Shown here in pieces: positions 1 through 46,017 of a stretch of 46,017 nucleotides of DNA; position 1 is the stretch's first letter, and the number at the start of each line of letters is the position of its first letter. Under the pieces are notes generated by a model. The model worked only from the letters and a program-made list of their open reading frames with translations, ran no database searches and was not told the DNA's origin. The DNA comes from Deltaproteobacteria bacterium (lineage in GTDB: Bacteria; Desulfobacterota; Desulfuromonadia; Desulfuromonadales; BM103), in the NCBI GenBank assembly GCA_024636155.1, contig JAGXHM010000056.1:1-46017 (forward strand), in the 5' to 3' direction. The translations under genes and the position numbers were made by a program.

Positions 1-174
1 CTCGGTCAGACCAAAGGTCGCCTGGCGAATGATCTTGCGCATACTGAATGGCCGGACCCGGTTCCACGGACAAACGGCATCACACAACCCGCACTGGTAA
101 CAGTACTTGAACGAGTCGCCACCCTGCTCTTTGATGACCTCGATTATTTCTTTTTCGGGGGCTACGGTCTCCAC
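1..174 (-). CDS. bamD: BamD-like iron-sulfur protein, N-terminal part
   Basis: Only the first 58 codons lie in the window; the gene continues past the left edge. The frame is open from a GTG at 174, preceded by an AGGACAGG ribosome-binding site, 26 bases after the bamC stop. The visible part holds a CYQCGLCDAVCPWN motif, a 4Fe-4S binding pattern seen in heterodisulfide-reductase-like (HdrD/CCG) electron-transfer proteins. In Geobacter the gene following bamB and bamC is bamD, an FeS protein thought to carry electrons to or from the class II benzoyl-CoA reductase. The order bamB-bamC-this gene supports the same identity. The name is an inference from order plus this short N-terminus. Confidence 0.75.
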   Translation of the reverse strand, partial: METVAPEKEIIEVIKEQGGDSFKYCYQCGLCDAVCPWNRVRPFSMRKIIRQATFGLTE

Positions 175-200
175 GATATCACCTGTCCTGTTTTTCCAAT

Positions 201-746
201 TTATCGTTTCAAGTTTTTGGAAATCTGCGCGACAATCTCAGCAACCTTCTCTATGCCGTGCCTGTCCACCAACGCTTCCAGACCCATCTCAACGACCTCC
301 GGCGCCCCTTCTTCTTCTTCCACTTCCACTTCTCTTTCTTCGTAGGAGAGTGCGTCAGCCAAGCACCACTTGACACATAAAGGCTCGTCTTCGCCTTCAC
401 ACATATCGCATCTCAGCGGCAGACCGGAATCGGGCTCTCTGAACTCGTCTCGGGACGGGCAGGAAGCCCTGCAGAAGGAACACTCGTCGTATTCCTTGCC
501 GTCTATCGTGTATTGGTGTCTACCGGAACATTCGGACATGGTGTATTCACCCGCATAAACCGGAACATAGACGTCTCTTAGTGGATCACGATTCACCCGA
601 ATACGAGATCTCGACGGATTATTGCTGCTATACTTCGGCATGGCATGAAAAGAGGAGCAGATAACCTCACAGGCCCGGCAACCGTTGCATTTATCAACGT
701 TTATCTTTAAGGTTTTAATGATTGTCGTTTTTTTTCCTTTACTCAC
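201..746 (-). CDS. bamC: BamC-like ferredoxin subunit of class II benzoyl-CoA reductase
   Basis: A 181-residue electron-transfer protein. A ferredoxin motif, CNGCRACEVIC (residues 20-30), is followed by further cysteine groups (CSFCRASC, then CDMC and CVKWC), enough for several 4Fe-4S clusters as in DmsB-like subunits. The C-terminal third is acidic, with a run of glutamates, and ends in a helix-like tail. It lies 17 bases after bamB and is probably cotranscribed. In Geobacter metallireducens BamC is the tightly bound FeS partner of BamB and supplies low-potential electrons for aromatic ring reduction. The size, cysteine layout and position all agree. Confidence 0.88.
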   Translation of the reverse strand: MSKGKKTTIIKTLKINVDKCNGCRACEVICSSFHAMPKYSSNNPSRSRIRVNRDPLRDVYVPVYAGEYTMSECSGRHQYTIDGKEYDECSFCRASCPSRDEFREPDSGLPLRCDMCEGEDEPLCVKWCLADALSYEEREVEVEEEEGAPEVVEMGLEALVDRHGIEKVAEIVAQISKNLKR

Positions 747-763
747 GGTTCACGCCCTCCACT

Positions 764-2767
764 CTAATTACTCTCTGTTTCCGTAGCAGCCTCGATAGAC
801 ACATCTTCACCATCGGTCAAGATCCCCCTCGCCAAGAAGTCTTCGCTCACATAATCCAAACCCAATTCATGCAAGGACTCTTGAGTCGGAATACCATCAC
901 TATTCCACCCCTTGAGTTTGTAGTAGGCATCCAGGAGTTGCTCTTCAAGTTCGGGGAACCTTTTCTTCCAATGGTTCTCCGGCGGCTTCTCATCTTTTCG
1001 CCGCATGCCTCTTCTTATGTTGAAGGCTCTCACTAAAGTCCGATAGCGCTTGGCCGCTTGCGTGAGCTTGTCTTTGTCCATATCAATCCCGGCCCCTGCC
1101 GAGATAAATTTTGGATAATTGTGGATATGATACGGAGGTTTTAACGGGAAGGATGATAATCCGGCACACTGGCCGAGGGCGTCATCAATGTAGTGCATCG
1201 TCTCTTGCCAATCGACAATATCACACGACATCTCAACGGTTGGGTAATAGGGATTTGAGTATTCTCCGCGAAATTCCCAGTCGAGCAAAATTTGCTTGAA
1301 CTTTTCATCAGGAACCTGGATCCAATCAGAGACAAAAGCCTCTCTCTCCTCTTTGGTCGCAAATGGTGCCTGAGGGAACTGCCCTTCAATCTGGGTAATG
1401 TTAAATTTTTCACCAGTCGCATACATAATGAAGTAAACCGGGTTCAGCATCGACAACTTCAGCGGCAACTGCTCGGTTTTCTTAATATTGTTATGGGCAT
1501 AAGCATCCGCGCCTTTACCAATCTCCTTGGCCGCCCAGTAGGTACCATTGGCCAGAACATCGCCGATGCCTTCGCGTCGGACAATTTTATCAAGCAGGTA
1601 GTAAAATCTGCCTTCGCTGTCCTCCGGCATTTCGGGAAAGTCTGCATCCGTCAAAATTCCGTTTTCCAACAGTTCAAGAGCAAAGGCCATCACTTGCGGG
1701 GCAGAGAAGCCATCGACTCCATACTCTGTGGCTTTCTGCGCAATGCTTAAACCAAAATCCAGGTCCGAAAACGCGCCCATGGTATAGGTCAGCTTGGTGA
1801 AGCATTTCATCATGTAGGTTGGCAGCCCTGGCATGGAAATGGTTGCCCCGCATTCCATCGGACAGTTAAAGCAACTGACCAGGCGCGTGCGGGCCTTTTC
1901 CATTGTCTCTTCCCACTCTTTGGCGATATCTTCGTTCCAGAAGTCTTTTCTGCGGACTCGGGAATTCCCCCACATGAAATTCTCGGTGTGCCACTTTTCG
2001 TCATGGACCTTCATCTCTTGCGGAGAGCCAAGCCCGGCCAAAATGGGCATGACCCCCGGGATCGGGTTGCCTTCCCGTTTCTTGATATATTCCAGAATCT
2101 CATTGCAAAGCCCCAGGTATTCTGCTGGCTGAGCAAGATTGATGTCCTTGGTGCCGCGTACAACGATTGCTTTGACTCCCTTGTCGCCCATAACCGCGCC
2201 GATCCCGCCGCGACTGGCACTCGATCTGCCCTGCTCAATGGACGCGTAATAGACCCGGTTTTCACCGGCCATGCCGATCGCAGCCACCTGGGCTTTTGGT
2301 TCTTTTAGCTCCTGCTTGATCAGTTCTGCGGTTTCAATCGCGCCTTTGCCGCGCAGATGAGAGGCGTCTCGTATCTCCACCTTGTCATCGTTGATCCACA
2401 GATAAACCAGGTCGGAGGATTTACCGCGCAGGATGACTTTGTCATAACCGGCATACTTCAATTCTGGGGCCCAAAATCCGCCCATCATCGAAAAGGCCAT
2501 CAGTTCAGACTGGGGAGAGATAGTGGAGACAATGGTCCGGTTACAACCGGTGGCCGGAGTGCCGCATAGAAGACCGGTACCAAAGATCAAAAGATTCTCA
2601 GGAGAAAAGGGCTTGGTTTCTGGAGGAACCCTGTCCCACAGGATTTTGGTGTTCGTCCCTAGCCCGCCGAGATAAAGTTCGGACTCTCTCGGGTCAGTGG
2701 CAACCTTCTCAATGTTTCCTCGAGTGAGGTCAATTTCTAAATTAATTCCGGTCTCTGCGTACCTCAT
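764..2767 (-). CDS. bamB: BamB, tungsten-containing class II benzoyl-CoA reductase catalytic subunit
   Basis: A 667-residue member of the aldehyde:ferredoxin oxidoreductase family. The 4Fe-4S ligands are C299-x2-C302-x3-C306 plus C534, the usual AOR spacing. The N-terminal segment beginning MRYAETG closely resembles the BamB proteins of benzoate-degrading Geobacter as I remember them. BamB binds a tungsten bis-pterin cofactor and, without ATP, reduces benzoyl-CoA to cyclohexa-1,5-diene-1-carbonyl-CoA. The start ATG at 2767 follows an AGGGG site. The downstream bamC and bamD genes and the nearby dch, had and oah homologues, which carry out the next three steps, strongly support this role over a general aldehyde oxidoreductase. 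Confidence 0.92.
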   Translation of the reverse strand: MRYAETGINLEIDLTRGNIEKVATDPRESELYLGGLGTNTKILWDRVPPETKPFSPENLLIFGTGLLCGTPATGCNRTIVSTISPQSELMAFSMMGGFWAPELKYAGYDKVILRGKSSDLVYLWINDDKVEIRDASHLRGKGAIETAELIKQELKEPKAQVAAIGMAGENRVYYASIEQGRSSASRGGIGAVMGDKGVKAIVVRGTKDINLAQPAEYLGLCNEILEYIKKREGNPIPGVMPILAGLGSPQEMKVHDEKWHTENFMWGNSRVRRKDFWNEDIAKEWEETMEKARTRLVSCFNCPMECGATISMPGLPTYMMKCFTKLTYTMGAFSDLDFGLSIAQKATEYGVDGFSAPQVMAFALELLENGILTDADFPEMPEDSEGRFYYLLDKIVRREGIGDVLANGTYWAAKEIGKGADAYAHNNIKKTEQLPLKLSMLNPVYFIMYATGEKFNITQIEGQFPQAPFATKEEREAFVSDWIQVPDEKFKQILLDWEFRGEYSNPYYPTVEMSCDIVDWQETMHYIDDALGQCAGLSSFPLKPPYHIHNYPKFISAGAGIDMDKDKLTQAAKRYRTLVRAFNIRRGMRRKDEKPPENHWKKRFPELEEQLLDAYYKLKGWNSDGIPTQESLHELGLDYVSEDFLARGILTDGEDVSIEAATETESN

Positions 2768-3045
2768 TCTCTTACCCCTTTTTGCAGTTGTTCTGGCTTT
2801 TCGCCGACCATTAACGTCATTTGAAGCCAGACAGCGGCACTTTGACAGGAAATCAAAATCGGTTAAATAGCCTGAACAATCTGCTCAGTCGACACAAAGT
2901 ATTAATTGTGCGTTAAATCTCCATCAAAATTTTACTTAATTGCTTTTGGGCTCATAATCAAAGAGGTTATTTCTAACATATTACAACCGCCACACTGTCT
3001 AGCACACGAGGAGTTTTCTCAGCAAACCTTTCAGTCTCTACAAAC
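2768..3045. other. Spacer between bamB and the MarR gene
   Basis: This 278-base AT-rich space lies between the MarR stop and the bamB start, both on the minus strand. It should hold the bamB promoter. I could not find a convincing -35/-10 pair or a sigma-54 (-24/-12) site, and I see no credible gene here. Confidence 0.5.
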
Positions 3046-3459
3046 TCATCCGTGTAAATCTCGTAAAAAACGCTTAAAAAGTAATTTTTCTTCAAGGGAA
3101 AAGTTACTTAGCAATTCATCGTTGGTGCGCTCAAGCGCCTTTGCCAGGTCAGCAGATATCAAACTTGCTTTTTCCGTCAGGTAGATTCTTGCAACCCGGG
3201 CATCTGCACTATCGACCTCGCGCCTGATCCAGCCAGCAGTAACCATGCGGTCTAGGACACCTGCCAGTGTAGCCGTATCAAGGATGAGGCGCCGACCAAC
3301 CTCGCCAACGGAAAGGCCCTCCGCATCGCGGAGAGAATCCAGCACGAGGGACTGAACGGGAGTCAGGCCAAATGCTTTGAGTTGTGCCTTTAACGTCCCC
3401 TGGGCATGCTGATGGGATTTGGCAATCATAAAGGCAATGCTGTCGCGAAAATCGATCAT
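3046..3459 (-). CDS. MarR-family transcriptional regulator
   Basis: A 137-residue protein with the MarR winged-helix layout: an N-terminal dimerisation helix, a helix-turn-helix at about residues 50-75 (LSVGEVGRRLILDTATLAGV), the wing with the conserved D-x-R sequence (DSADARVARIYLT), and a C-terminal helix. MarR proteins usually repress nearby genes and release DNA on binding an aromatic acid or its CoA ester. It lies directly upstream of bamB on the same strand, with its own sigma-70 promoter at 3481-3509, so it probably senses a benzoyl-CoA pathway intermediate. The ligand and targets are inferred from position only. Confidence 0.85.
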   Translation of the reverse strand: MIDFRDSIAFMIAKSHQHAQGTLKAQLKAFGLTPVQSLVLDSLRDAEGLSVGEVGRRLILDTATLAGVLDRMVTAGWIRREVDSADARVARIYLTEKASLISADLAKALERTNDELLSNFSLEEKLLFKRFLRDLHG

Positions 3460-3480
3460 CTCCTATATCCTCTAGTATGC

Positions 3481-3509
3481 AAGATAATATAATCGGCAAC
3501 AAGTGTCAA
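3481..3509 (-). promoter_or_regulatory. Putative sigma-70 promoter of the MarR gene
   Basis: Read on the minus strand, TTGACA (3509-3504) and TATCTT (3486-3481) are separated by exactly 17 bases, about 22 bases upstream of the MarR ATG. The AT-rich -10 area has weak dyad symmetry (TATC...GATA), which could be an autoregulatory operator. Confidence 0.6.
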
Positions 3510-3579
3510 TATAAATAGGAGGGAATGACTGCAACGGAACCAGAATCAATAGATAAGAAAGTAGCTGTTGCTCACTTCT

Positions 3580-4452
3580 TCATCTTGCCCTTGGATATGT
3601 TAAGCCAAGAAACCGACGCGGATTTTCAGAAAAGACCTTGCTCTCAATCTCCTTCGGAAGCTTCAATGATCTCACCAGTTCAATGTAATCAAGGACAATC
3701 TGTGGCTGATAGATAAGTGCGTCTGAGCCAAAACAGACTTGATCCTGGTAATGGCTGATAAAGTCACAGTAGCTTTCAGGGTTGCTTTGAATATGCGGCA
3801 GCATGTAGGCAAGGTCAGTGCAGGCATTGGGATAACGATCGAGAATTTGGCGGAAAGCTTTCCGACCGATACCGAAATGGGGGAAGTTGATCCTCAAGCG
3901 GGGGAAGTCATCGAGAATGGCCTTCATCACATCGCCGTAGCGGTTAGCATCCATATGATACAGAACCGGCAGTTCGTTGGCCTCGGCAAAGGCGAAGATC
4001 TGCCATTCGCGTTGATGATATTGTTCAAGACTGATGTCGAAAACGTCTGGGATACTGGCGAGACCCAAATCATTGCCTTCATCAGCCAGGTAGAGGCCCT
4101 TGATCCCCCGGAAGCCGCGGGTGACATAGTCTTGAAGAAGGCTGGGCGTGTCTCCAAACATACAACGCGTATCAAGCATGGGAAAGAGCATTTCACCGTT
4201 CTCACGGGTAAAGTGCAGAAGATCATCGGCCTCGTAAAAGAGCGGATTACCCCGATTATCAAAGCCCTCAGGAATCAGTTTCCAGATATCCTGACTATTG
4301 AAATGGGTATTAACCAGCCCCATGACAGCCATGTGACGAACACCGGCATTGCGCAATTTGGCGAGCCCTGACGAAACCAGATCGAATTGCTCCATCCCGG
4401 CAAAGCAGTGACAATGAACATCAATAATTTCCTGCCCGCCTGAATCTTCCAA
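3580..4452 (-). CDS. Amidohydrolase-2 family metal-dependent hydrolase
   Basis: A roughly 290-residue TIM-barrel protein of the amidohydrolase_2 group (ACMSD and gamma-resorcylate decarboxylase relatives). Visible metal or active-site motifs are DVHCHC near the N-terminus (H-x-H), LYHMD, NFPHFG and a late CFGSDA (Asp). Family members hydrolyse or decarboxylate aromatic and cyclic acids. The start appears to be TTG at 4452, immediately after the TGA of the dienoyl-CoA hydratase gene and in the same frame, so it is probably translated by reinitiation. It sits at the end of the ring-cleavage operon, but no step of the known benzoyl-CoA pathway needs such an enzyme. Its substrate is unknown. Confidence 0.8.
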   Translation of the reverse strand: MEDSGGQEIIDVHCHCFAGMEQFDLVSSGLAKLRNAGVRHMAVMGLVNTHFNSQDIWKLIPEGFDNRGNPLFYEADDLLHFTRENGEMLFPMLDTRCMFGDTPSLLQDYVTRGFRGIKGLYLADEGNDLGLASIPDVFDISLEQYHQREWQIFAFAEANELPVLYHMDANRYGDVMKAILDDFPRLRINFPHFGIGRKAFRQILDRYPNACTDLAYMLPHIQSNPESYCDFISHYQDQVCFGSDALIYQPQIVLDYIELVRSLKLPKEIESKVFSENPRRFLGLTYPRAR

Positions 4453-5223
4453 TCAGCAATTCTCCCACTTGGCAGGTCGTTTCTCGAGAAAAGCCGTCAG
4501 ACCTTCTACGGCATCGTGGGATTCCATCAACTGCGACAGGTAGAGTGTCTCTACTCGTTCCAGTTTGGCAATAACCCGCTGCCGATACTCGTCCCGCGCA
4601 GCCAAGACAGCAAAACGCAGGGTACTGGCACTGCTTGATGCCAGATGTTTATCGAAATACGCCAGAGCGTCTGCTTCCGGATCTTCATTGACACTGTCGA
4701 CCAACCCTGAAGAGAGAGCCTCCTCGGCGCCCATACTACGTCCCGACAACAGCAGATCTTCTGCTTTAGCTTGACCAATTCGCTCAGGAAGCAGACAACT
4801 GGCTGCTGGAGCGAAGACAGCCAGCTTGATTTCAGGCTGGCCGAGTTTGGCATCCGTTGCTGCAAAGAGCATGCTGCCAGCCGCAGCAACTTCCAATCCA
4901 CCACCTAAACATTGACCTTTAATTGCCACCAGTAACGGCAGTGGAAAATTGATCATAGTTCGGACTAAAGCATGCAGTGCTTTAAGCATGTCGTCACAAC
5001 TGCCAGGAAGATGTTCTTCGACACTGGCACCAAAGCTGAAATGTGGTCCTTCATGATCAAGCAGCACTGCGCGCAGCTCTTTGGTTTCGCGGTACTCAGC
5101 TAGTGCAGCATCAAGAGCAGCTATCATGGCAGCATCAACGATGTTGGCTTTGGGACGCGCCAGACGCAAACGCAGGAGAGTCCCGTCACGATCGAGCCAG
5201 ACTTTCAATGGACGATCACTCAT
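4453..5223 (-). CDS. bamR: Cyclohexa-1,5-diene-1-carbonyl-CoA hydratase (Dch)
   Basis: A 256-residue crotonase-fold protein. Dch adds water to cyclohexa-1,5-diene-1-carbonyl-CoA to give 6-hydroxycyclohex-1-ene-1-carbonyl-CoA, the first step after ring reduction. The oxyanion-hole segment KGQCLGGGLEVAAA is present, and the length matches Dch. I chose the ATG at 5223, which overlaps the bamA stop as ATGA; a longer open frame reaches 5268 but lies inside bamA. It lies next to genes for the following two enzymes (oah and had). The identification rests on size and this very characteristic context; a generic enoyl-CoA hydratase is the alternative. Confidence 0.85.
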   Translation of the reverse strand: MSDRPLKVWLDRDGTLLRLRLARPKANIVDAAMIAALDAALAEYRETKELRAVLLDHEGPHFSFGASVEEHLPGSCDDMLKALHALVRTMINFPLPLLVAIKGQCLGGGLEVAAAGSMLFAATDAKLGQPEIKLAVFAPAASCLLPERIGQAKAEDLLLSGRSMGAEEALSSGLVDSVNEDPEADALAYFDKHLASSSASTLRFAVLAARDEYRQRVIAKLERVETLYLSQLMESHDAVEGLTAFLEKRPAKWENC

Positions 5224-6365
5224 TGTTTTGCCCCCGGCATCAGGCTTTCGATCAACTCTACGGTCCATGGGACCCCTTTGGCCAGTCCCTGACGCAGTTT
5301 GACGAAATCAATTTCCCGGCCAGTCTCCTTGTTGCCTTCGTTGAAAGCACGGAAGCCGGTGCGGGCTTCGTTCATCATGTTGAGCGCCAGCCAGGCGCGA
5401 GAATTTTCCTTATTGTTATTCCAGGCTTGAAGCTTGGGCTTGCGCAATTCTTCAAGGCTCTTGACCATGCACTCGGGGAAGGTCTCGATCAGCTTGGCAC
5501 AGAGCTCTTCGACTTTTTCGTCGAGCATACTGAGATCGACTTCACCGGTTTTGATCAGCTCACGGCCTTCCTTGAAGGCACTGCCAGTGCGGAATTCACC
5601 GAGAATAATCCGGCCATACTCGTCAAGCATCTGATCAGTGACCACGGTCGGATTAGCAACAAACTTGCCATCAATCTTCAGAGCAGGAACCACATCAGCA
5701 ATAATCCCGAGACGTGCAGCTTTATGGGCCGAGAAGGGTTCGCAGAGGGTGCCGGAGACCATCGCCTGCTCACAGCCGATCATCACCGGCAGAAAATCAG
5801 TCGCACCGCCAATTGCAGCCGAGCCGTGCTTGGGACCGGCCTGACCGAAGATGGCGAGATCATGGGAAAGAGTGAAGTCACATGCCATACCGATTTCCTG
5901 ACCGCCGCCGATACGCATGCCGTTGACCCGGCAGACGACCGGCTTATCGCAGCCGAGGATCGCCGAGACCATATCGTTAAAGAGGCGTATGTACTGGCGA
6001 TATTCCTGTGGGTTGCCAGCATAGTATTCAGCGTACTCCTTGGTGTTGCCTCCAGTACAGAAAGCCTTTTCGCCAACGGCTGTAAAGACCACGGCATTGA
6101 CTTCACGATCGGCTGAAGCGCGACGGAAAGCAAGGATCGTGGCCTTAACCATGTTAGTCGTGTAGGAGTTGAACTGTTTGGGATTGTTAAAGATGATCCA
6201 GGCATTGTAGAGACCTTCGGCGACGGAGCCGTCGCGCCGCTTGGCCGGACGCTTTTCATACTGAACCATGCCGTCACAGAGGCTTTCGACATCCGTATCG
6301 ATCAGGTTGTGATCAATAAGGTGGGCAGGTGCGGTTGCTTTAATAATCTGGTCGGTTGTCGCCAT
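5220..6365 (-). CDS. bamA: 6-oxocyclohex-1-ene-1-carbonyl-CoA hydrolase (Oah/BamA)
   Basis: A 381-residue ring-opening hydrolase of the crotonase superfamily, longer than ordinary enoyl-CoA hydratases, as expected for BamA. It hydrolyses the cyclic 6-oxo compound to 3-hydroxypimelyl-CoA, and the gene is widely used as a marker of anaerobic aromatic degradation. Diagnostic stretches are NAWIIFNNPKQFNSYTT near residue 54, AFCTGGNTKEYAEYYAG at about 101-117, and the oxyanion segment NGMRIGGGQEIGMACD at about 148-163. A strong AGGAGG site (6378-6373) precedes the ATG. It overlaps dch by 4 bases. It follows had after a 227-base space containing repeats, so it may also have its own promoter. Confidence 0.96.
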   Translation of the reverse strand: MATTDQIIKATAPAHLIDHNLIDTDVESLCDGMVQYEKRPAKRRDGSVAEGLYNAWIIFNNPKQFNSYTTNMVKATILAFRRASADREVNAVVFTAVGEKAFCTGGNTKEYAEYYAGNPQEYRQYIRLFNDMVSAILGCDKPVVCRVNGMRIGGGQEIGMACDFTLSHDLAIFGQAGPKHGSAAIGGATDFLPVMIGCEQAMVSGTLCEPFSAHKAARLGIIADVVPALKIDGKFVANPTVVTDQMLDEYGRIILGEFRTGSAFKEGRELIKTGEVDLSMLDEKVEELCAKLIETFPECMVKSLEELRKPKLQAWNNNKENSRAWLALNMMNEARTGFRAFNEGNKETGREIDFVKLRQGLAKGVPWTVELIESLMPGAKQ

Positions 6366-6391
6366 GGATGAACCTCCTGTGCAGTCTAAAA

Positions 6392-6419
6392 GTTAAAAGT
6401 TAAAAGTTAAAAGTTAAAA
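6392..6419. repeat. Four tandem 7-bp repeats (GTTAAAA)
   Basis: Four perfect direct copies of GTTAAAA lie 27 bases upstream of the bamA start codon, just before the longer palindromic element. They are probably a by-product of slippage; an effect on the spacing of the bamA leader is possible but not shown. Confidence 0.8.
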
Positions 6420-6423
6420 GGCT

Positions 6424-6566
6424 CAAGCGAAACACAAAGACACAAAGTTATAAAGAAAGACGCAATGTTTATGCTTTACCAATAAAGCAGTTTAGCTTTC
6501 TTTGTGCCTTTCCCGGTATTCCTTTGCGTCTTGAGTGAGCGCCAGCGAACGGGCGTTACGCTTTAG
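6424..6566. repeat. Long imperfect palindrome, copy A
   Basis: This intergenic element between had and bamA begins with AAGCGAAACACAAAGACACAAAG. Its second half (CTTTCTTTGTGCC, CCTTTGCGTCTTGAGTGAGCGCC) is roughly the reverse complement of the first. It ends AGCGAACGGGCGTTACGCTTTAG. The ending and the palindromic layout recur at 22033-22172, and a looser relative lies at 13274-13438. No protein is encoded. Confidence 0.7.
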
Positions 6567-6592
6567 ATGTTTACAAGACACCGATAAAAAAA

Positions 6593-7663
6593 TCAAACAT
6601 CTGGAACCAGGATGGCACGACGTGACATCTTTTGCTGATGCACGTCATCAAAAACATTGTTAATCTCATGAAGAGGTTTCTGCTCAACGAAGGCCTTGAG
6701 ATTGATTTTACCGTCCAATACCAGATCAAGAGCTGCCGGATAATGCTCAGGCAGACAACCCCAGTTGCCCAATGCGCGGGCATGAAAAGCCATCAGGTTG
6801 GAGAGGCGGATATCCACCTTATCCATAGTGAAGCCAACCACACTTAAAGTGGCTCCGTGCACCATCAGGCCGTAGGCTGACTCCTGCCCTGGCTTACTGC
6901 CGGAGCATTCGAAGATAAACCATTCGGTTCTCGGCAGGCCATTCTCTTTGGCGAAAGCGCTGATCGCTATTTTCAGATCACGACCACTGAGCTCGCGCGC
7001 GTTGAAAGTGATCGCTGCACCATGTTCAGCGATGACGTCCAGTTTGCCCTGATCGATATCAATGGCAACGACTGTTGCACCAAAGGCCTTGGCCATCTGC
7101 ACGCAATAACCGCCGACACCACCGACACCAACGACAATCGCCAGACTCCCTTCTGTCACGCCTGCCTGATTGACCGCCTGATAGGGGGTGGTGACTGCGT
7201 CGGCCACGACTGAAACATCAGCGAGCTCCAGACCAGCCGCTGCCAGACGCTCTTCATCGACCGGACAGAGTCCCCGGATCGGTACTACGATATGGCTGGC
7301 AAAACCACCCTGAATATCGTTGCCCGGCATCTTCTGGCTGCGGCAGATGGTGCCCTTGCCTCGCTTGCACAGATCGCACTCGCCGCAGGGAATCACCGCC
7401 GAGATGATCACTGCCTTGTTCAGCCACTCATCAGCACCCTCACCTGCGGCTACCACGCGGCCGCTGATTTCATGCCCCAGAGCGAGCGGCAGCTCCGAAT
7501 TGGTGCGGACGCCATCGTAATAGAAGCCCAGATCGGTATGGCAGACCCCGCATCCGGCGACCTCGACAACCACCTCGTTCGCCTTCGGTTGAGGGACAAA
7601 CTCCTGACGGGTCAGCGGCTCACCTACACCGTTCATCATCCAACGATAAGCACTTGGGGACAT
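6593..7663 (-). CDS. bamQ: 6-hydroxycyclohex-1-ene-1-carbonyl-CoA dehydrogenase (Had)
   Basis: A 356-residue zinc-dependent medium-chain alcohol dehydrogenase. It shows a catalytic-zinc region with C38 and H64-E65 (GHE), four structural-zinc cysteines C93, C96, C99 and C107, and a Rossmann glycine motif GVGGVGG at 179-185. In the benzoyl-CoA pathway this enzyme oxidises the 6-hydroxy ring compound to 6-oxocyclohex-1-ene-1-carbonyl-CoA with NAD. Its position beside oah and dch gives the specificity; without that context it would be a plain zinc alcohol dehydrogenase. An AGGAG site precedes the ATG. Confidence 0.93.
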
Positions 7664-7750
7664 AGCCTTTTCTCCTGTGAATCGATCCTTATAAGTTCTT
7701 GATGCAGACGTCGTCGATGGCCGTTATTCTACTTCGGCCAGAACCAAGTT

Positions 7751-9016
7751 TCAGCAAGCCTCCACAACCATGGCAATTCCCTGCCCGCCGCCGATACAGG
7801 CGGAGGCGATTCCCAATTGTTTGTTGTCGCGATGCAACGTTTTCAGACAGGTCAGAGCTAGACGCACACCGGTCGCACCCAGAGGATGGCCGATGGCGAT
7901 GGCACCTCCGTTGATATTGAGTTTCTCTTCATCAAGTTTTAGTGCCCTGGCAACCGCCAGGCACTGTGCTGAAAAAGCCTCATTAATTTCAAAGCGGTCA
8001 ATGTTTTTAGTGGTCAGCCCCATCTGTGTAAGGAGAAGATTAATGGCCGGGACCGGCCCGATTCCCATAACTTCAGGAAGCACACCTGTTGAAGCAAAAC
8101 CACGAATCTTGCCTAATGGCTTCAGACCGTTGGCACGGACATATTCACCGGAAGCAATCATCAGTGCAGCCGCACCATCGACGATGCCCGATGCGCTGCC
8201 AGCAGTGGTTGGGCCCTCTTTGCTGAATACGAAGGGCAGCTTGGCCAGCTGTTCCATCGTGACCTGCCGAGGATGCTCATCAGCAGCAATACCATCGCGA
8301 CCGTTGCAGCGATACTTGCGTGGCTTGAGATTTTCAATCTCCAAAACACCCTTGGCGGCTATCGGCGTGATCTCTCCTTGGAAAAAATTGGCCTCATGTG
8401 CCATTGCGTAGCGTTTTTGACTACGCATGGCAAAAGCGTCAACCTCTTCCCGTGAGAGAGAGAACTCTCTGGCAAGGTTATCAGCAGTAAAGCCCATGGG
8501 TACCGCGGCAGTATCATTCAGAGCCTCCCAGAGCACATCAATAAATTCAGGACGCCCCAGCTGAAAACCTTGACGGGCGGCATATGAGGCGAGCGGGAAT
8601 CGACTCATTGTATCAGTACCGCAACCGAGAACAAGATTGGCCTTACCGAGGGCAATCTGCTCTGCAGCCTGCCCTAACAGTTCCACACCGGAACCGCAAA
8701 TTCGCTGGGTCAAGAGTGCGGTGCTTTCGATCGGTGCACCGCTATAAAGGGCAATATGACGTGGCAGAAAGAAGCTGTCGGCGCTGGCCTGTCCAATGTT
8801 GGCAACAATAGTCTGATCGATATCGCTGGCCGGGACTCCAGAGGCTTCAATCGCGGCACGACTGGCAATAATCCCCAAATCGGTCGGTGAAACCGTCGAA
8901 AGGCCGCCGGTATATTTGCCGAACGGGGTGCGTTTTCCATCAATCAGATAGATATCCTCAAAAAGGGCACCGTTACCAACCTGTTTATCGTGAAACCCCA
9001 CTACGCTTGCTTTCAT
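7751..9016 (-). CDS. Acetyl-CoA acyltransferase (thiolase)
   Basis: A 421-residue thiolase. The nucleophile is C107 in RICGSG, with EINEAFS, GHPLGATG (H377) and SACIGGGQG (C407) completing the active site. It cleaves 3-oxoacyl-CoA, here most likely 3-oxopimelyl-CoA, to glutaryl-CoA and acetyl-CoA after ring opening. It follows the dehydrogenase/hydratase fusion by 9 bases and precedes had, matching the gene called bamN in Geobacter benzoate clusters. The N-terminal extension of about 20 residues is slightly longer than in most thiolases, so a later start is possible. Confidence 0.93.
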   Translation of the reverse strand: MKASVVGFHDKQVGNGALFEDIYLIDGKRTPFGKYTGGLSTVSPTDLGIIASRAAIEASGVPASDIDQTIVANIGQASADSFFLPRHIALYSGAPIESTALLTQRICGSGVELLGQAAEQIALGKANLVLGCGTDTMSRFPLASYAARQGFQLGRPEFIDVLWEALNDTAAVPMGFTADNLAREFSLSREEVDAFAMRSQKRYAMAHEANFFQGEITPIAAKGVLEIENLKPRKYRCNGRDGIAADEHPRQVTMEQLAKLPFVFSKEGPTTAGSASGIVDGAAALMIASGEYVRANGLKPLGKIRGFASTGVLPEVMGIGPVPAINLLLTQMGLTTKNIDRFEINEAFSAQCLAVARALKLDEEKLNINGGAIAIGHPLGATGVRLALTCLKTLHRDNKQLGIASACIGGGQGIAMVVEAC

Positions 9017-9025
9017 AATAACTCC

Positions 9026-11041
9026 TTACTTACCGATGAAGTTCGGTTTTTCTCCGGTTAAAATACTTGTAAGCCCGATCCGGGCGTCCTCGCTGGCAAA
9101 GATGGCTTGTAAGCCATCAAGCTCCAATTGCAGGCCGTCCTGAAGATCCATGGCAAAGCCCTTGTCGACCAGGTTCATGGCAATTTTCAAGGCCATCGGC
9201 GCCTTACGACTTATAGTTTTGGCAAGCTTCTCAGAGCCTTCCCGTGTCAGCAGCGGATGATTAAGTTCACCGTTGAATTCGGCAAAAGCCAGTTCTTCGG
9301 TACTTTCATTTTCGCGACCACTCTGTGCTTTGTCGAGAGACACTTCAGCCAACTGACGCCAGTCCAGGACCGGCTCGATGATGGTGTCTATCAGGCCAAA
9401 GGCATAGGCTTTTTTAGCATTGATAAATTGACCACTTGCGATCAGCTGTTTTGCACGGGCGACACCAATCAGGCGGCTTGTGCGTTGGGTACCACCCAGG
9501 CCAGGGTAGATACCAATGCCGGTTTCAGGAAAGGCCAGGATTGATTTGCGCGTACCGATACGATAATTGCAAGCCAGGGCCAGCTCCAGGCCACCGCCAA
9601 GCGCCATGCCGTCCAGATAGGCATAGGTGGTTTTATCGGAAGAGCTTATCTTGTTCAGCACCTGCTGACCATATTCTGTAAAAGACTGGATCCGCGGCAA
9701 ATCATCTGCATTCATGGCATCGACAAAGAACTTGATGTCAGCGCCAGCGATAAAGGCCTTACCTTTGCCGTGGATAAATATTTTACTGATATCACTGCGG
9801 GCATTGAGCTCATCAACGCAGCAATCAAGCTGACTCATCACCTGCTCGCCAAGCGGGTTCATCCGGTCAGGCAAATCAAAAATGATAAAACCACTCTCGC
9901 CGACGACCTCAGTAGTCACCCAATTGAGACGCAAACTTTGCGCTTGAGATAAATCCTCCAAGCAAGTCGGCAACGGCAAGTTCCAGGCGGAAAAAACGCT
10001 CTCTACCATCTCCTTGACCTTGGTTGTCCCAATTTTTTCAAGTAACTCGAAAGGACCCATCGGCCAACGCAAACCTGCTCGCGCGCCCAGGTCGGTAGAG
10101 GTTGCGTCGATCACTCCTTCACTGACCATCTGCGCAGCAACACCGAGGCTGGCACCAACCAAACGACGCGTTACAATGTCAGCCTGGTCAGAACCATTAT
10201 TGAGGTGCTGAGTATCTTCAATGTTCCAATCTTTTTTGGCTTCGACCTGTTGGCAAAGAATCTTCGCCGGAGCGTAGAATGCGTGTAACTCGCTTGCCAG
10301 GCCATCAGCTGCATGCATAGCAATTGGCACTCCGGTCGCATTCATCAAAGCAAAGGGCCCCATGCCAACGCCAAATACCTCGCAGGCGACCTGGTCGATA
10401 AAGACGATGCTGCCGAAGCCTTCTTCATAGAGACGAGCCGCCTCGTTCAACCAGGGGACAAAGAAACGATTAACTGCGAACCCTGGAGCATCTTTGACCA
10501 GAATTGGCGTTTTATCATAGTAGGTGTAGAAGTTTTCGAGGGCTGCGACGATCTCGGGCGCTGACTTTTCACCGGGGATCAATTCGACCAGTTTGTTTTT
10601 GGCCGCGTGATAGAAATAGTGAACACCAACGACCCGCTCGGGAGTTTGCAGATCTGCAGAAATTTCACTGATCAGGAATGAAGAGGTGTTGCTGGCGAGA
10701 ATGCAATCAGCGCTCACCACCTTCTCCAGCTCAGCGAACAGCCCTTTCTTGACGGCGAGGTTTTCGAAAATTGCCTCGACTACCAGATCAGCTTTGGCCA
10801 GCGCTGACTGTTCGGTGGTGCATTGCAGGCGACCGAGAATCTGATCAAATGTCTGCTGATCAATCAATCCGCGCTGCAGGGCCTCGCCCAGAGATTCGCG
10901 CATATAGCCAACCCCCCGCTCCAGAAACTCTTCCTTCTGGTCAACGAGAATGACTGAGAGACCTTTCATGACAAAGTGTTGAGCAATCGCTGACCCCATG
11001 GTTCCGGCGCCAACGACGCCTATCGTTGTAATCGGTTTCAT
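9026..11041 (-). CDS. 3-hydroxyacyl-CoA dehydrogenase / enoyl-CoA hydratase fusion
   Basis: A 671-residue two-enzyme fusion. Residues 1 to about 390 form a 3-hydroxyacyl-CoA dehydrogenase with the NAD-binding GAGTMG, an active-site region HYFYHAA, and a second C-terminal dehydrogenase domain (DLGARAGLRWPMGPFEL). From about 410 an enoyl-CoA hydratase domain follows, with GKAFIAGADIKFF, LGGGLELALACNYR and FPETGIGIYPGLGGTQR. The order (dehydrogenase first) is the reverse of FadB. It probably hydrates and oxidises pimelyl-chain CoA esters made by BamA, working with the adjacent thiolase. The Geobacter counterpart is called bamM. It is first in a minus-strand operon driven from the 11042-11540 region. 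Confidence 0.92.
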   Translation of the reverse strand: MKPITTIGVVGAGTMGSAIAQHFVMKGLSVILVDQKEEFLERGVGYMRESLGEALQRGLIDQQTFDQILGRLQCTTEQSALAKADLVVEAIFENLAVKKGLFAELEKVVSADCILASNTSSFLISEISADLQTPERVVGVHYFYHAAKNKLVELIPGEKSAPEIVAALENFYTYYDKTPILVKDAPGFAVNRFFVPWLNEAARLYEEGFGSIVFIDQVACEVFGVGMGPFALMNATGVPIAMHAADGLASELHAFYAPAKILCQQVEAKKDWNIEDTQHLNNGSDQADIVTRRLVGASLGVAAQMVSEGVIDATSTDLGARAGLRWPMGPFELLEKIGTTKVKEMVESVFSAWNLPLPTCLEDLSQAQSLRLNWVTTEVVGESGFIIFDLPDRMNPLGEQVMSQLDCCVDELNARSDISKIFIHGKGKAFIAGADIKFFVDAMNADDLPRIQSFTEYGQQVLNKISSSDKTTYAYLDGMALGGGLELALACNYRIGTRKSILAFPETGIGIYPGLGGTQRTSRLIGVARAKQLIASGQFINAKKAYAFGLIDTIIEPVLDWRQLAEVSLDKAQSGRENESTEELAFAEFNGELNHPLLTREGSEKLAKTISRKAPMALKIAMNLVDKGFAMDLQDGLQLELDGLQAIFASEDARIGLTSILTGEKPNFIGK

Positions 11042-11162
11042 TCGTTTACCTCATATTAAGGATATTAAAGTAATGTCAAAAACTGTGAAATTCAGATCTC
11101 CTGTTTATGCAAATTGGAGTAATTTTGAGTCGGATAGATCATCACAAACAGTCAAATCCTTA

Positions 11163-11177
11163 TTTCGCAATGCGAAA
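11163..11177. promoter_or_regulatory. Putative IclR-type operator, copy 1
   Basis: TTTCGCAATGCGAAA is an inverted repeat with 7-base arms. It is followed by a CAG and a TTTCG half-site, and the same 25-base arrangement (two positions differ) recurs 210 bases away. The spacing to the dehydrogenase-fusion start (about 120 bases) suits control of that operon. Binding by the neighbouring IclR protein is inferred. Confidence 0.65.
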
Positions 11178-11372
11178 CCAGCTTTCGTTTCTCGTAAATC
11201 TTATCCGACAACACACTGTTTGTAAATAATTTTCTTCAGAGAACATACTAGCCAATTCATATACCCACATACAAGATACTGTTTTTATGGAATACGAGAT
11301 CTGCTTACTTGATAAATTTACGATTAAAAAGAAGTTTATTGATATATATACCAAACGATAAGTCTGCAAGAG

Positions 11373-11387
11373 TTTCGCAATGCGAAA
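11373..11387. promoter_or_regulatory. Putative IclR-type operator, copy 2
   Basis: This is the second TTTCGCAATGCGAAA, again followed by a TTTCG half-site. It lies about 30 bases upstream of the putative iclR -35 box, a suitable position for autoregulation. Confidence 0.65.
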
Positions 11388-11417
11388 TCAGTTTTCGAGG
11401 AAACGTTGTTTTATCCC

Positions 11418-11446
11418 TTGACACGGCGCTATATCTTCTATAGAAA
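11418..11446 (+). promoter_or_regulatory. Putative sigma-70 promoter of iclR
   Basis: TTGACA at 11418-11423 is followed 17 bases later by TAGAAA (11441-11446); TATAGA at 11439 gives a 15-base alternative. It faces the IclR gene with a leader of about 90 bases. Confidence 0.5.
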
Positions 11447-11540
11447 TTTAGAGCAAGGTCGGTCCACATTTCCAATATCTGCAGTACCAGACCTAACTTT
11501 AAAGCAAGGCTTGCCGGGACAACCGCCCAGGTAAAATCAT

Positions 11541-12392
11541 ATGAATAACAATACGGCATCAAACCATAAAGGCAACAAGGCAGAACTGATGGAGACAGGG
11601 AAGATCAACCCCATTGAGGAACATAGCGAGGACCGTCAATTTGTCACAGCCCTGGCTCGTGGGCTGGAAGTGCTGCGTTGTTTCGAGCCCGGAGACCGAC
11701 ACCTTGGAAACCAGGAGATTGCCGAGCGCACTGGCCTGCCCAAGCCGACCATCTCCCGCCTGACCCACACCCTGACCTGCATGGGCTACCTTTACCACAA
11801 TGAAAGGCTGGGCAAATATCAACTCGGCACCGGAGTGCTCTCTCTCGGTTTTTCGTTGCTCTCCAACCTGGAAGTACTGAAGATCGCCCGCCCCCTGATG
11901 CAGGAACTGGCCGAACATACTCACACCCAGGTTTCAGTCGGCACCCGTGATCGCCTCAGCATGCTCTTACTGGACAGTCGGGAACAAACCGAGGCGACCA
12001 TTTCCCTGCCTCGAGAGCCAGGCATGCGGCTCCCCCTCGCCAAAACCGCTATGGGCAGGGCTCTGCTTTGCGGTCTGCCAGATGACAAGCGAGAGCAGTT
12101 GCTAGCCAACATCCGGCAACAGGATCCAACTGGCTGGCCGCAACTCAAAGTCTGCGTTGACCAGGCTCTGCGGGATTATCAGGAACGCGGCTTCTGCCTG
12201 TCGATTGGCCAGTGGCGCAGTGACGTCAACGCTGTTGCCGTGCCGTTGCTGCCCATCGCCGGTTCCCGACGCTTGGCCTTCAACTGTGCGGCTCCATCGT
12301 TTGTACTGCGCCAGCACATGCTCGAGGATGACATCGGCCCCAGACTGGTCAACATGGTCAGAACCATTGAATCGGAAACGGCCCGTTATTGA
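11541..12392 (+). CDS. IclR-family transcriptional regulator
   Basis: A 283-residue regulator. After a 35-residue N-terminal extension comes a winged helix (ALARGLEVLRCF through GLPKPTISRLTHTL, about residues 37-80). An IclR effector-binding domain follows to the end (MRLPLAKTAMGRALLCGLP; DVNAVAVPLL near 225). IclR proteins control aromatic and carboxylic acid catabolism as dimers or tetramers that bind small acids. Both its position beside two identical inverted repeats and its place at the head of the plus-strand array suggest it controls the divergent ring-cleavage operon and possibly the downstream genes. A later start at 11589 is possible; the first 16 residues look unconserved. Confidence 0.92.
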   Translation: MNNNTASNHKGNKAELMETGKINPIEEHSEDRQFVTALARGLEVLRCFEPGDRHLGNQEIAERTGLPKPTISRLTHTLTCMGYLYHNERLGKYQLGTGVLSLGFSLLSNLEVLKIARPLMQELAEHTHTQVSVGTRDRLSMLLLDSREQTEATISLPREPGMRLPLAKTAMGRALLCGLPDDKREQLLANIRQQDPTGWPQLKVCVDQALRDYQERGFCLSIGQWRSDVNAVAVPLLPIAGSRRLAFNCAAPSFVLRQHMLEDDIGPRLVNMVRTIESETARY

Positions 12393-12463
12393 TAGCGAAC
12401 GGCTGCCAATCGAATAACGCAAGGCACCACTTATTCTTCCAGCCAACAGGAACTGAGGCAAGA

Positions 12464-13273
12464 ATGACAGAGCCAGTTTATGTCGGACTCGACATGGGAG
12501 CATCACGCACCAAGGTGGCGGTTATTGACCGGCACGGGGTGCTGATCGGCCACGCAGTCAAAAAATCGGGAATCGATTTTGCTGCGACTGCAACGTTCTG
12601 CCTGGACGCCTCTCTGGAAATGGCTGGAGTCAACAGAGATGATATTTCTGACGCCGTCGCTACCGGGTACGGCCGCAATAACGTCGCCTTTGTTACCGAA
12701 AAGAGCAAAACCGAGATCGGCTGTCACGCCAAGGGTTGCCACTACAGCTTTGCAGGAGAGATCACCATCATCGATATCGGCGGCCAGGACAACAAGATCA
12801 TCAAACTTGACGCCGAGGGGCGGCGCGACAGTTTTAAAATGAATCGTAAATGCGCCGCCGGAACCGGAGCCTTTCTTGAAGAGATGTCGAGCCGCCTCGA
12901 TATCCCCCTCGACGAGATGAACAATCTGGCCCGCCAGGCAACTGAGATGATCAAGCTCGGCAGTTACTGCACAGTCTTTTCGGCAACAGAGGTTTTGGAG
13001 AACATCCGTCACGGCAAGCCGGTCGCTGATATCATCAAGGGGATCTTCTACTCGATGATCCAGCGCGTCCTGGAGATGGATTCCCTGACCGAGAAAGTGG
13101 TTTTGAGTGGCGGAGTTGTCGCCCACAATCCCTACCTGGTCGAGATGGCCGCCGAACTGATCGGCCGACCAGTGTTGATCCCGGAGTTCCCCCAGTTCAC
13201 CGGCGCCCACGGTGCGGCCCTCTATGCTCTGGATGCGGTAACCAACACCGGTGAAGACAGCAAAAAACTTTGA
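12464..13273 (+). CDS. 2-hydroxyacyl-CoA dehydratase activase (HgdC/BadF family ATPase)
   Basis: A 269-residue ASKHA-fold ATPase that drives electrons, at the cost of ATP, onto a partner dehydratase or reductase. It has the phosphate-1 loop GLDMGASRTK (8-17), the IDIGGQDNK phosphate-2 motif (103-111), and the two cluster cysteines C130 (KCAAGTGAF) and C169 (GSYCTVF) that hold a 4Fe-4S cluster between two subunits. I chose the ATG at 12464 (GAGG upstream) over a frame reaching 12389. The next gene encodes its likely partner. Relatives are HgdC, FldI, BadF/BadG, and the reductases of double-cubane-cluster proteins. Confidence 0.92.
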   Translation: MTEPVYVGLDMGASRTKVAVIDRHGVLIGHAVKKSGIDFAATATFCLDASLEMAGVNRDDISDAVATGYGRNNVAFVTEKSKTEIGCHAKGCHYSFAGEITIIDIGGQDNKIIKLDAEGRRDSFKMNRKCAAGTGAFLEEMSSRLDIPLDEMNNLARQATEMIKLGSYCTVFSATEVLENIRHGKPVADIIKGIFYSMIQRVLEMDSLTEKVVLSGGVVAHNPYLVEMAAELIGRPVLIPEFPQFTGAHGAALYALDAVTNTGEDSKKL

Positions 13274-13438
13274 ATCACCAAAACACCAAAAGAATCGAGG
13301 ACTAAGATCAAAATCTTCTTGCACAGAGCAGAGGGAGTCGGGAACAATAAGTAAGACTTCACAATTATAACCTTAATGATTTTTGCACTTTTTTTCTTTA
13401 TGTTCTTTGTGACTTGGTGGCTTGGTGGCCAAAAAGGA
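13274..13438. repeat. Long imperfect palindrome, copy C (divergent)
   Basis: This lies in the gap between the activase and its partner gene. It starts TCACCAAAACACCAAAAGAA, and its far end (TTCTTTGTGACTTGGTGGC) is close to the reverse complement of that. It resembles the elements at 6424 and 22033 in layout and in its CTTTGTG-type motifs but is only loosely similar. It may form a long hairpin in the mRNA. Confidence 0.5.
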
Positions 13439-13472
13439 TTTTAGCTTTTTAAGAGTTTTTGGGGAGAGATTC

Positions 13473-14720
13473 ATGGCACAAGAGAAGCAGCCGCAAAGAA
13501 AGAAGATTGAGGCAACCGGACAGATGATGAAAATCATGTCCGACTACTTCTACGACCTGAATGACGCGGCAAAGGCGCCAGACCGCAAGGTTGCCTGGTG
13601 CACCAGTGTTGGACCAGCGGAACTGCTCAGAGCGATGGGTTTTGCCGTACACTTTCCGGAAAACCACGCCGCCATGCTCGGCGCGACGCGCATGGCCACC
13701 GAACTGATTCCCGAGGCCACAACCATCGGCTATTCACCCGATATCTGCTCGTACTTGACCGCTGACATCGGCGCCTACCTGAAAGGGGTATCGCCCCTGG
13801 CCAAGGCCTACCCTGGCATTGAAGCCCCGCCTCGCCCCGACATACTGGTCTACAACACCAACCAGTGTCGCGACGTTCAGGACTGGTTCTCCTGGTACGC
13901 AAAAGAGCTGGATGTGCCCTGCATCGGCATCACTTCGCCGAAAAACTTTACCAATGTCACCGACATCCTGATCGACGACGTCACCAGGCAGATCGAAGCG
14001 CTGATCCCCACCCTGGAAAAAATCTCCGGACAGCCGCTGGAGTTGCAACGGCTGCGCGAAACCGTGGCACTCTCCCGCGAATGTACCGAACTCTGGCGTC
14101 AGGTCCTCGAGACCGCAGCGGCCTCCCCTGCCCCACTGACCTTTTTCGATGGCACAATCCACATGGGCCCGGCAGTGGTGCTGCGTGGCACCCGGCAGGC
14201 GGTCGACTATTATCAGCAACTACTCACTGAACTCACTCAGAGGATGACTGACAAGGTTGGTGCGGTTGATAGCGAAAAGCATCGTATCTACTGGGAAGGA
14301 ATGCCGGTCTGGGGTCGCCTGCGCCAACATTCCGAACTTTTTGCCGAGCTGCAAGCCAGCGTGCTGGTTTCAACCTACTGTAGTAGCTGGATTTTCCCCG
14401 ACTTCGACGCCAAAGACCCGATCCGCAGCATGGCCAAAGCTTATCTTGGACTCTTTATCGTCCGCTCCGATTCTTACAAAGAAGAGTACATCAAGGAGAT
14501 GCTGAGGAAATTCCACATTGACGGCATCATCTATCACGACGCGAAGACCTGCCCCTGCAATTCCAACAGCCGCTACGGCATGCCCCAACGGTTGGAAAAA
14601 GAGACCGGCATCCCGAGCCAGGTGATTTCCGGTGACCTCAATGACCTGCGCTGTGTTTCCGACGAACAGACCCGGACCAACGTCGAAGCCTTTATCGAGC
14701 AACTCGAGGAGAGAAGATAA
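13473..14720 (+). CDS. 2-hydroxyacyl-CoA dehydratase / double-cubane reductase-like subunit
   Basis: A 415-residue member of the HgdB/BcrC/FldB superfamily. Candidate iron-sulfur ligands are C43 (AWCTS), C92 (DICSY), C132 (NQCRD), C303 (TYCSSW) and C360/C362 (TCPC). The start is the ATG at 13473 after GGGGAGAG; an earlier GTG frame lies in the repeat. True 2-hydroxyacyl-CoA dehydratases have two such subunits and class I benzoyl-CoA reductase has two plus two activase subunits, but only one is present here. With a single activase this resembles the two-component double-cubane-cluster systems (E. coli YjiM/YjiL type). The substrate is unknown; it may dehydrate a 2-hydroxyacyl-CoA or reduce a small molecule. 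Confidence 0.82.
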   Translation: MAQEKQPQRKKIEATGQMMKIMSDYFYDLNDAAKAPDRKVAWCTSVGPAELLRAMGFAVHFPENHAAMLGATRMATELIPEATTIGYSPDICSYLTADIGAYLKGVSPLAKAYPGIEAPPRPDILVYNTNQCRDVQDWFSWYAKELDVPCIGITSPKNFTNVTDILIDDVTRQIEALIPTLEKISGQPLELQRLRETVALSRECTELWRQVLETAAASPAPLTFFDGTIHMGPAVVLRGTRQAVDYYQQLLTELTQRMTDKVGAVDSEKHRIYWEGMPVWGRLRQHSELFAELQASVLVSTYCSSWIFPDFDAKDPIRSMAKAYLGLFIVRSDSYKEEYIKEMLRKFHIDGIIYHDAKTCPCNSNSRYGMPQRLEKETGIPSQVISGDLNDLRCVSDEQTRTNVEAFIEQLEERR

Positions 14721-14721
14721 G

Positions 14722-16821
14722 ATGTTAGACGCCTTATTCAAACCGAAAGCGGTTGCCCTGATTGGTGCCTCGACCAAAGAGCTCTCCATCGGCAATGTCA
14801 TCATCAGGAACCTTCAGACCTACGGCTACAAGGGCAAGATCTACCCCGTCAACGCCAATGCCGCCGCAGTATGCGGACTCAAATCCTATCCGACCATTGG
14901 CGACATCCCCGGAGAAGTTGATTTGGCGCATATCATCATCCCCAGCCAGTTCGTACCCCAGGCGATTGAGGAATGTGGGCAAAAAGGAGTCAAGGCAGTC
15001 ATTATCAACTCGGCCGGTTTCAGAGAAATGGGCGATGAGGGGGTCAGGCTGCAGGAAGAGTTTTTGGCCAACGCCCGCAAATACGGGATCCGCTTGTTCG
15101 GCCCCAACTGTCAGGGGATTATCAATTCCGACCCGGAGCTCAACGCCTATTGCAACTTCACCTTCACCTTCCCCAAACCGGGCAGCATCTCGGTGGTAGC
15201 CTTAAGCGGTGGCGTCGGCGCACTGATCATGCAGGTGCTGGACGACCTGGATATCGGTCAACGCCTGTATGCATCAAACGGCAACGCCTGCGATGTGTCA
15301 ATTCCGGAAATTCTCCACTATTACGGTGAAGATGAAGGAACCAAAGCGATCATTCTTTACACCGAGGGCTTTGACAATCCACGTGAATTCCTTGAGGTAA
15401 CCCGCAAGGTGGTTGCGAAAAAACCGGTTCTGGCTATGAAAGCTGGCCGCACCGAAGAAGGCGCCAAAGCTGCCTCCTCCCATACCGGCTCACTCGCAGG
15501 TGTTGATATTGCGACCGAGCTGATTTTTGAAAAAATCGGCGTCCTCCCCTTCAAAGATGAGGGAGAAATGGTTCGAGCGGCGATGGCTTTCTCCAGCCAA
15601 CCGATCCCAACCGGCAACCGGGTCGGCATTATCACCAACACGGGCGGACCGGCGGTAATCGCCACCGACGTGCTGGTTGATTTCGGCCTCGAAGTGCCAA
15701 AGCTTTCCGAAGCGTCGATCGCCCGTCTGCGGGAGACCCAATTCCCTCAAGCGGCACTGGAAAATCCGATTGACGTAGTCGCCACAGCGGGTGGCCCCCA
15801 GTTCCGCGCGGCCCTCGACGTCTTGCTGGACGATGACCAGATCGACTGCATCTACATCAACTTTGTCACCGCACCTTTCACCGACACAGATGCAGTCGCT
15901 CGTGAAATTGTCGAAATCAGCCGCCAACGCCGCAAACCGCTCGTCTGTAACTTTATGACCAACGTGAAACTTGAGCGATACCAGAGGACTACGGCGATCC
16001 TCAAAGAGGGCGAAGTGCCCTACTACGCCAACCCCGGTGATGCCGCCCGTGCCCTTGGTGCCCTGGTGAACTATGGTCGTATCCAGCAAAGGGATATTGG
16101 CCAACCGCAAACCTTCGATGATGTCTTCGTCAATCAAGCCAGGGCAATCGTTGAACAAGCCCGCCAGGCCGGACGTGAAGTCCTTTCTGCCTATGAAGTT
16201 TACACTATCTTCGAAGCCTACGGCATCCCGATTGCCCCCTGGCAAGTCGTTAAAAATGCTGAACAGGCGGCCGCCGCAGCCACTGAGATCGGTTATCCGG
16301 TGGTAGTCAAAGTCGACTGTGGTGAGATCGACCATAAAAGCGATATGGGTGGAGTCGCCATCAACCTCAAAGATGCTGCCGCAGTGCGCAGCACCGTTGC
16401 AGAGATGCAGGACCGCCTTGGTCGCTTTGGCGAACTTGGCTTTCTGGTGCAAAAATTCCTCCCCGGCGGGCGTGAGCTGATTATCGGTGCCAGCGCTGAA
16501 CGGGAATTGGGCCACCTGGTCATGTTCGGCCTCGGCGGTATCTATGTCGAAATCCTCAAAGATGTCGTTTTCAAAGTCGCCCCGGTGACCAAGGTCGAGG
16601 CTGAAGAAATGCTCGCGGGAATCAAAACCTCTGCGCTGCTTGATGGTGTACGTGGCGAAGCGGGAATCGACAAGCTGGCAGTGATTGAACTGATCCAAAG
16701 AGTCTCGCAACTGCTCGGCGATCTGCCAATGATCCAGGAAATGGATCTGAATCCGATCATGGCCTTTGCCGACAAGGCCTTTGCTGTTGACGGCAGAATT
16801 CGCATTCAGATTGAAGAGTAA
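14722..16821 (+). CDS. ADP-forming acyl-CoA synthetase, fused alpha-beta form
   Basis: A 699-residue enzyme that interconverts acyl-CoA + ADP + phosphate with acid + ATP + CoA. An N-terminal CoA-binding Rossmann domain (AVALIGASTKE at 10-20) is followed by a succinyl-CoA-ligase-like domain whose phosphorylated histidine is probably H254 in SSHTGSLAG. A C-terminal ATP-grasp domain starts near 475 (VEQARQAGREVLSAYEVY). Both halves are fused, as in the acetyl/acyl-CoA synthetases of many anaerobes. The ATG at 14722 lies one base after the previous stop. Downstream of 2-oxoacid oxidoreductases it could conserve energy from aryl- or acyl-CoA, or instead activate an acid. Confidence 0.92.
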   Translation: MLDALFKPKAVALIGASTKELSIGNVIIRNLQTYGYKGKIYPVNANAAAVCGLKSYPTIGDIPGEVDLAHIIIPSQFVPQAIEECGQKGVKAVIINSAGFREMGDEGVRLQEEFLANARKYGIRLFGPNCQGIINSDPELNAYCNFTFTFPKPGSISVVALSGGVGALIMQVLDDLDIGQRLYASNGNACDVSIPEILHYYGEDEGTKAIILYTEGFDNPREFLEVTRKVVAKKPVLAMKAGRTEEGAKAASSHTGSLAGVDIATELIFEKIGVLPFKDEGEMVRAAMAFSSQPIPTGNRVGIITNTGGPAVIATDVLVDFGLEVPKLSEASIARLRETQFPQAALENPIDVVATAGGPQFRAALDVLLDDDQIDCIYINFVTAPFTDTDAVAREIVEISRQRRKPLVCNFMTNVKLERYQRTTAILKEGEVPYYANPGDAARALGALVNYGRIQQRDIGQPQTFDDVFVNQARAIVEQARQAGREVLSAYEVYTIFEAYGIPIAPWQVVKNAEQAAAAATEIGYPVVVKVDCGEIDHKSDMGGVAINLKDAAAVRSTVAEMQDRLGRFGELGFLVQKFLPGGRELIIGASAERELGHLVMFGLGGIYVEILKDVVFKVAPVTKVEAEEMLAGIKTSALLDGVRGEAGIDKLAVIELIQRVSQLLGDLPMIQEMDLNPIMAFADKAFAVDGRIRIQIEE

Positions 16822-16835
16822 CAAAGGTGAAAACG

Positions 16836-18200
16836 ATGCTTTTAGGATCAAACAGAGCAAATATCCACTGGCAGAAGACTTGTCAGTCACGCATCACAAC
16901 CCCGGACGAGGCTATCAAGACAATCAAGTCTGGTGATCGGGTCTTTTTGACCGGCAACGCTTCTGTGCCACTACCATTGCTTGATGCCCTGGTCAAACGA
17001 GCACCAGAACTGCAGAATGTTGAAGTCTGTCATCCGTTGACCATATGTCCCGCTGACTATGTCGCCCCGGAGATGGAAGGTCATCTACGCATCAACTCCA
17101 TGTTTATCAGCCCCAACGTGCGTAACGCTGTTAATCAGGGTCGAGCTGACTTTACTCCAGTGATGCTTTCTGAGTTCCCATTGCTCTTTAAAAACGGCCA
17201 TCTCCCCCTGGATGTTGCCTTGATCCATGTCTCACCTCCGGATGAAAACGGCTTCTGTTCCATGGGTGCAGAATCCGGGCTCACAATCTCGGCGGCGGAG
17301 GTCGCCAAGATTGTCATTGCTCAGGTCAACGAACAGATGCCACGCACTCTTGGCGATACTGCCATGCATATCGACAAGATGCACTACATCATACCGTGCG
17401 ACACACCCTTGTTTGAGATGCCGATGGGAGATGATGCGGATCAGAATGTGGTCGAAAAGATCGCTGCTCATATCGCCGGTTTGATCCCCGACGGAGCAAC
17501 CATGCAGTTGGGCATCGGGGCGCTTCCCAACGCCGTCCTGAAATTTCTCTTTGAGAAAAAAGACCTCGGCATCCATTCCGAGTTGATCTCGGACGGAATC
17601 ATTGACCTGGTCGAAGCTGGCGTTGTGAACGGTTCTTGCAAAACCCTTCATCCCGGCAAAATCACCTGCGGCTTTCTGCTCGGCACCAAACGTCTCTATG
17701 ACTGGGTCAGCAACAACCCACTGGTTGAAATGCACCGTACCGAATATGTTAACGACCCCTTTGTGGTAGCGCAGAACGATCGCATGGTCGCGATCAACTC
17801 AGCAATTGAAGTCGATTTCACAGGACAGGTCTGCGCCGACAGTATTGGCACGAAGATGCATTCGGCGGTTGGCGGCCAGGTAGACTTCATTTACGGCTCT
17901 TCCCGTTCCAAAGGCGGCGTACCAATTATTGCTCTGCCAAGCATTTCAACACTGCGCGACGGCTCTGTCGTCAGCAAGATTGTGCCGACGTTGAAACTCG
18001 GTGCGGGAGTCGTCACCAGCCGAAATCATGTCCACTACGTGGTCACCGAATTCGGTGTTGCCGCACTTTACGGCAAGACAGTCCGCCAGCGGACCCAGGC
18101 ACTGATTAATGTTGCCCACCCGCAGTTCCGTGCAGAACTCACCGAAAAAGCGAAAGAGCTGAAGTACCTGCAAGGAACAGGCAAAGACGCAATTAAATAG
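16836..18200 (+). CDS. Acetyl-CoA hydrolase / CoA-transferase family protein
   Basis: A 454-residue protein of the acetyl-CoA hydrolase/4-hydroxybutyrate CoA-transferase family. The catalytic glutamate is probably E249 in GIHSELISDG; GIGALPNAVL and an SKGG glycine turn are also typical. It moves CoA between acetyl- or butyryl-CoA and a carboxylic acid. The ATG at 16836 has an AAGGTG site; a GTG at 16827 is the alternative. It sits 14 bases after the synthetase gene. In this cluster it could form the CoA ester of a 2-hydroxy acid for the dehydratase-like protein, or activate the imported acid. Confidence 0.9.
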   Translation: MLLGSNRANIHWQKTCQSRITTPDEAIKTIKSGDRVFLTGNASVPLPLLDALVKRAPELQNVEVCHPLTICPADYVAPEMEGHLRINSMFISPNVRNAVNQGRADFTPVMLSEFPLLFKNGHLPLDVALIHVSPPDENGFCSMGAESGLTISAAEVAKIVIAQVNEQMPRTLGDTAMHIDKMHYIIPCDTPLFEMPMGDDADQNVVEKIAAHIAGLIPDGATMQLGIGALPNAVLKFLFEKKDLGIHSELISDGIIDLVEAGVVNGSCKTLHPGKITCGFLLGTKRLYDWVSNNPLVEMHRTEYVNDPFVVAQNDRMVAINSAIEVDFTGQVCADSIGTKMHSAVGGQVDFIYGSSRSKGGVPIIALPSISTLRDGSVVSKIVPTLKLGAGVVTSRNHVHYVVTEFGVAALYGKTVRQRTQALINVAHPQFRAELTEKAKELKYLQGTGKDAIK

Positions 18201-18259
18201 CGCTAACCTATCGAACGTTTTTCAATACTGACGTCAATTTATGCTGAGAGGTGGAATTT

Positions 18260-19603
18260 ATGGTCTGGAATAAAGAAGAGACATGTAGACGTAGCGAGAT
18301 GCATGCCATTCAACTCGGTCGACTGCAAAAAACGGTCAGTTACGTCTATGAAAAAAATCCACACTACCGGAAGAAGCTCGACGAACTAAAAATTCAACCA
18401 AACGACATCAAGTCTTTAGATGACATCCGCAGACTCCCTTTTACCACCAAACAGGACATCCGCGACAATTATCCTTTCAAACTCTTCACCGCACCGCAGA
18501 AGGAGATAGTCGAGTACCATGCGACCTCCGGGACAACCGGCAAACCCGTAGTGGTTGGCTATACCCGGCAGGATTTGGAAAGCTGGAAAGAGGTCATGGC
18601 CCGAGCCTTTACAGCTGCCGGCATCAACGATAAAGACGTTGTGCAGAACATCTACGGTTATGGCCTTTTTACCGGTGGCCTGGGTGCCCATTATGGTGCG
18701 ATCCATGTCGGTGCGGCTGTCATCCCGATCTCCGGCGGTAACACCCAGCGCCAACTGATGCTGATGAAAGACTTCGGCAGCACCGCTCTCACTTCCACAC
18801 CTTCGTTCCTGATGCATCTGTATGAAGCGGGCAAGGAGCAGGGGATCGACTTCCACAAACTCAAGCTCCGCGTCGGCGTCCTTGGCGCCGAGCCCTGGAG
18901 CGAGGCGATGCGCCACCAGATCCAGGACAAGTTCGGCATCAAGGCCTGTGACATCTACGGGCTCTCCGAAATCATTGGACCTGGTGTTTCCTTCGAATGT
19001 CTGGAGTCGCAACATGGCCTGCACATCAATGAAGACTACTTTTATCCGGAGATTATTGATCCGGTAACCTGCGAGGTCCTCCCTGCAGGCGAGCTTGGCG
19101 AACTGGTCTTTACCACGATTGCCAACCAGGGGCAGCCTTTGTTACGTTTCCGCACCCGCGACATCACCCGCCTCACCTACAGCACCTGTATCTGTGGCCG
19201 GAACCTGGTAAAAATGCAACGAGTCTCCGGGCGCAGCGATGACATGTTGATTATTCGCGGAGTGAACGTTTTTCCTTCGCAGATAGAAGAGATTATTCTC
19301 AAGCGCGAGGGGGTTTCCCCGCACTACATGATCATCGTCGAGCGCAAAGGCGCGATGGACTCCCTGCGCGTCAAGGTTGAGGTCACTGATAATTTTATGG
19401 TAAAAGCCTCTGCTGACATCCTCAAGGGTGCTGAATTCGATATTCTCGAAGATGTCGCAACGGTACATAGCAAAAAACGCAATCTACAGCAGGACATCAA
19501 GGACGTTATCGGCATCAGTGTTAAGGTTGATTTGGTACCGCCCGGCACTATCGCGCGCAGCGAAGGCAAGGCGAAACGGTTGGAAGATCGCCGGCCCAAA
19601 TAA
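18260..19603 (+). CDS. paaK: Phenylacetate-CoA ligase family protein
   Basis: A 447-residue adenylate-forming ligase of the PaaK type, shorter than usual acyl-CoA synthetases. It has the phosphate-binding loop HATSGTTGKP at about 87-96, YGLSEIIGPG, FRTRDIT and GRSDDMLIIRGVNVFPSQIEE, all in the usual PaaK order. It converts phenylacetate, or a close aryl acid, + ATP + CoA to the CoA ester. The ATG at 18260 has an AGGTGG site; a GTG at 18251 is the alternative. Genes of this type very often sit beside iorAB and ACT-domain genes, as here, suggesting salvage of aryl acetates formed from aromatic amino acids. Confidence 0.9.
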   Translation: MVWNKEETCRRSEMHAIQLGRLQKTVSYVYEKNPHYRKKLDELKIQPNDIKSLDDIRRLPFTTKQDIRDNYPFKLFTAPQKEIVEYHATSGTTGKPVVVGYTRQDLESWKEVMARAFTAAGINDKDVVQNIYGYGLFTGGLGAHYGAIHVGAAVIPISGGNTQRQLMLMKDFGSTALTSTPSFLMHLYEAGKEQGIDFHKLKLRVGVLGAEPWSEAMRHQIQDKFGIKACDIYGLSEIIGPGVSFECLESQHGLHINEDYFYPEIIDPVTCEVLPAGELGELVFTTIANQGQPLLRFRTRDITRLTYSTCICGRNLVKMQRVSGRSDDMLIIRGVNVFPSQIEEIILKREGVSPHYMIIVERKGAMDSLRVKVEVTDNFMVKASADILKGAEFDILEDVATVHSKKRNLQQDIKDVIGISVKVDLVPPGTIARSEGKAKRLEDRRPK

Positions 19604-19672
19604 ACGACGATTGAGACAAACAACACGACTTCGGCTCCTTCACAGCAGCCAGTCCACAAGGGAAGGTTTTTA

Positions 19673-21439
19673 ATGAAAAAGATAATTTCCGGCAATGAAG
19701 CCATCGCCTTGGGTTTCGGCGATTCTGGTGGCGTCTTCGCCTCCGGTTACCCTGGCACTCCCAGTACCGAAACCCTCGAAGAAGTCGCCCGACTGGGCGA
19801 AGTCTACTGCGAGTGGGCACCGAATGAAAAAGTGGCTCTTGAGTCAGCAATTGGCGGATCTATCGCTGGTGGGCGATCCCTCTCAACCATGAAACATGTC
19901 GGGGTTAATGTCGCTGCTGATGCTTTACTGACACTGACCTACACCGGTGTCAACGCCGGCTTGATTCTTATGGTCTCTGACGACCCTGGCATGCACTCCT
20001 CACAAAATGAACAGGACAGTCGTAACTATGCCAAGTTTGCCAAGGTACCGATGCTTGATCCATCCGATTCTCAAGAGGCCTACGACTTCGTCAAGGTCGG
20101 CTTCGAAATTTCCGAGCAATTTGATACGCCACTGATGCTGCGCACCACGACACGAATCTCACACGCCAAAGGTGTGGTTATACAACAAGATAAAATTGCT
20201 CCGCAGATTGGTGAGTGGGTCAAGGATGTGCCTAAATACGTCATGCTGCCTAACTTTGGCAAACTCAAACATATTGAAGTCGAAGCACGGCTGCTCAAAC
20301 TTCAGGAATATGCTGAGACCACGCCTTTAAACCGAATTGAGATGAGAGAGACCGAATTAGGTATCATCACCTCTGGTGTTGCATACCAGCATGTACGCGA
20401 AGCATGCCCTGATGCCTCAGTACTGAAGCTGGGAATGATTCATCCCCTCCCGGCGCGGAAGATCCGCGAGTTTGCCAAGAGTGTCAAGCGTCTGGTGATC
20501 GTTGAAGAGATGGATGCTATCTTCGAAGAACAGATCCGTGCCATGGGCATCGACGTTGAAATCGGCAAGAACAAACTGCCGCTCTGCGGTGAGATTAATG
20601 CCGACATCATCCGCACTGCCCTCGAACTAACCGTGACCGGGGCCACCCCCCCTGTGGAAGGGCTGCCACAACGCCCGCCGGTGTTCTGCCCCAGCTGTGC
20701 CCACCGAGGCCTTTTTACCATCCTCAGCAAACTCAAGGTCTTTGTCTCCGGTGATATTGGTTGCTATACACTGGGAGCGCTACCGCCAATGAGCGCCATG
20801 CATTCGGTAATCGACATGGGTGCCAGTATCAGCGCCGCCCACGGTATGGCTAAGGTCAATGCGATTGCTGGGCGTGATGAAAAGCCGGTCGCTGTCATCG
20901 GCGATTCGACCTTTTTCCATTCAGGAATGACTGGTCTGATGAGCATGGCCTACAATGGTGGCAATGCCCTGGTTATTATTATGGATAATCGCACCACCGG
21001 CATGACCGGTGGTCAGGAAAACCCCGGTAGCGGTGTGACCCTGCAAGGCATTCCGGCTCGTCAGGTCGAAATGGTCCCACTGGTTAAAGCACTGGGCATC
21101 GATAATGTCGCAGAGCTCAACGCCTATGATCTCAAAGAGACAGAAGCGGCGATCAAAAAAGGATTGGAGACTCCAGGACCCTACGTACTGATCGACAAGA
21201 ACCCCTGCATTCTGCGCTACAAGATCCGCAAACCCGCCATGAACGTTGACGAGGAGAAGTGCACCGGGTGCCGGGCTTGCCTGAAAGTAACCTGTATGGC
21301 CCTGGGTCTGATCACCGTTGGCGAAAAACAGAAGGTGCGAGTCGACCCCAACGTCTGTAACGGCTGCGGTATCTGTATGCAGATGTGTAAATTCGATGCG
21401 ATGCACACGCTTGAGGGAGAAAACAATGCAAATCTTTAA
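19673..21439 (+). CDS. iorA: Indolepyruvate ferredoxin oxidoreductase, alpha subunit
   Basis: A 588-residue thiamine-pyrophosphate enzyme. The N-terminal domain holds SGYPGTPSTE; the central part holds CPSCAHRG, GDIGCYTLGALPP and the TPP/magnesium motif GDSTFFHSGMTGL. The C-terminal end has two ferredoxin-type clusters, CTGCRACLKVTC and CNGCGICMQMC. With IorB it oxidatively decarboxylates aryl pyruvates to aryl-acetyl-CoA and reduces ferredoxin. It overlaps iorB by 14 bases. It lies just downstream of the phenylacetate-CoA ligase gene, so phenylpyruvate-like substrates are likely. Confidence 0.95.
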   Translation: MKKIISGNEAIALGFGDSGGVFASGYPGTPSTETLEEVARLGEVYCEWAPNEKVALESAIGGSIAGGRSLSTMKHVGVNVAADALLTLTYTGVNAGLILMVSDDPGMHSSQNEQDSRNYAKFAKVPMLDPSDSQEAYDFVKVGFEISEQFDTPLMLRTTTRISHAKGVVIQQDKIAPQIGEWVKDVPKYVMLPNFGKLKHIEVEARLLKLQEYAETTPLNRIEMRETELGIITSGVAYQHVREACPDASVLKLGMIHPLPARKIREFAKSVKRLVIVEEMDAIFEEQIRAMGIDVEIGKNKLPLCGEINADIIRTALELTVTGATPPVEGLPQRPPVFCPSCAHRGLFTILSKLKVFVSGDIGCYTLGALPPMSAMHSVIDMGASISAAHGMAKVNAIAGRDEKPVAVIGDSTFFHSGMTGLMSMAYNGGNALVIIMDNRTTGMTGGQENPGSGVTLQGIPARQVEMVPLVKALGIDNVAELNAYDLKETEAAIKKGLETPGPYVLIDKNPCILRYKIRKPAMNVDEEKCTGCRACLKVTCMALGLITVGEKQKVRVDPNVCNGCGICMQMCKFDAMHTLEGENNANL

Positions 21440-21998
21440 TATTGTTATTGCCGGTGTCGGTGGTCAGGGCGTTTTGATGGCTTCCAAGGTTCTCGCCGAA
21501 AGTGCCCTGGTCAGTGGCATGGACGTTAAGCAGAACGAAGTTCACGGCATGGCCCAGCGTGGCGGCAGCGTCATCAGCTTTGTTCGTATCGGTGACCAGG
21601 TCAACTCGCCGGTGGTTATGCCCGGAAGTGCCGATCTGCTCATCTCCTTCGAACCTCTGGAGGCCTTGCGCTATATTCACTATCTCAAGCCTGGTGGTCG
21701 TCTGATTTACAGCAAGGTTTCGATTAACCCCAGCACTGTGGCATCCGGACTGGCGATCTATCCCGATGATGTTGAGCAACAGATTGCTGCCATCTGTGCC
21801 GAAGCACAAGGCATTGAAGCCCTCGCCATAGCCCGTGAAGCTGGCAACGGCAAGGCGGTTAATATGGTGATGGTCGGCTCAGTCATGAAACATCTCCCTC
21901 TCAAGGAAGAGGTTATCACTGAAGTTGTGAAAAAGATCTCGCAAGGCAAAGGGGTCGAGGTAAATTTGAAGGCTCTGGCTGGTGGTGCAGCAGCGTAA
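21426..21998 (+). CDS. iorB: Indolepyruvate ferredoxin oxidoreductase, beta subunit
   Basis: A 190-residue gamma-type subunit with AGVGGQGVLMASKVLAE near the N-terminus and the usual NEVHGMAQRGGSV and GSADLLISFEPLEALRY. I chose the ATG at 21426 with GAGGGAG upstream; the longer frame from 21318 lies inside iorA. It completes the two-subunit enzyme with IorA. Confidence 0.94.
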   Translation: MQIFNIVIAGVGGQGVLMASKVLAESALVSGMDVKQNEVHGMAQRGGSVISFVRIGDQVNSPVVMPGSADLLISFEPLEALRYIHYLKPGGRLIYSKVSINPSTVASGLAIYPDDVEQQIAAICAEAQGIEALAIAREAGNGKAVNMVMVGSVMKHLPLKEEVITEVVKKISQGKGVEVNLKALAGGAAA

Positions 21999-22032
21999 TT
22001 TTTGAGGCATGGATAGATCAAAAGTAAAAAAT

Positions 22033-22172
22033 AAAAGCGAAACGCAAAGTCGCAAAGGGAAAAGAAAGGCGCAAAGTTTTTTTGATTTTAAAATAAAACC
22101 TGTTTTTCTTTGTGTCTTTCCCAGCTTTCCTTTGCGTCTGGTTGAGCGCAGCGAACGAGCGTTAATCTTTAG
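22033..22172. repeat. Long imperfect palindrome, copy B
   Basis: This lies between iorB and the first ACT gene. It begins AAAAGCGAAACGCAAAGTCGC. Its second half, CTTTGTGTCTTTCCC and CCTTTGCGTCTGGTTGAGCGC, mirrors the start, and it ends AGCGAACGAGCGTTAATCTTTAG. It matches copy A at 6424-6566 in both arms and ending, with a different central loop. It may fold into a long hairpin in the transcript. Confidence 0.7.
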
Positions 22173-22215
22173 GTTGGTTTAAACTGTTTCTAAGCAGGAG
22201 AAAAGGGAGTTTATC

Positions 22216-22665
22216 ATGAAACAGACCTTAAAACAGATCTCAATCTTCCTGGAAAATGCGCCAGGCCGGTTATACGAAGCAACCCAGGCCCTTGGCGAGG
22301 CAGGTCTCAATCTGAGGTCGCTCTCGATTAGCGATGTTTCCGGATTCGGGGTATTGAGAATCCTGATCTCCGATGTTGCCAAGGCACGCCGGGTCATCAT
22401 GGAAAAACAGCTCCCGGCCCGAGTGGACGAGGTGGTAGCAGCGGAAATCAGCGACACCCCGGGAAGCCTGGCAAAGACCCTCAAGGTGCTGATGCAAAAC
22501 AAAGTCAACGTTGACTACATGTACGCCCTGGCGGGGACCTCTTCGGGGAAGGCCGTCATGGTTTTCAGCTTCAGCGACAATGACCTGGCAATCAAATTAC
22601 TGCAGGACAACAACATTAAAATCCTTGATGCCGAATCCTTCGGGATCCTCGAGAGTCCAGTCTAG
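22216..22665 (+). CDS. Tandem ACT-domain protein, copy 1
   Basis: A 149-residue protein made of two ACT domains: residues 1 to about 68 (QISIFLENAPGRLYEATQAL) and about 72 to 145 (EISDTPGSLAKTLKVL). ACT domains bind amino acids. Free-standing double-ACT proteins of this kind often accompany phenylacetate-CoA ligase and iorAB genes and are thought to sense an amino acid or the pathway acid. The same gene type follows again at 23695, with a similar partner gene. No catalytic residues are seen. Confidence 0.9.
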   Translation: MKQTLKQISIFLENAPGRLYEATQALGEAGLNLRSLSISDVSGFGVLRILISDVAKARRVIMEKQLPARVDEVVAAEISDTPGSLAKTLKVLMQNKVNVDYMYALAGTSSGKAVMVFSFSDNDLAIKLLQDNNIKILDAESFGILESPV

Positions 22666-22708
22666 TCACGGCCCGAAGTCCGGGCTGACGATTCAAGGAG
22701 AAGATCAG

Positions 22709-23650
22709 ATGGGTGAAACGAACTACCGTCCGAAAAAATTTGCTGTCATCGGTGCTGGCCCCGTCGGAGGAATAGTCGCAGCCTTTCTTGCCAGGGGTGG
22801 GTACGAGGTCACGCTTTGCGATATTCTCCCGGAATTGCTTGCTCCGGCCCTCGAACCAGGGATCCTGCTCGAAGGTGCAGATAACTTTCAAGCCAGAGTG
22901 ACTCGCACGACAACCCGGCTCGATGAGCTTCTCAATGATCCACCGGATGTCATTTTCATTACCGTGAAAGCAACGGTGCTACCACTGATTGCTTCAGCCC
23001 TTGAGGACTTTGCCGCCGAAGGACGCTACGTCGTCAGCTGGCAGAACGGTATTGATACCGAGCTGGAACTGGCCAAGCATCTTGGCAACAAGACAGTGAT
23101 GCGCGGGGTCGTTAATTTCGGCTGTGTTCCTCTCTCTCCTGCACACATCCGTCTGGCCTTTCATAACCGTCCCCATTACCTGCAGGAGCTCGACCCGGCA
23201 TCCAAGGCCGCGGCTGCCGGTATCTGTCAGGTTTTGACTGAGTGTGGTCTCGACACCCAGCACAGTGACCAGATTACTAATATGGTCTGGCGCAAGACGG
23301 TCCTCAATGCCTGCATGAATCCAATATGCGCCGTAACCGGCATGACCATGGTTGAGATTATCAATGACCCAATCACTTTCAACCTGGTTGATGCGCTAAT
23401 CAAGGAAGGGATTGCGGTTGCCCGTACCAATGAGTTTTCTCTCGGCTCAAATTATTACCCTTACGCTATCAACTACATAAAAAATGCCGGTAATCACAAA
23501 CCTTCGATGCTTCAGGATATCGAGGCAAAGAGGCGCACCGAGGTTGATTACATCAACGGCAAAATTATCAAATATGGAGCGCAAGCCGGTATCCCTACCC
23601 CCTACAACAACATGATCCGGGGGCTGGTCAAGGCCCTTGAGCCGAAGTGA
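22709..23650 (+). CDS. Ketopantoate-reductase-like 2-hydroxyacid dehydrogenase, copy 1
   Basis: A 313-residue protein of the PanE/ApbA family. The NAD(P)-binding loop is GAGPVG at 15-20. The catalytic lysine-asparagine pair is K196 and N200 (WRKTVLNACMNP), and SMLQDIEAKRRTEVDYING carries the conserved late Ser and Glu. All key PanE residues are present. The family includes ketopantoate reductase and also D-2-hydroxyacid dehydrogenases, such as D-mandelate dehydrogenase and 2-hydroxyisocaproate dehydrogenase. In a 2-oxoacid catabolic cluster the latter role fits better than pantothenate synthesis. The ATG at 22709 has AAGGAG upstream. Confidence 0.88.
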   Translation: MGETNYRPKKFAVIGAGPVGGIVAAFLARGGYEVTLCDILPELLAPALEPGILLEGADNFQARVTRTTTRLDELLNDPPDVIFITVKATVLPLIASALEDFAAEGRYVVSWQNGIDTELELAKHLGNKTVMRGVVNFGCVPLSPAHIRLAFHNRPHYLQELDPASKAAAAGICQVLTECGLDTQHSDQITNMVWRKTVLNACMNPICAVTGMTMVEIINDPITFNLVDALIKEGIAVARTNEFSLGSNYYPYAINYIKNAGNHKPSMLQDIEAKRRTEVDYINGKIIKYGAQAGIPTPYNNMIRGLVKALEPK

Positions 23651-23694
23651 CCCGAACGGCTCTCCGTGAATCATGCAGAGCAAGGAACGTTGTC

Positions 23695-24141
23695 ATGAAA
23701 TTAAAACAGTTATCGATTCCCCTGGAAAATTCCCCGGGTCGATTGCACGATGTCACCAAGGCGTTGGGCGAGGCAGGTATCAATCTCAGGGCTCACTGTA
23801 TCTGCGATTCGACTCACGACTTCGGCGTGCTGAGGATTCTGGTCTCTGACCTGTCCAGAGCGCGAGGCGTCATTATGGAAAGGTATATTCCGGCCCGTGT
23901 TGATGATGTCATCGCCGTTGAGATTGAAGACACTCCTGGCAGCCTGGCGCAGCTCCTCAGCCTCTTTCTGGGAACCAAAGTCAATGTCGAGTACATGTAT
24001 GCAGTCGCTGGCGCAAACCTGGAAAAAGCGATCATGGTTTTTCATTTTAGCGCTATTGATCAGGCCATTACGATTCTCGAGAAAGCTGGAGTAAAGCTGC
24101 TTGATGCAAAATCCTTTGGCATTCTGGTAGGAGAGGAATAG
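23695..24141 (+). CDS. Tandem ACT-domain protein, copy 2
   Basis: A 148-residue double-ACT protein clearly homologous to the one at 22216: the N-termini share the LKQxSIxLEN(A/S)PGRL pattern, and both end in a SFGIL motif. The start is the ATG at 23695 after AAGGA. It lies between the two ketopantoate-reductase-like genes, so the unit ACT+reductase is present twice. It probably binds a related but different amino acid or acid. Confidence 0.9.
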   Translation: MKLKQLSIPLENSPGRLHDVTKALGEAGINLRAHCICDSTHDFGVLRILVSDLSRARGVIMERYIPARVDDVIAVEIEDTPGSLAQLLSLFLGTKVNVEYMYAVAGANLEKAIMVFHFSAIDQAITILEKAGVKLLDAKSFGILVGEE

Positions 24142-24249
24142 CACCCGGTTGCCAGGCTAAAGACTTTTCAATAGATAAAGGGTTTCTTTGCCAGACCATC
24201 CGATTGTTCATGGTCTGTTCGTTGCACCAGGTGACTCAGGGAGTCTGAT

Positions 24250-25191
24250 ATGCAGGAAAAAACCGATTACAGACCACAGAAATTTGCCGTGGTCGGCGCC
24301 GGACCGGTCGGTTGTATCGTTGCCGCGTTTCTCTCCCGGGGAGGCTATGAGGTCACACTCTGCGATGTCCAGACGATCCTTTTGGAAGAAGCGATGGATC
24401 CGGGGATCCTCCTTTCGGGCACTGATAGCTTCCAGGCCAGAGTGGCGAAAGTGACAACCCGGGTCGATCAACTGGCCTATGATCCGCCAGATGTCGTCAT
24501 CGTCACGGTCAAGGCGACAGCCCTGCCGATCATTTCCTCCGCCCTGGAGGGCATTGTTGGCGAGGGCTGCTACGTGGTCAGTTGGCAAAACGGCATTGAC
24601 ACCGAACTGGTTCTTGCCGAACGGCTCGGGAAAAAGCACGTGATGCGGGCGGTGGTCAACTACGGCTGCATTCTGGATGGACCAGCAAAGGTCGAGTTGG
24701 TCTTCCACCATCGTCCCCACTACCTGCAAGAGCTGGACCCAGACTCAAAAGAAGCTGCACTTGGGATCTGTCATGCTCTAACCGAATGTGGCCTCGACAC
24801 GCACCACACCAACCAGATCCGCAACATGGTCTGGAGCAAGACAGTCAATAACTCCTGTATGAACGCTGTCTGCGCTGTTACCGGCAAGACCATGTTCGAA
24901 GTCATCAACGACCCGATTGTTTCTAGTCTGGTTGACTCTTTATTAAAGGAAGGGGTCAAGGTAGCCCGAGCCAATGAAATGATGCTGGGGCCGGATTACT
25001 ACCTCGATTGTCTCGACTACATCAAGGATGCCGGGCATCATAAGCCATCCATGCTGCAGGATATAGAAGCGAAGCGCCAAACTGAAATCGATTATATCAA
25101 TGGCAAGATCATTGAATATGGCGACCGGGCTGGTGTGCCTACACCTTACAATTCGACCTTGCGAAGCTTGGTCAAGGCACTTGAGACATGA
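24250..25191 (+). CDS. Ketopantoate-reductase-like 2-hydroxyacid dehydrogenase, copy 2
   Basis: A 313-residue homologue of the protein at 22709, of the same length and with shared segments such as YVVSWQNGIDTEL and PHYLQELDP. The nucleotide loop is GAGPVG, the catalytic pair K197/N201 (WSKTVNNSCMN), and the late SMLQDIEAKRQTEIDYING segment is intact. Both copies therefore look catalytically competent. Differences cluster in the middle of the chain, for example NFGCVPLSP versus NYGCILDGP, which may alter substrate choice. The start ATG has GGGAG upstream. Confidence 0.88.
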   Translation: MQEKTDYRPQKFAVVGAGPVGCIVAAFLSRGGYEVTLCDVQTILLEEAMDPGILLSGTDSFQARVAKVTTRVDQLAYDPPDVVIVTVKATALPIISSALEGIVGEGCYVVSWQNGIDTELVLAERLGKKHVMRAVVNYGCILDGPAKVELVFHHRPHYLQELDPDSKEAALGICHALTECGLDTHHTNQIRNMVWSKTVNNSCMNAVCAVTGKTMFEVINDPIVSSLVDSLLKEGVKVARANEMMLGPDYYLDCLDYIKDAGHHKPSMLQDIEAKRQTEIDYINGKIIEYGDRAGVPTPYNSTLRSLVKALET

Positions 25192-25262
25192 AAGCGGAAG
25201 TGCACGTTTTGATTACTTAAAGTAAAAATAAAACATTGTTTTCATTATTGAGAAGGCCTTTC

Positions 25263-25291
25263 TTGACTGGAGCGGTATGTAACGTTATTCT
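25263..25291 (+). promoter_or_regulatory. Putative sigma-70 promoter of the TRAP operon
   Basis: TTGACT (25263-25268) and TATTCT (25286-25291) are separated by 17 bases, about 100 bases upstream of the dctP start. This suggests that the transporter genes can be transcribed separately from the upstream cluster. Confidence 0.55.
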
Positions 25292-25391
25292 GTTCAGGAT
25301 TAAAGCGATAATTGTTCGTTCTGGCCATAACTGTCACAAAGCCTTGCGCCAAATAAGTGGCCCAGGTCAACTACCCGCTAGGAGGTTCGTA

Positions 25392-26441
25392 ATGAAAAAA
25401 ATCTTTGTCGTGTTTCCTCTGCTTGCCCTGCTGATTGTCAGCATGTTGGCCAGCCCTGTGCTCGCTGCCGAAGCCAAAAAAGACCCATTGGCTAACTGGG
25501 CGACCAAGTTCGACTTTTCCAAGGCCGAGTACACCTACATTCTGTCAAACATCTCTCATCCTGTTATTCAAGGCGTTGCCAACGGCTACAACTTTCGTGA
25601 TTCGCTCTGGGAAAAATCTAACGGTCGGATCTATGTCGACTACCGCCCGCTGGCACAACTCGGCGGCGAAAAGGACGTTATCTCCAAGCTGAAACTTGGT
25701 GCGGTCCAGGGAATGCTGTCCTCTTCCGTTGCCTCGGCTAACATCGCCGACAAACTTGGCATCGTCAACCTGCCTTACGTTGTCGACACCTACGATAAGC
25801 TCGACCAGTTCCGCGGTGACCCTGCTCTCTGGGGCCCCTACAGCAACTCTGCACAATCAGCCGGCCTGATGGTTGCTGATATCGTCAATTACGGTCAGTA
25901 CGGCTGGGCCACCACGACTCCGGTGCGCAACCTGGATGATGCAAAAACCGTTAACTTCCGTATCGCTGAAGCACCAGTCAACATCGATGTGTACAATGCA
26001 TGGGGCGCTAAATTTACGGTCATGCCTTGGCCAGATGTCCCGCAGGCGCTGCAGACTGGCGTGATCAACGGTCTCGACCATACAGCGATCGTCTGCAATA
26101 TTACCAAAAAATTCACCATCGCCAAATACTTCACCGAGCTCAACTATGCGCAAGGACTCTTCGTCCACCTGGTTAACAAGAAATGGTTCAACAAACTCCC
26201 GGCTGACCTGCAAAAAGTATTCATCGAGGTCCTCGAAGAGGAGAGCGCCAAGACCCGTGCCCTGACCAGGGTGCAGCATGATGAGCAGATCGCCAAAGCC
26301 AAAGAAGCTGGCGTCGAATTCATCTCCCTGTCAGCAGCTGACAAGGCGCAATTGATCGAAGACGCCAAGCCGGTTTACGCCAGCTGGGGCGAAAAAATCG
26401 GTATGGATTACCTGAATACCGTTCGTTCAACTCTCAAATAA
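25392..26441 (+). CDS. dctP: TRAP transporter substrate-binding protein (DctP family)
   Basis: A 349-residue periplasmic binding protein. A Sec signal peptide (MKKIFVVFPLLALLIVSMLA, then cleavage near VLA-A) precedes a DctP fold with SNISHPVIQG, a LAQLGGEKDVISKLKLGAVQ segment, and the substrate-binding arginine region VNFRIAEAP followed by MPWPDVPQALQTGVINGLD. That arginine normally grips a carboxylate, so the ligand is an organic acid. The ATG at 25392 has a perfect AGGAGG. The frame reaching 25236 is not supported by a leader. It works with DctQ and DctM below. Confidence 0.93.
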   Translation: MKKIFVVFPLLALLIVSMLASPVLAAEAKKDPLANWATKFDFSKAEYTYILSNISHPVIQGVANGYNFRDSLWEKSNGRIYVDYRPLAQLGGEKDVISKLKLGAVQGMLSSSVASANIADKLGIVNLPYVVDTYDKLDQFRGDPALWGPYSNSAQSAGLMVADIVNYGQYGWATTTPVRNLDDAKTVNFRIAEAPVNIDVYNAWGAKFTVMPWPDVPQALQTGVINGLDHTAIVCNITKKFTIAKYFTELNYAQGLFVHLVNKKWFNKLPADLQKVFIEVLEEESAKTRALTRVQHDEQIAKAKEAGVEFISLSAADKAQLIEDAKPVYASWGEKIGMDYLNTVRSTLK

Positions 26442-26460
26442 TATTAATCATTTTCATCAC

Positions 26461-26483
26461 GCCGGGGAGCCTTGCTCCCCGGC
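26461..26483 (+). terminator. Strong hairpin between dctP and dctQ
   Basis: A perfect 10-bp GC-rich stem (GCCGGGGAGC/GCTCCCCGGC) with a 3-base loop lies 20 bases after the dctP stop. There is no long T run, so it is more likely a partial terminator or mRNA-stabilising structure that keeps binding-protein expression above that of the membrane subunits. Confidence 0.7.
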
Positions 26484-26506
26484 GACTTTATATTTAAAGG
26501 GCCTGC

Positions 26507-27004
26507 ATGTTGAGAAGAGTCTTTGATAAGGTCGATCGTTCCTTTACCATCATTGAGGACTGGACGTTATTGTTGTCGGTCTGTATTGCCCTGGTCGTCG
26601 CCATGGCCAATGTGCTGCTGCGCAAGTTGACGTCTGATGTCAACCTCTACTGGTCAGACGAGGTGGTACGCAAGACGATCTACATCACCACCTACATCGG
26701 TTGCATTGTGGCAGTGCGCAACCGCTCTTTGATCTGCATCGATGCCCTGCCGCAGATGGTGCCGGGTCTAAAGAAACCTCTGGCCTTCTTCTCCCATCTG
26801 GCGGTGCTGATCTTTGCCACCTGCATGATCTACCTTGGCGGAACGATGACCTACTTGATGTACCTCGACAAATATGCCAAGACGTCCAGCCTGCAGCTCC
26901 CCGAGTGGATTTTCTACGCAGTGCTGCCCCTGATGGGAGTGATGATGTTCCTGCGTACCTTGATGGTGGCGATTGACGACTGGAAGGAGGGGGCAAAGAA
27001 GTAA
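26507..27004 (+). CDS. dctQ: TRAP transporter small membrane subunit (DctQ family)
   Basis: A 165-residue protein with four predicted membrane segments (around residues 20-40, 58-75, 92-115 and 132-152). The conserved WSDEVVRKTIYITTYIGCIV region is typical of DctQ. It couples to the large subunit in the sodium-driven uptake of an acid. Confidence 0.9.
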   Translation: MLRRVFDKVDRSFTIIEDWTLLLSVCIALVVAMANVLLRKLTSDVNLYWSDEVVRKTIYITTYIGCIVAVRNRSLICIDALPQMVPGLKKPLAFFSHLAVLIFATCMIYLGGTMTYLMYLDKYAKTSSLQLPEWIFYAVLPLMGVMMFLRTLMVAIDDWKEGAKK

Positions 27005-27045
27005 GCCGGATGGATTGCCCTCCTGCCTGCCCTGCCTGAATCCTT

Positions 27046-28332
27046 ATGGATACCAATTACTTAATTATTCTACTGTTACTGCTTGGCCTGATGGCAGCGA
27101 CGGTTCCCGTTTTCATGGCCTTGTTTTTCACCGGGACCGTCGGCCTGGTCTTTATGATCGGCATCGATGCGCAGATTGTCATAGAGGTGCTGTACCGCAG
27201 CATGGACAAGTTTGCCCTGGTGGTGGTGCTCTTCTTCATCCTCTGCGGCAACATCATGACCACCGGTTCCATCGTCCATAAACTGATCAAGACAGCTAAC
27301 GTTCTGGTCGGTTTTCTGCCAGGCGGCCTGGCCATGGCTGGAGTCCTCGCCTGTGGCTTTTTCGGCGCGATCTCTGGATCAACGGTTGCCACTGTAGTCG
27401 CCATCGGCGGCTTCATGATTCCGGCACTGATTGAAAATGGCTACGATGAGAAGTTCTCTGTCGGCATCATGACCACTGCCCCCAACCTGGGGATCATCAT
27501 TCCACCTTCAATCGCGATGATCCTTTATGCCATGGTCAGCAACGACCCGATTGAAGCCCTCTTTCTGACTGGCTTCATCCCGGGGATCATGATCATGGTG
27601 GCGATGAGTCTGTACGCTTATTTCTATTGCAAAAAGAAAAGCTACAAAACTCTGGACAAACCGAGTTTCAAGGAAATTGTTGCGGTCTTAAGAGAAAGTG
27701 TTTGGGCCCTTTGCCTGCCGTTGCTGATTTTTGGCGGCATCTATTCCGGCATGTTCACCGCTAACGAAGCAGCTGTGGTTGCATGTTTCTATGCCTTCTT
27801 TGTCGAGATTTTTATCCACAAGGACATGAAGTTCAAGGATATTCAGAAAATTATTGTTTCCTCAGCGGCCACCTCGGCAACCCTTCTGGTGATCGTTGCC
27901 GGAGCTTCGGTGTTCGGTGAATATCTGACCTTCGAACAGATTCCAAACAAAATCGCAACTGCGGTCGTCAGTCAGATCCAGTCACCCTGGGTCTTTCTCA
28001 TGGCAGTCAATGTTATGCTACTGATTGTCGGCATGTTCATGGATATTATTTCTGCGACCCTGATCCTGACACCAATCTTCCTGCCACTACTGGCCTCTTT
28101 CGGTATCGACACGATGCATTTCGGCCTGCTGATGACGATCAATCTTGGCATCGGTTACTGCACGCCACCGCTGGGCGTCAGCCTCTACATCGCGGGTGCT
28201 GCGATTGACCGCAACCTGGTTTACGTCTCCAAGGCGGTGATACCTTTCGTCTTAATTCAGATTGCAGTCCTGCTGATTCTGACCTATTGGGCTGATCTTG
28301 TGCTCTACTTACCACGCCTGGTTTATGGCTGA
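27046..28332 (+). CDS. dctM: TRAP transporter large membrane subunit (DctM family)
   Basis: A 428-residue integral membrane protein with about a dozen hydrophobic segments. It shows the DctM signatures GFFGAISGSTVATVVAIGG and TAPNLGIIIPPSIAMILY, and a late NLGIGYCTPPLGVSLY. It is the translocating subunit of the tripartite transporter. It starts 41 bases after dctQ and ends where the Usp gene begins. Confidence 0.94.
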   Translation: MDTNYLIILLLLLGLMAATVPVFMALFFTGTVGLVFMIGIDAQIVIEVLYRSMDKFALVVVLFFILCGNIMTTGSIVHKLIKTANVLVGFLPGGLAMAGVLACGFFGAISGSTVATVVAIGGFMIPALIENGYDEKFSVGIMTTAPNLGIIIPPSIAMILYAMVSNDPIEALFLTGFIPGIMIMVAMSLYAYFYCKKKSYKTLDKPSFKEIVAVLRESVWALCLPLLIFGGIYSGMFTANEAAVVACFYAFFVEIFIHKDMKFKDIQKIIVSSAATSATLLVIVAGASVFGEYLTFEQIPNKIATAVVSQIQSPWVFLMAVNVMLLIVGMFMDIISATLILTPIFLPLLASFGIDTMHFGLLMTINLGIGYCTPPLGVSLYIAGAAIDRNLVYVSKAVIPFVLIQIAVLLILTYWADLVLYLPRLVYG

Positions 28333-28361
28333 TGGCTCCATCTCAGATGAAGGAGTTTGGC

Positions 28362-28787
28362 ATGACCCCCAAAACACTGATTCCGGTCGACGACTCGGAA
28401 ACAACACGACAAACAATACAGGCCGTTATTGCCAATCAGAAGCTGATATCGCGAGACATCATTCTGCTCCATGTCGTTGATGTCCATTTGATCCAGCGCC
28501 TGCTCCCTGAAATGCAAAAGCAGATGGTCTACGAATCGTCTGTAAAATCGGGAAATCGCATCCTTGAGAGACTTGCAAAACCTTTCCAAGATGCAGGCTT
28601 CGAACCGAAGTTACTGCTTGAACTTGGGACCCCTGAAGCAGCAATCAATAAAGTTGTCGAAGAACAGAATATTCAACTGGTGATCATCAGTCGTCATACC
28701 GGTGGCGGAAAGCTCCGAGACATTTTGTTCGGATCTGTGGCAAACCATATCGTACATTCAGTCAGGTGCCCGGTCTTACTCTTTTGA
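28362..28787 (+). CDS. Universal stress protein family, TRAP-linked
   Basis: A 141-residue UspA-fold protein. The nucleotide-binding signature SRHTGGGKLRDILFGSVANH and a final CPVLLF are present. I chose the ATG at 28362, six bases after AAGGAG; the frame is open from 28332. Usp proteins encoded beside TRAP transporters (such as TeaD with TeaABC) regulate uptake by binding ATP, so a similar role is likely. Confidence 0.87.
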   Translation: MTPKTLIPVDDSETTRQTIQAVIANQKLISRDIILLHVVDVHLIQRLLPEMQKQMVYESSVKSGNRILERLAKPFQDAGFEPKLLLELGTPEAAINKVVEEQNIQLVIISRHTGGGKLRDILFGSVANHIVHSVRCPVLLF

Positions 28788-28815
28788 TTATCCCAAAACA
28801 AAGGTTCCGGATCTG

Positions 28816-29469
28816 ATGGATGCGCAGTTTCTGCAAAGTGCTGAGTTCATCGACAGCAATTCTGTCAATATAAGAGATTTTGCGGAAGAGACGGTCCGCA
28901 CCTCACCGTCACATCACGACAAGGCCATCGCTCTTTACTACCGGGTACGCGATGGAATTCGTTACACTCCCTATCTTGATTTTGGCGACCCGGAGATATA
29001 TCGAGCCAGCACTGTATTGCACGCTGGTTATGGCTTCTGCATTTCCAAGGCATCATTACTGGCCGCCTGTGGTCGCGCAGTAGGGATTCCATCACGGGTT
29101 GGCTTTGCCGACGTCAAAAACCACCTCAACACCCCTCGTTTGCGTGAAATGAACGGTGGTGATCTGATGCGCTGGCACGCTTTTACAGAATTCTATCTGC
29201 ATGGGATATGGGTCAAATCAACTCCGGCTTTCAATCAGGAACTTTGCACCAGATTCCGCGTCAAACCCCTTGAGTTCAACGGTCGTGAGGACTCGATTTT
29301 CCATCCTTTCGACGCCGATCAGCGCAAGCACATGGAGTACGTCCATGAGCGCGGCTCATTTGCTGATATCCCTTATGCAGCGATTATTAACACTTACAAG
29401 AGATACAGCCCCAAGCTGCTCGGGAACAACAGTGGCGGCGATTTCGGCGCCGAGGCTGAAGAAGTCTAA
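28816..29469 (+). CDS. Transglutaminase-like cysteine protein
   Basis: A 217-residue protein with a transglutaminase-core fold. The cysteine lies in AGYGFCISKASLLAACGRA, followed by IPSRVGFADVKNHL, and the histidine in MRWHAFTEFYLHGIWVKSTPAFN. The third-triad Asp found in many relatives (VDPT) is replaced by the STPAFN sequence, which is characteristic of one bacterial subfamily. There is no signal peptide, so it is probably cytoplasmic. It might be a protease, an amidase or a non-catalytic fold; its role in this catabolic array is unknown. The start is uncertain: ATG 28816 has only a distant AAAGG. Confidence 0.8.
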   Translation: MDAQFLQSAEFIDSNSVNIRDFAEETVRTSPSHHDKAIALYYRVRDGIRYTPYLDFGDPEIYRASTVLHAGYGFCISKASLLAACGRAVGIPSRVGFADVKNHLNTPRLREMNGGDLMRWHAFTEFYLHGIWVKSTPAFNQELCTRFRVKPLEFNGREDSIFHPFDADQRKHMEYVHERGSFADIPYAAIINTYKRYSPKLLGNNSGGDFGAEAEEV

Positions 29470-29510
29470 ATCCTTTTCATTACAGAGACACTGAGCACAC
29501 AGAGGAAAAA

Positions 29511-31835
29511 ATGGGTATCAGACAACGGGTTAAACGGCTATTGAGCCGTATGCACCAGACGCCTCAGTACCGCACTCAAGGTGCGGTTCTCTTTGTTGAT
29601 CTTGAACAGCGCAGTACGCTGCGCGGATACCTGTCACTCGATGCGGTCCAGCACTTTCTGGCCGGCCGCGGCGGTAACATGTACCTGCTCTACAATCTGT
29701 TGCAGGAAGAGAAAGAGGCTCTCGATCCAGAAGTGCCTTTGATTTTCGGCGTCGGAGTTCTGACCGGCAGAACGCCTGGGGCCACTCGCGGCAACATCAC
29801 AAGTCGCTCACCGGAGAGCCGGGCGATCCTCGACAGTAATGCCGGTGACTACTTCCCAACCTATCTCAAACGCAATGGCTACGACCATCTGGTTCTCTAC
29901 GGCCGCAACCCGGAATGGACATTACTCAAAATCGAGCAAAAGCAAATCAGTTTTATCGATGCCACGGCTTATTGCGGTATGGACAACATTGAGTTTACTG
30001 CGGCAATTGAAGGTGATTTCATCGGTACCGAACGCAAAGACATAGCCATGGCGCGGATCAGCAGCGCTGGAGAAAACCAGGTGCTCTGCAGTGGCATCAT
30101 GGCGGGTGAGAAATCGATCTGGGCCCGTGGTGGTGGTGGTGCCAAGATGGGAGCCCTGCATCTGAAGGCGATTCTCATCCAGGGCAAGCTGCCGGAGCTT
30201 GACCTTTCGGAACCTTTCAAAGTGGGCAACCGGAACATTGGCAAAAAGATCCTCGCTGCGAGTGTCGTCCAGAATGCACTGAAAAAAGTCGGTACGCCTT
30301 TTCTCTACAAACCGAGCCGGGTGCTCGGCGCCATGGGAACCAAGAACAACCAGGAAACCACCTGGCACGACAGCCTCGATGCAGACAACTTTGATCCTTA
30401 TCGTCCGGGAATGAGCCGCTGCTACCAGTGCCCGGTCGGATGCCGGGCCAACAACGACATGCTTCCTGGCGGCAAAGGCGGCTGGGGTGCCAGCGCCCTG
30501 ACCGGCCTCAGCGGTAATGCCAGTTACGATAAAACACAAAGTGCCCTTGAGCATCACAAACAACGGAGCTACAACGGCATCAACAATGACGGCCACTTCG
30601 ACAAGTACGACAAAGGAGAAGGCCCGGAATACATTATCGTTGGCAAGTTTGGCCCCAACATCGGCATCAAAGAGCCTGAGCAAGTCCTGCGCCTTAACAA
30701 CATCCTCAACGATCTGGCCCTCGATGCTTCAAGTACCGGCAGCGCTATCGCCTGGGCCATGGAACTCTATCAGCGCGGCATCATCGACCAGAAGACGACC
30801 GGCGGACTGGAGCTGACCTGGGGAAATTATCCGGTCATCGAACAATTACTCTTCATGACCGCAAAGCGCGAGGGTTTTGGCGACACCATCGCTCTTTCCA
30901 GCCGCGCTGTTGAGCTGGGGAAATATCCACCGGAAGCACTGAGCTACTGCATGGCGTCGAAAGGGCTGTTTCAGTCTGATCCGCACGACGCCCGCATCCT
31001 CAAAGCCTTTGCCCTGGGGTTGGCGGTTGCCACCCGCGGCATGGATCATCTGCGTAATCGTGCCACTCTCGAGATCAACGCCCGCATCAACGATGATGCC
31101 ACGTTCAAGACCGACCTCTACGGGGGTGTGGTCTCCCCCGAACCAACCTCTTACGAGGGGAAAGAGTACGCGGTCCGGCGCTGCGAAAACACCTTTGCCG
31201 TTGGTGATGCGATCGGCATGTGCCGTTTTAATACCAAACTGTTCAACTCACCGACAACACCTGACCTTGAGGACTTTGCCGCCCAACTTAACGCATTGAC
31301 CCAACTGCATTTCGATGCCGATCAGCTGGATGAAATCGGCCGAGACATCACCGGATTGGAGCGAATGCTCAACTTTCGCTTCGGTCTGCGCGGCGAGGAT
31401 GACACCCTGCCCGTCCGTTGGTTCGATGAACCGATTGCAGTTGGCCCCTTCAAAGGGGAAAAGATCGACCGCGAGCAGTTCGCCGCACTTAAGCAACGCT
31501 TTTACCTGCTGACCGGGCTCAATCGCGAAGGTGTTCCCTCCCTCGACTGGCACGCCAAACTCTCGAAACGCGTCACCAACTACAGCATCAGGGTCAAGTT
31601 CCCCTGTGCTCTACCCGGAGCGCCTGAACAGTCTATTGTCGTCGATGAGCCGATGGCACACCTGGGAGAGCTTCGCCAGCACCTTCGGTGTAAACTCCCT
31701 GAAGCGGCAAGAATACTTGATGATCCGAACCTCAACATCGTCATCGACGGCAAGATGATTCTCGCTGGCGAAAACCAGACCGACATTCCTGACGGCAGCG
31801 AGGTCACCCTGATTTCCTACGTCTCTGGAGGGTAA
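29511..31835 (+). CDS. Aldehyde:ferredoxin oxidoreductase family protein with MoaD-like tail
   Basis: A 774-residue protein. Residues 20 to about 680 are an AOR-family tungsten/molybdenum enzyme: the cluster ligands are C304-x2-C307-x3-C311 (RCYQCPVGCR) plus C571 (IGMCRFN), and AGEKSIWARGGGG matches the cofactor-binding domain. Residues from about 690 form a beta-grasp MoaD/ThiS-like domain that ends exactly in VTLISYVSGG, i.e. with the terminal Gly-Gly used for thiocarboxylate formation in molybdopterin synthesis. AOR enzymes oxidise aldehydes to acids, or reduce acids, with ferredoxin. It is only distantly like BamB in this window. The substrate is unknown; an aryl aldehyde would fit. Confidence 0.88.
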   Translation: MGIRQRVKRLLSRMHQTPQYRTQGAVLFVDLEQRSTLRGYLSLDAVQHFLAGRGGNMYLLYNLLQEEKEALDPEVPLIFGVGVLTGRTPGATRGNITSRSPESRAILDSNAGDYFPTYLKRNGYDHLVLYGRNPEWTLLKIEQKQISFIDATAYCGMDNIEFTAAIEGDFIGTERKDIAMARISSAGENQVLCSGIMAGEKSIWARGGGGAKMGALHLKAILIQGKLPELDLSEPFKVGNRNIGKKILAASVVQNALKKVGTPFLYKPSRVLGAMGTKNNQETTWHDSLDADNFDPYRPGMSRCYQCPVGCRANNDMLPGGKGGWGASALTGLSGNASYDKTQSALEHHKQRSYNGINNDGHFDKYDKGEGPEYIIVGKFGPNIGIKEPEQVLRLNNILNDLALDASSTGSAIAWAMELYQRGIIDQKTTGGLELTWGNYPVIEQLLFMTAKREGFGDTIALSSRAVELGKYPPEALSYCMASKGLFQSDPHDARILKAFALGLAVATRGMDHLRNRATLEINARINDDATFKTDLYGGVVSPEPTSYEGKEYAVRRCENTFAVGDAIGMCRFNTKLFNSPTTPDLEDFAAQLNALTQLHFDADQLDEIGRDITGLERMLNFRFGLRGEDDTLPVRWFDEPIAVGPFKGEKIDREQFAALKQRFYLLTGLNREGVPSLDWHAKLSKRVTNYSIRVKFPCALPGAPEQSIVVDEPMAHLGELRQHLRCKLPEAARILDDPNLNIVIDGKMILAGENQTDIPDGSEVTLISYVSGG

Positions 31836-31843
31836 GTCAGCTA

Positions 31844-32671
31844 TTGCGAGAATCTTGCGGTTTTTTCAACATTAATGGCGACAATCTGGAGTATCAGTCG
31901 TTTGCCCCCTGCCGAAGCGATGTCACGACGCTGGTCTTCCTGCATGAGGGGCTGGGCTGTTTGGCTATGTGGAGGGATTTCCCTCGTCAAGTGGCAGAAT
32001 TGACCGGCTGCAGGGTGCTGACTTACAGCCGGGCGGGTTACGGCAGGTCGTCCCCATGCGCGTTGCCGAGGCCCCTCACCTTCATGCATCATGAAGGGCT
32101 CAACGTCCTGCCGCAGATTTTAGATATTGCCGGGATAAGCAGGGCCGTGCTGGTAGGACACAGTGATGGCGCCTCCATCGCCCTGATCAATGCTGGCGGC
32201 ATTGCCAATGATCGCATCCAGGGGTTAATCCTGATGGCTCCTCACGTTTTTGTCGAGGAGCTCACCATCAACAGCATTCGAGAGGCGAGAGCCTCCTACC
32301 AAACATCAGAGTTGCGCGCACGACTTGCCCGTTATCATGGCGACAATGTAGACAATACTTTTCTCGGCTGGACTCAAGCCTGGCTGGATGAAGGTTTTTT
32401 GGCATGGAACCTGGAAGCCTTTCTGCCAAAGATAGAGATGCCAACCCTGTTGATCCAGGGTGAGCTGGACAACTATGGCACACTAAAACAACTGAAAACA
32501 ATCAGTGAACAGATGCAGGGCAAAACAGAGACAATCATTCTGCCCGACTGTGGCCACTCGCCTTTCCGCGAACGTCCGAACGAGACGCTGCAAGCGATGA
32601 CCGGATTTCTGGAAAAGCACCTCAAGTTACAGCTCAGTTCAAGCATTGATGCAAACGGCGCAGATAGATGA
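31844..32671 (+). CDS. Alpha/beta-hydrolase family protein
   Basis: A 275-residue alpha/beta-hydrolase. The nucleophile elbow is GHSDGAS (Ser), the acid is probably the Asp in GELDNYG, and the histidine is in DCGHSPF. HEGLGCLAMW is a typical oxyanion strand-loop. It starts with TTG at 31844, 11 bases after a GGAGGG site formed by the end of the previous gene. It may be a CoA thioesterase or ester hydrolase serving the upstream oxidoreductase, but the substrate is not readable. Confidence 0.87.
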   Translation: MRESCGFFNINGDNLEYQSFAPCRSDVTTLVFLHEGLGCLAMWRDFPRQVAELTGCRVLTYSRAGYGRSSPCALPRPLTFMHHEGLNVLPQILDIAGISRAVLVGHSDGASIALINAGGIANDRIQGLILMAPHVFVEELTINSIREARASYQTSELRARLARYHGDNVDNTFLGWTQAWLDEGFLAWNLEAFLPKIEMPTLLIQGELDNYGTLKQLKTISEQMQGKTETIILPDCGHSPFRERPNETLQAMTGFLEKHLKLQLSSSIDANGADR

Positions 32672-32914
32672 CGGCTACGTTCTTATCATTCAAGTCACCC
32701 GGTAGAATGTAAACAAGTGGAGACAAAGCACAGAGCCAATCGTCACCATCATATTCACTACAACCAGATGGCTTCCGGGTAAAAGCCTTATGCCAACGAT
32801 TCAGCAGACTCTGCCTGCATGGCACGGCGCTTGCTAAACAATTGGGATTAAAACAACTCTCAAAGGTTACATACGAGACATCGCGCACCAAGCCTGTCAT
32901 GCCAAAGGAGAAAT

Positions 32915-35900
32915 ATGATGTCAAGCTCTGTCTACAGACCCACCCACCCGATTCGCTTCGTTACCGCCACAAGTCTTTATGACGGACACGATGTCTCAAT
33001 CAATATCATGCGCCGCATCATGCAGGACTCCGGAGCCGAAGTGGTGCACCTGGGACACAACCGTTCGGTCCATGAAATAGTTAACGCGGCGATCCAGGAA
33101 GACGCTCAGGGAATTGCGGTCAGCTCCTACCAGGGCGGGCACATGGAATTTTTCAAATTCATGCACGACCTATTGCAAGAACAGGGGGCCGGGCATGTAC
33201 GCATCTTCGGTGGCGGAGGCGGGGTCATCCTGCCGGACGAAATTAAAGAGCTTGAAGCGTATGGCATCTGCAAGATCTTTTCTCCAGAAGACGGGCGGCG
33301 CATGGGTCTGCAAGGAATGGTCAATTACGAGTTGCAACAGTGTGACTTTGCTCCACCGTATCAGCTCGCAAACGACCTGACGAGATTGCCACAACGCGAC
33401 CCGCAGGCGGTGGCCAGACTTATAACCGCCGCAGAACAGCTGGTCGAGCACCCTGATGAACTGCGACAGGCAACACAGCAGCAGATTCGCGAACTGGCCG
33501 GACCAGTACCTGTCCTCGGCATTACCGGCACTGGCGGCGCAGGCAAAAGCTCGTTGACCGACGAATTGGTACGCCGCTTCCTGCGTGACTTTGAGGAAAA
33601 GAGTGTGGCGATCCTCTCCGTCGACCCAACCCGCAAGCGCACCGGCGGAGCGCTGCTTGGCGACCGCATTCGCATGAATGCCATCGACACCCCCAGAGTA
33701 TTTATGCGCTCACTGGCGACCCGCGATTCGCGCACGGAACTTTCAACCGCTATCAACGAGGCTGTCGACGTACTCAAGGCGGCCTCGTTTGACCTGATCA
33801 TCGTCGAAACCAGCGGTATCGGTCAGGGCAACGCGGGAATTGTCGAGGTCTGTGATCTCTCGCTCTACGTCATGACCAGCGAGTTCGGTGCGCCAACCCA
33901 ACTGGAGAAGATCGACATGCTCGACTTCGCCGACCTGATCGCACTGAACAAGATGGAAAAACGTGGCGCCGAGGATGCCTTGCGCAACGTTCGCAAACAG
34001 TACCGGCGCAACCGTCATTTATTCGAAGCTGACGACGGGGAACTGCCCGTTTTCGGTACGATCGCCAGCCAGTTCAACGACGTCGGTGTTAACCGACTTT
34101 ACCGTGCACTGCTCGGCAAACTCAATGAGAAGTGCAAGCTCGACTGGCAGTCACAACTTGTGGTCGGCGAGGGTCAGAGCATGAGTCAGCTGATCATTCC
34201 GCCAGAGCAGATCGCCTACCTGTCTGAAATCGTTCATACCGCCAAGGCCTATCGCAATCAGGTCAAGGTTCAGACGCAGGTCGGCAAAGAGTTTTACCAA
34301 CTTTCCGGAGCTCGCGAACTGCTGGCAAAGAAATGCGATTGCCAGGTTGCGGATCTCGATACGTTGCTTGAGCAGAGCGAAGCTGCACTCAGCGAGGGGA
34401 ACCGTAAGTTATTGCAAAAGTGGCCGGAGTTAAAGAAGGCCTATCGGGATGAGGTAATGATCACCAGGGTGCGCGACAAGGAGATTCGCACCGAGCTGAC
34501 GACAACAACCCTCTCTGGAACAATCATTCCCAAGGTCTGCCTGCCTGATTTTACAGACTACGGAGAGATCATCCGCTGGTGCATGAAAGAAAACGCTCCC
34601 GGCTTCTTCCCCTATACCGCCGGACTCTTCCCCTTCAAGCGCACAGCCGAGGACCCCAAGCGCCAGTTTGCTGGCGAAGGCACCCCGGAGCGCACCAACC
34701 GCCGCTTCCATTACCTGACCAAAGATGATGATGCCAAAAGGCTCTCGACCGCATTTGACAGCGTGACCCTTTATGGTGAGGATCCAGATGAGCGTCCCGA
34801 CATTTATGGCAAGGTCGGAATGAGCGGGGTTTCGATCTGTACTCAGAATGATATGGACAAACTTTTTGCCGGCTTCGACCTCTGCGACCCGATGACCTCC
34901 GTCTCGCTGACCATCAACGGCCCGGCGCCGATGCTGCTGGCGATGTTCATGAATACCGCGATCCGCCAGCAGGTGGAGAAGTTCCGCAGCGAAAACGACC
35001 GCGAACCATCAAATGAGGAACAAGCCGAGATCCAGAGCTGTACTCTGCAGACGGTGCGTGGCACGGTGCAGGCTGACATCCTCAAAGAAGATCAGGGACA
35101 GAACACCTGCATCTTCACCACCGAGTTCGCGCTGCGTATGATGGGCGACATCCAGCAGTACTTCATTGATCAGAAAGTGCGCAACTACTACTCGGTCTCG
35201 ATCAGTGGCTACCACATCGCTGAAGCGGGCGCCAACCCGATCAGCCAACTGACCTTTACTCTCTCCAACGGATTCACCTTCGTCGAATATTACTTGTCGC
35301 GCGGCATGCATATCGACGATTTTGCTGGCAACCTGTCGTTCTTCTTCAGCAACGGCCTTGATCCCGAATACACAGTTATTGGTCGGGTCGCACGACGCAT
35401 CTGGTCCGTGGTGATGCGCGACCGCTACGGTGCAAACACCAAGAGCCAGATGCTCAAATACCACATTCAGACCTCCGGTCGTTCGCTGCACGCCCAGGAG
35501 ATGAACTTCAACGACATCCGCACCACCCTGCAGGCACTGATGGCGATCTACGACAACTGCAATTCGCTGCACACCAATGCCTATGATGAAGCGATCACCA
35601 CTCCCACCGAGGAATCGGTGCGCCGGGCGATGGCGATCCAGATGATCATCAACAAGGAATTGGGACTGGTGAAGAATGAAAATCCTCTACAGGGGTCCTT
35701 CATTATGGAGGAACTGACCGACCTGGTCGAAGCAGCAGTCCTGGAACAATTTGAACAGATCAGCCAGCGCGGTGGCGTACTCGGGGCGATGGAGACCCTT
35801 TACCAACGAACCAAGATCCAGGAAGAGTCGATGCTCTACGAGCACCAGAAACACACTGGAGAACTGCCGATCATCGGCGTTAATACCTATTTAAACCCAA

Positions 35901-36163
35901 AAAGTGAAGAAGAAGGATACACGATCCCGGGCGATGTGGCCCGCTCGACAGAAGAGGAGAAACTTCACCAGATCACCAACCTGCGCGCCTTCCAGAGAGA
36001 GCACGCTGCAGAAGCTCCTGAAGCGCTCAAAAGGTTGCAGCAAGCCGCGGCGGATGGCGGGAACATCTTCGCCGAGCTGATGAAAGCAGTCAACGTAGCT
36101 TCGTTGGGACAGATCAGCGCTGCGCTCTATGAGGTTGGTGGCCAATATCGACGCAACATGTAA
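32915..36163 (+). CDS. icmF: Fused isobutyryl-CoA mutase (IcmF)
   Basis: A 1082-residue three-domain protein. Residues 10-140 are a B12-binding domain with LYDGHD (the histidine ligand H25) and IFGGGGG. From about 195 comes a MeaB-type GTPase chaperone with the P-loop GTGGAGKS (205-212). From about 540 to the end is the mutase barrel. AGLFPFKR and AGANPISQL match the substrate-pocket pattern of isobutyryl-CoA mutases rather than methylmalonyl-CoA mutases. It interconverts isobutyryl-CoA and n-butyryl-CoA using adenosylcobalamin. Next to 2-oxoacid oxidoreductases it would pass valine-derived isobutyryl-CoA into beta-oxidation. A second ATG at 32918 has better spacing to AAAGGAG. Confidence 0.95.
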
Positions 36164-36189
36164 CCCGCCCTCTTGGTGAGGAAATAACT

Positions 36190-36735
36190 TTGGACATTTT
36201 TCAGGTTTTCAGAGATCGTCGCAGCATCCGCAGATACAAGGACACGCCTGTCGAACCGGAGAAAATCATACAGGTGTTAGACGCTGCACGCCTGGCTCCC
36301 TCATGGAAGAACCTGCAGTGCTGGCGTTTCCTGGTCATTAACGAGCAGGCTCACAGAGAGGCGCTGCTCAAGGCGTTCCCTGAAGACAATCCCGGCTTTC
36401 AGGCAATCGCCACGGCGCCGGTAGTCATTGTTGTCTGCGCTGATCCATCGCAATCAGGCTTGGAAAATGGCATCGAATACTATGTTGCCGATACCGCCAT
36501 CGCCTTTCAACATCTCTGTCTCGCAGCTCATGCGCTCGGCCTGGGAAGCTGCTGGATGGGTTGGTTCGACGAAACAGCCGTCAAAGCGGCCCTCGCTATT
36601 CCGGACAAATTCCGGGTCGTTGGGGTAACGCCACTGGGCTACCCGGATCAGGAGCCAAAGGCCAGACCGCGTAAAGCGCTCACAGACATGACCTTCTATA
36701 ACCAATGGGAGAACAATCGTGAAGAGCAGGGATGA
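36190..36735 (+). CDS. Nitroreductase family flavoprotein
   Basis: A 181-residue protein with the nitroreductase fold: DRRSIRRYKD near the N-terminus, ARLAPSWKNLQCW, and GLGSCWMGWF. It binds FMN and uses NAD(P)H; natural substrates in this family are very diverse. The start is TTG at 36190 after GAGG. It follows icmF by 26 bases and is probably cotranscribed. Its specific role is unknown. Confidence 0.87.
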   Translation: MDIFQVFRDRRSIRRYKDTPVEPEKIIQVLDAARLAPSWKNLQCWRFLVINEQAHREALLKAFPEDNPGFQAIATAPVVIVVCADPSQSGLENGIEYYVADTAIAFQHLCLAAHALGLGSCWMGWFDETAVKAALAIPDKFRVVGVTPLGYPDQEPKARPRKALTDMTFYNQWENNREEQG

Positions 36736-36999
36736 CGGGGCGAAGGCATCGTCTGCCTGCAGGAAGAATTACCTCAGCAAGAGCTCTAAGGGTGACTGAT
36801 AAACCATCCACTCACAGCTTGCTCATTTATAGCATCACCACCTTATGAAGAGCATTGGCAGAGAAGTATCATCAACGCTGTCCGTCACTGGTGCGTAAAG
36901 CTCCCTCTATCATCAAAAAGAAACTTCCGACTTGACGGCTCCTTCAAATTTAGGCAATTTGTTACAACTTTTCTGTGTAGACCGTTTGAGGGAGGAAAA
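36736..36999. other. Spacer before the XRE-cupin gene
   Basis: This 264-base space has no gene I would defend. The end carries a very strong GGGAGG ribosome-binding site for the next gene. A TTGACG near 36933 may be a -35 box, but I see no matching -10. It probably separates the icmF transcript from the regulator and ligase genes. Confidence 0.4.
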
Positions 37000-37578
37000 A
37001 TGTCTGTTGAATACAAAATTGGCGAGAAGCTGCGTCAACTGCGTGAGTCCAAGCAAATGACAATTGAACAACTTGCCGAGCGGAGTCAATGCCATGTCGA
37101 CCAGATTCGACAAATTGAGGATGGGGCACTCGTCCCTTCTCTCACCCCGCTGATGGAAATTTCCCGTGCTCTGGGCGTACGCCTCGGCACCCTGCTGGAC
37201 GATGACCCGATTGAAGGACCGGTGGTATTCAAATCGGCCGAATCACCCAACGTGATCCGTTTCTCCGGCAAGGACCCCATGGCGACCAGCAGCAATCTTG
37301 ATTTCTACTCCATGGGCAGTGGCAAACGCGACAGGCAGATGGAGCCTTTCATGATCGACGTCAAACCGCGCAGCGGAGAAGCCCCGCCACTCTCCGCTCA
37401 CGAAGGGGAAGAATTCATCTTTGTTCTTTCTGGCGCTATTCAGATCAACTACGGCAAAAGCACTTACCAGTTGGTAGCAGGTGAAAGCATCTACTACGAC
37501 TCGGTCGTTCCCCACGATGTCCACGCCAAGGGTGATGAAAACGCTCGCATCCTGGCCGTCATTTACGCACCAAGCTAA
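37000..37578 (+). CDS. XRE-cupin transcriptional regulator
   Basis: A 192-residue regulator. Residues 7-62 form an XRE helix-turn-helix ([20 protein letters not shown]...), and about 115-185 a single cupin_2 barrel ([25 protein letters not shown]). The cupin domain usually binds a small acid or metal. It lies 14 bases upstream of the AMP-forming ligase gene, the usual partner of this type of regulator. Confidence 0.92.
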
Positions 37579-37592
37579 TCGGAGTTATCACA

Positions 37593-39272
37593 ATGCCCTA
37601 TACAGATAAAACCATTGGTGCGTTTTTAGAAGAGCAAGTAAAGAACTTGCCGGATCATGAATTCATCGTCTACCCCGACCGGGACCTGCGTTTCACATTC
37701 AGCCAGTTCAACGAGCGCGTCAACCAGTTGGCCAAGGGGCTGCTGGCGATCGGCATCGGTAAAGGCGACAATGTCGGCATATGGGCGACCAACGTGCCTG
37801 ACTGGACCACCTTCATGTTCGCTACCGCCAAGATCGGCGCTGTGCTGGTGACCATCAACACCCACTACCGCAGCTTCGAACTGGAGTACCTGATCAGGCA
37901 GGCCGACCTCAAGACGCTGGTTCTGATCGACAGTTTCCGTGACCACGACTACCTGCAGACGATCAACGAACTGATCCCGGAACTCACCAGCAACCAGCGC
38001 GGCCAGTTGCGAAGCGAAAAATTTCCAGAGCTACGCCACGTTATTTTCATAGGCCAGGAGAAGCATCGCGGCATGTACAACACGCGTGAACTGATGTTGC
38101 TCGGCGACCAGTACGACAACCGCGAACTCGACACCATCAAAAACTCTCTGAGTCCGCATGATGTCATCAACATGCAGTACACTTCGGGGACCACCGGCTT
38201 CCCGAAGGGGGTTATGCTCAGCCACTACAATATCCTGAATAACGGCTACTACATCGGCGAGCGGCAGAAGCTCACCGAGAAAGACCGCCTCTGTCTACCG
38301 GTGCCGTTGTTTCACTGTTTCGGTTGCGTACTCGGGGTGATGGCGGCGCTGACCCACGGCACAACCCTGGTCCCTCTGGAGCTGTTTGACCCGCTGCTGG
38401 TACTGGCCGCAGTGCAGAAAGAAAAGTGCACCGCGGTCTACGGCGTGCCGACCATGTTTATCGCAGAACTCTCTCACCCGATGTTCGACATGTTTGATCT
38501 CAGCTCCCTGCGCACCGGCATCATGGCCGGCTCCCCCTGCCCGGAAGAGACCATGCGTCAGGTTATGGAAAAAATGCACTGTACCGATATCACGATTGCT
38601 TACGGTCTGACCGAGGCCTCGCCGGTCATCACTCAGACCCGTACCGACGATTCGGTCGCCCAACGTACTGGCAGCGTTGGCGCCGCTCTGCCCGAGATAG
38701 AGGTCAAGATCATCGATCCGGAAAGCGGCAAGGAAGCCGGTGTTGGAGAGCGAGGCGAACTCTGCTGTCGCGGTTACAACATCATGAAGGGCTACTACAA
38801 CATGCCGGAGCAGACGGCCGAGGCGATCGATGCAGACAACTGGTTGCATTCAGGCGACCAGGCCGAAGTCGATCACAATGGCTATTACAGGATTACCGGC
38901 CGAATCAAGGATATGATTATCCGCGGCGGCGAAAACATCTATCCTCGTGAGATAGAGGAATTCCTCTATACCATGGACGGTGTTCTCGACGTGCAGGTGG
39001 TCGGAATCCCGGACGAAAAATACGGTGAGGTGGTTGGCGCCTTTATCATTCGCAAAGAAGGTGCGGACATTGTCGAGGAGGACATTATCGATTTCACCCG
39101 CAACCGCATTGCACCCTACAAGAAGCCAAAGTATGTTATCTTTGTTGACTCCTTCCCGATGACTGCCAGCGGCAAAATTCAGAAGTACAAGCTGCGCGAA
39201 ATCGCCTGCGAGAAGCTCAATATTACAGGAAATGTGTTCTCTGAAGAATCGGCAGAAGCACAGTGTGGCTAA
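37593..39272 (+). CDS. AMP-forming acyl-CoA synthetase
   Basis: A 559-residue adenylate-forming ligase. The P-loop is [16 protein letters not shown] (about residue 193), with [10 protein letters not shown], the DxGD-type region [10 protein letters not shown], the hinge [21 protein letters not shown], and a late lysine in [11 protein letters not shown]. The family activates fatty or aromatic acids to CoA esters. The [12 protein letters not shown] pattern is typical of medium-chain fatty-acyl-CoA synthetases. The regulator upstream and the oxidoreductase downstream imply a shared acid substrate pool. Confidence 0.93.
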
Positions 39273-39317
39273 AAAACTTCGGCGACCATCCTTGCCGACT
39301 CTTCTTAGGATAAAGAC

Positions 39318-39911
39318 ATGCAGAAAGAATTTCCCCAAATGATCCAGATTCGCTGGCACGGTCGTGGCGGTCAGGGGGCCATTACGGCAGCCAAAGTGGT
39401 CGCTGAAGCAGCCTTCAAATCTGGTTATACCGGAGTTGTCATGGCCCCGACTTTCGGCACTGAACGGCGCGGCGCGCCGGTCTCGACCTCTTTGAAAATT
39501 TCCAGGGCCAAGATCTATGATCTTTCGCCTATCACGACTCCAGATATCGTCGTAGTGCTCGACCATCTGATCATCAATGAGGTTGATGTTACCGCTGGCT
39601 TGAAACCGGGGGGGCTGCTGGTTATTAATAGTCCACGCCCGGTTCAGGAGCATCAATTGCCAGGCTACCGCGTGGCCGTGGCCAACGTAACCAAGCTGGG
39701 GATCGAGGCAGGACTGCGCAAAGGGATCGTCAACAGCGGAATTATCGGCGCCCTCAGCAAAGCGTCTGGCCTGCTCGACATCGACATGTTGACACGCTGT
39801 ATCGCTGACGAATTTGCTGCTCGTAAACCGGAAGACAATGCCAGGTCAGCTCAGTTGGCGTATGACGCCACGCAGATCAGCGAGCCGAACAAAGGAGATG
39901 CTCATGCCTGA
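39318..39911 (+). CDS. 2-oxoacid:ferredoxin oxidoreductase, gamma subunit
   Basis: A 197-residue gamma subunit with IRWHGRGGQGAITAAKVVAEAA and PTFGTERRGAPVSTSLKIS, typical of pyruvate, ketoisovalerate and phenylglyoxylate oxidoreductases. It is the first of four genes in the gamma-delta-alpha-beta order, overlapping the next by 8 bases. Substrate specificity cannot be read from this subunit. Confidence 0.93.
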   Translation: MQKEFPQMIQIRWHGRGGQGAITAAKVVAEAAFKSGYTGVVMAPTFGTERRGAPVSTSLKISRAKIYDLSPITTPDIVVVLDHLIINEVDVTAGLKPGGLLVINSPRPVQEHQLPGYRVAVANVTKLGIEAGLRKGIVNSGIIGALSKASGLLDIDMLTRCIADEFAARKPEDNARSAQLAYDATQISEPNKGDAHA

Positions 39912-40215
39912 TCCACGTTTTAAAGTATTAACTTCAGCCAGCACTTCGGGACCCGGCGACGCCGGACGCACCGGGTCATGGCGGGTGGAGCGCCCGGTGA
40001 TAGACTACAGTCGCTGCACACCGGCGAAAAGTGGTAAGCCCTCTTGCCATCTCTGCTGGCTCTATTGCCCCGATAATGTCGTGAGCAAAGCCATTGAACC
40101 GACCATTGATCTGGAGTACTGCAAAGGATGTGGTATCTGCGCGGAAGAATGTCCGGTTGAAGCAATCAAGATGGTTTCAGAAGAAGAGTTCATTGCAGGG
40201 GGCAACGATGAGTAA
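39904..40215 (+). CDS. 2-oxoacid:ferredoxin oxidoreductase, delta (ferredoxin) subunit
   Basis: A 103-residue iron-sulfur subunit. It carries cysteines C-x8-CHLCWLYC followed by the ferredoxin motif CKGCGICAEECP, so two 4Fe-4S clusters. The start is ATG 39904 with AAGGAG, 8 bases inside the gamma gene; it overlaps the alpha gene by 8 bases. It passes electrons from the TPP site to ferredoxin. Confidence 0.92.
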   Translation: MPDPRFKVLTSASTSGPGDAGRTGSWRVERPVIDYSRCTPAKSGKPSCHLCWLYCPDNVVSKAIEPTIDLEYCKGCGICAEECPVEAIKMVSEEEFIAGGNDE

Positions 40216-41422
40216 GAAGTTAATCGATTCAGGAAACGCCGCTGCCGCCATGGCTGTGCAGTTGGCTGCTGCCGAGGTGATTGCTGCCTACCCGATTACC
40301 CCGCAGACACCCTTGACGGAAAAACTTTCCGAACTGATCGCTGCCGGTGAAATGGACGCTGAGTATGTTGCTGTCGAGAGTGAGCACAGTGCGCTTGCGG
40401 TCTGTATTGGCGCTGCGAGTGCCGGAGTTCGTCCCTTTACGGCGACCTCTTCCAATGGACTGCTCTATATGAGCGAACAATTACACTGGGCCGCCGGTGG
40501 TCGTTTGCCAATGGTCATGTGCGTGGTCAATCGCGGCATCGGTGCACCATGGTCAGTCTGGAACGATCATCAGGACGCCATCAGCCAGCGCGACACCGGC
40601 TGGATTCAGATCTTTGCCAAAGACCATCAGGAAATTGTCGACATGACTCTGAAAGCTTTCCGGTTGGCCGAACTGGTGCATATCCCGGTCATGGTCAATT
40701 ACGACGGCTACTATCTGTCGCACACCTATATGCCCTTCGAGCTTCCCGAAGCTGCGGAGGTCAGAGCATTTTTACCTGATTATGATTATAAGCATACCTT
40801 GAGCCCGGAACATCCCGAGAGCTTGAATACGGTGACCTTGCCAGATGCACGGAACGACATTAACGGCGTTAAACAAGGTAGTTACATGGACATCCGGCAT
40901 AATTTACATCAGGAAATGTGCCTTGCGATGGACGTCTGGGAGGAGATCGATGCAGACTTCCAGCAACGCTTCGGTCGTGGCGGCGCACCGATCCTCGATC
41001 CTTACTGTTGTGATGATGCCGAATTCGTGGTGGTTGCCATGGGCAGCATCGCTAATCAATTCCGCGACGTTGTCGATCGCTTGCGCCAGGATGACGGCCT
41101 TAAGATCGGCGTGCTGGCTTTGCAGATGTACCGACCTTTTCCCATTGCCAGAATCGCCGAGGCTTTGCAATCGTTCAAGGGAGTGATGGTCTGTGAAAAA
41201 GGTTTGAGCTACGGCAATCAGGGTGCTCTTTATGCCGATCTAAAATCAGCTCTCTACCCCTACCCGGCTCGCCCACGCTTGCACAACTTCATTACCGGCC
41301 TGGGTGGTCGTGAAATCCGCACTGACGATCTTTACCTGGCATTAAAAACGGCTTGTTTGCAAGACGACCTGACCACACCTGTGCAGAATGATACTCCGCA
41401 ATGGATTGGATTACAGCTATGA
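40208..41422 (+). CDS. 2-oxoacid:ferredoxin oxidoreductase, alpha subunit
   Basis: A 404-residue alpha subunit of the pyruvate/2-ketoisovalerate/phenylglyoxylate family. AAYPITPQTPLTEKL, YVAVESEHSALAVCIGA, FTATSSNGLLYMSE and HWAAGGRLPMVM are the conserved domain I signatures. The ATG at 40208 overlaps the delta gene; the frame reaching 40094 lies inside it. Together with beta it forms the active site. The enzyme is encoded separately from IorAB and may serve branched-chain or aryl 2-oxoacids. Confidence 0.93.
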   Translation: MSKKLIDSGNAAAAMAVQLAAAEVIAAYPITPQTPLTEKLSELIAAGEMDAEYVAVESEHSALAVCIGAASAGVRPFTATSSNGLLYMSEQLHWAAGGRLPMVMCVVNRGIGAPWSVWNDHQDAISQRDTGWIQIFAKDHQEIVDMTLKAFRLAELVHIPVMVNYDGYYLSHTYMPFELPEAAEVRAFLPDYDYKHTLSPEHPESLNTVTLPDARNDINGVKQGSYMDIRHNLHQEMCLAMDVWEEIDADFQQRFGRGGAPILDPYCCDDAEFVVVAMGSIANQFRDVVDRLRQDDGLKIGVLALQMYRPFPIARIAEALQSFKGVMVCEKGLSYGNQGALYADLKSALYPYPARPRLHNFITGLGGREIRTDDLYLALKTACLQDDLTTPVQNDTPQWIGLQL

Positions 41423-42327
41423 CAAATATGACCAAAACCAACGTTATCAATCTGACCGACGAAGAATTTATTTATCCCGGAAACCGCGCTTGTAGCGGCT
41501 GCGGACTAAGCATCCTCTACCGGATTGGCCTTAAAGCCCTGGGTCGCGACTGTATCTTTGTCGTGCCACCCAGCTGCCTGACTGTTATGCAGGGACTTTA
41601 CCCGATTGCCGCAACGCAGATGCCGATTCTTAACGGTACTTTTGCCTCAACCGCTGCCATAGCAACCGGGGTGCGCGCTGCCATGAAACGGCTTGGCAAA
41701 AAGACCCAGGTGGTTGCCTGGGCAGGAGACGGTGGCACCTCTGATATTGGCATTCAAGCCCTTTCCGGTGCCCTGGAGCGTAACGAAGACATCATCTATA
41801 TCTGTTACGACAATGAAGCTTACATGAATACCGGTGTGCAGCGGTCCGGGACAACTCCGCAAGGAGGACTGACCACAACGACTCCCTACGGCAAGAAAGA
41901 AACCAGCAAAAATGTCCCTGACATCGTTGCGGCCCACAACCCGGCCTATATCGCCACCTGTTCGGCCAGTTACCCGCTCGACTTCCACGACAAACTCATC
42001 AAGGCCAAGGAGATCAGCGGATTGAAGTATATCCATATTCAAACCCCCTGCCCGCCTGGATGGGGATGTGACGAACGAATGACCGTCAAGATCGGCAAAA
42101 TGGCGATTGAATGTGGTTTGTTTGACCTTTACGAAATCGAGGAAGGCAAAAAGAAGTTGTCGGAGCCATCGGCAAAACTGCTGAAGAAAAGCAAACTGCG
42201 CCCGGTACAGGATTACCTGAACATGCAGACCCGCTTCAAGGCGCTCTCGAAAGAACAGATCGCTGCTATGCAGGAACGGATTGATCAAAAGTGGGAAGGA
42301 TATAGAGAGGAATTTGCTGCAAAATAG
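41419..42327 (+). CDS. 2-oxoacid:ferredoxin oxidoreductase, beta (TPP) subunit
   Basis: A 302-residue TPP-binding subunit. ACSGCGLSILYR and VPPSCLTV carry cluster cysteines; the TPP motif is WAGDGGTSDIGIQALSGALER, followed by YDNEAYMNTGVQRSGTTPQGG. The ATG at 41419 overlaps the alpha stop by 4 bases (ATGA), which I prefer to the upstream ATG at 41401. Last gene of the plus-strand array, followed by a terminator at 42353. It could act on pyruvate, 2-oxoisovalerate or phenylglyoxylate. The neighbouring icmF gene favours 2-oxoisovalerate, while the benzoyl-CoA genes favour phenylglyoxylate. Confidence 0.92.
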   Translation: MTNMTKTNVINLTDEEFIYPGNRACSGCGLSILYRIGLKALGRDCIFVVPPSCLTVMQGLYPIAATQMPILNGTFASTAAIATGVRAAMKRLGKKTQVVAWAGDGGTSDIGIQALSGALERNEDIIYICYDNEAYMNTGVQRSGTTPQGGLTTTTPYGKKETSKNVPDIVAAHNPAYIATCSASYPLDFHDKLIKAKEISGLKYIHIQTPCPPGWGCDERMTVKIGKMAIECGLFDLYEIEEGKKKLSEPSAKLLKKSKLRPVQDYLNMQTRFKALSKEQIAAMQERIDQKWEGYREEFAAK

Positions 42328-42352
42328 TTTTTTTCGATTTCATAGACTAAAG

Positions 42353-42385
42353 AGCCGGACCCGCAATGCGGCTCCGGCTTTTTTA
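42353..42385 (+). terminator. Rho-independent terminator after the oxidoreductase operon
   Basis: The stem AGCCGGA/TCCGGCT, with an inner CCGC/GCGG pair and a small AAT loop, runs directly into a T-rich stretch (TTTTTTATTT). It lies about 25 bases after the beta subunit stop. Confidence 0.88.
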
Positions 42386-42444
42386 TTTGTTGGGTAGACA
42401 GCTATCTACCTTTGATTCCCCAAAGAACAAAAGCCAAATCACAA

Positions 42445-42680
42445 CCGCCGGTCCCGGCCGGCAGCCGGGTGACTTTCTTACCAAAGCCTAAGAAAGTAAC
42501 CAAAGAAGGCTTTGCGCTGCGCTGGGCATTTCTTGCGCCAAGGGTCGGTGTGTTAACCACCTTTTCATGATGAGATCAGCGGTGCGTCTTTGTTTGTTTA
42601 TTTCTTCCGGTAGTCGTGGTTGGCGTAACGGTCTACTGATCTAGCGTGGTTTGCATTTCAGGAGGCCTGAGAATCTAAGC
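42445..42680. repeat. 236-bp direct repeat, copy 1
   Basis: It starts CCGCCGGTCCCGGCCGGCAG and ends GAGAATCTAAGC. The second copy is 555 bases downstream, in the same orientation, with scattered substitutions and no large insertions. The interior includes GACTTTCTTACCAAAGCC, matching GACTTTCTTTCCAAAGCC in copy 2. Confidence 0.88.
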
Positions 42681-42770
42681 GATAAACCTACACATTAATT
42701 CAGGAGTTATTCCTTTGTTGTTCAATGACACTTAATGGCAGAACTTTTAAAGATTTGAACAGTGCTTGTT

Positions 42771-42808
42771 AGTAACAAGAACGGGTTCTCAAAGACCCGT
42801 TCTCGTAA
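42771..42808. other. Hairpin-forming sequence between the repeats
   Basis: AGAACGGGT and ACCCGTTCT form a 9-bp stem around a TCTCAAAG loop, extended by AGTAAC/GTAACA flanks with mismatches. It may act as a bidirectional terminator or a recombination structure. Confidence 0.55.
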
Positions 42809-42999
42809 CAATCCGAAAGTATTCTGTCTGTGCGTACATTGTTAATGACGCCGTCTGCATCGCGTATGGAGGTGCCCACCGCAAGGTGAAGGCATTTTTG
42901 CTTACTTTTGTTGCCGGACAAAAGTATGTCGTCTGGCGGGACGAGCCCCGCCGGTTCTAAAGGTTTCTGCTTGTATCTCTCAAAACCACTCAAACAAAA

Positions 43000-43235
43000 C
43001 CGTCGGTCCCGGCCGACTGCCGGGTGACTTTCTTTCCAAAGCCAAAGAAAGTCACCAAAGAAGGCTTTGCGCTGCGCTTGGCACTTCTTACGCCAAGGGT
43101 CAGTGTGTTAACCACCTTTTCATGATGAGATCAGCGATGCGTCTTTGTTTGTTTATTTCTATCGATAGTCGTGGTTCGCGTGACTGTTCTGTGATCTAGC
43201 GTGGTTTACATTTCAGGAGTGCTGAAAATCTAAGC
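43000..43235. repeat. 236-bp direct repeat, copy 2
   Basis: It starts CCGTCGGTCCCGGCCGACTG and ends GAAAATCTAAGC, 18 bases before the integrase stop codon. Most of the length matches copy 1. Confidence 0.88.
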
Positions 43236-43253
43236 AACTCTTGCGCCACACAC

Positions 43254-44216
43254 CTACCTCATATCCAACGGACTCAACACCCCTCTCGCACCCTGATTGA
43301 GTACATGCGTATAGATCATGGTGGTACTGACATCCTTATGGCCGAGTAACTCTTGTATGGTGCGAATATCGTACCCAGCTTCAAGCAAGTGGGTTGCAAA
43401 GCTGTGCCTGAACGTGTGTGGCCCTACAGGTTTGGTAATCTTGGCAACTCTGACGGCATATTTAACCGTCTTCTGCAAAACCGATTCGTAGCGGTGGTGT
43501 CGCCGGGCCAAACCACTTTCTGGGTCTTTTGAGCGGCGTGATGCAGGGAACACATATTGCCATTTCCACTCCCGGTCTGCACTAGGGTATTTACTTGAAA
43601 GTGCCCCTGGTAGCCAGACCTGTCCATAGCCAGCATTCAGGTCATCCTCGTGGATAGCCTTCACCTTGTTCAAATGTTTTGTCAGTGGTTCCACAAGAAG
43701 TTGCGGCAACATGCTGCGGCGATCCTTATCCCCTTTTCCTTCTCTGATCACCACTTCACCCTGGGAAAAATCAAGGTCTTTAACGCGCAGGCGCAAGCAC
43801 TCCATCAACCGTAAGCCTGATCCGTAAAGCAGGTTGGCCATCAGCCATTCTTCACCGTGCAGATTAAGCAGAACCGCAGCCACTTCCTCTCGCGAGAGAA
43901 CAACGGGCAGACGTTTTGGTTTCTTTGCTCGTACAACGTCACCGAAGTCACCCGGATCGGCTTTCAGTACCTGATGATACAGGAATACCAACGCATTCAA
44001 TGCCTGGTTTTGAGTGGCAGCGGCAACATTTTTCGTCACTGCCAACCAACTCAAAAAGGCATTGATCTCATCGGCCCCCATATCTTTAGGATGGCGTTTG
44101 TTGTGAAAATAGATGTAGCGTTTAACCCAATGAATGTAGGCTTTTTCAGTGCGAATGCTGTAGTGGCGGACACGGCACACTTCGCGCACCTGGTCCAGTA
44201 GACGTGGTTTCTGCAT
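43254..44216 (-). CDS. intI: Integron integrase (IntI)
   Basis: A 320-residue tyrosine recombinase. The catalytic residues are R136 (GSGLRLME), H267/R270 ([10 protein letters not shown]), H293 (LGHKDVS) and Y302 (MIYTHV). The integron-specific additional domain is present at about 198-245: [30 protein letters not shown]. IntI excises and inserts circular gene cassettes at attC and attI sites. I chose the ATG at 44216, which has GGAGGGG upstream; the frame open to 44348 is unsupported. It is transcribed away from the cassettes, the usual integron arrangement. All catalytic residues are intact, so it looks active. Confidence 0.95.
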
Positions 44217-44496
44217 GATCCCCTCCAGGTTAAACAAATGAATAACATTGCATAAGGTATTAACATTGGCTAAGATACTGTAATTAATCGAGTTTGTCAT
44301 CCACAAATAGTGGTTACAAATCATGGGGGAATCAGCAAATTGAACCACAGATAAACAGGTTGCCTTAACCTTGATTTTGTCTGTGGTTATTTTGTTTGAT
44401 ATACAAGATTTAAGCTGGTTTTCTGAGGGTTTTGTTCGCCATACTTAAACTTTTACCTGTCCGGCGATATTCACCATATCTGCAGGTATACTCGAA
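44217..44496. promoter_or_regulatory. intI upstream region, expected attI site
   Basis: AT-rich 280 bases between the intI start and the first cassette frame. attI and the cassette promoter should lie here. A nested inverted repeat is centred at 44343-44388. The only GTTRRRY core-like sequence I find on the plus strand is GTTAAAC at 44229-44235, so the exact crossover point is unresolved. Confidence 0.55.
44343..44388. repeat. Nested inverted repeat in the intI-attI region
   Basis: The outer arms AACCACAGA (44343-44351) and TCTGTGGTT (44380-44388) are perfect. An inner stem, AGGTT/AACCT (44357-44371), lies between. The layout, with two stems separated by unpaired bases, resembles a folded recombination site but lacks clear R boxes. 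Confidence 0.6.
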
Positions 44497-45096
44497 TTGC
44501 TCTTGGCACAACTTGACCAGATCAAGTACGTGCAGCGCATCACTTCATCACCGGAAGTGAACTTTTATACCAGTCGGAAGGGTGGCGAATGGAAACCAGA
44601 CTCGCTCCTCCCAAACCGGGGTGAGGTGCGGATCGCCGATGTCGCGGCACGCATTAGCAGACGGGACCACAAGGGGACCGTTGACGCCGTCTCTGGCCAC
44701 CTGTTTAGCCTGACGCTCCGTCCGGCCGTGATCGATGTGAAGAAGGCGATGCTCGAAGCGATCCATGTGCGCGTCGTCGACCCATCTGCGCTCATGGATC
44801 AACATGCGGCGCTGGACGTAGCACCCCTGAGTTTCGTGCGCGAGCCAGACGAGGATCCGACGGTTTCCTCAGATACGTGGACGCCCTGTGCCCAGGCTGA
44901 GGTCTATCTTGTCGCGTTGCCTGAAGCGGATTGGGCGGTCCTGGCTCACGGTCCACGTGGTCGTCTTCTCGTAGGCCGCCGTTCCGAGGCGGGCGAACTC
45001 TTCAGCATCGTCGATGTCGACAGTAACGAGATGGCTCCGATCGCCGCATCTTCGTTCCGGGACGCCTTGCGCGAGGCAGAAGAGGGTGCTGTCTAA
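44497..45096 (+). CDS. Cassette 1: unknown protein
   Basis: A 199-residue protein of no family I recognise. It is charged and mixed alpha/beta in character, with no signal peptide or membrane segment. Base composition is visibly richer in G+C than intI, as expected for a mobile cassette. The stop codon lies inside the R'' box of the attC site at 45091, which confirms it as a cassette gene. There is no ATG at the start; the frame opens after a stop at 44446, and TTG at 44497 or a GTG further in are the only candidates. The gene may be truncated or fused at the attI junction. Confidence 0.7.
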   Translation: MLLAQLDQIKYVQRITSSPEVNFYTSRKGGEWKPDSLLPNRGEVRIADVAARISRRDHKGTVDAVSGHLFSLTLRPAVIDVKKAMLEAIHVRVVDPSALMDQHAALDVAPLSFVREPDEDPTVSSDTWTPCAQAEVYLVALPEADWAVLAHGPRGRLLVGRRSEAGELFSIVDVDSNEMAPIAASSFRDALREAEEGAV

Positions 45097-45209
45097 CAAG
45101 GGTTTGAACCTGACGGGGTAAGCAGGAGGGTCGAGCGGTTGTTCGTCTTGCAACTCACAACCGCTGGTGGGCATGTTGCTCCCGCAGGTTAAACCCAGTG
45201 TCGTTAGGC
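45091..45209 (+). other. attC recombination site 1
   Basis: A 119-base integron attC. R'' is GTCTAAC (45091-45097) and R' is GTTAGGC (45203-45209). L'' GGGTTTGAACCTG (45100-45112) pairs with L' CAGGTTAAACCC (45185-45196), leaving the one unpaired base typical of attC. A perfect inner stem, AGCGGTTGT/ACAACCGCT (45134-45142 with 45157-45165), forms the variable end of the hairpin. Confidence 0.93.
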
Positions 45210-45220
45210 CACATAAACGT

Positions 45221-45547
45221 ATGTCCAAGAAACAAAGAATTTTTCTATTAATCGCGGCAATTTTAGGACTGCTGTATGTAGCGTCTACGCTTTGGTTTCG
45301 CTTTGGGCCCGATATCCGTCATGACGAGCCTTTTGTGAGCGAACATCCTTATCTTTTTGCCGTGGTTTTCATCACGTTTAATGGCACCTTCTCATGGATT
45401 TGTTCTCGGATGGCAAAGCGTCGTGGCCTGTCTCCTGAGAAATGGGCTCGTTACGGCTTTCTAGGAACTATTTGGTCTTTTCTATGGCTTTACTTTATAG
45501 AAGATGTGGAGGAGAGGCCTAACCAGTCGCCGGAGATCGACGCGTGA
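45221..45547 (+). CDS. Cassette 2: small membrane protein
   Basis: A 108-residue protein with two hydrophobic segments: about residues 8-25 (LLIAAILGLLYVAST) and 44-62, plus an amphipathic aromatic stretch (GTIWSFLWLYFIE) near 88-100. No family recognised. I chose the ATG at 45221, 12 bases after the attC1 core. The stop falls inside the next attC. Small membrane proteins of unknown function are common in chromosomal integrons. Confidence 0.78.
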   Translation: MSKKQRIFLLIAAILGLLYVASTLWFRFGPDIRHDEPFVSEHPYLFAVVFITFNGTFSWICSRMAKRRGLSPEKWARYGFLGTIWSFLWLYFIEDVEERPNQSPEIDA

Positions 45548-45622
45548 AGCAGGGGTGGTTCACGTAAAATGACTACATGCTGGGAGGTAGCTACTGCGCG
45601 TCTCAGCTCAAAACCGTTAGGC
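45517..45622 (+). other. attC recombination site 2
   Basis: R'' GCCTAAC (45517-45523) and R' GTTAGGC (45616-45622) bound 106 bases. The inner arms around GATCGACGCG and CGCGTCTCAGCTC pair imperfectly. The end of the cassette 2 gene overlaps its left half. Confidence 0.82.
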
Positions 45623-45632
45623 AAAGTGAATA

Positions 45633-45845
45633 ATGGACAAACCGAAAATTGCAAAATATGGGATGGTGGCCTTCTCCTTTTTTGTATTGATCCATCTGTA
45701 CAATTATTTTCGATCCATAGAAAGTGGCATTGAGCTAACTTATGATGTGGAATATTTTTCTAAGCTAATATTCTATTCCGCCCTAGGTCTAGCTGCCTTT
45801 ATTTTTAGAGTAGGATTCGGCAAAAAGGATAATGACAATAGCTGA
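45633..45845 (+). CDS. Cassette 3: very small membrane protein
   Basis: A 70-residue protein with two likely membrane segments (about residues 9-25 and 44-60) and a charged, lysine- and aspartate-rich C-terminus. ATG at 45633, 11 bases after attC2. No family recognised. Low G+C compared with cassette 1. An attC-like R'' follows 27 bases after the stop. Confidence 0.68.
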   Translation: MDKPKIAKYGMVAFSFFVLIHLYNYFRSIESGIELTYDVEYFSKLIFYSALGLAAFIFRVGFGKKDNDNS

Positions 45846-45872
45846 CTACTGGCCTTGTTCCAATAGGCTGTT

Positions 45873-45879
45873 GCCTAAC
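45873..45879 (+). other. Start (R'' box) of a third attC
   Basis: GCCTAAC, the same R'' as attC2, follows cassette 3. The matching R' may be GTTGAAC at 45926-45932, though the arms between pair poorly, or it may lie past the window edge. The remaining bases to 46017 hold no gene I can support; they end with a GTGCTG/CAGCAC stem. Confidence 0.55.
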
Positions 45880-46017
45880 GAATAAGGATAGATTGTGAGA
45901 GGAACGAACCACGATCTTATCTATGGTTGAACAAGCCCGGCCAAAGAGGGGCACACTATATAAAGCAAATATCTCTTTTGGTTTTTCAGGTGGGGGATGT
46001 GCTGATTTGCAGCACAC

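Follow-up and report, generated by a model that had tools for sequence, protein, structure and literature searches.

A probable arylpyruvate reductase step encoded by duplicated ACT-PanE gene pairs beside anaerobic benzoyl-CoA genes

Why would a bacterium keep two adjacent copies of a gene pair, each encoding a double-ACT protein followed by a 313-residue enzyme of the ketopantoate reductase (PanE) family? We asked this of a 46,017-nucleotide stretch of DNA (the window, meaning the whole stretch analyzed) from a Deltaproteobacteria bacterium. An initial annotation had described the pairs (here, the module) as homologous to each other, with iorAB upstream and TRAP uptake genes downstream, and all of this held. 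The array runs from 22216 to 25191 in the order ACT1-PanE1-ACT2-PanE2, entirely on the plus strand, with gaps of 43, 44, and 108 bp:

22216-22665, plus strand: ACT1, double-ACT protein of 149 aa (PF19571 ACT_8, 72.9 bits)
22709-23650, plus strand: PanE1, 313 aa from the ATG at 22709 (ApbA and ApbA_C)
23695-24141, plus strand: ACT2, second double-ACT copy, 148 aa from the ATG at 23695
24250-25191, plus strand: PanE2, 313 aa (ApbA and ApbA_C); member of a class-wide PanE2 clade, with Asn199

The ORF finder placed the starts of PanE1 and ACT2 earlier, for lengths of 379 and 164 aa; the alignments agree with the ATG starts.

PanE1 and PanE2 share 68% protein identity and ACT1 and ACT2 share 60%. 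DNA identity between the copies is 66%, and only 31% of their shared residues use the same codon. Apart from the window genome, 98 relatives were compared, and 14 of these also carry the four-gene array, each with both copies; two-copy arrays occur across the class, and such recurrence is far beyond chance. In our tree, a single PanE2 clade covers the whole class, and PanE is mostly single-copy outside it. These two observations, together with the scrambled silent sites, argue for an old event, and the DNA identity, codon match, and class-wide clade exclude a recent duplication or an assembly artifact. We conclude from the sequences that the tandem duplication is ancient and has been retained in both copies. 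No riboswitch or other Rfam RNA was found within the window.

Both enzymes score above the TIGR00745 cut-off for PanE. The Lys/Asn pair and late Ser/Glu recognized at annotation (K196/N200, S266, and E278) are invariant in all 119 module enzymes, as are N113 and N204. The cofactor site sets the group apart: NAD-type Asp38 is present in 119/119 module enzymes and Arg39 in 0/119, whereas 14 of 16 housekeeping PanE copies carry the ketopantoate reductase-type Arg39. Module PanE also forms its own clade in the tree (100/100). Judged by these residues and the tree, the module enzymes are distinct from housekeeping ketopantoate reductases, and a large Desulfobacterota clade annotated as 2-dehydropantoate 2-reductase is very probably misnamed.

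What, then, might these enzymes do? D-Mandelate dehydrogenase ranked first or near first for module PanE in sequence and fold searches, and it was the top Foldseek match (3wfi) of the PanE1 AlphaFold model (pLDDT 93.5). The 2-hydroxyacid/2-oxoacid chemistry proposed at annotation would fit this closest solved enzyme. The nearest characterized homologues are only 23 to 28% identical, and the tree, in which branches are long, does not place the D-mandelate dehydrogenase pair with the module clade. Had the two copies diverged toward two related substrates, as was also suggested? With a conservation threshold of 85%, the sole positions separating PanE1 from PanE2 are I231/L and Q292/R. Lowering it to 60% yields a list of positions, among which M/L199 to N stands out as most suggestive: position 199 is Met or Leu in PanE1 and single-copy forms and Asn in 37 of 37 PanE2 proteins. 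Except at this position, the pocket residues show no clean swap; specialization of the copies for two substrates is at most a possibility.

The ACT proteins match ACT_8, the Pfam "ACT domain pair," above cut-off (E 2.9e-20 for ACT1 and 1.2e-19 for ACT2). ACT1 resembles 2f06 in sequence (E 3.6e-21), and 2f06 is the best fold match (TM 0.85) of its AlphaFold model (pLDDT 87). ACT1 is a putative free-standing amino-acid/aryl ligand sensor; the likely ligand of the ACT proteins is an aromatic amino acid or aryl acid, through which they would gate the enzyme next to them.

The window also encodes a 2-hydroxyacyl-CoA dehydratase and its activase, a partner absent from the initial annotation:

12389-13273, plus strand: BcrA/BadF-type ATPase, 2-hydroxyacyl-CoA dehydratase activase (TIGR00241, 196.8 bits, above cut-off; Cys conserved)
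13422-14720, plus strand: HGD-D, single HadB-like 2-hydroxyacyl-CoA dehydratase subunit (PF06050, 231 bits; 3o3m HadB, E 3.5e-49)

Three cluster Cys residues, a Ser, and a Glu of HGD-D align with HadB in 16 of 16 sequences, and the activase gene adjoins the HGD-D gene both here and in Desulfococcus multivorans. Each locus inspected has one HGD-D gene, with no second, different subunit seen there. The remaining relevant genes are as follows:

764-2767, minus strand: BamB, class II benzoyl-CoA reductase catalytic subunit (1270 bits to 4z3w)
4453-5268, minus strand: BamR, cyclohexa-1,5-dienecarbonyl-CoA hydratase (TIGR03189, 419.9 versus cut-off 292.5)
5220-6365, minus strand: BamA, 6-oxocyclohex-1-ene-1-carbonyl-CoA hydrolase (TIGR03200, 700.8 versus cut-off 464)
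6593-7663, minus strand: BamQ, 6-hydroxycyclohex-1-ene-1-carbonyl-CoA dehydrogenase (TIGR03201, 591.6 versus cut-off 338.65)
7751-9016, minus strand: thiolase (TIGR01930, above cut-off)
9026-11041, minus strand: 3-hydroxyacyl-CoA dehydrogenase/enoyl-CoA hydratase fusion, beta-oxidation (38.6% identity to the D. multivorans homologue)
14701-16821, plus strand: NDP-forming acyl-CoA synthetase of the ACD type, which may be a CoA ligase for aryllactate/arylacetate or an ATP-forming enzyme
16827-18200, plus strand: acetyl-CoA hydrolase/transferase family CoA-transferase (PF13336/PF02550)
18251-19603, plus strand: PaaK-like phenylacetate-CoA ligase (TIGR02155, 568 bits, below the 646 cut-off)
19673-21439, plus strand: IorA, arylpyruvate (indolepyruvate):ferredoxin oxidoreductase alpha subunit (TIGR03336, 650.2 versus cut-off 650.9)
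21429-21998, plus strand: IorB, beta subunit (PF01558; NF005322, 222 bits versus cut-off 237)
25386-28332, plus strand: TRAP uptake system DctP-DctQ-DctM (homologous genes in the D. multivorans cluster)
29511-31835, plus strand: aldehyde:ferredoxin oxidoreductase (AOR) family member whose C-terminal extension resembles MoaD/ThiS
39318-42324: 2-oxoacid:ferredoxin oxidoreductase, POR/VOR/PGDH type, adjoined by isobutyryl-CoA mutase

In Holophagaceae, an AOR-family enzyme is fused to PanE. We considered whether HGD-D and its activase might form a class I benzoyl-CoA reductase. This is unlikely: HGD-D is a better match to HadB than to MbdO or BzdO, and BamB within the window makes it dispensable for ring reduction.

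Do these genes travel together? Among 244 genomes of the class, the PanE module occurs in 34, an HGD-D orthologue in 34, and both in 32 (Fisher 3e-35), and BamQ is present in 31 of the 34 module carriers (Fisher 8e-28), P values that are overstated because the genomes are related. Within the window's genus, the near-complete G001, G005, and G009 lack module, HGD-D, and BamQ, all of which are present in G002 and G006. In a synteny sample of 47 named loci, many on short contigs, HGD-D or activase was found at 21, IorA or PaaK at 27, and at least one of these at 35; the co-occurrence with iorAB and benzoyl-CoA genes that the annotation had proposed to look for is thus present. Cinnamoyl-type beta-oxidation genes are represented by HADH-ECH at 16 loci and thiolase at 10. 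An AcdA4-like acyl-CoA dehydrogenase appears at only 1 of the 47, at 25% identity, as expected if the route enters at the enoyl-CoA. Three distant groups have bam genes next to the module. At four loci of one lineage (L096, L100, L101, and L104), ACT-PanE sits among housekeeping genes with no pathway genes nearby. Cultured carriers include D. multivorans, Geotalea toluenoxydans, and Geobacter argillaceus.

D. multivorans has a single-copy cluster, IorA-IorB-ACT-PanE-BcrA-HGD-D-FadD-TRAP, at 2.784-2.797 Mb; ACD, PaaK, and AOR had no match within the 60 kb examined. According to the available text of PMC5109826, proteins of this cluster in strain DSM 2059 are formed specifically on phenylacetate and phenylpyruvate, and the organism grows on phenyllactate, to which the authors tie Dmul_C24850-70. 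By gene count, these are BcrA, PanE, and ACT. The same text assigns the cluster hydratase and thiolase to phenylglyoxylate formation and leaves the route from phenylpyruvate to benzoyl-CoA open; it contains no statement that PanE, HGD-D, or the activase was itself detected, and an aryllactyl-CoA dehydratase step is not among its proposals (PMC5109826). Compared with their cinnamate-operon counterparts, the hydratase (C24740) shows 99.7% identity and the thiolase (C24750) 73%. C24680 and C24740 are near-identical proteins that can hardly be separated by proteomics. The annotation had known of no described system of this form; the single-copy form does lie in this published cluster, which has one ACT-PanE pair in place of two.

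We consider it probable that the ACT-PanE pairs are the duplicated arylpyruvate reductase step of an anaerobic aromatic-acid pathway ending in benzoyl-CoA. What the analysis itself shows is the order and homology of the genes, the catalytic and cofactor residues they encode, their co-occurrence, and their likeness to a cluster whose proteins are formed on phenylpyruvate and phenylacetate; from these we infer activities, substrates, and direction. PanE1 and PanE2 would be NAD(H)-dependent D-2-hydroxyacid dehydrogenases of the D-mandelate dehydrogenase type, interconverting arylpyruvate and D-aryllactate, with phenylpyruvate and probably 4-hydroxyphenylpyruvate as substrates. Aryllactyl-CoA would be made by a CoA ligase or transferase encoded in the cluster, and HGD-D, started by the ATP-driven BcrA-type activase, would dehydrate it to cinnamoyl-CoA. 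Hydratase, 3-hydroxyacyl-CoA dehydrogenase, and thiolase would then yield benzoyl-CoA and acetyl-CoA, and the neighboring Bam enzymes would open the ring of benzoyl-CoA. IorAB and PaaK would link the same arylpyruvate by oxidation to arylacetyl-CoA and arylacetate; more speculatively, IorAB might carboxylate reductively when arylacetate is the substrate. AOR may also have a role in the cluster.

A bolder version, which we hold only tentatively and think rather doubtful, is a full alternative to Pad in strict anaerobes, with phenylacetate carboxylated and beta-oxidized, not alpha-oxidized, and the doubled ACT-PanE pairs providing a regulated, NADH-dependent step that serves two aryl substrates. 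PaaK would activate phenylacetate, reverse IorAB with CO2 would give phenylpyruvate, and PanE would give D-phenyllactate; after activation, HGD-D would form cinnamoyl-CoA, cleaved to benzoyl-CoA and acetyl-CoA. A Bacteroides paper examined for a precedent of reverse IorAB offered only the succinyl-CoA (KGOR) case.

Could PanE instead oxidize D-mandelate or a similar acid to phenylglyoxylate, to be converted to benzoyl-CoA by a 2-oxoacid:ferredoxin oxidoreductase, with HGD-D an unrelated neighbor? The best PDB matches of PanE and the POR/VOR/PGDH-type genes at 39318-42324 would suit such a route. However, mandelate has no beta-hydrogen and cannot be dehydrated, while aryllactate can; the HGD-D and activase partner favors aryllactate, and mandelyl-CoA would leave these co-conserved proteins without a role. 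The POR-type genes also fall far under phenylglyoxylate dehydrogenase cut-offs, their isobutyryl-CoA mutase neighbor suggests valine, and the beta-oxidation genes would go unexplained. PadI, phenylglyoxylate dehydrogenase of the denitrifiers' Pad pathway, exceeded its curated cut-off in 0/17 module genomes, a count to be read beside 14 control genomes that also gave no positive. We regard this route as distinctly unlikely. Aliphatic 2-hydroxy acids from leucine or valine (2-hydroxyisocaproate, 2-hydroxyisovalerate) would be natural substrates for PanE and HGD-D if one went by HadB as the closest solved structure to HGD-D, by the isobutyryl-CoA mutase, and by the apparent branched-chain amino-acid ABC transporter genes that adjoin the pairs at several Geobacter-type loci (called solely on the basis of the order, size, and leading residues of the genes). 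Yet the benzoyl-CoA pathway is present in 31 of 34 carriers, bam genes are its neighbors in the module's surroundings in three distant groups, phenylpyruvate and phenylacetate both elicit the D. multivorans cluster, and IorAB and PaaK belong to aryl-specific families, so we find aliphatic substrates improbable.

The TIGR00745 scores and intact catalytic residues would also be explained if these were genuine ketopantoate reductases that had been duplicated and now sat in a catabolic cluster. No PanE outside the module was found in 4 of 18 carriers: G010, G146, the window MAG (72% complete), and G002 (100% complete), which has module copies only. These absences are not decisive, since the MAG is incomplete, the complete G002 has the module copies alone, and G009 has panB but lacks PanE altogether. 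Against pantoate synthesis, 14 of 18 carriers own another PanE that scores higher (225-258 versus 190-209 bits for module PanE), the distribution tracks HGD-D and not panB (present in 21 of 21 genomes tested), and there remain Asp38 in place of Arg and the separate clade. The initial annotation's view that the pairs do not serve pantothenate synthesis is thereby strengthened, and we rate that function as very improbable. Finally, the pathway might end at arylacetate, with PanE storing and retrieving arylpyruvate as aryllactate, IorAB, AOR, and PaaK oxidizing, and HGD-D making arylpropionate as a Stickland-like electron sink. IorAB, PaaK, AOR, ACD, and CoA-transferase are all in the cluster, and Clostridium sporogenes uses its aryllactate branch reductively. 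But the benzoyl-CoA pathway is also found in carriers, beta-oxidation genes adjoining the module continue from cinnamoyl-CoA, and organisms that respire depend less on a reductive sink; we give this end point a slim chance.

In 2016, how sulfate reducers convert phenylpyruvate or phenylacetate to benzoyl-CoA without PadB and PadEFGHI was stated to be unclear (PMC5109826), and no later resolution was found in the literature searched. Our searches also found no paper in which ketopantoate reductase is joined with either ACT/indolepyruvate or 2-hydroxyacyl-CoA dehydratase. If true, the preferred pathway from arylpyruvate through aryllactyl-CoA would fill a gap in anaerobic phenylalanine/phenylacetate breakdown and would couple a radical 2-hydroxyacyl-CoA dehydratase to aromatic respiration, not amino-acid fermentation. 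With its named enzymes and cultured hosts, the gene set makes the question directly testable.

How does the proposed system compare with known ones? Module PanE shares its fold and catalytic residues with Escherichia coli PanE (1ks9/2ofp) but has Asp38 in place of the NADP-type Arg, about 22% identity, and another genomic context. The D-mandelate dehydrogenases of Enterococcus faecium and Lactobacillus brevis (3wfi, 5x20, 8wl1) also share the fold, and 3wfi the NADH-type Asp after beta2, His263, and the catalytic Lys/Asn/Ser/Glu, though at 23-28% identity and in a separate clade; we know of no ACT partner or HGD-D for them. ACT1 resembles the double-ACT protein BT0572 (2f06) in sequence and fold. 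Canonical ACT_8 proteins of the same order adjoin PaaK in 30 of 30 loci, whereas module ACT adjoins PanE. To our knowledge, 2-hydroxyacyl-CoA dehydratases are two-subunit enzymes; HGD-D shares family, three cluster Cys, Ser, and Glu with 2-hydroxyisocaproyl-CoA dehydratase HadBC (3o3m), but a single subunit is seen at module loci. The clostridial Fld pathway runs from arylpyruvate through aryllactate and aryllactyl-CoA to cinnamoyl-CoA with an ATP-driven activase, the scheme proposed here, and its dehydrogenase lies outside the PanE family. It differs in its two-subunit dehydratase, dedicated CoA-transferase, and end product, phenylpropionate, whereas the proposed route would end in benzoyl-CoA; the type III CoA-transferase FldA was not found in the cluster, whose CoA-transferase is of the PF02550/PF13336 type. 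The phenyllactyl-CoA dehydratase of that pathway is cited in PMC13416013. The D. multivorans cluster (G406:C1:2.776-2.807 Mb) shares IorAB, ACT, PanE, BcrA-type activase, HGD-D, CoA ligase, TRAP, hydratase, thiolase, and nearby bam genes with the window but has one ACT-PanE pair where the window has two.

The four-gene placement in the initial annotation agreed with ORF positions and Pfam assignments, and the homology of the two pairs was borne out: PanE1 and PanE2 are 68% identical, ACT1 and ACT2 60%. IorAB (arylpyruvate, or indolepyruvate, ferredoxin oxidoreductase) and the TRAP genes also lie where it had put them.

22216-22665, forward strand: ACT1, ACT domain pair (Pfam ACT_8)
22709-23650, forward strand: PanE1 (Pfam ApbA/ApbA_C)
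23695-24141, forward strand: ACT2, ACT domain pair (Pfam ACT_8)
24250-25191, forward strand: PanE2 (Pfam ApbA/ApbA_C)
Upstream of the module: IclR regulator, BcrA-type activase (TIGR00241, above cut-off), 2-hydroxyacyl-CoA dehydratase subunit (HGD-D), NDP-forming CoA ligase, CoA-transferase, PaaK-like ligase, IorAB
Downstream of the module: TRAP genes, Usp, transglutaminase-like protein, aldehyde:ferredoxin oxidoreductase (AOR)-family enzyme, isobutyryl-CoA mutase
Opposite strand to the module: BamB (1270 bits to 4z3w), BamR, BamA, BamQ, thiolase, hydratase-dehydrogenase fusion

What looks like a branched-chain (valine) unit lies beside this aromatic one at 32915-42327: a fused isobutyryl-CoA mutase, a BluB-like protein, an HTH-cupin regulator, an AMP ligase and a three-subunit 2-oxoacid:ferredoxin oxidoreductase. 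An integron integrase (43254-44348; TIGR02249, 482 bits) and an adjacent 244-bp direct repeat (42437-42680 and 42992-43235, 89% identical, spacing 555 bp) are possibly a small chromosomal integron.

Are the PanE proteins ketopantoate reductases (KPR)? Their catalytic residues are invariant in 119 of 119 module proteins, as is Asp38, which ends beta2 as it does in the NADH enzyme D-mandelate dehydrogenase; an Arg one position further on occurs in E. coli KPR and in most housekeeping PanE proteins of the order (14/16). The PanE1 AlphaFold model is confident (pLDDT 93.5), and sequence and fold searches alike bring up D-mandelate dehydrogenase and its homologue from E. faecalis as first or nearly first hits. 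Because branches are long, the tree gives the module clade no placement among reference enzymes. The initial annotation had counted against its reading a genome without any other panE that grows only when these enzymes supply pantoate. A lack of other PanEs does occur, in the window's own MAG (72% complete) and in a complete genome of the same genus (G002, 100%), both with module PanEs only; 14 of 18 carrier genomes encode a further PanE that scores higher against TIGR00745, and panB was present in all 21 genomes tested. A third congener (G009, 98% complete) has panB yet zero PanE-family matches. Hence, a missing second PanE is no evidence for a pantoate role; G009 and G002 perhaps make pantoate via IlvC.

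The expected co-occurrence with iorAB or benzoyl-CoA genes was found. The 47 named loci include many short contigs. HGD-D/activase or IorA/PaaK lay near PanE in 35 of these loci; beta-oxidation enzymes recurred, and an AcdA4-like acyl-CoA dehydrogenase appeared in a single case among the 47 (25% identity). In the class (244 genomes), 34 genomes carry PanE and 34 HGD-D, with 32 carrying both, and BamQ occurs in 31/34 PanE carriers and in 9 genomes without PanE, though Fisher values overstate the strength of this co-occurrence because the genomes are related. Within the window's genus, PanE module, HGD-D and BamQ are all present in G002 and G006 and all missing from the near-complete G001, G005 and G009. 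Three cluster Cys, a Ser and a Glu aligned with the reference subunit HadB (3o3m) are kept in 16/16 HGD-D proteins; since one subunit was seen, HGD-D may be a homodimer. In one lineage (loci L096, L100, L101, L104), ACT-PanE sits beside housekeeping genes (e.g. TrmFO-like), with pathway genes absent nearby.

We take G406:C1 (4,455,399 bp) to be the genome of Desulfococcus multivorans DSM 2059. On one strand, 2.784-2.797 Mb, it carries IorA, IorB, ACT, PanE, BcrA, HGD-D, two AMP ligases and TRAP. The published passages on this strain (PMC5109826) describe growth on phenyllactate and two adjacent clusters at 2.77 Mb whose proteins form specifically on phenylacetate and phenylpyruvate, naming CheY C24760, kinases C24770/80 and FadD4 C24830. 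They assign C24850-70 to phenyllactate-phenylpyruvate conversion, are silent on whether these three were detected, report PadB and PadEFGHI absent, and call the route to benzoyl-CoA unclear. Counting genes in tens, which agrees with the named anchors, we infer that C24840 is HGD-D and C24850-70 are BcrA, PanE and ACT. The phenylpyruvate-cluster hydratase and thiolase are 99.7% and 73% identical to their cinnamate-operon counterparts; the former is a 680-aa hydroxyacyl-CoA dehydrogenase/hydratase present twice (2770112-2772151 and 2776549-2778588), once in the cinnamate operon and once in the phenylpyruvate cluster, so proteomics could hardly tell the copies apart. The simplest conclusion from these matches is that phenylpyruvate is broken down via cinnamoyl-CoA, with HGD-D and activase as the missing entry step. 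PanE with NADH would reduce arylpyruvate to D-aryllactate; after ligation to CoA, HGD-D/activase would dehydrate aryllactyl-CoA to cinnamoyl-CoA, which would be hydrated, oxidised and thiolysed to benzoyl-CoA. More speculatively, PaaK and reverse IorAB could yield phenylpyruvate from phenylacetate, which would explain the same cluster's response to phenylacetate.

Besides the window's genome, 14 of 98 relatives carry the array, always with both copies. In a maximum-likelihood tree of 105 proteins, all module PanEs form one clade (100/100), inside which the PanE2 copies form a single clade (90/99) spanning the class's families. Beyond the class, single copies of PanE prevail; in the D. multivorans order, 78 of 213 genomes carry the enzyme, each with one copy. 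The copies share 66% DNA identity, codons of shared residues agree in only 31%, and some Geobacter-type loci read ACT2-PanE2-ACT1-PanE1. The pattern is most simply read as one ancient duplication that has been kept, perhaps because the copies serve two aryl substrates, form heterodimers or are regulated separately. At position 199, next to the catalytic Asn200, PanE1 and single-copy enzymes have Met or Leu and 37/37 PanE2 have Asn, a hint at a more polar pocket. The ACT1 model is good (pLDDT 87.1) and matches the double-ACT protein 2f06. Other ACT_8 proteins of the order adjoin PaaK in 30/30 loci inspected, so the ligand is likely an aryl compound or aromatic amino acid.

AOR is probably part of the module, being fused in frame to PanE in a Holophagaceae MAG (L082:10001-12922; 973 residues, by Pfam) and directly following PanE in several Geobacter-type loci and L085. 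A second Holophagaceae fusion (L083:3136-4445) ends early at a contig end. Our guess is that AOR oxidises arylacetaldehyde leaked from IorAB. The C-terminal stretch of the window's AOR-family protein (29511-31835) ends Ser-Gly-Gly and is reminiscent of a MoaD/ThiS sulfur carrier fused to it; the extension in Holophagaceae, which also looks MoaD/ThiS-like, ends Ala-Gly-Ala.

The initial annotation knew of no described system of this form. A published description of the single-copy form, with its link to phenyllactate, does exist for D. multivorans (PMC5109826), so the system is already on record. What is new is the duplicated form across the class, its co-conservation with HGD-D and the Bam (benzoyl-CoA) pathway, the PanE-AOR fusion, an explicit proposed route to benzoyl-CoA and, judged from sequence, the putative reclassification as NAD-type of a large clade that carries the ketopantoate reductase annotation.
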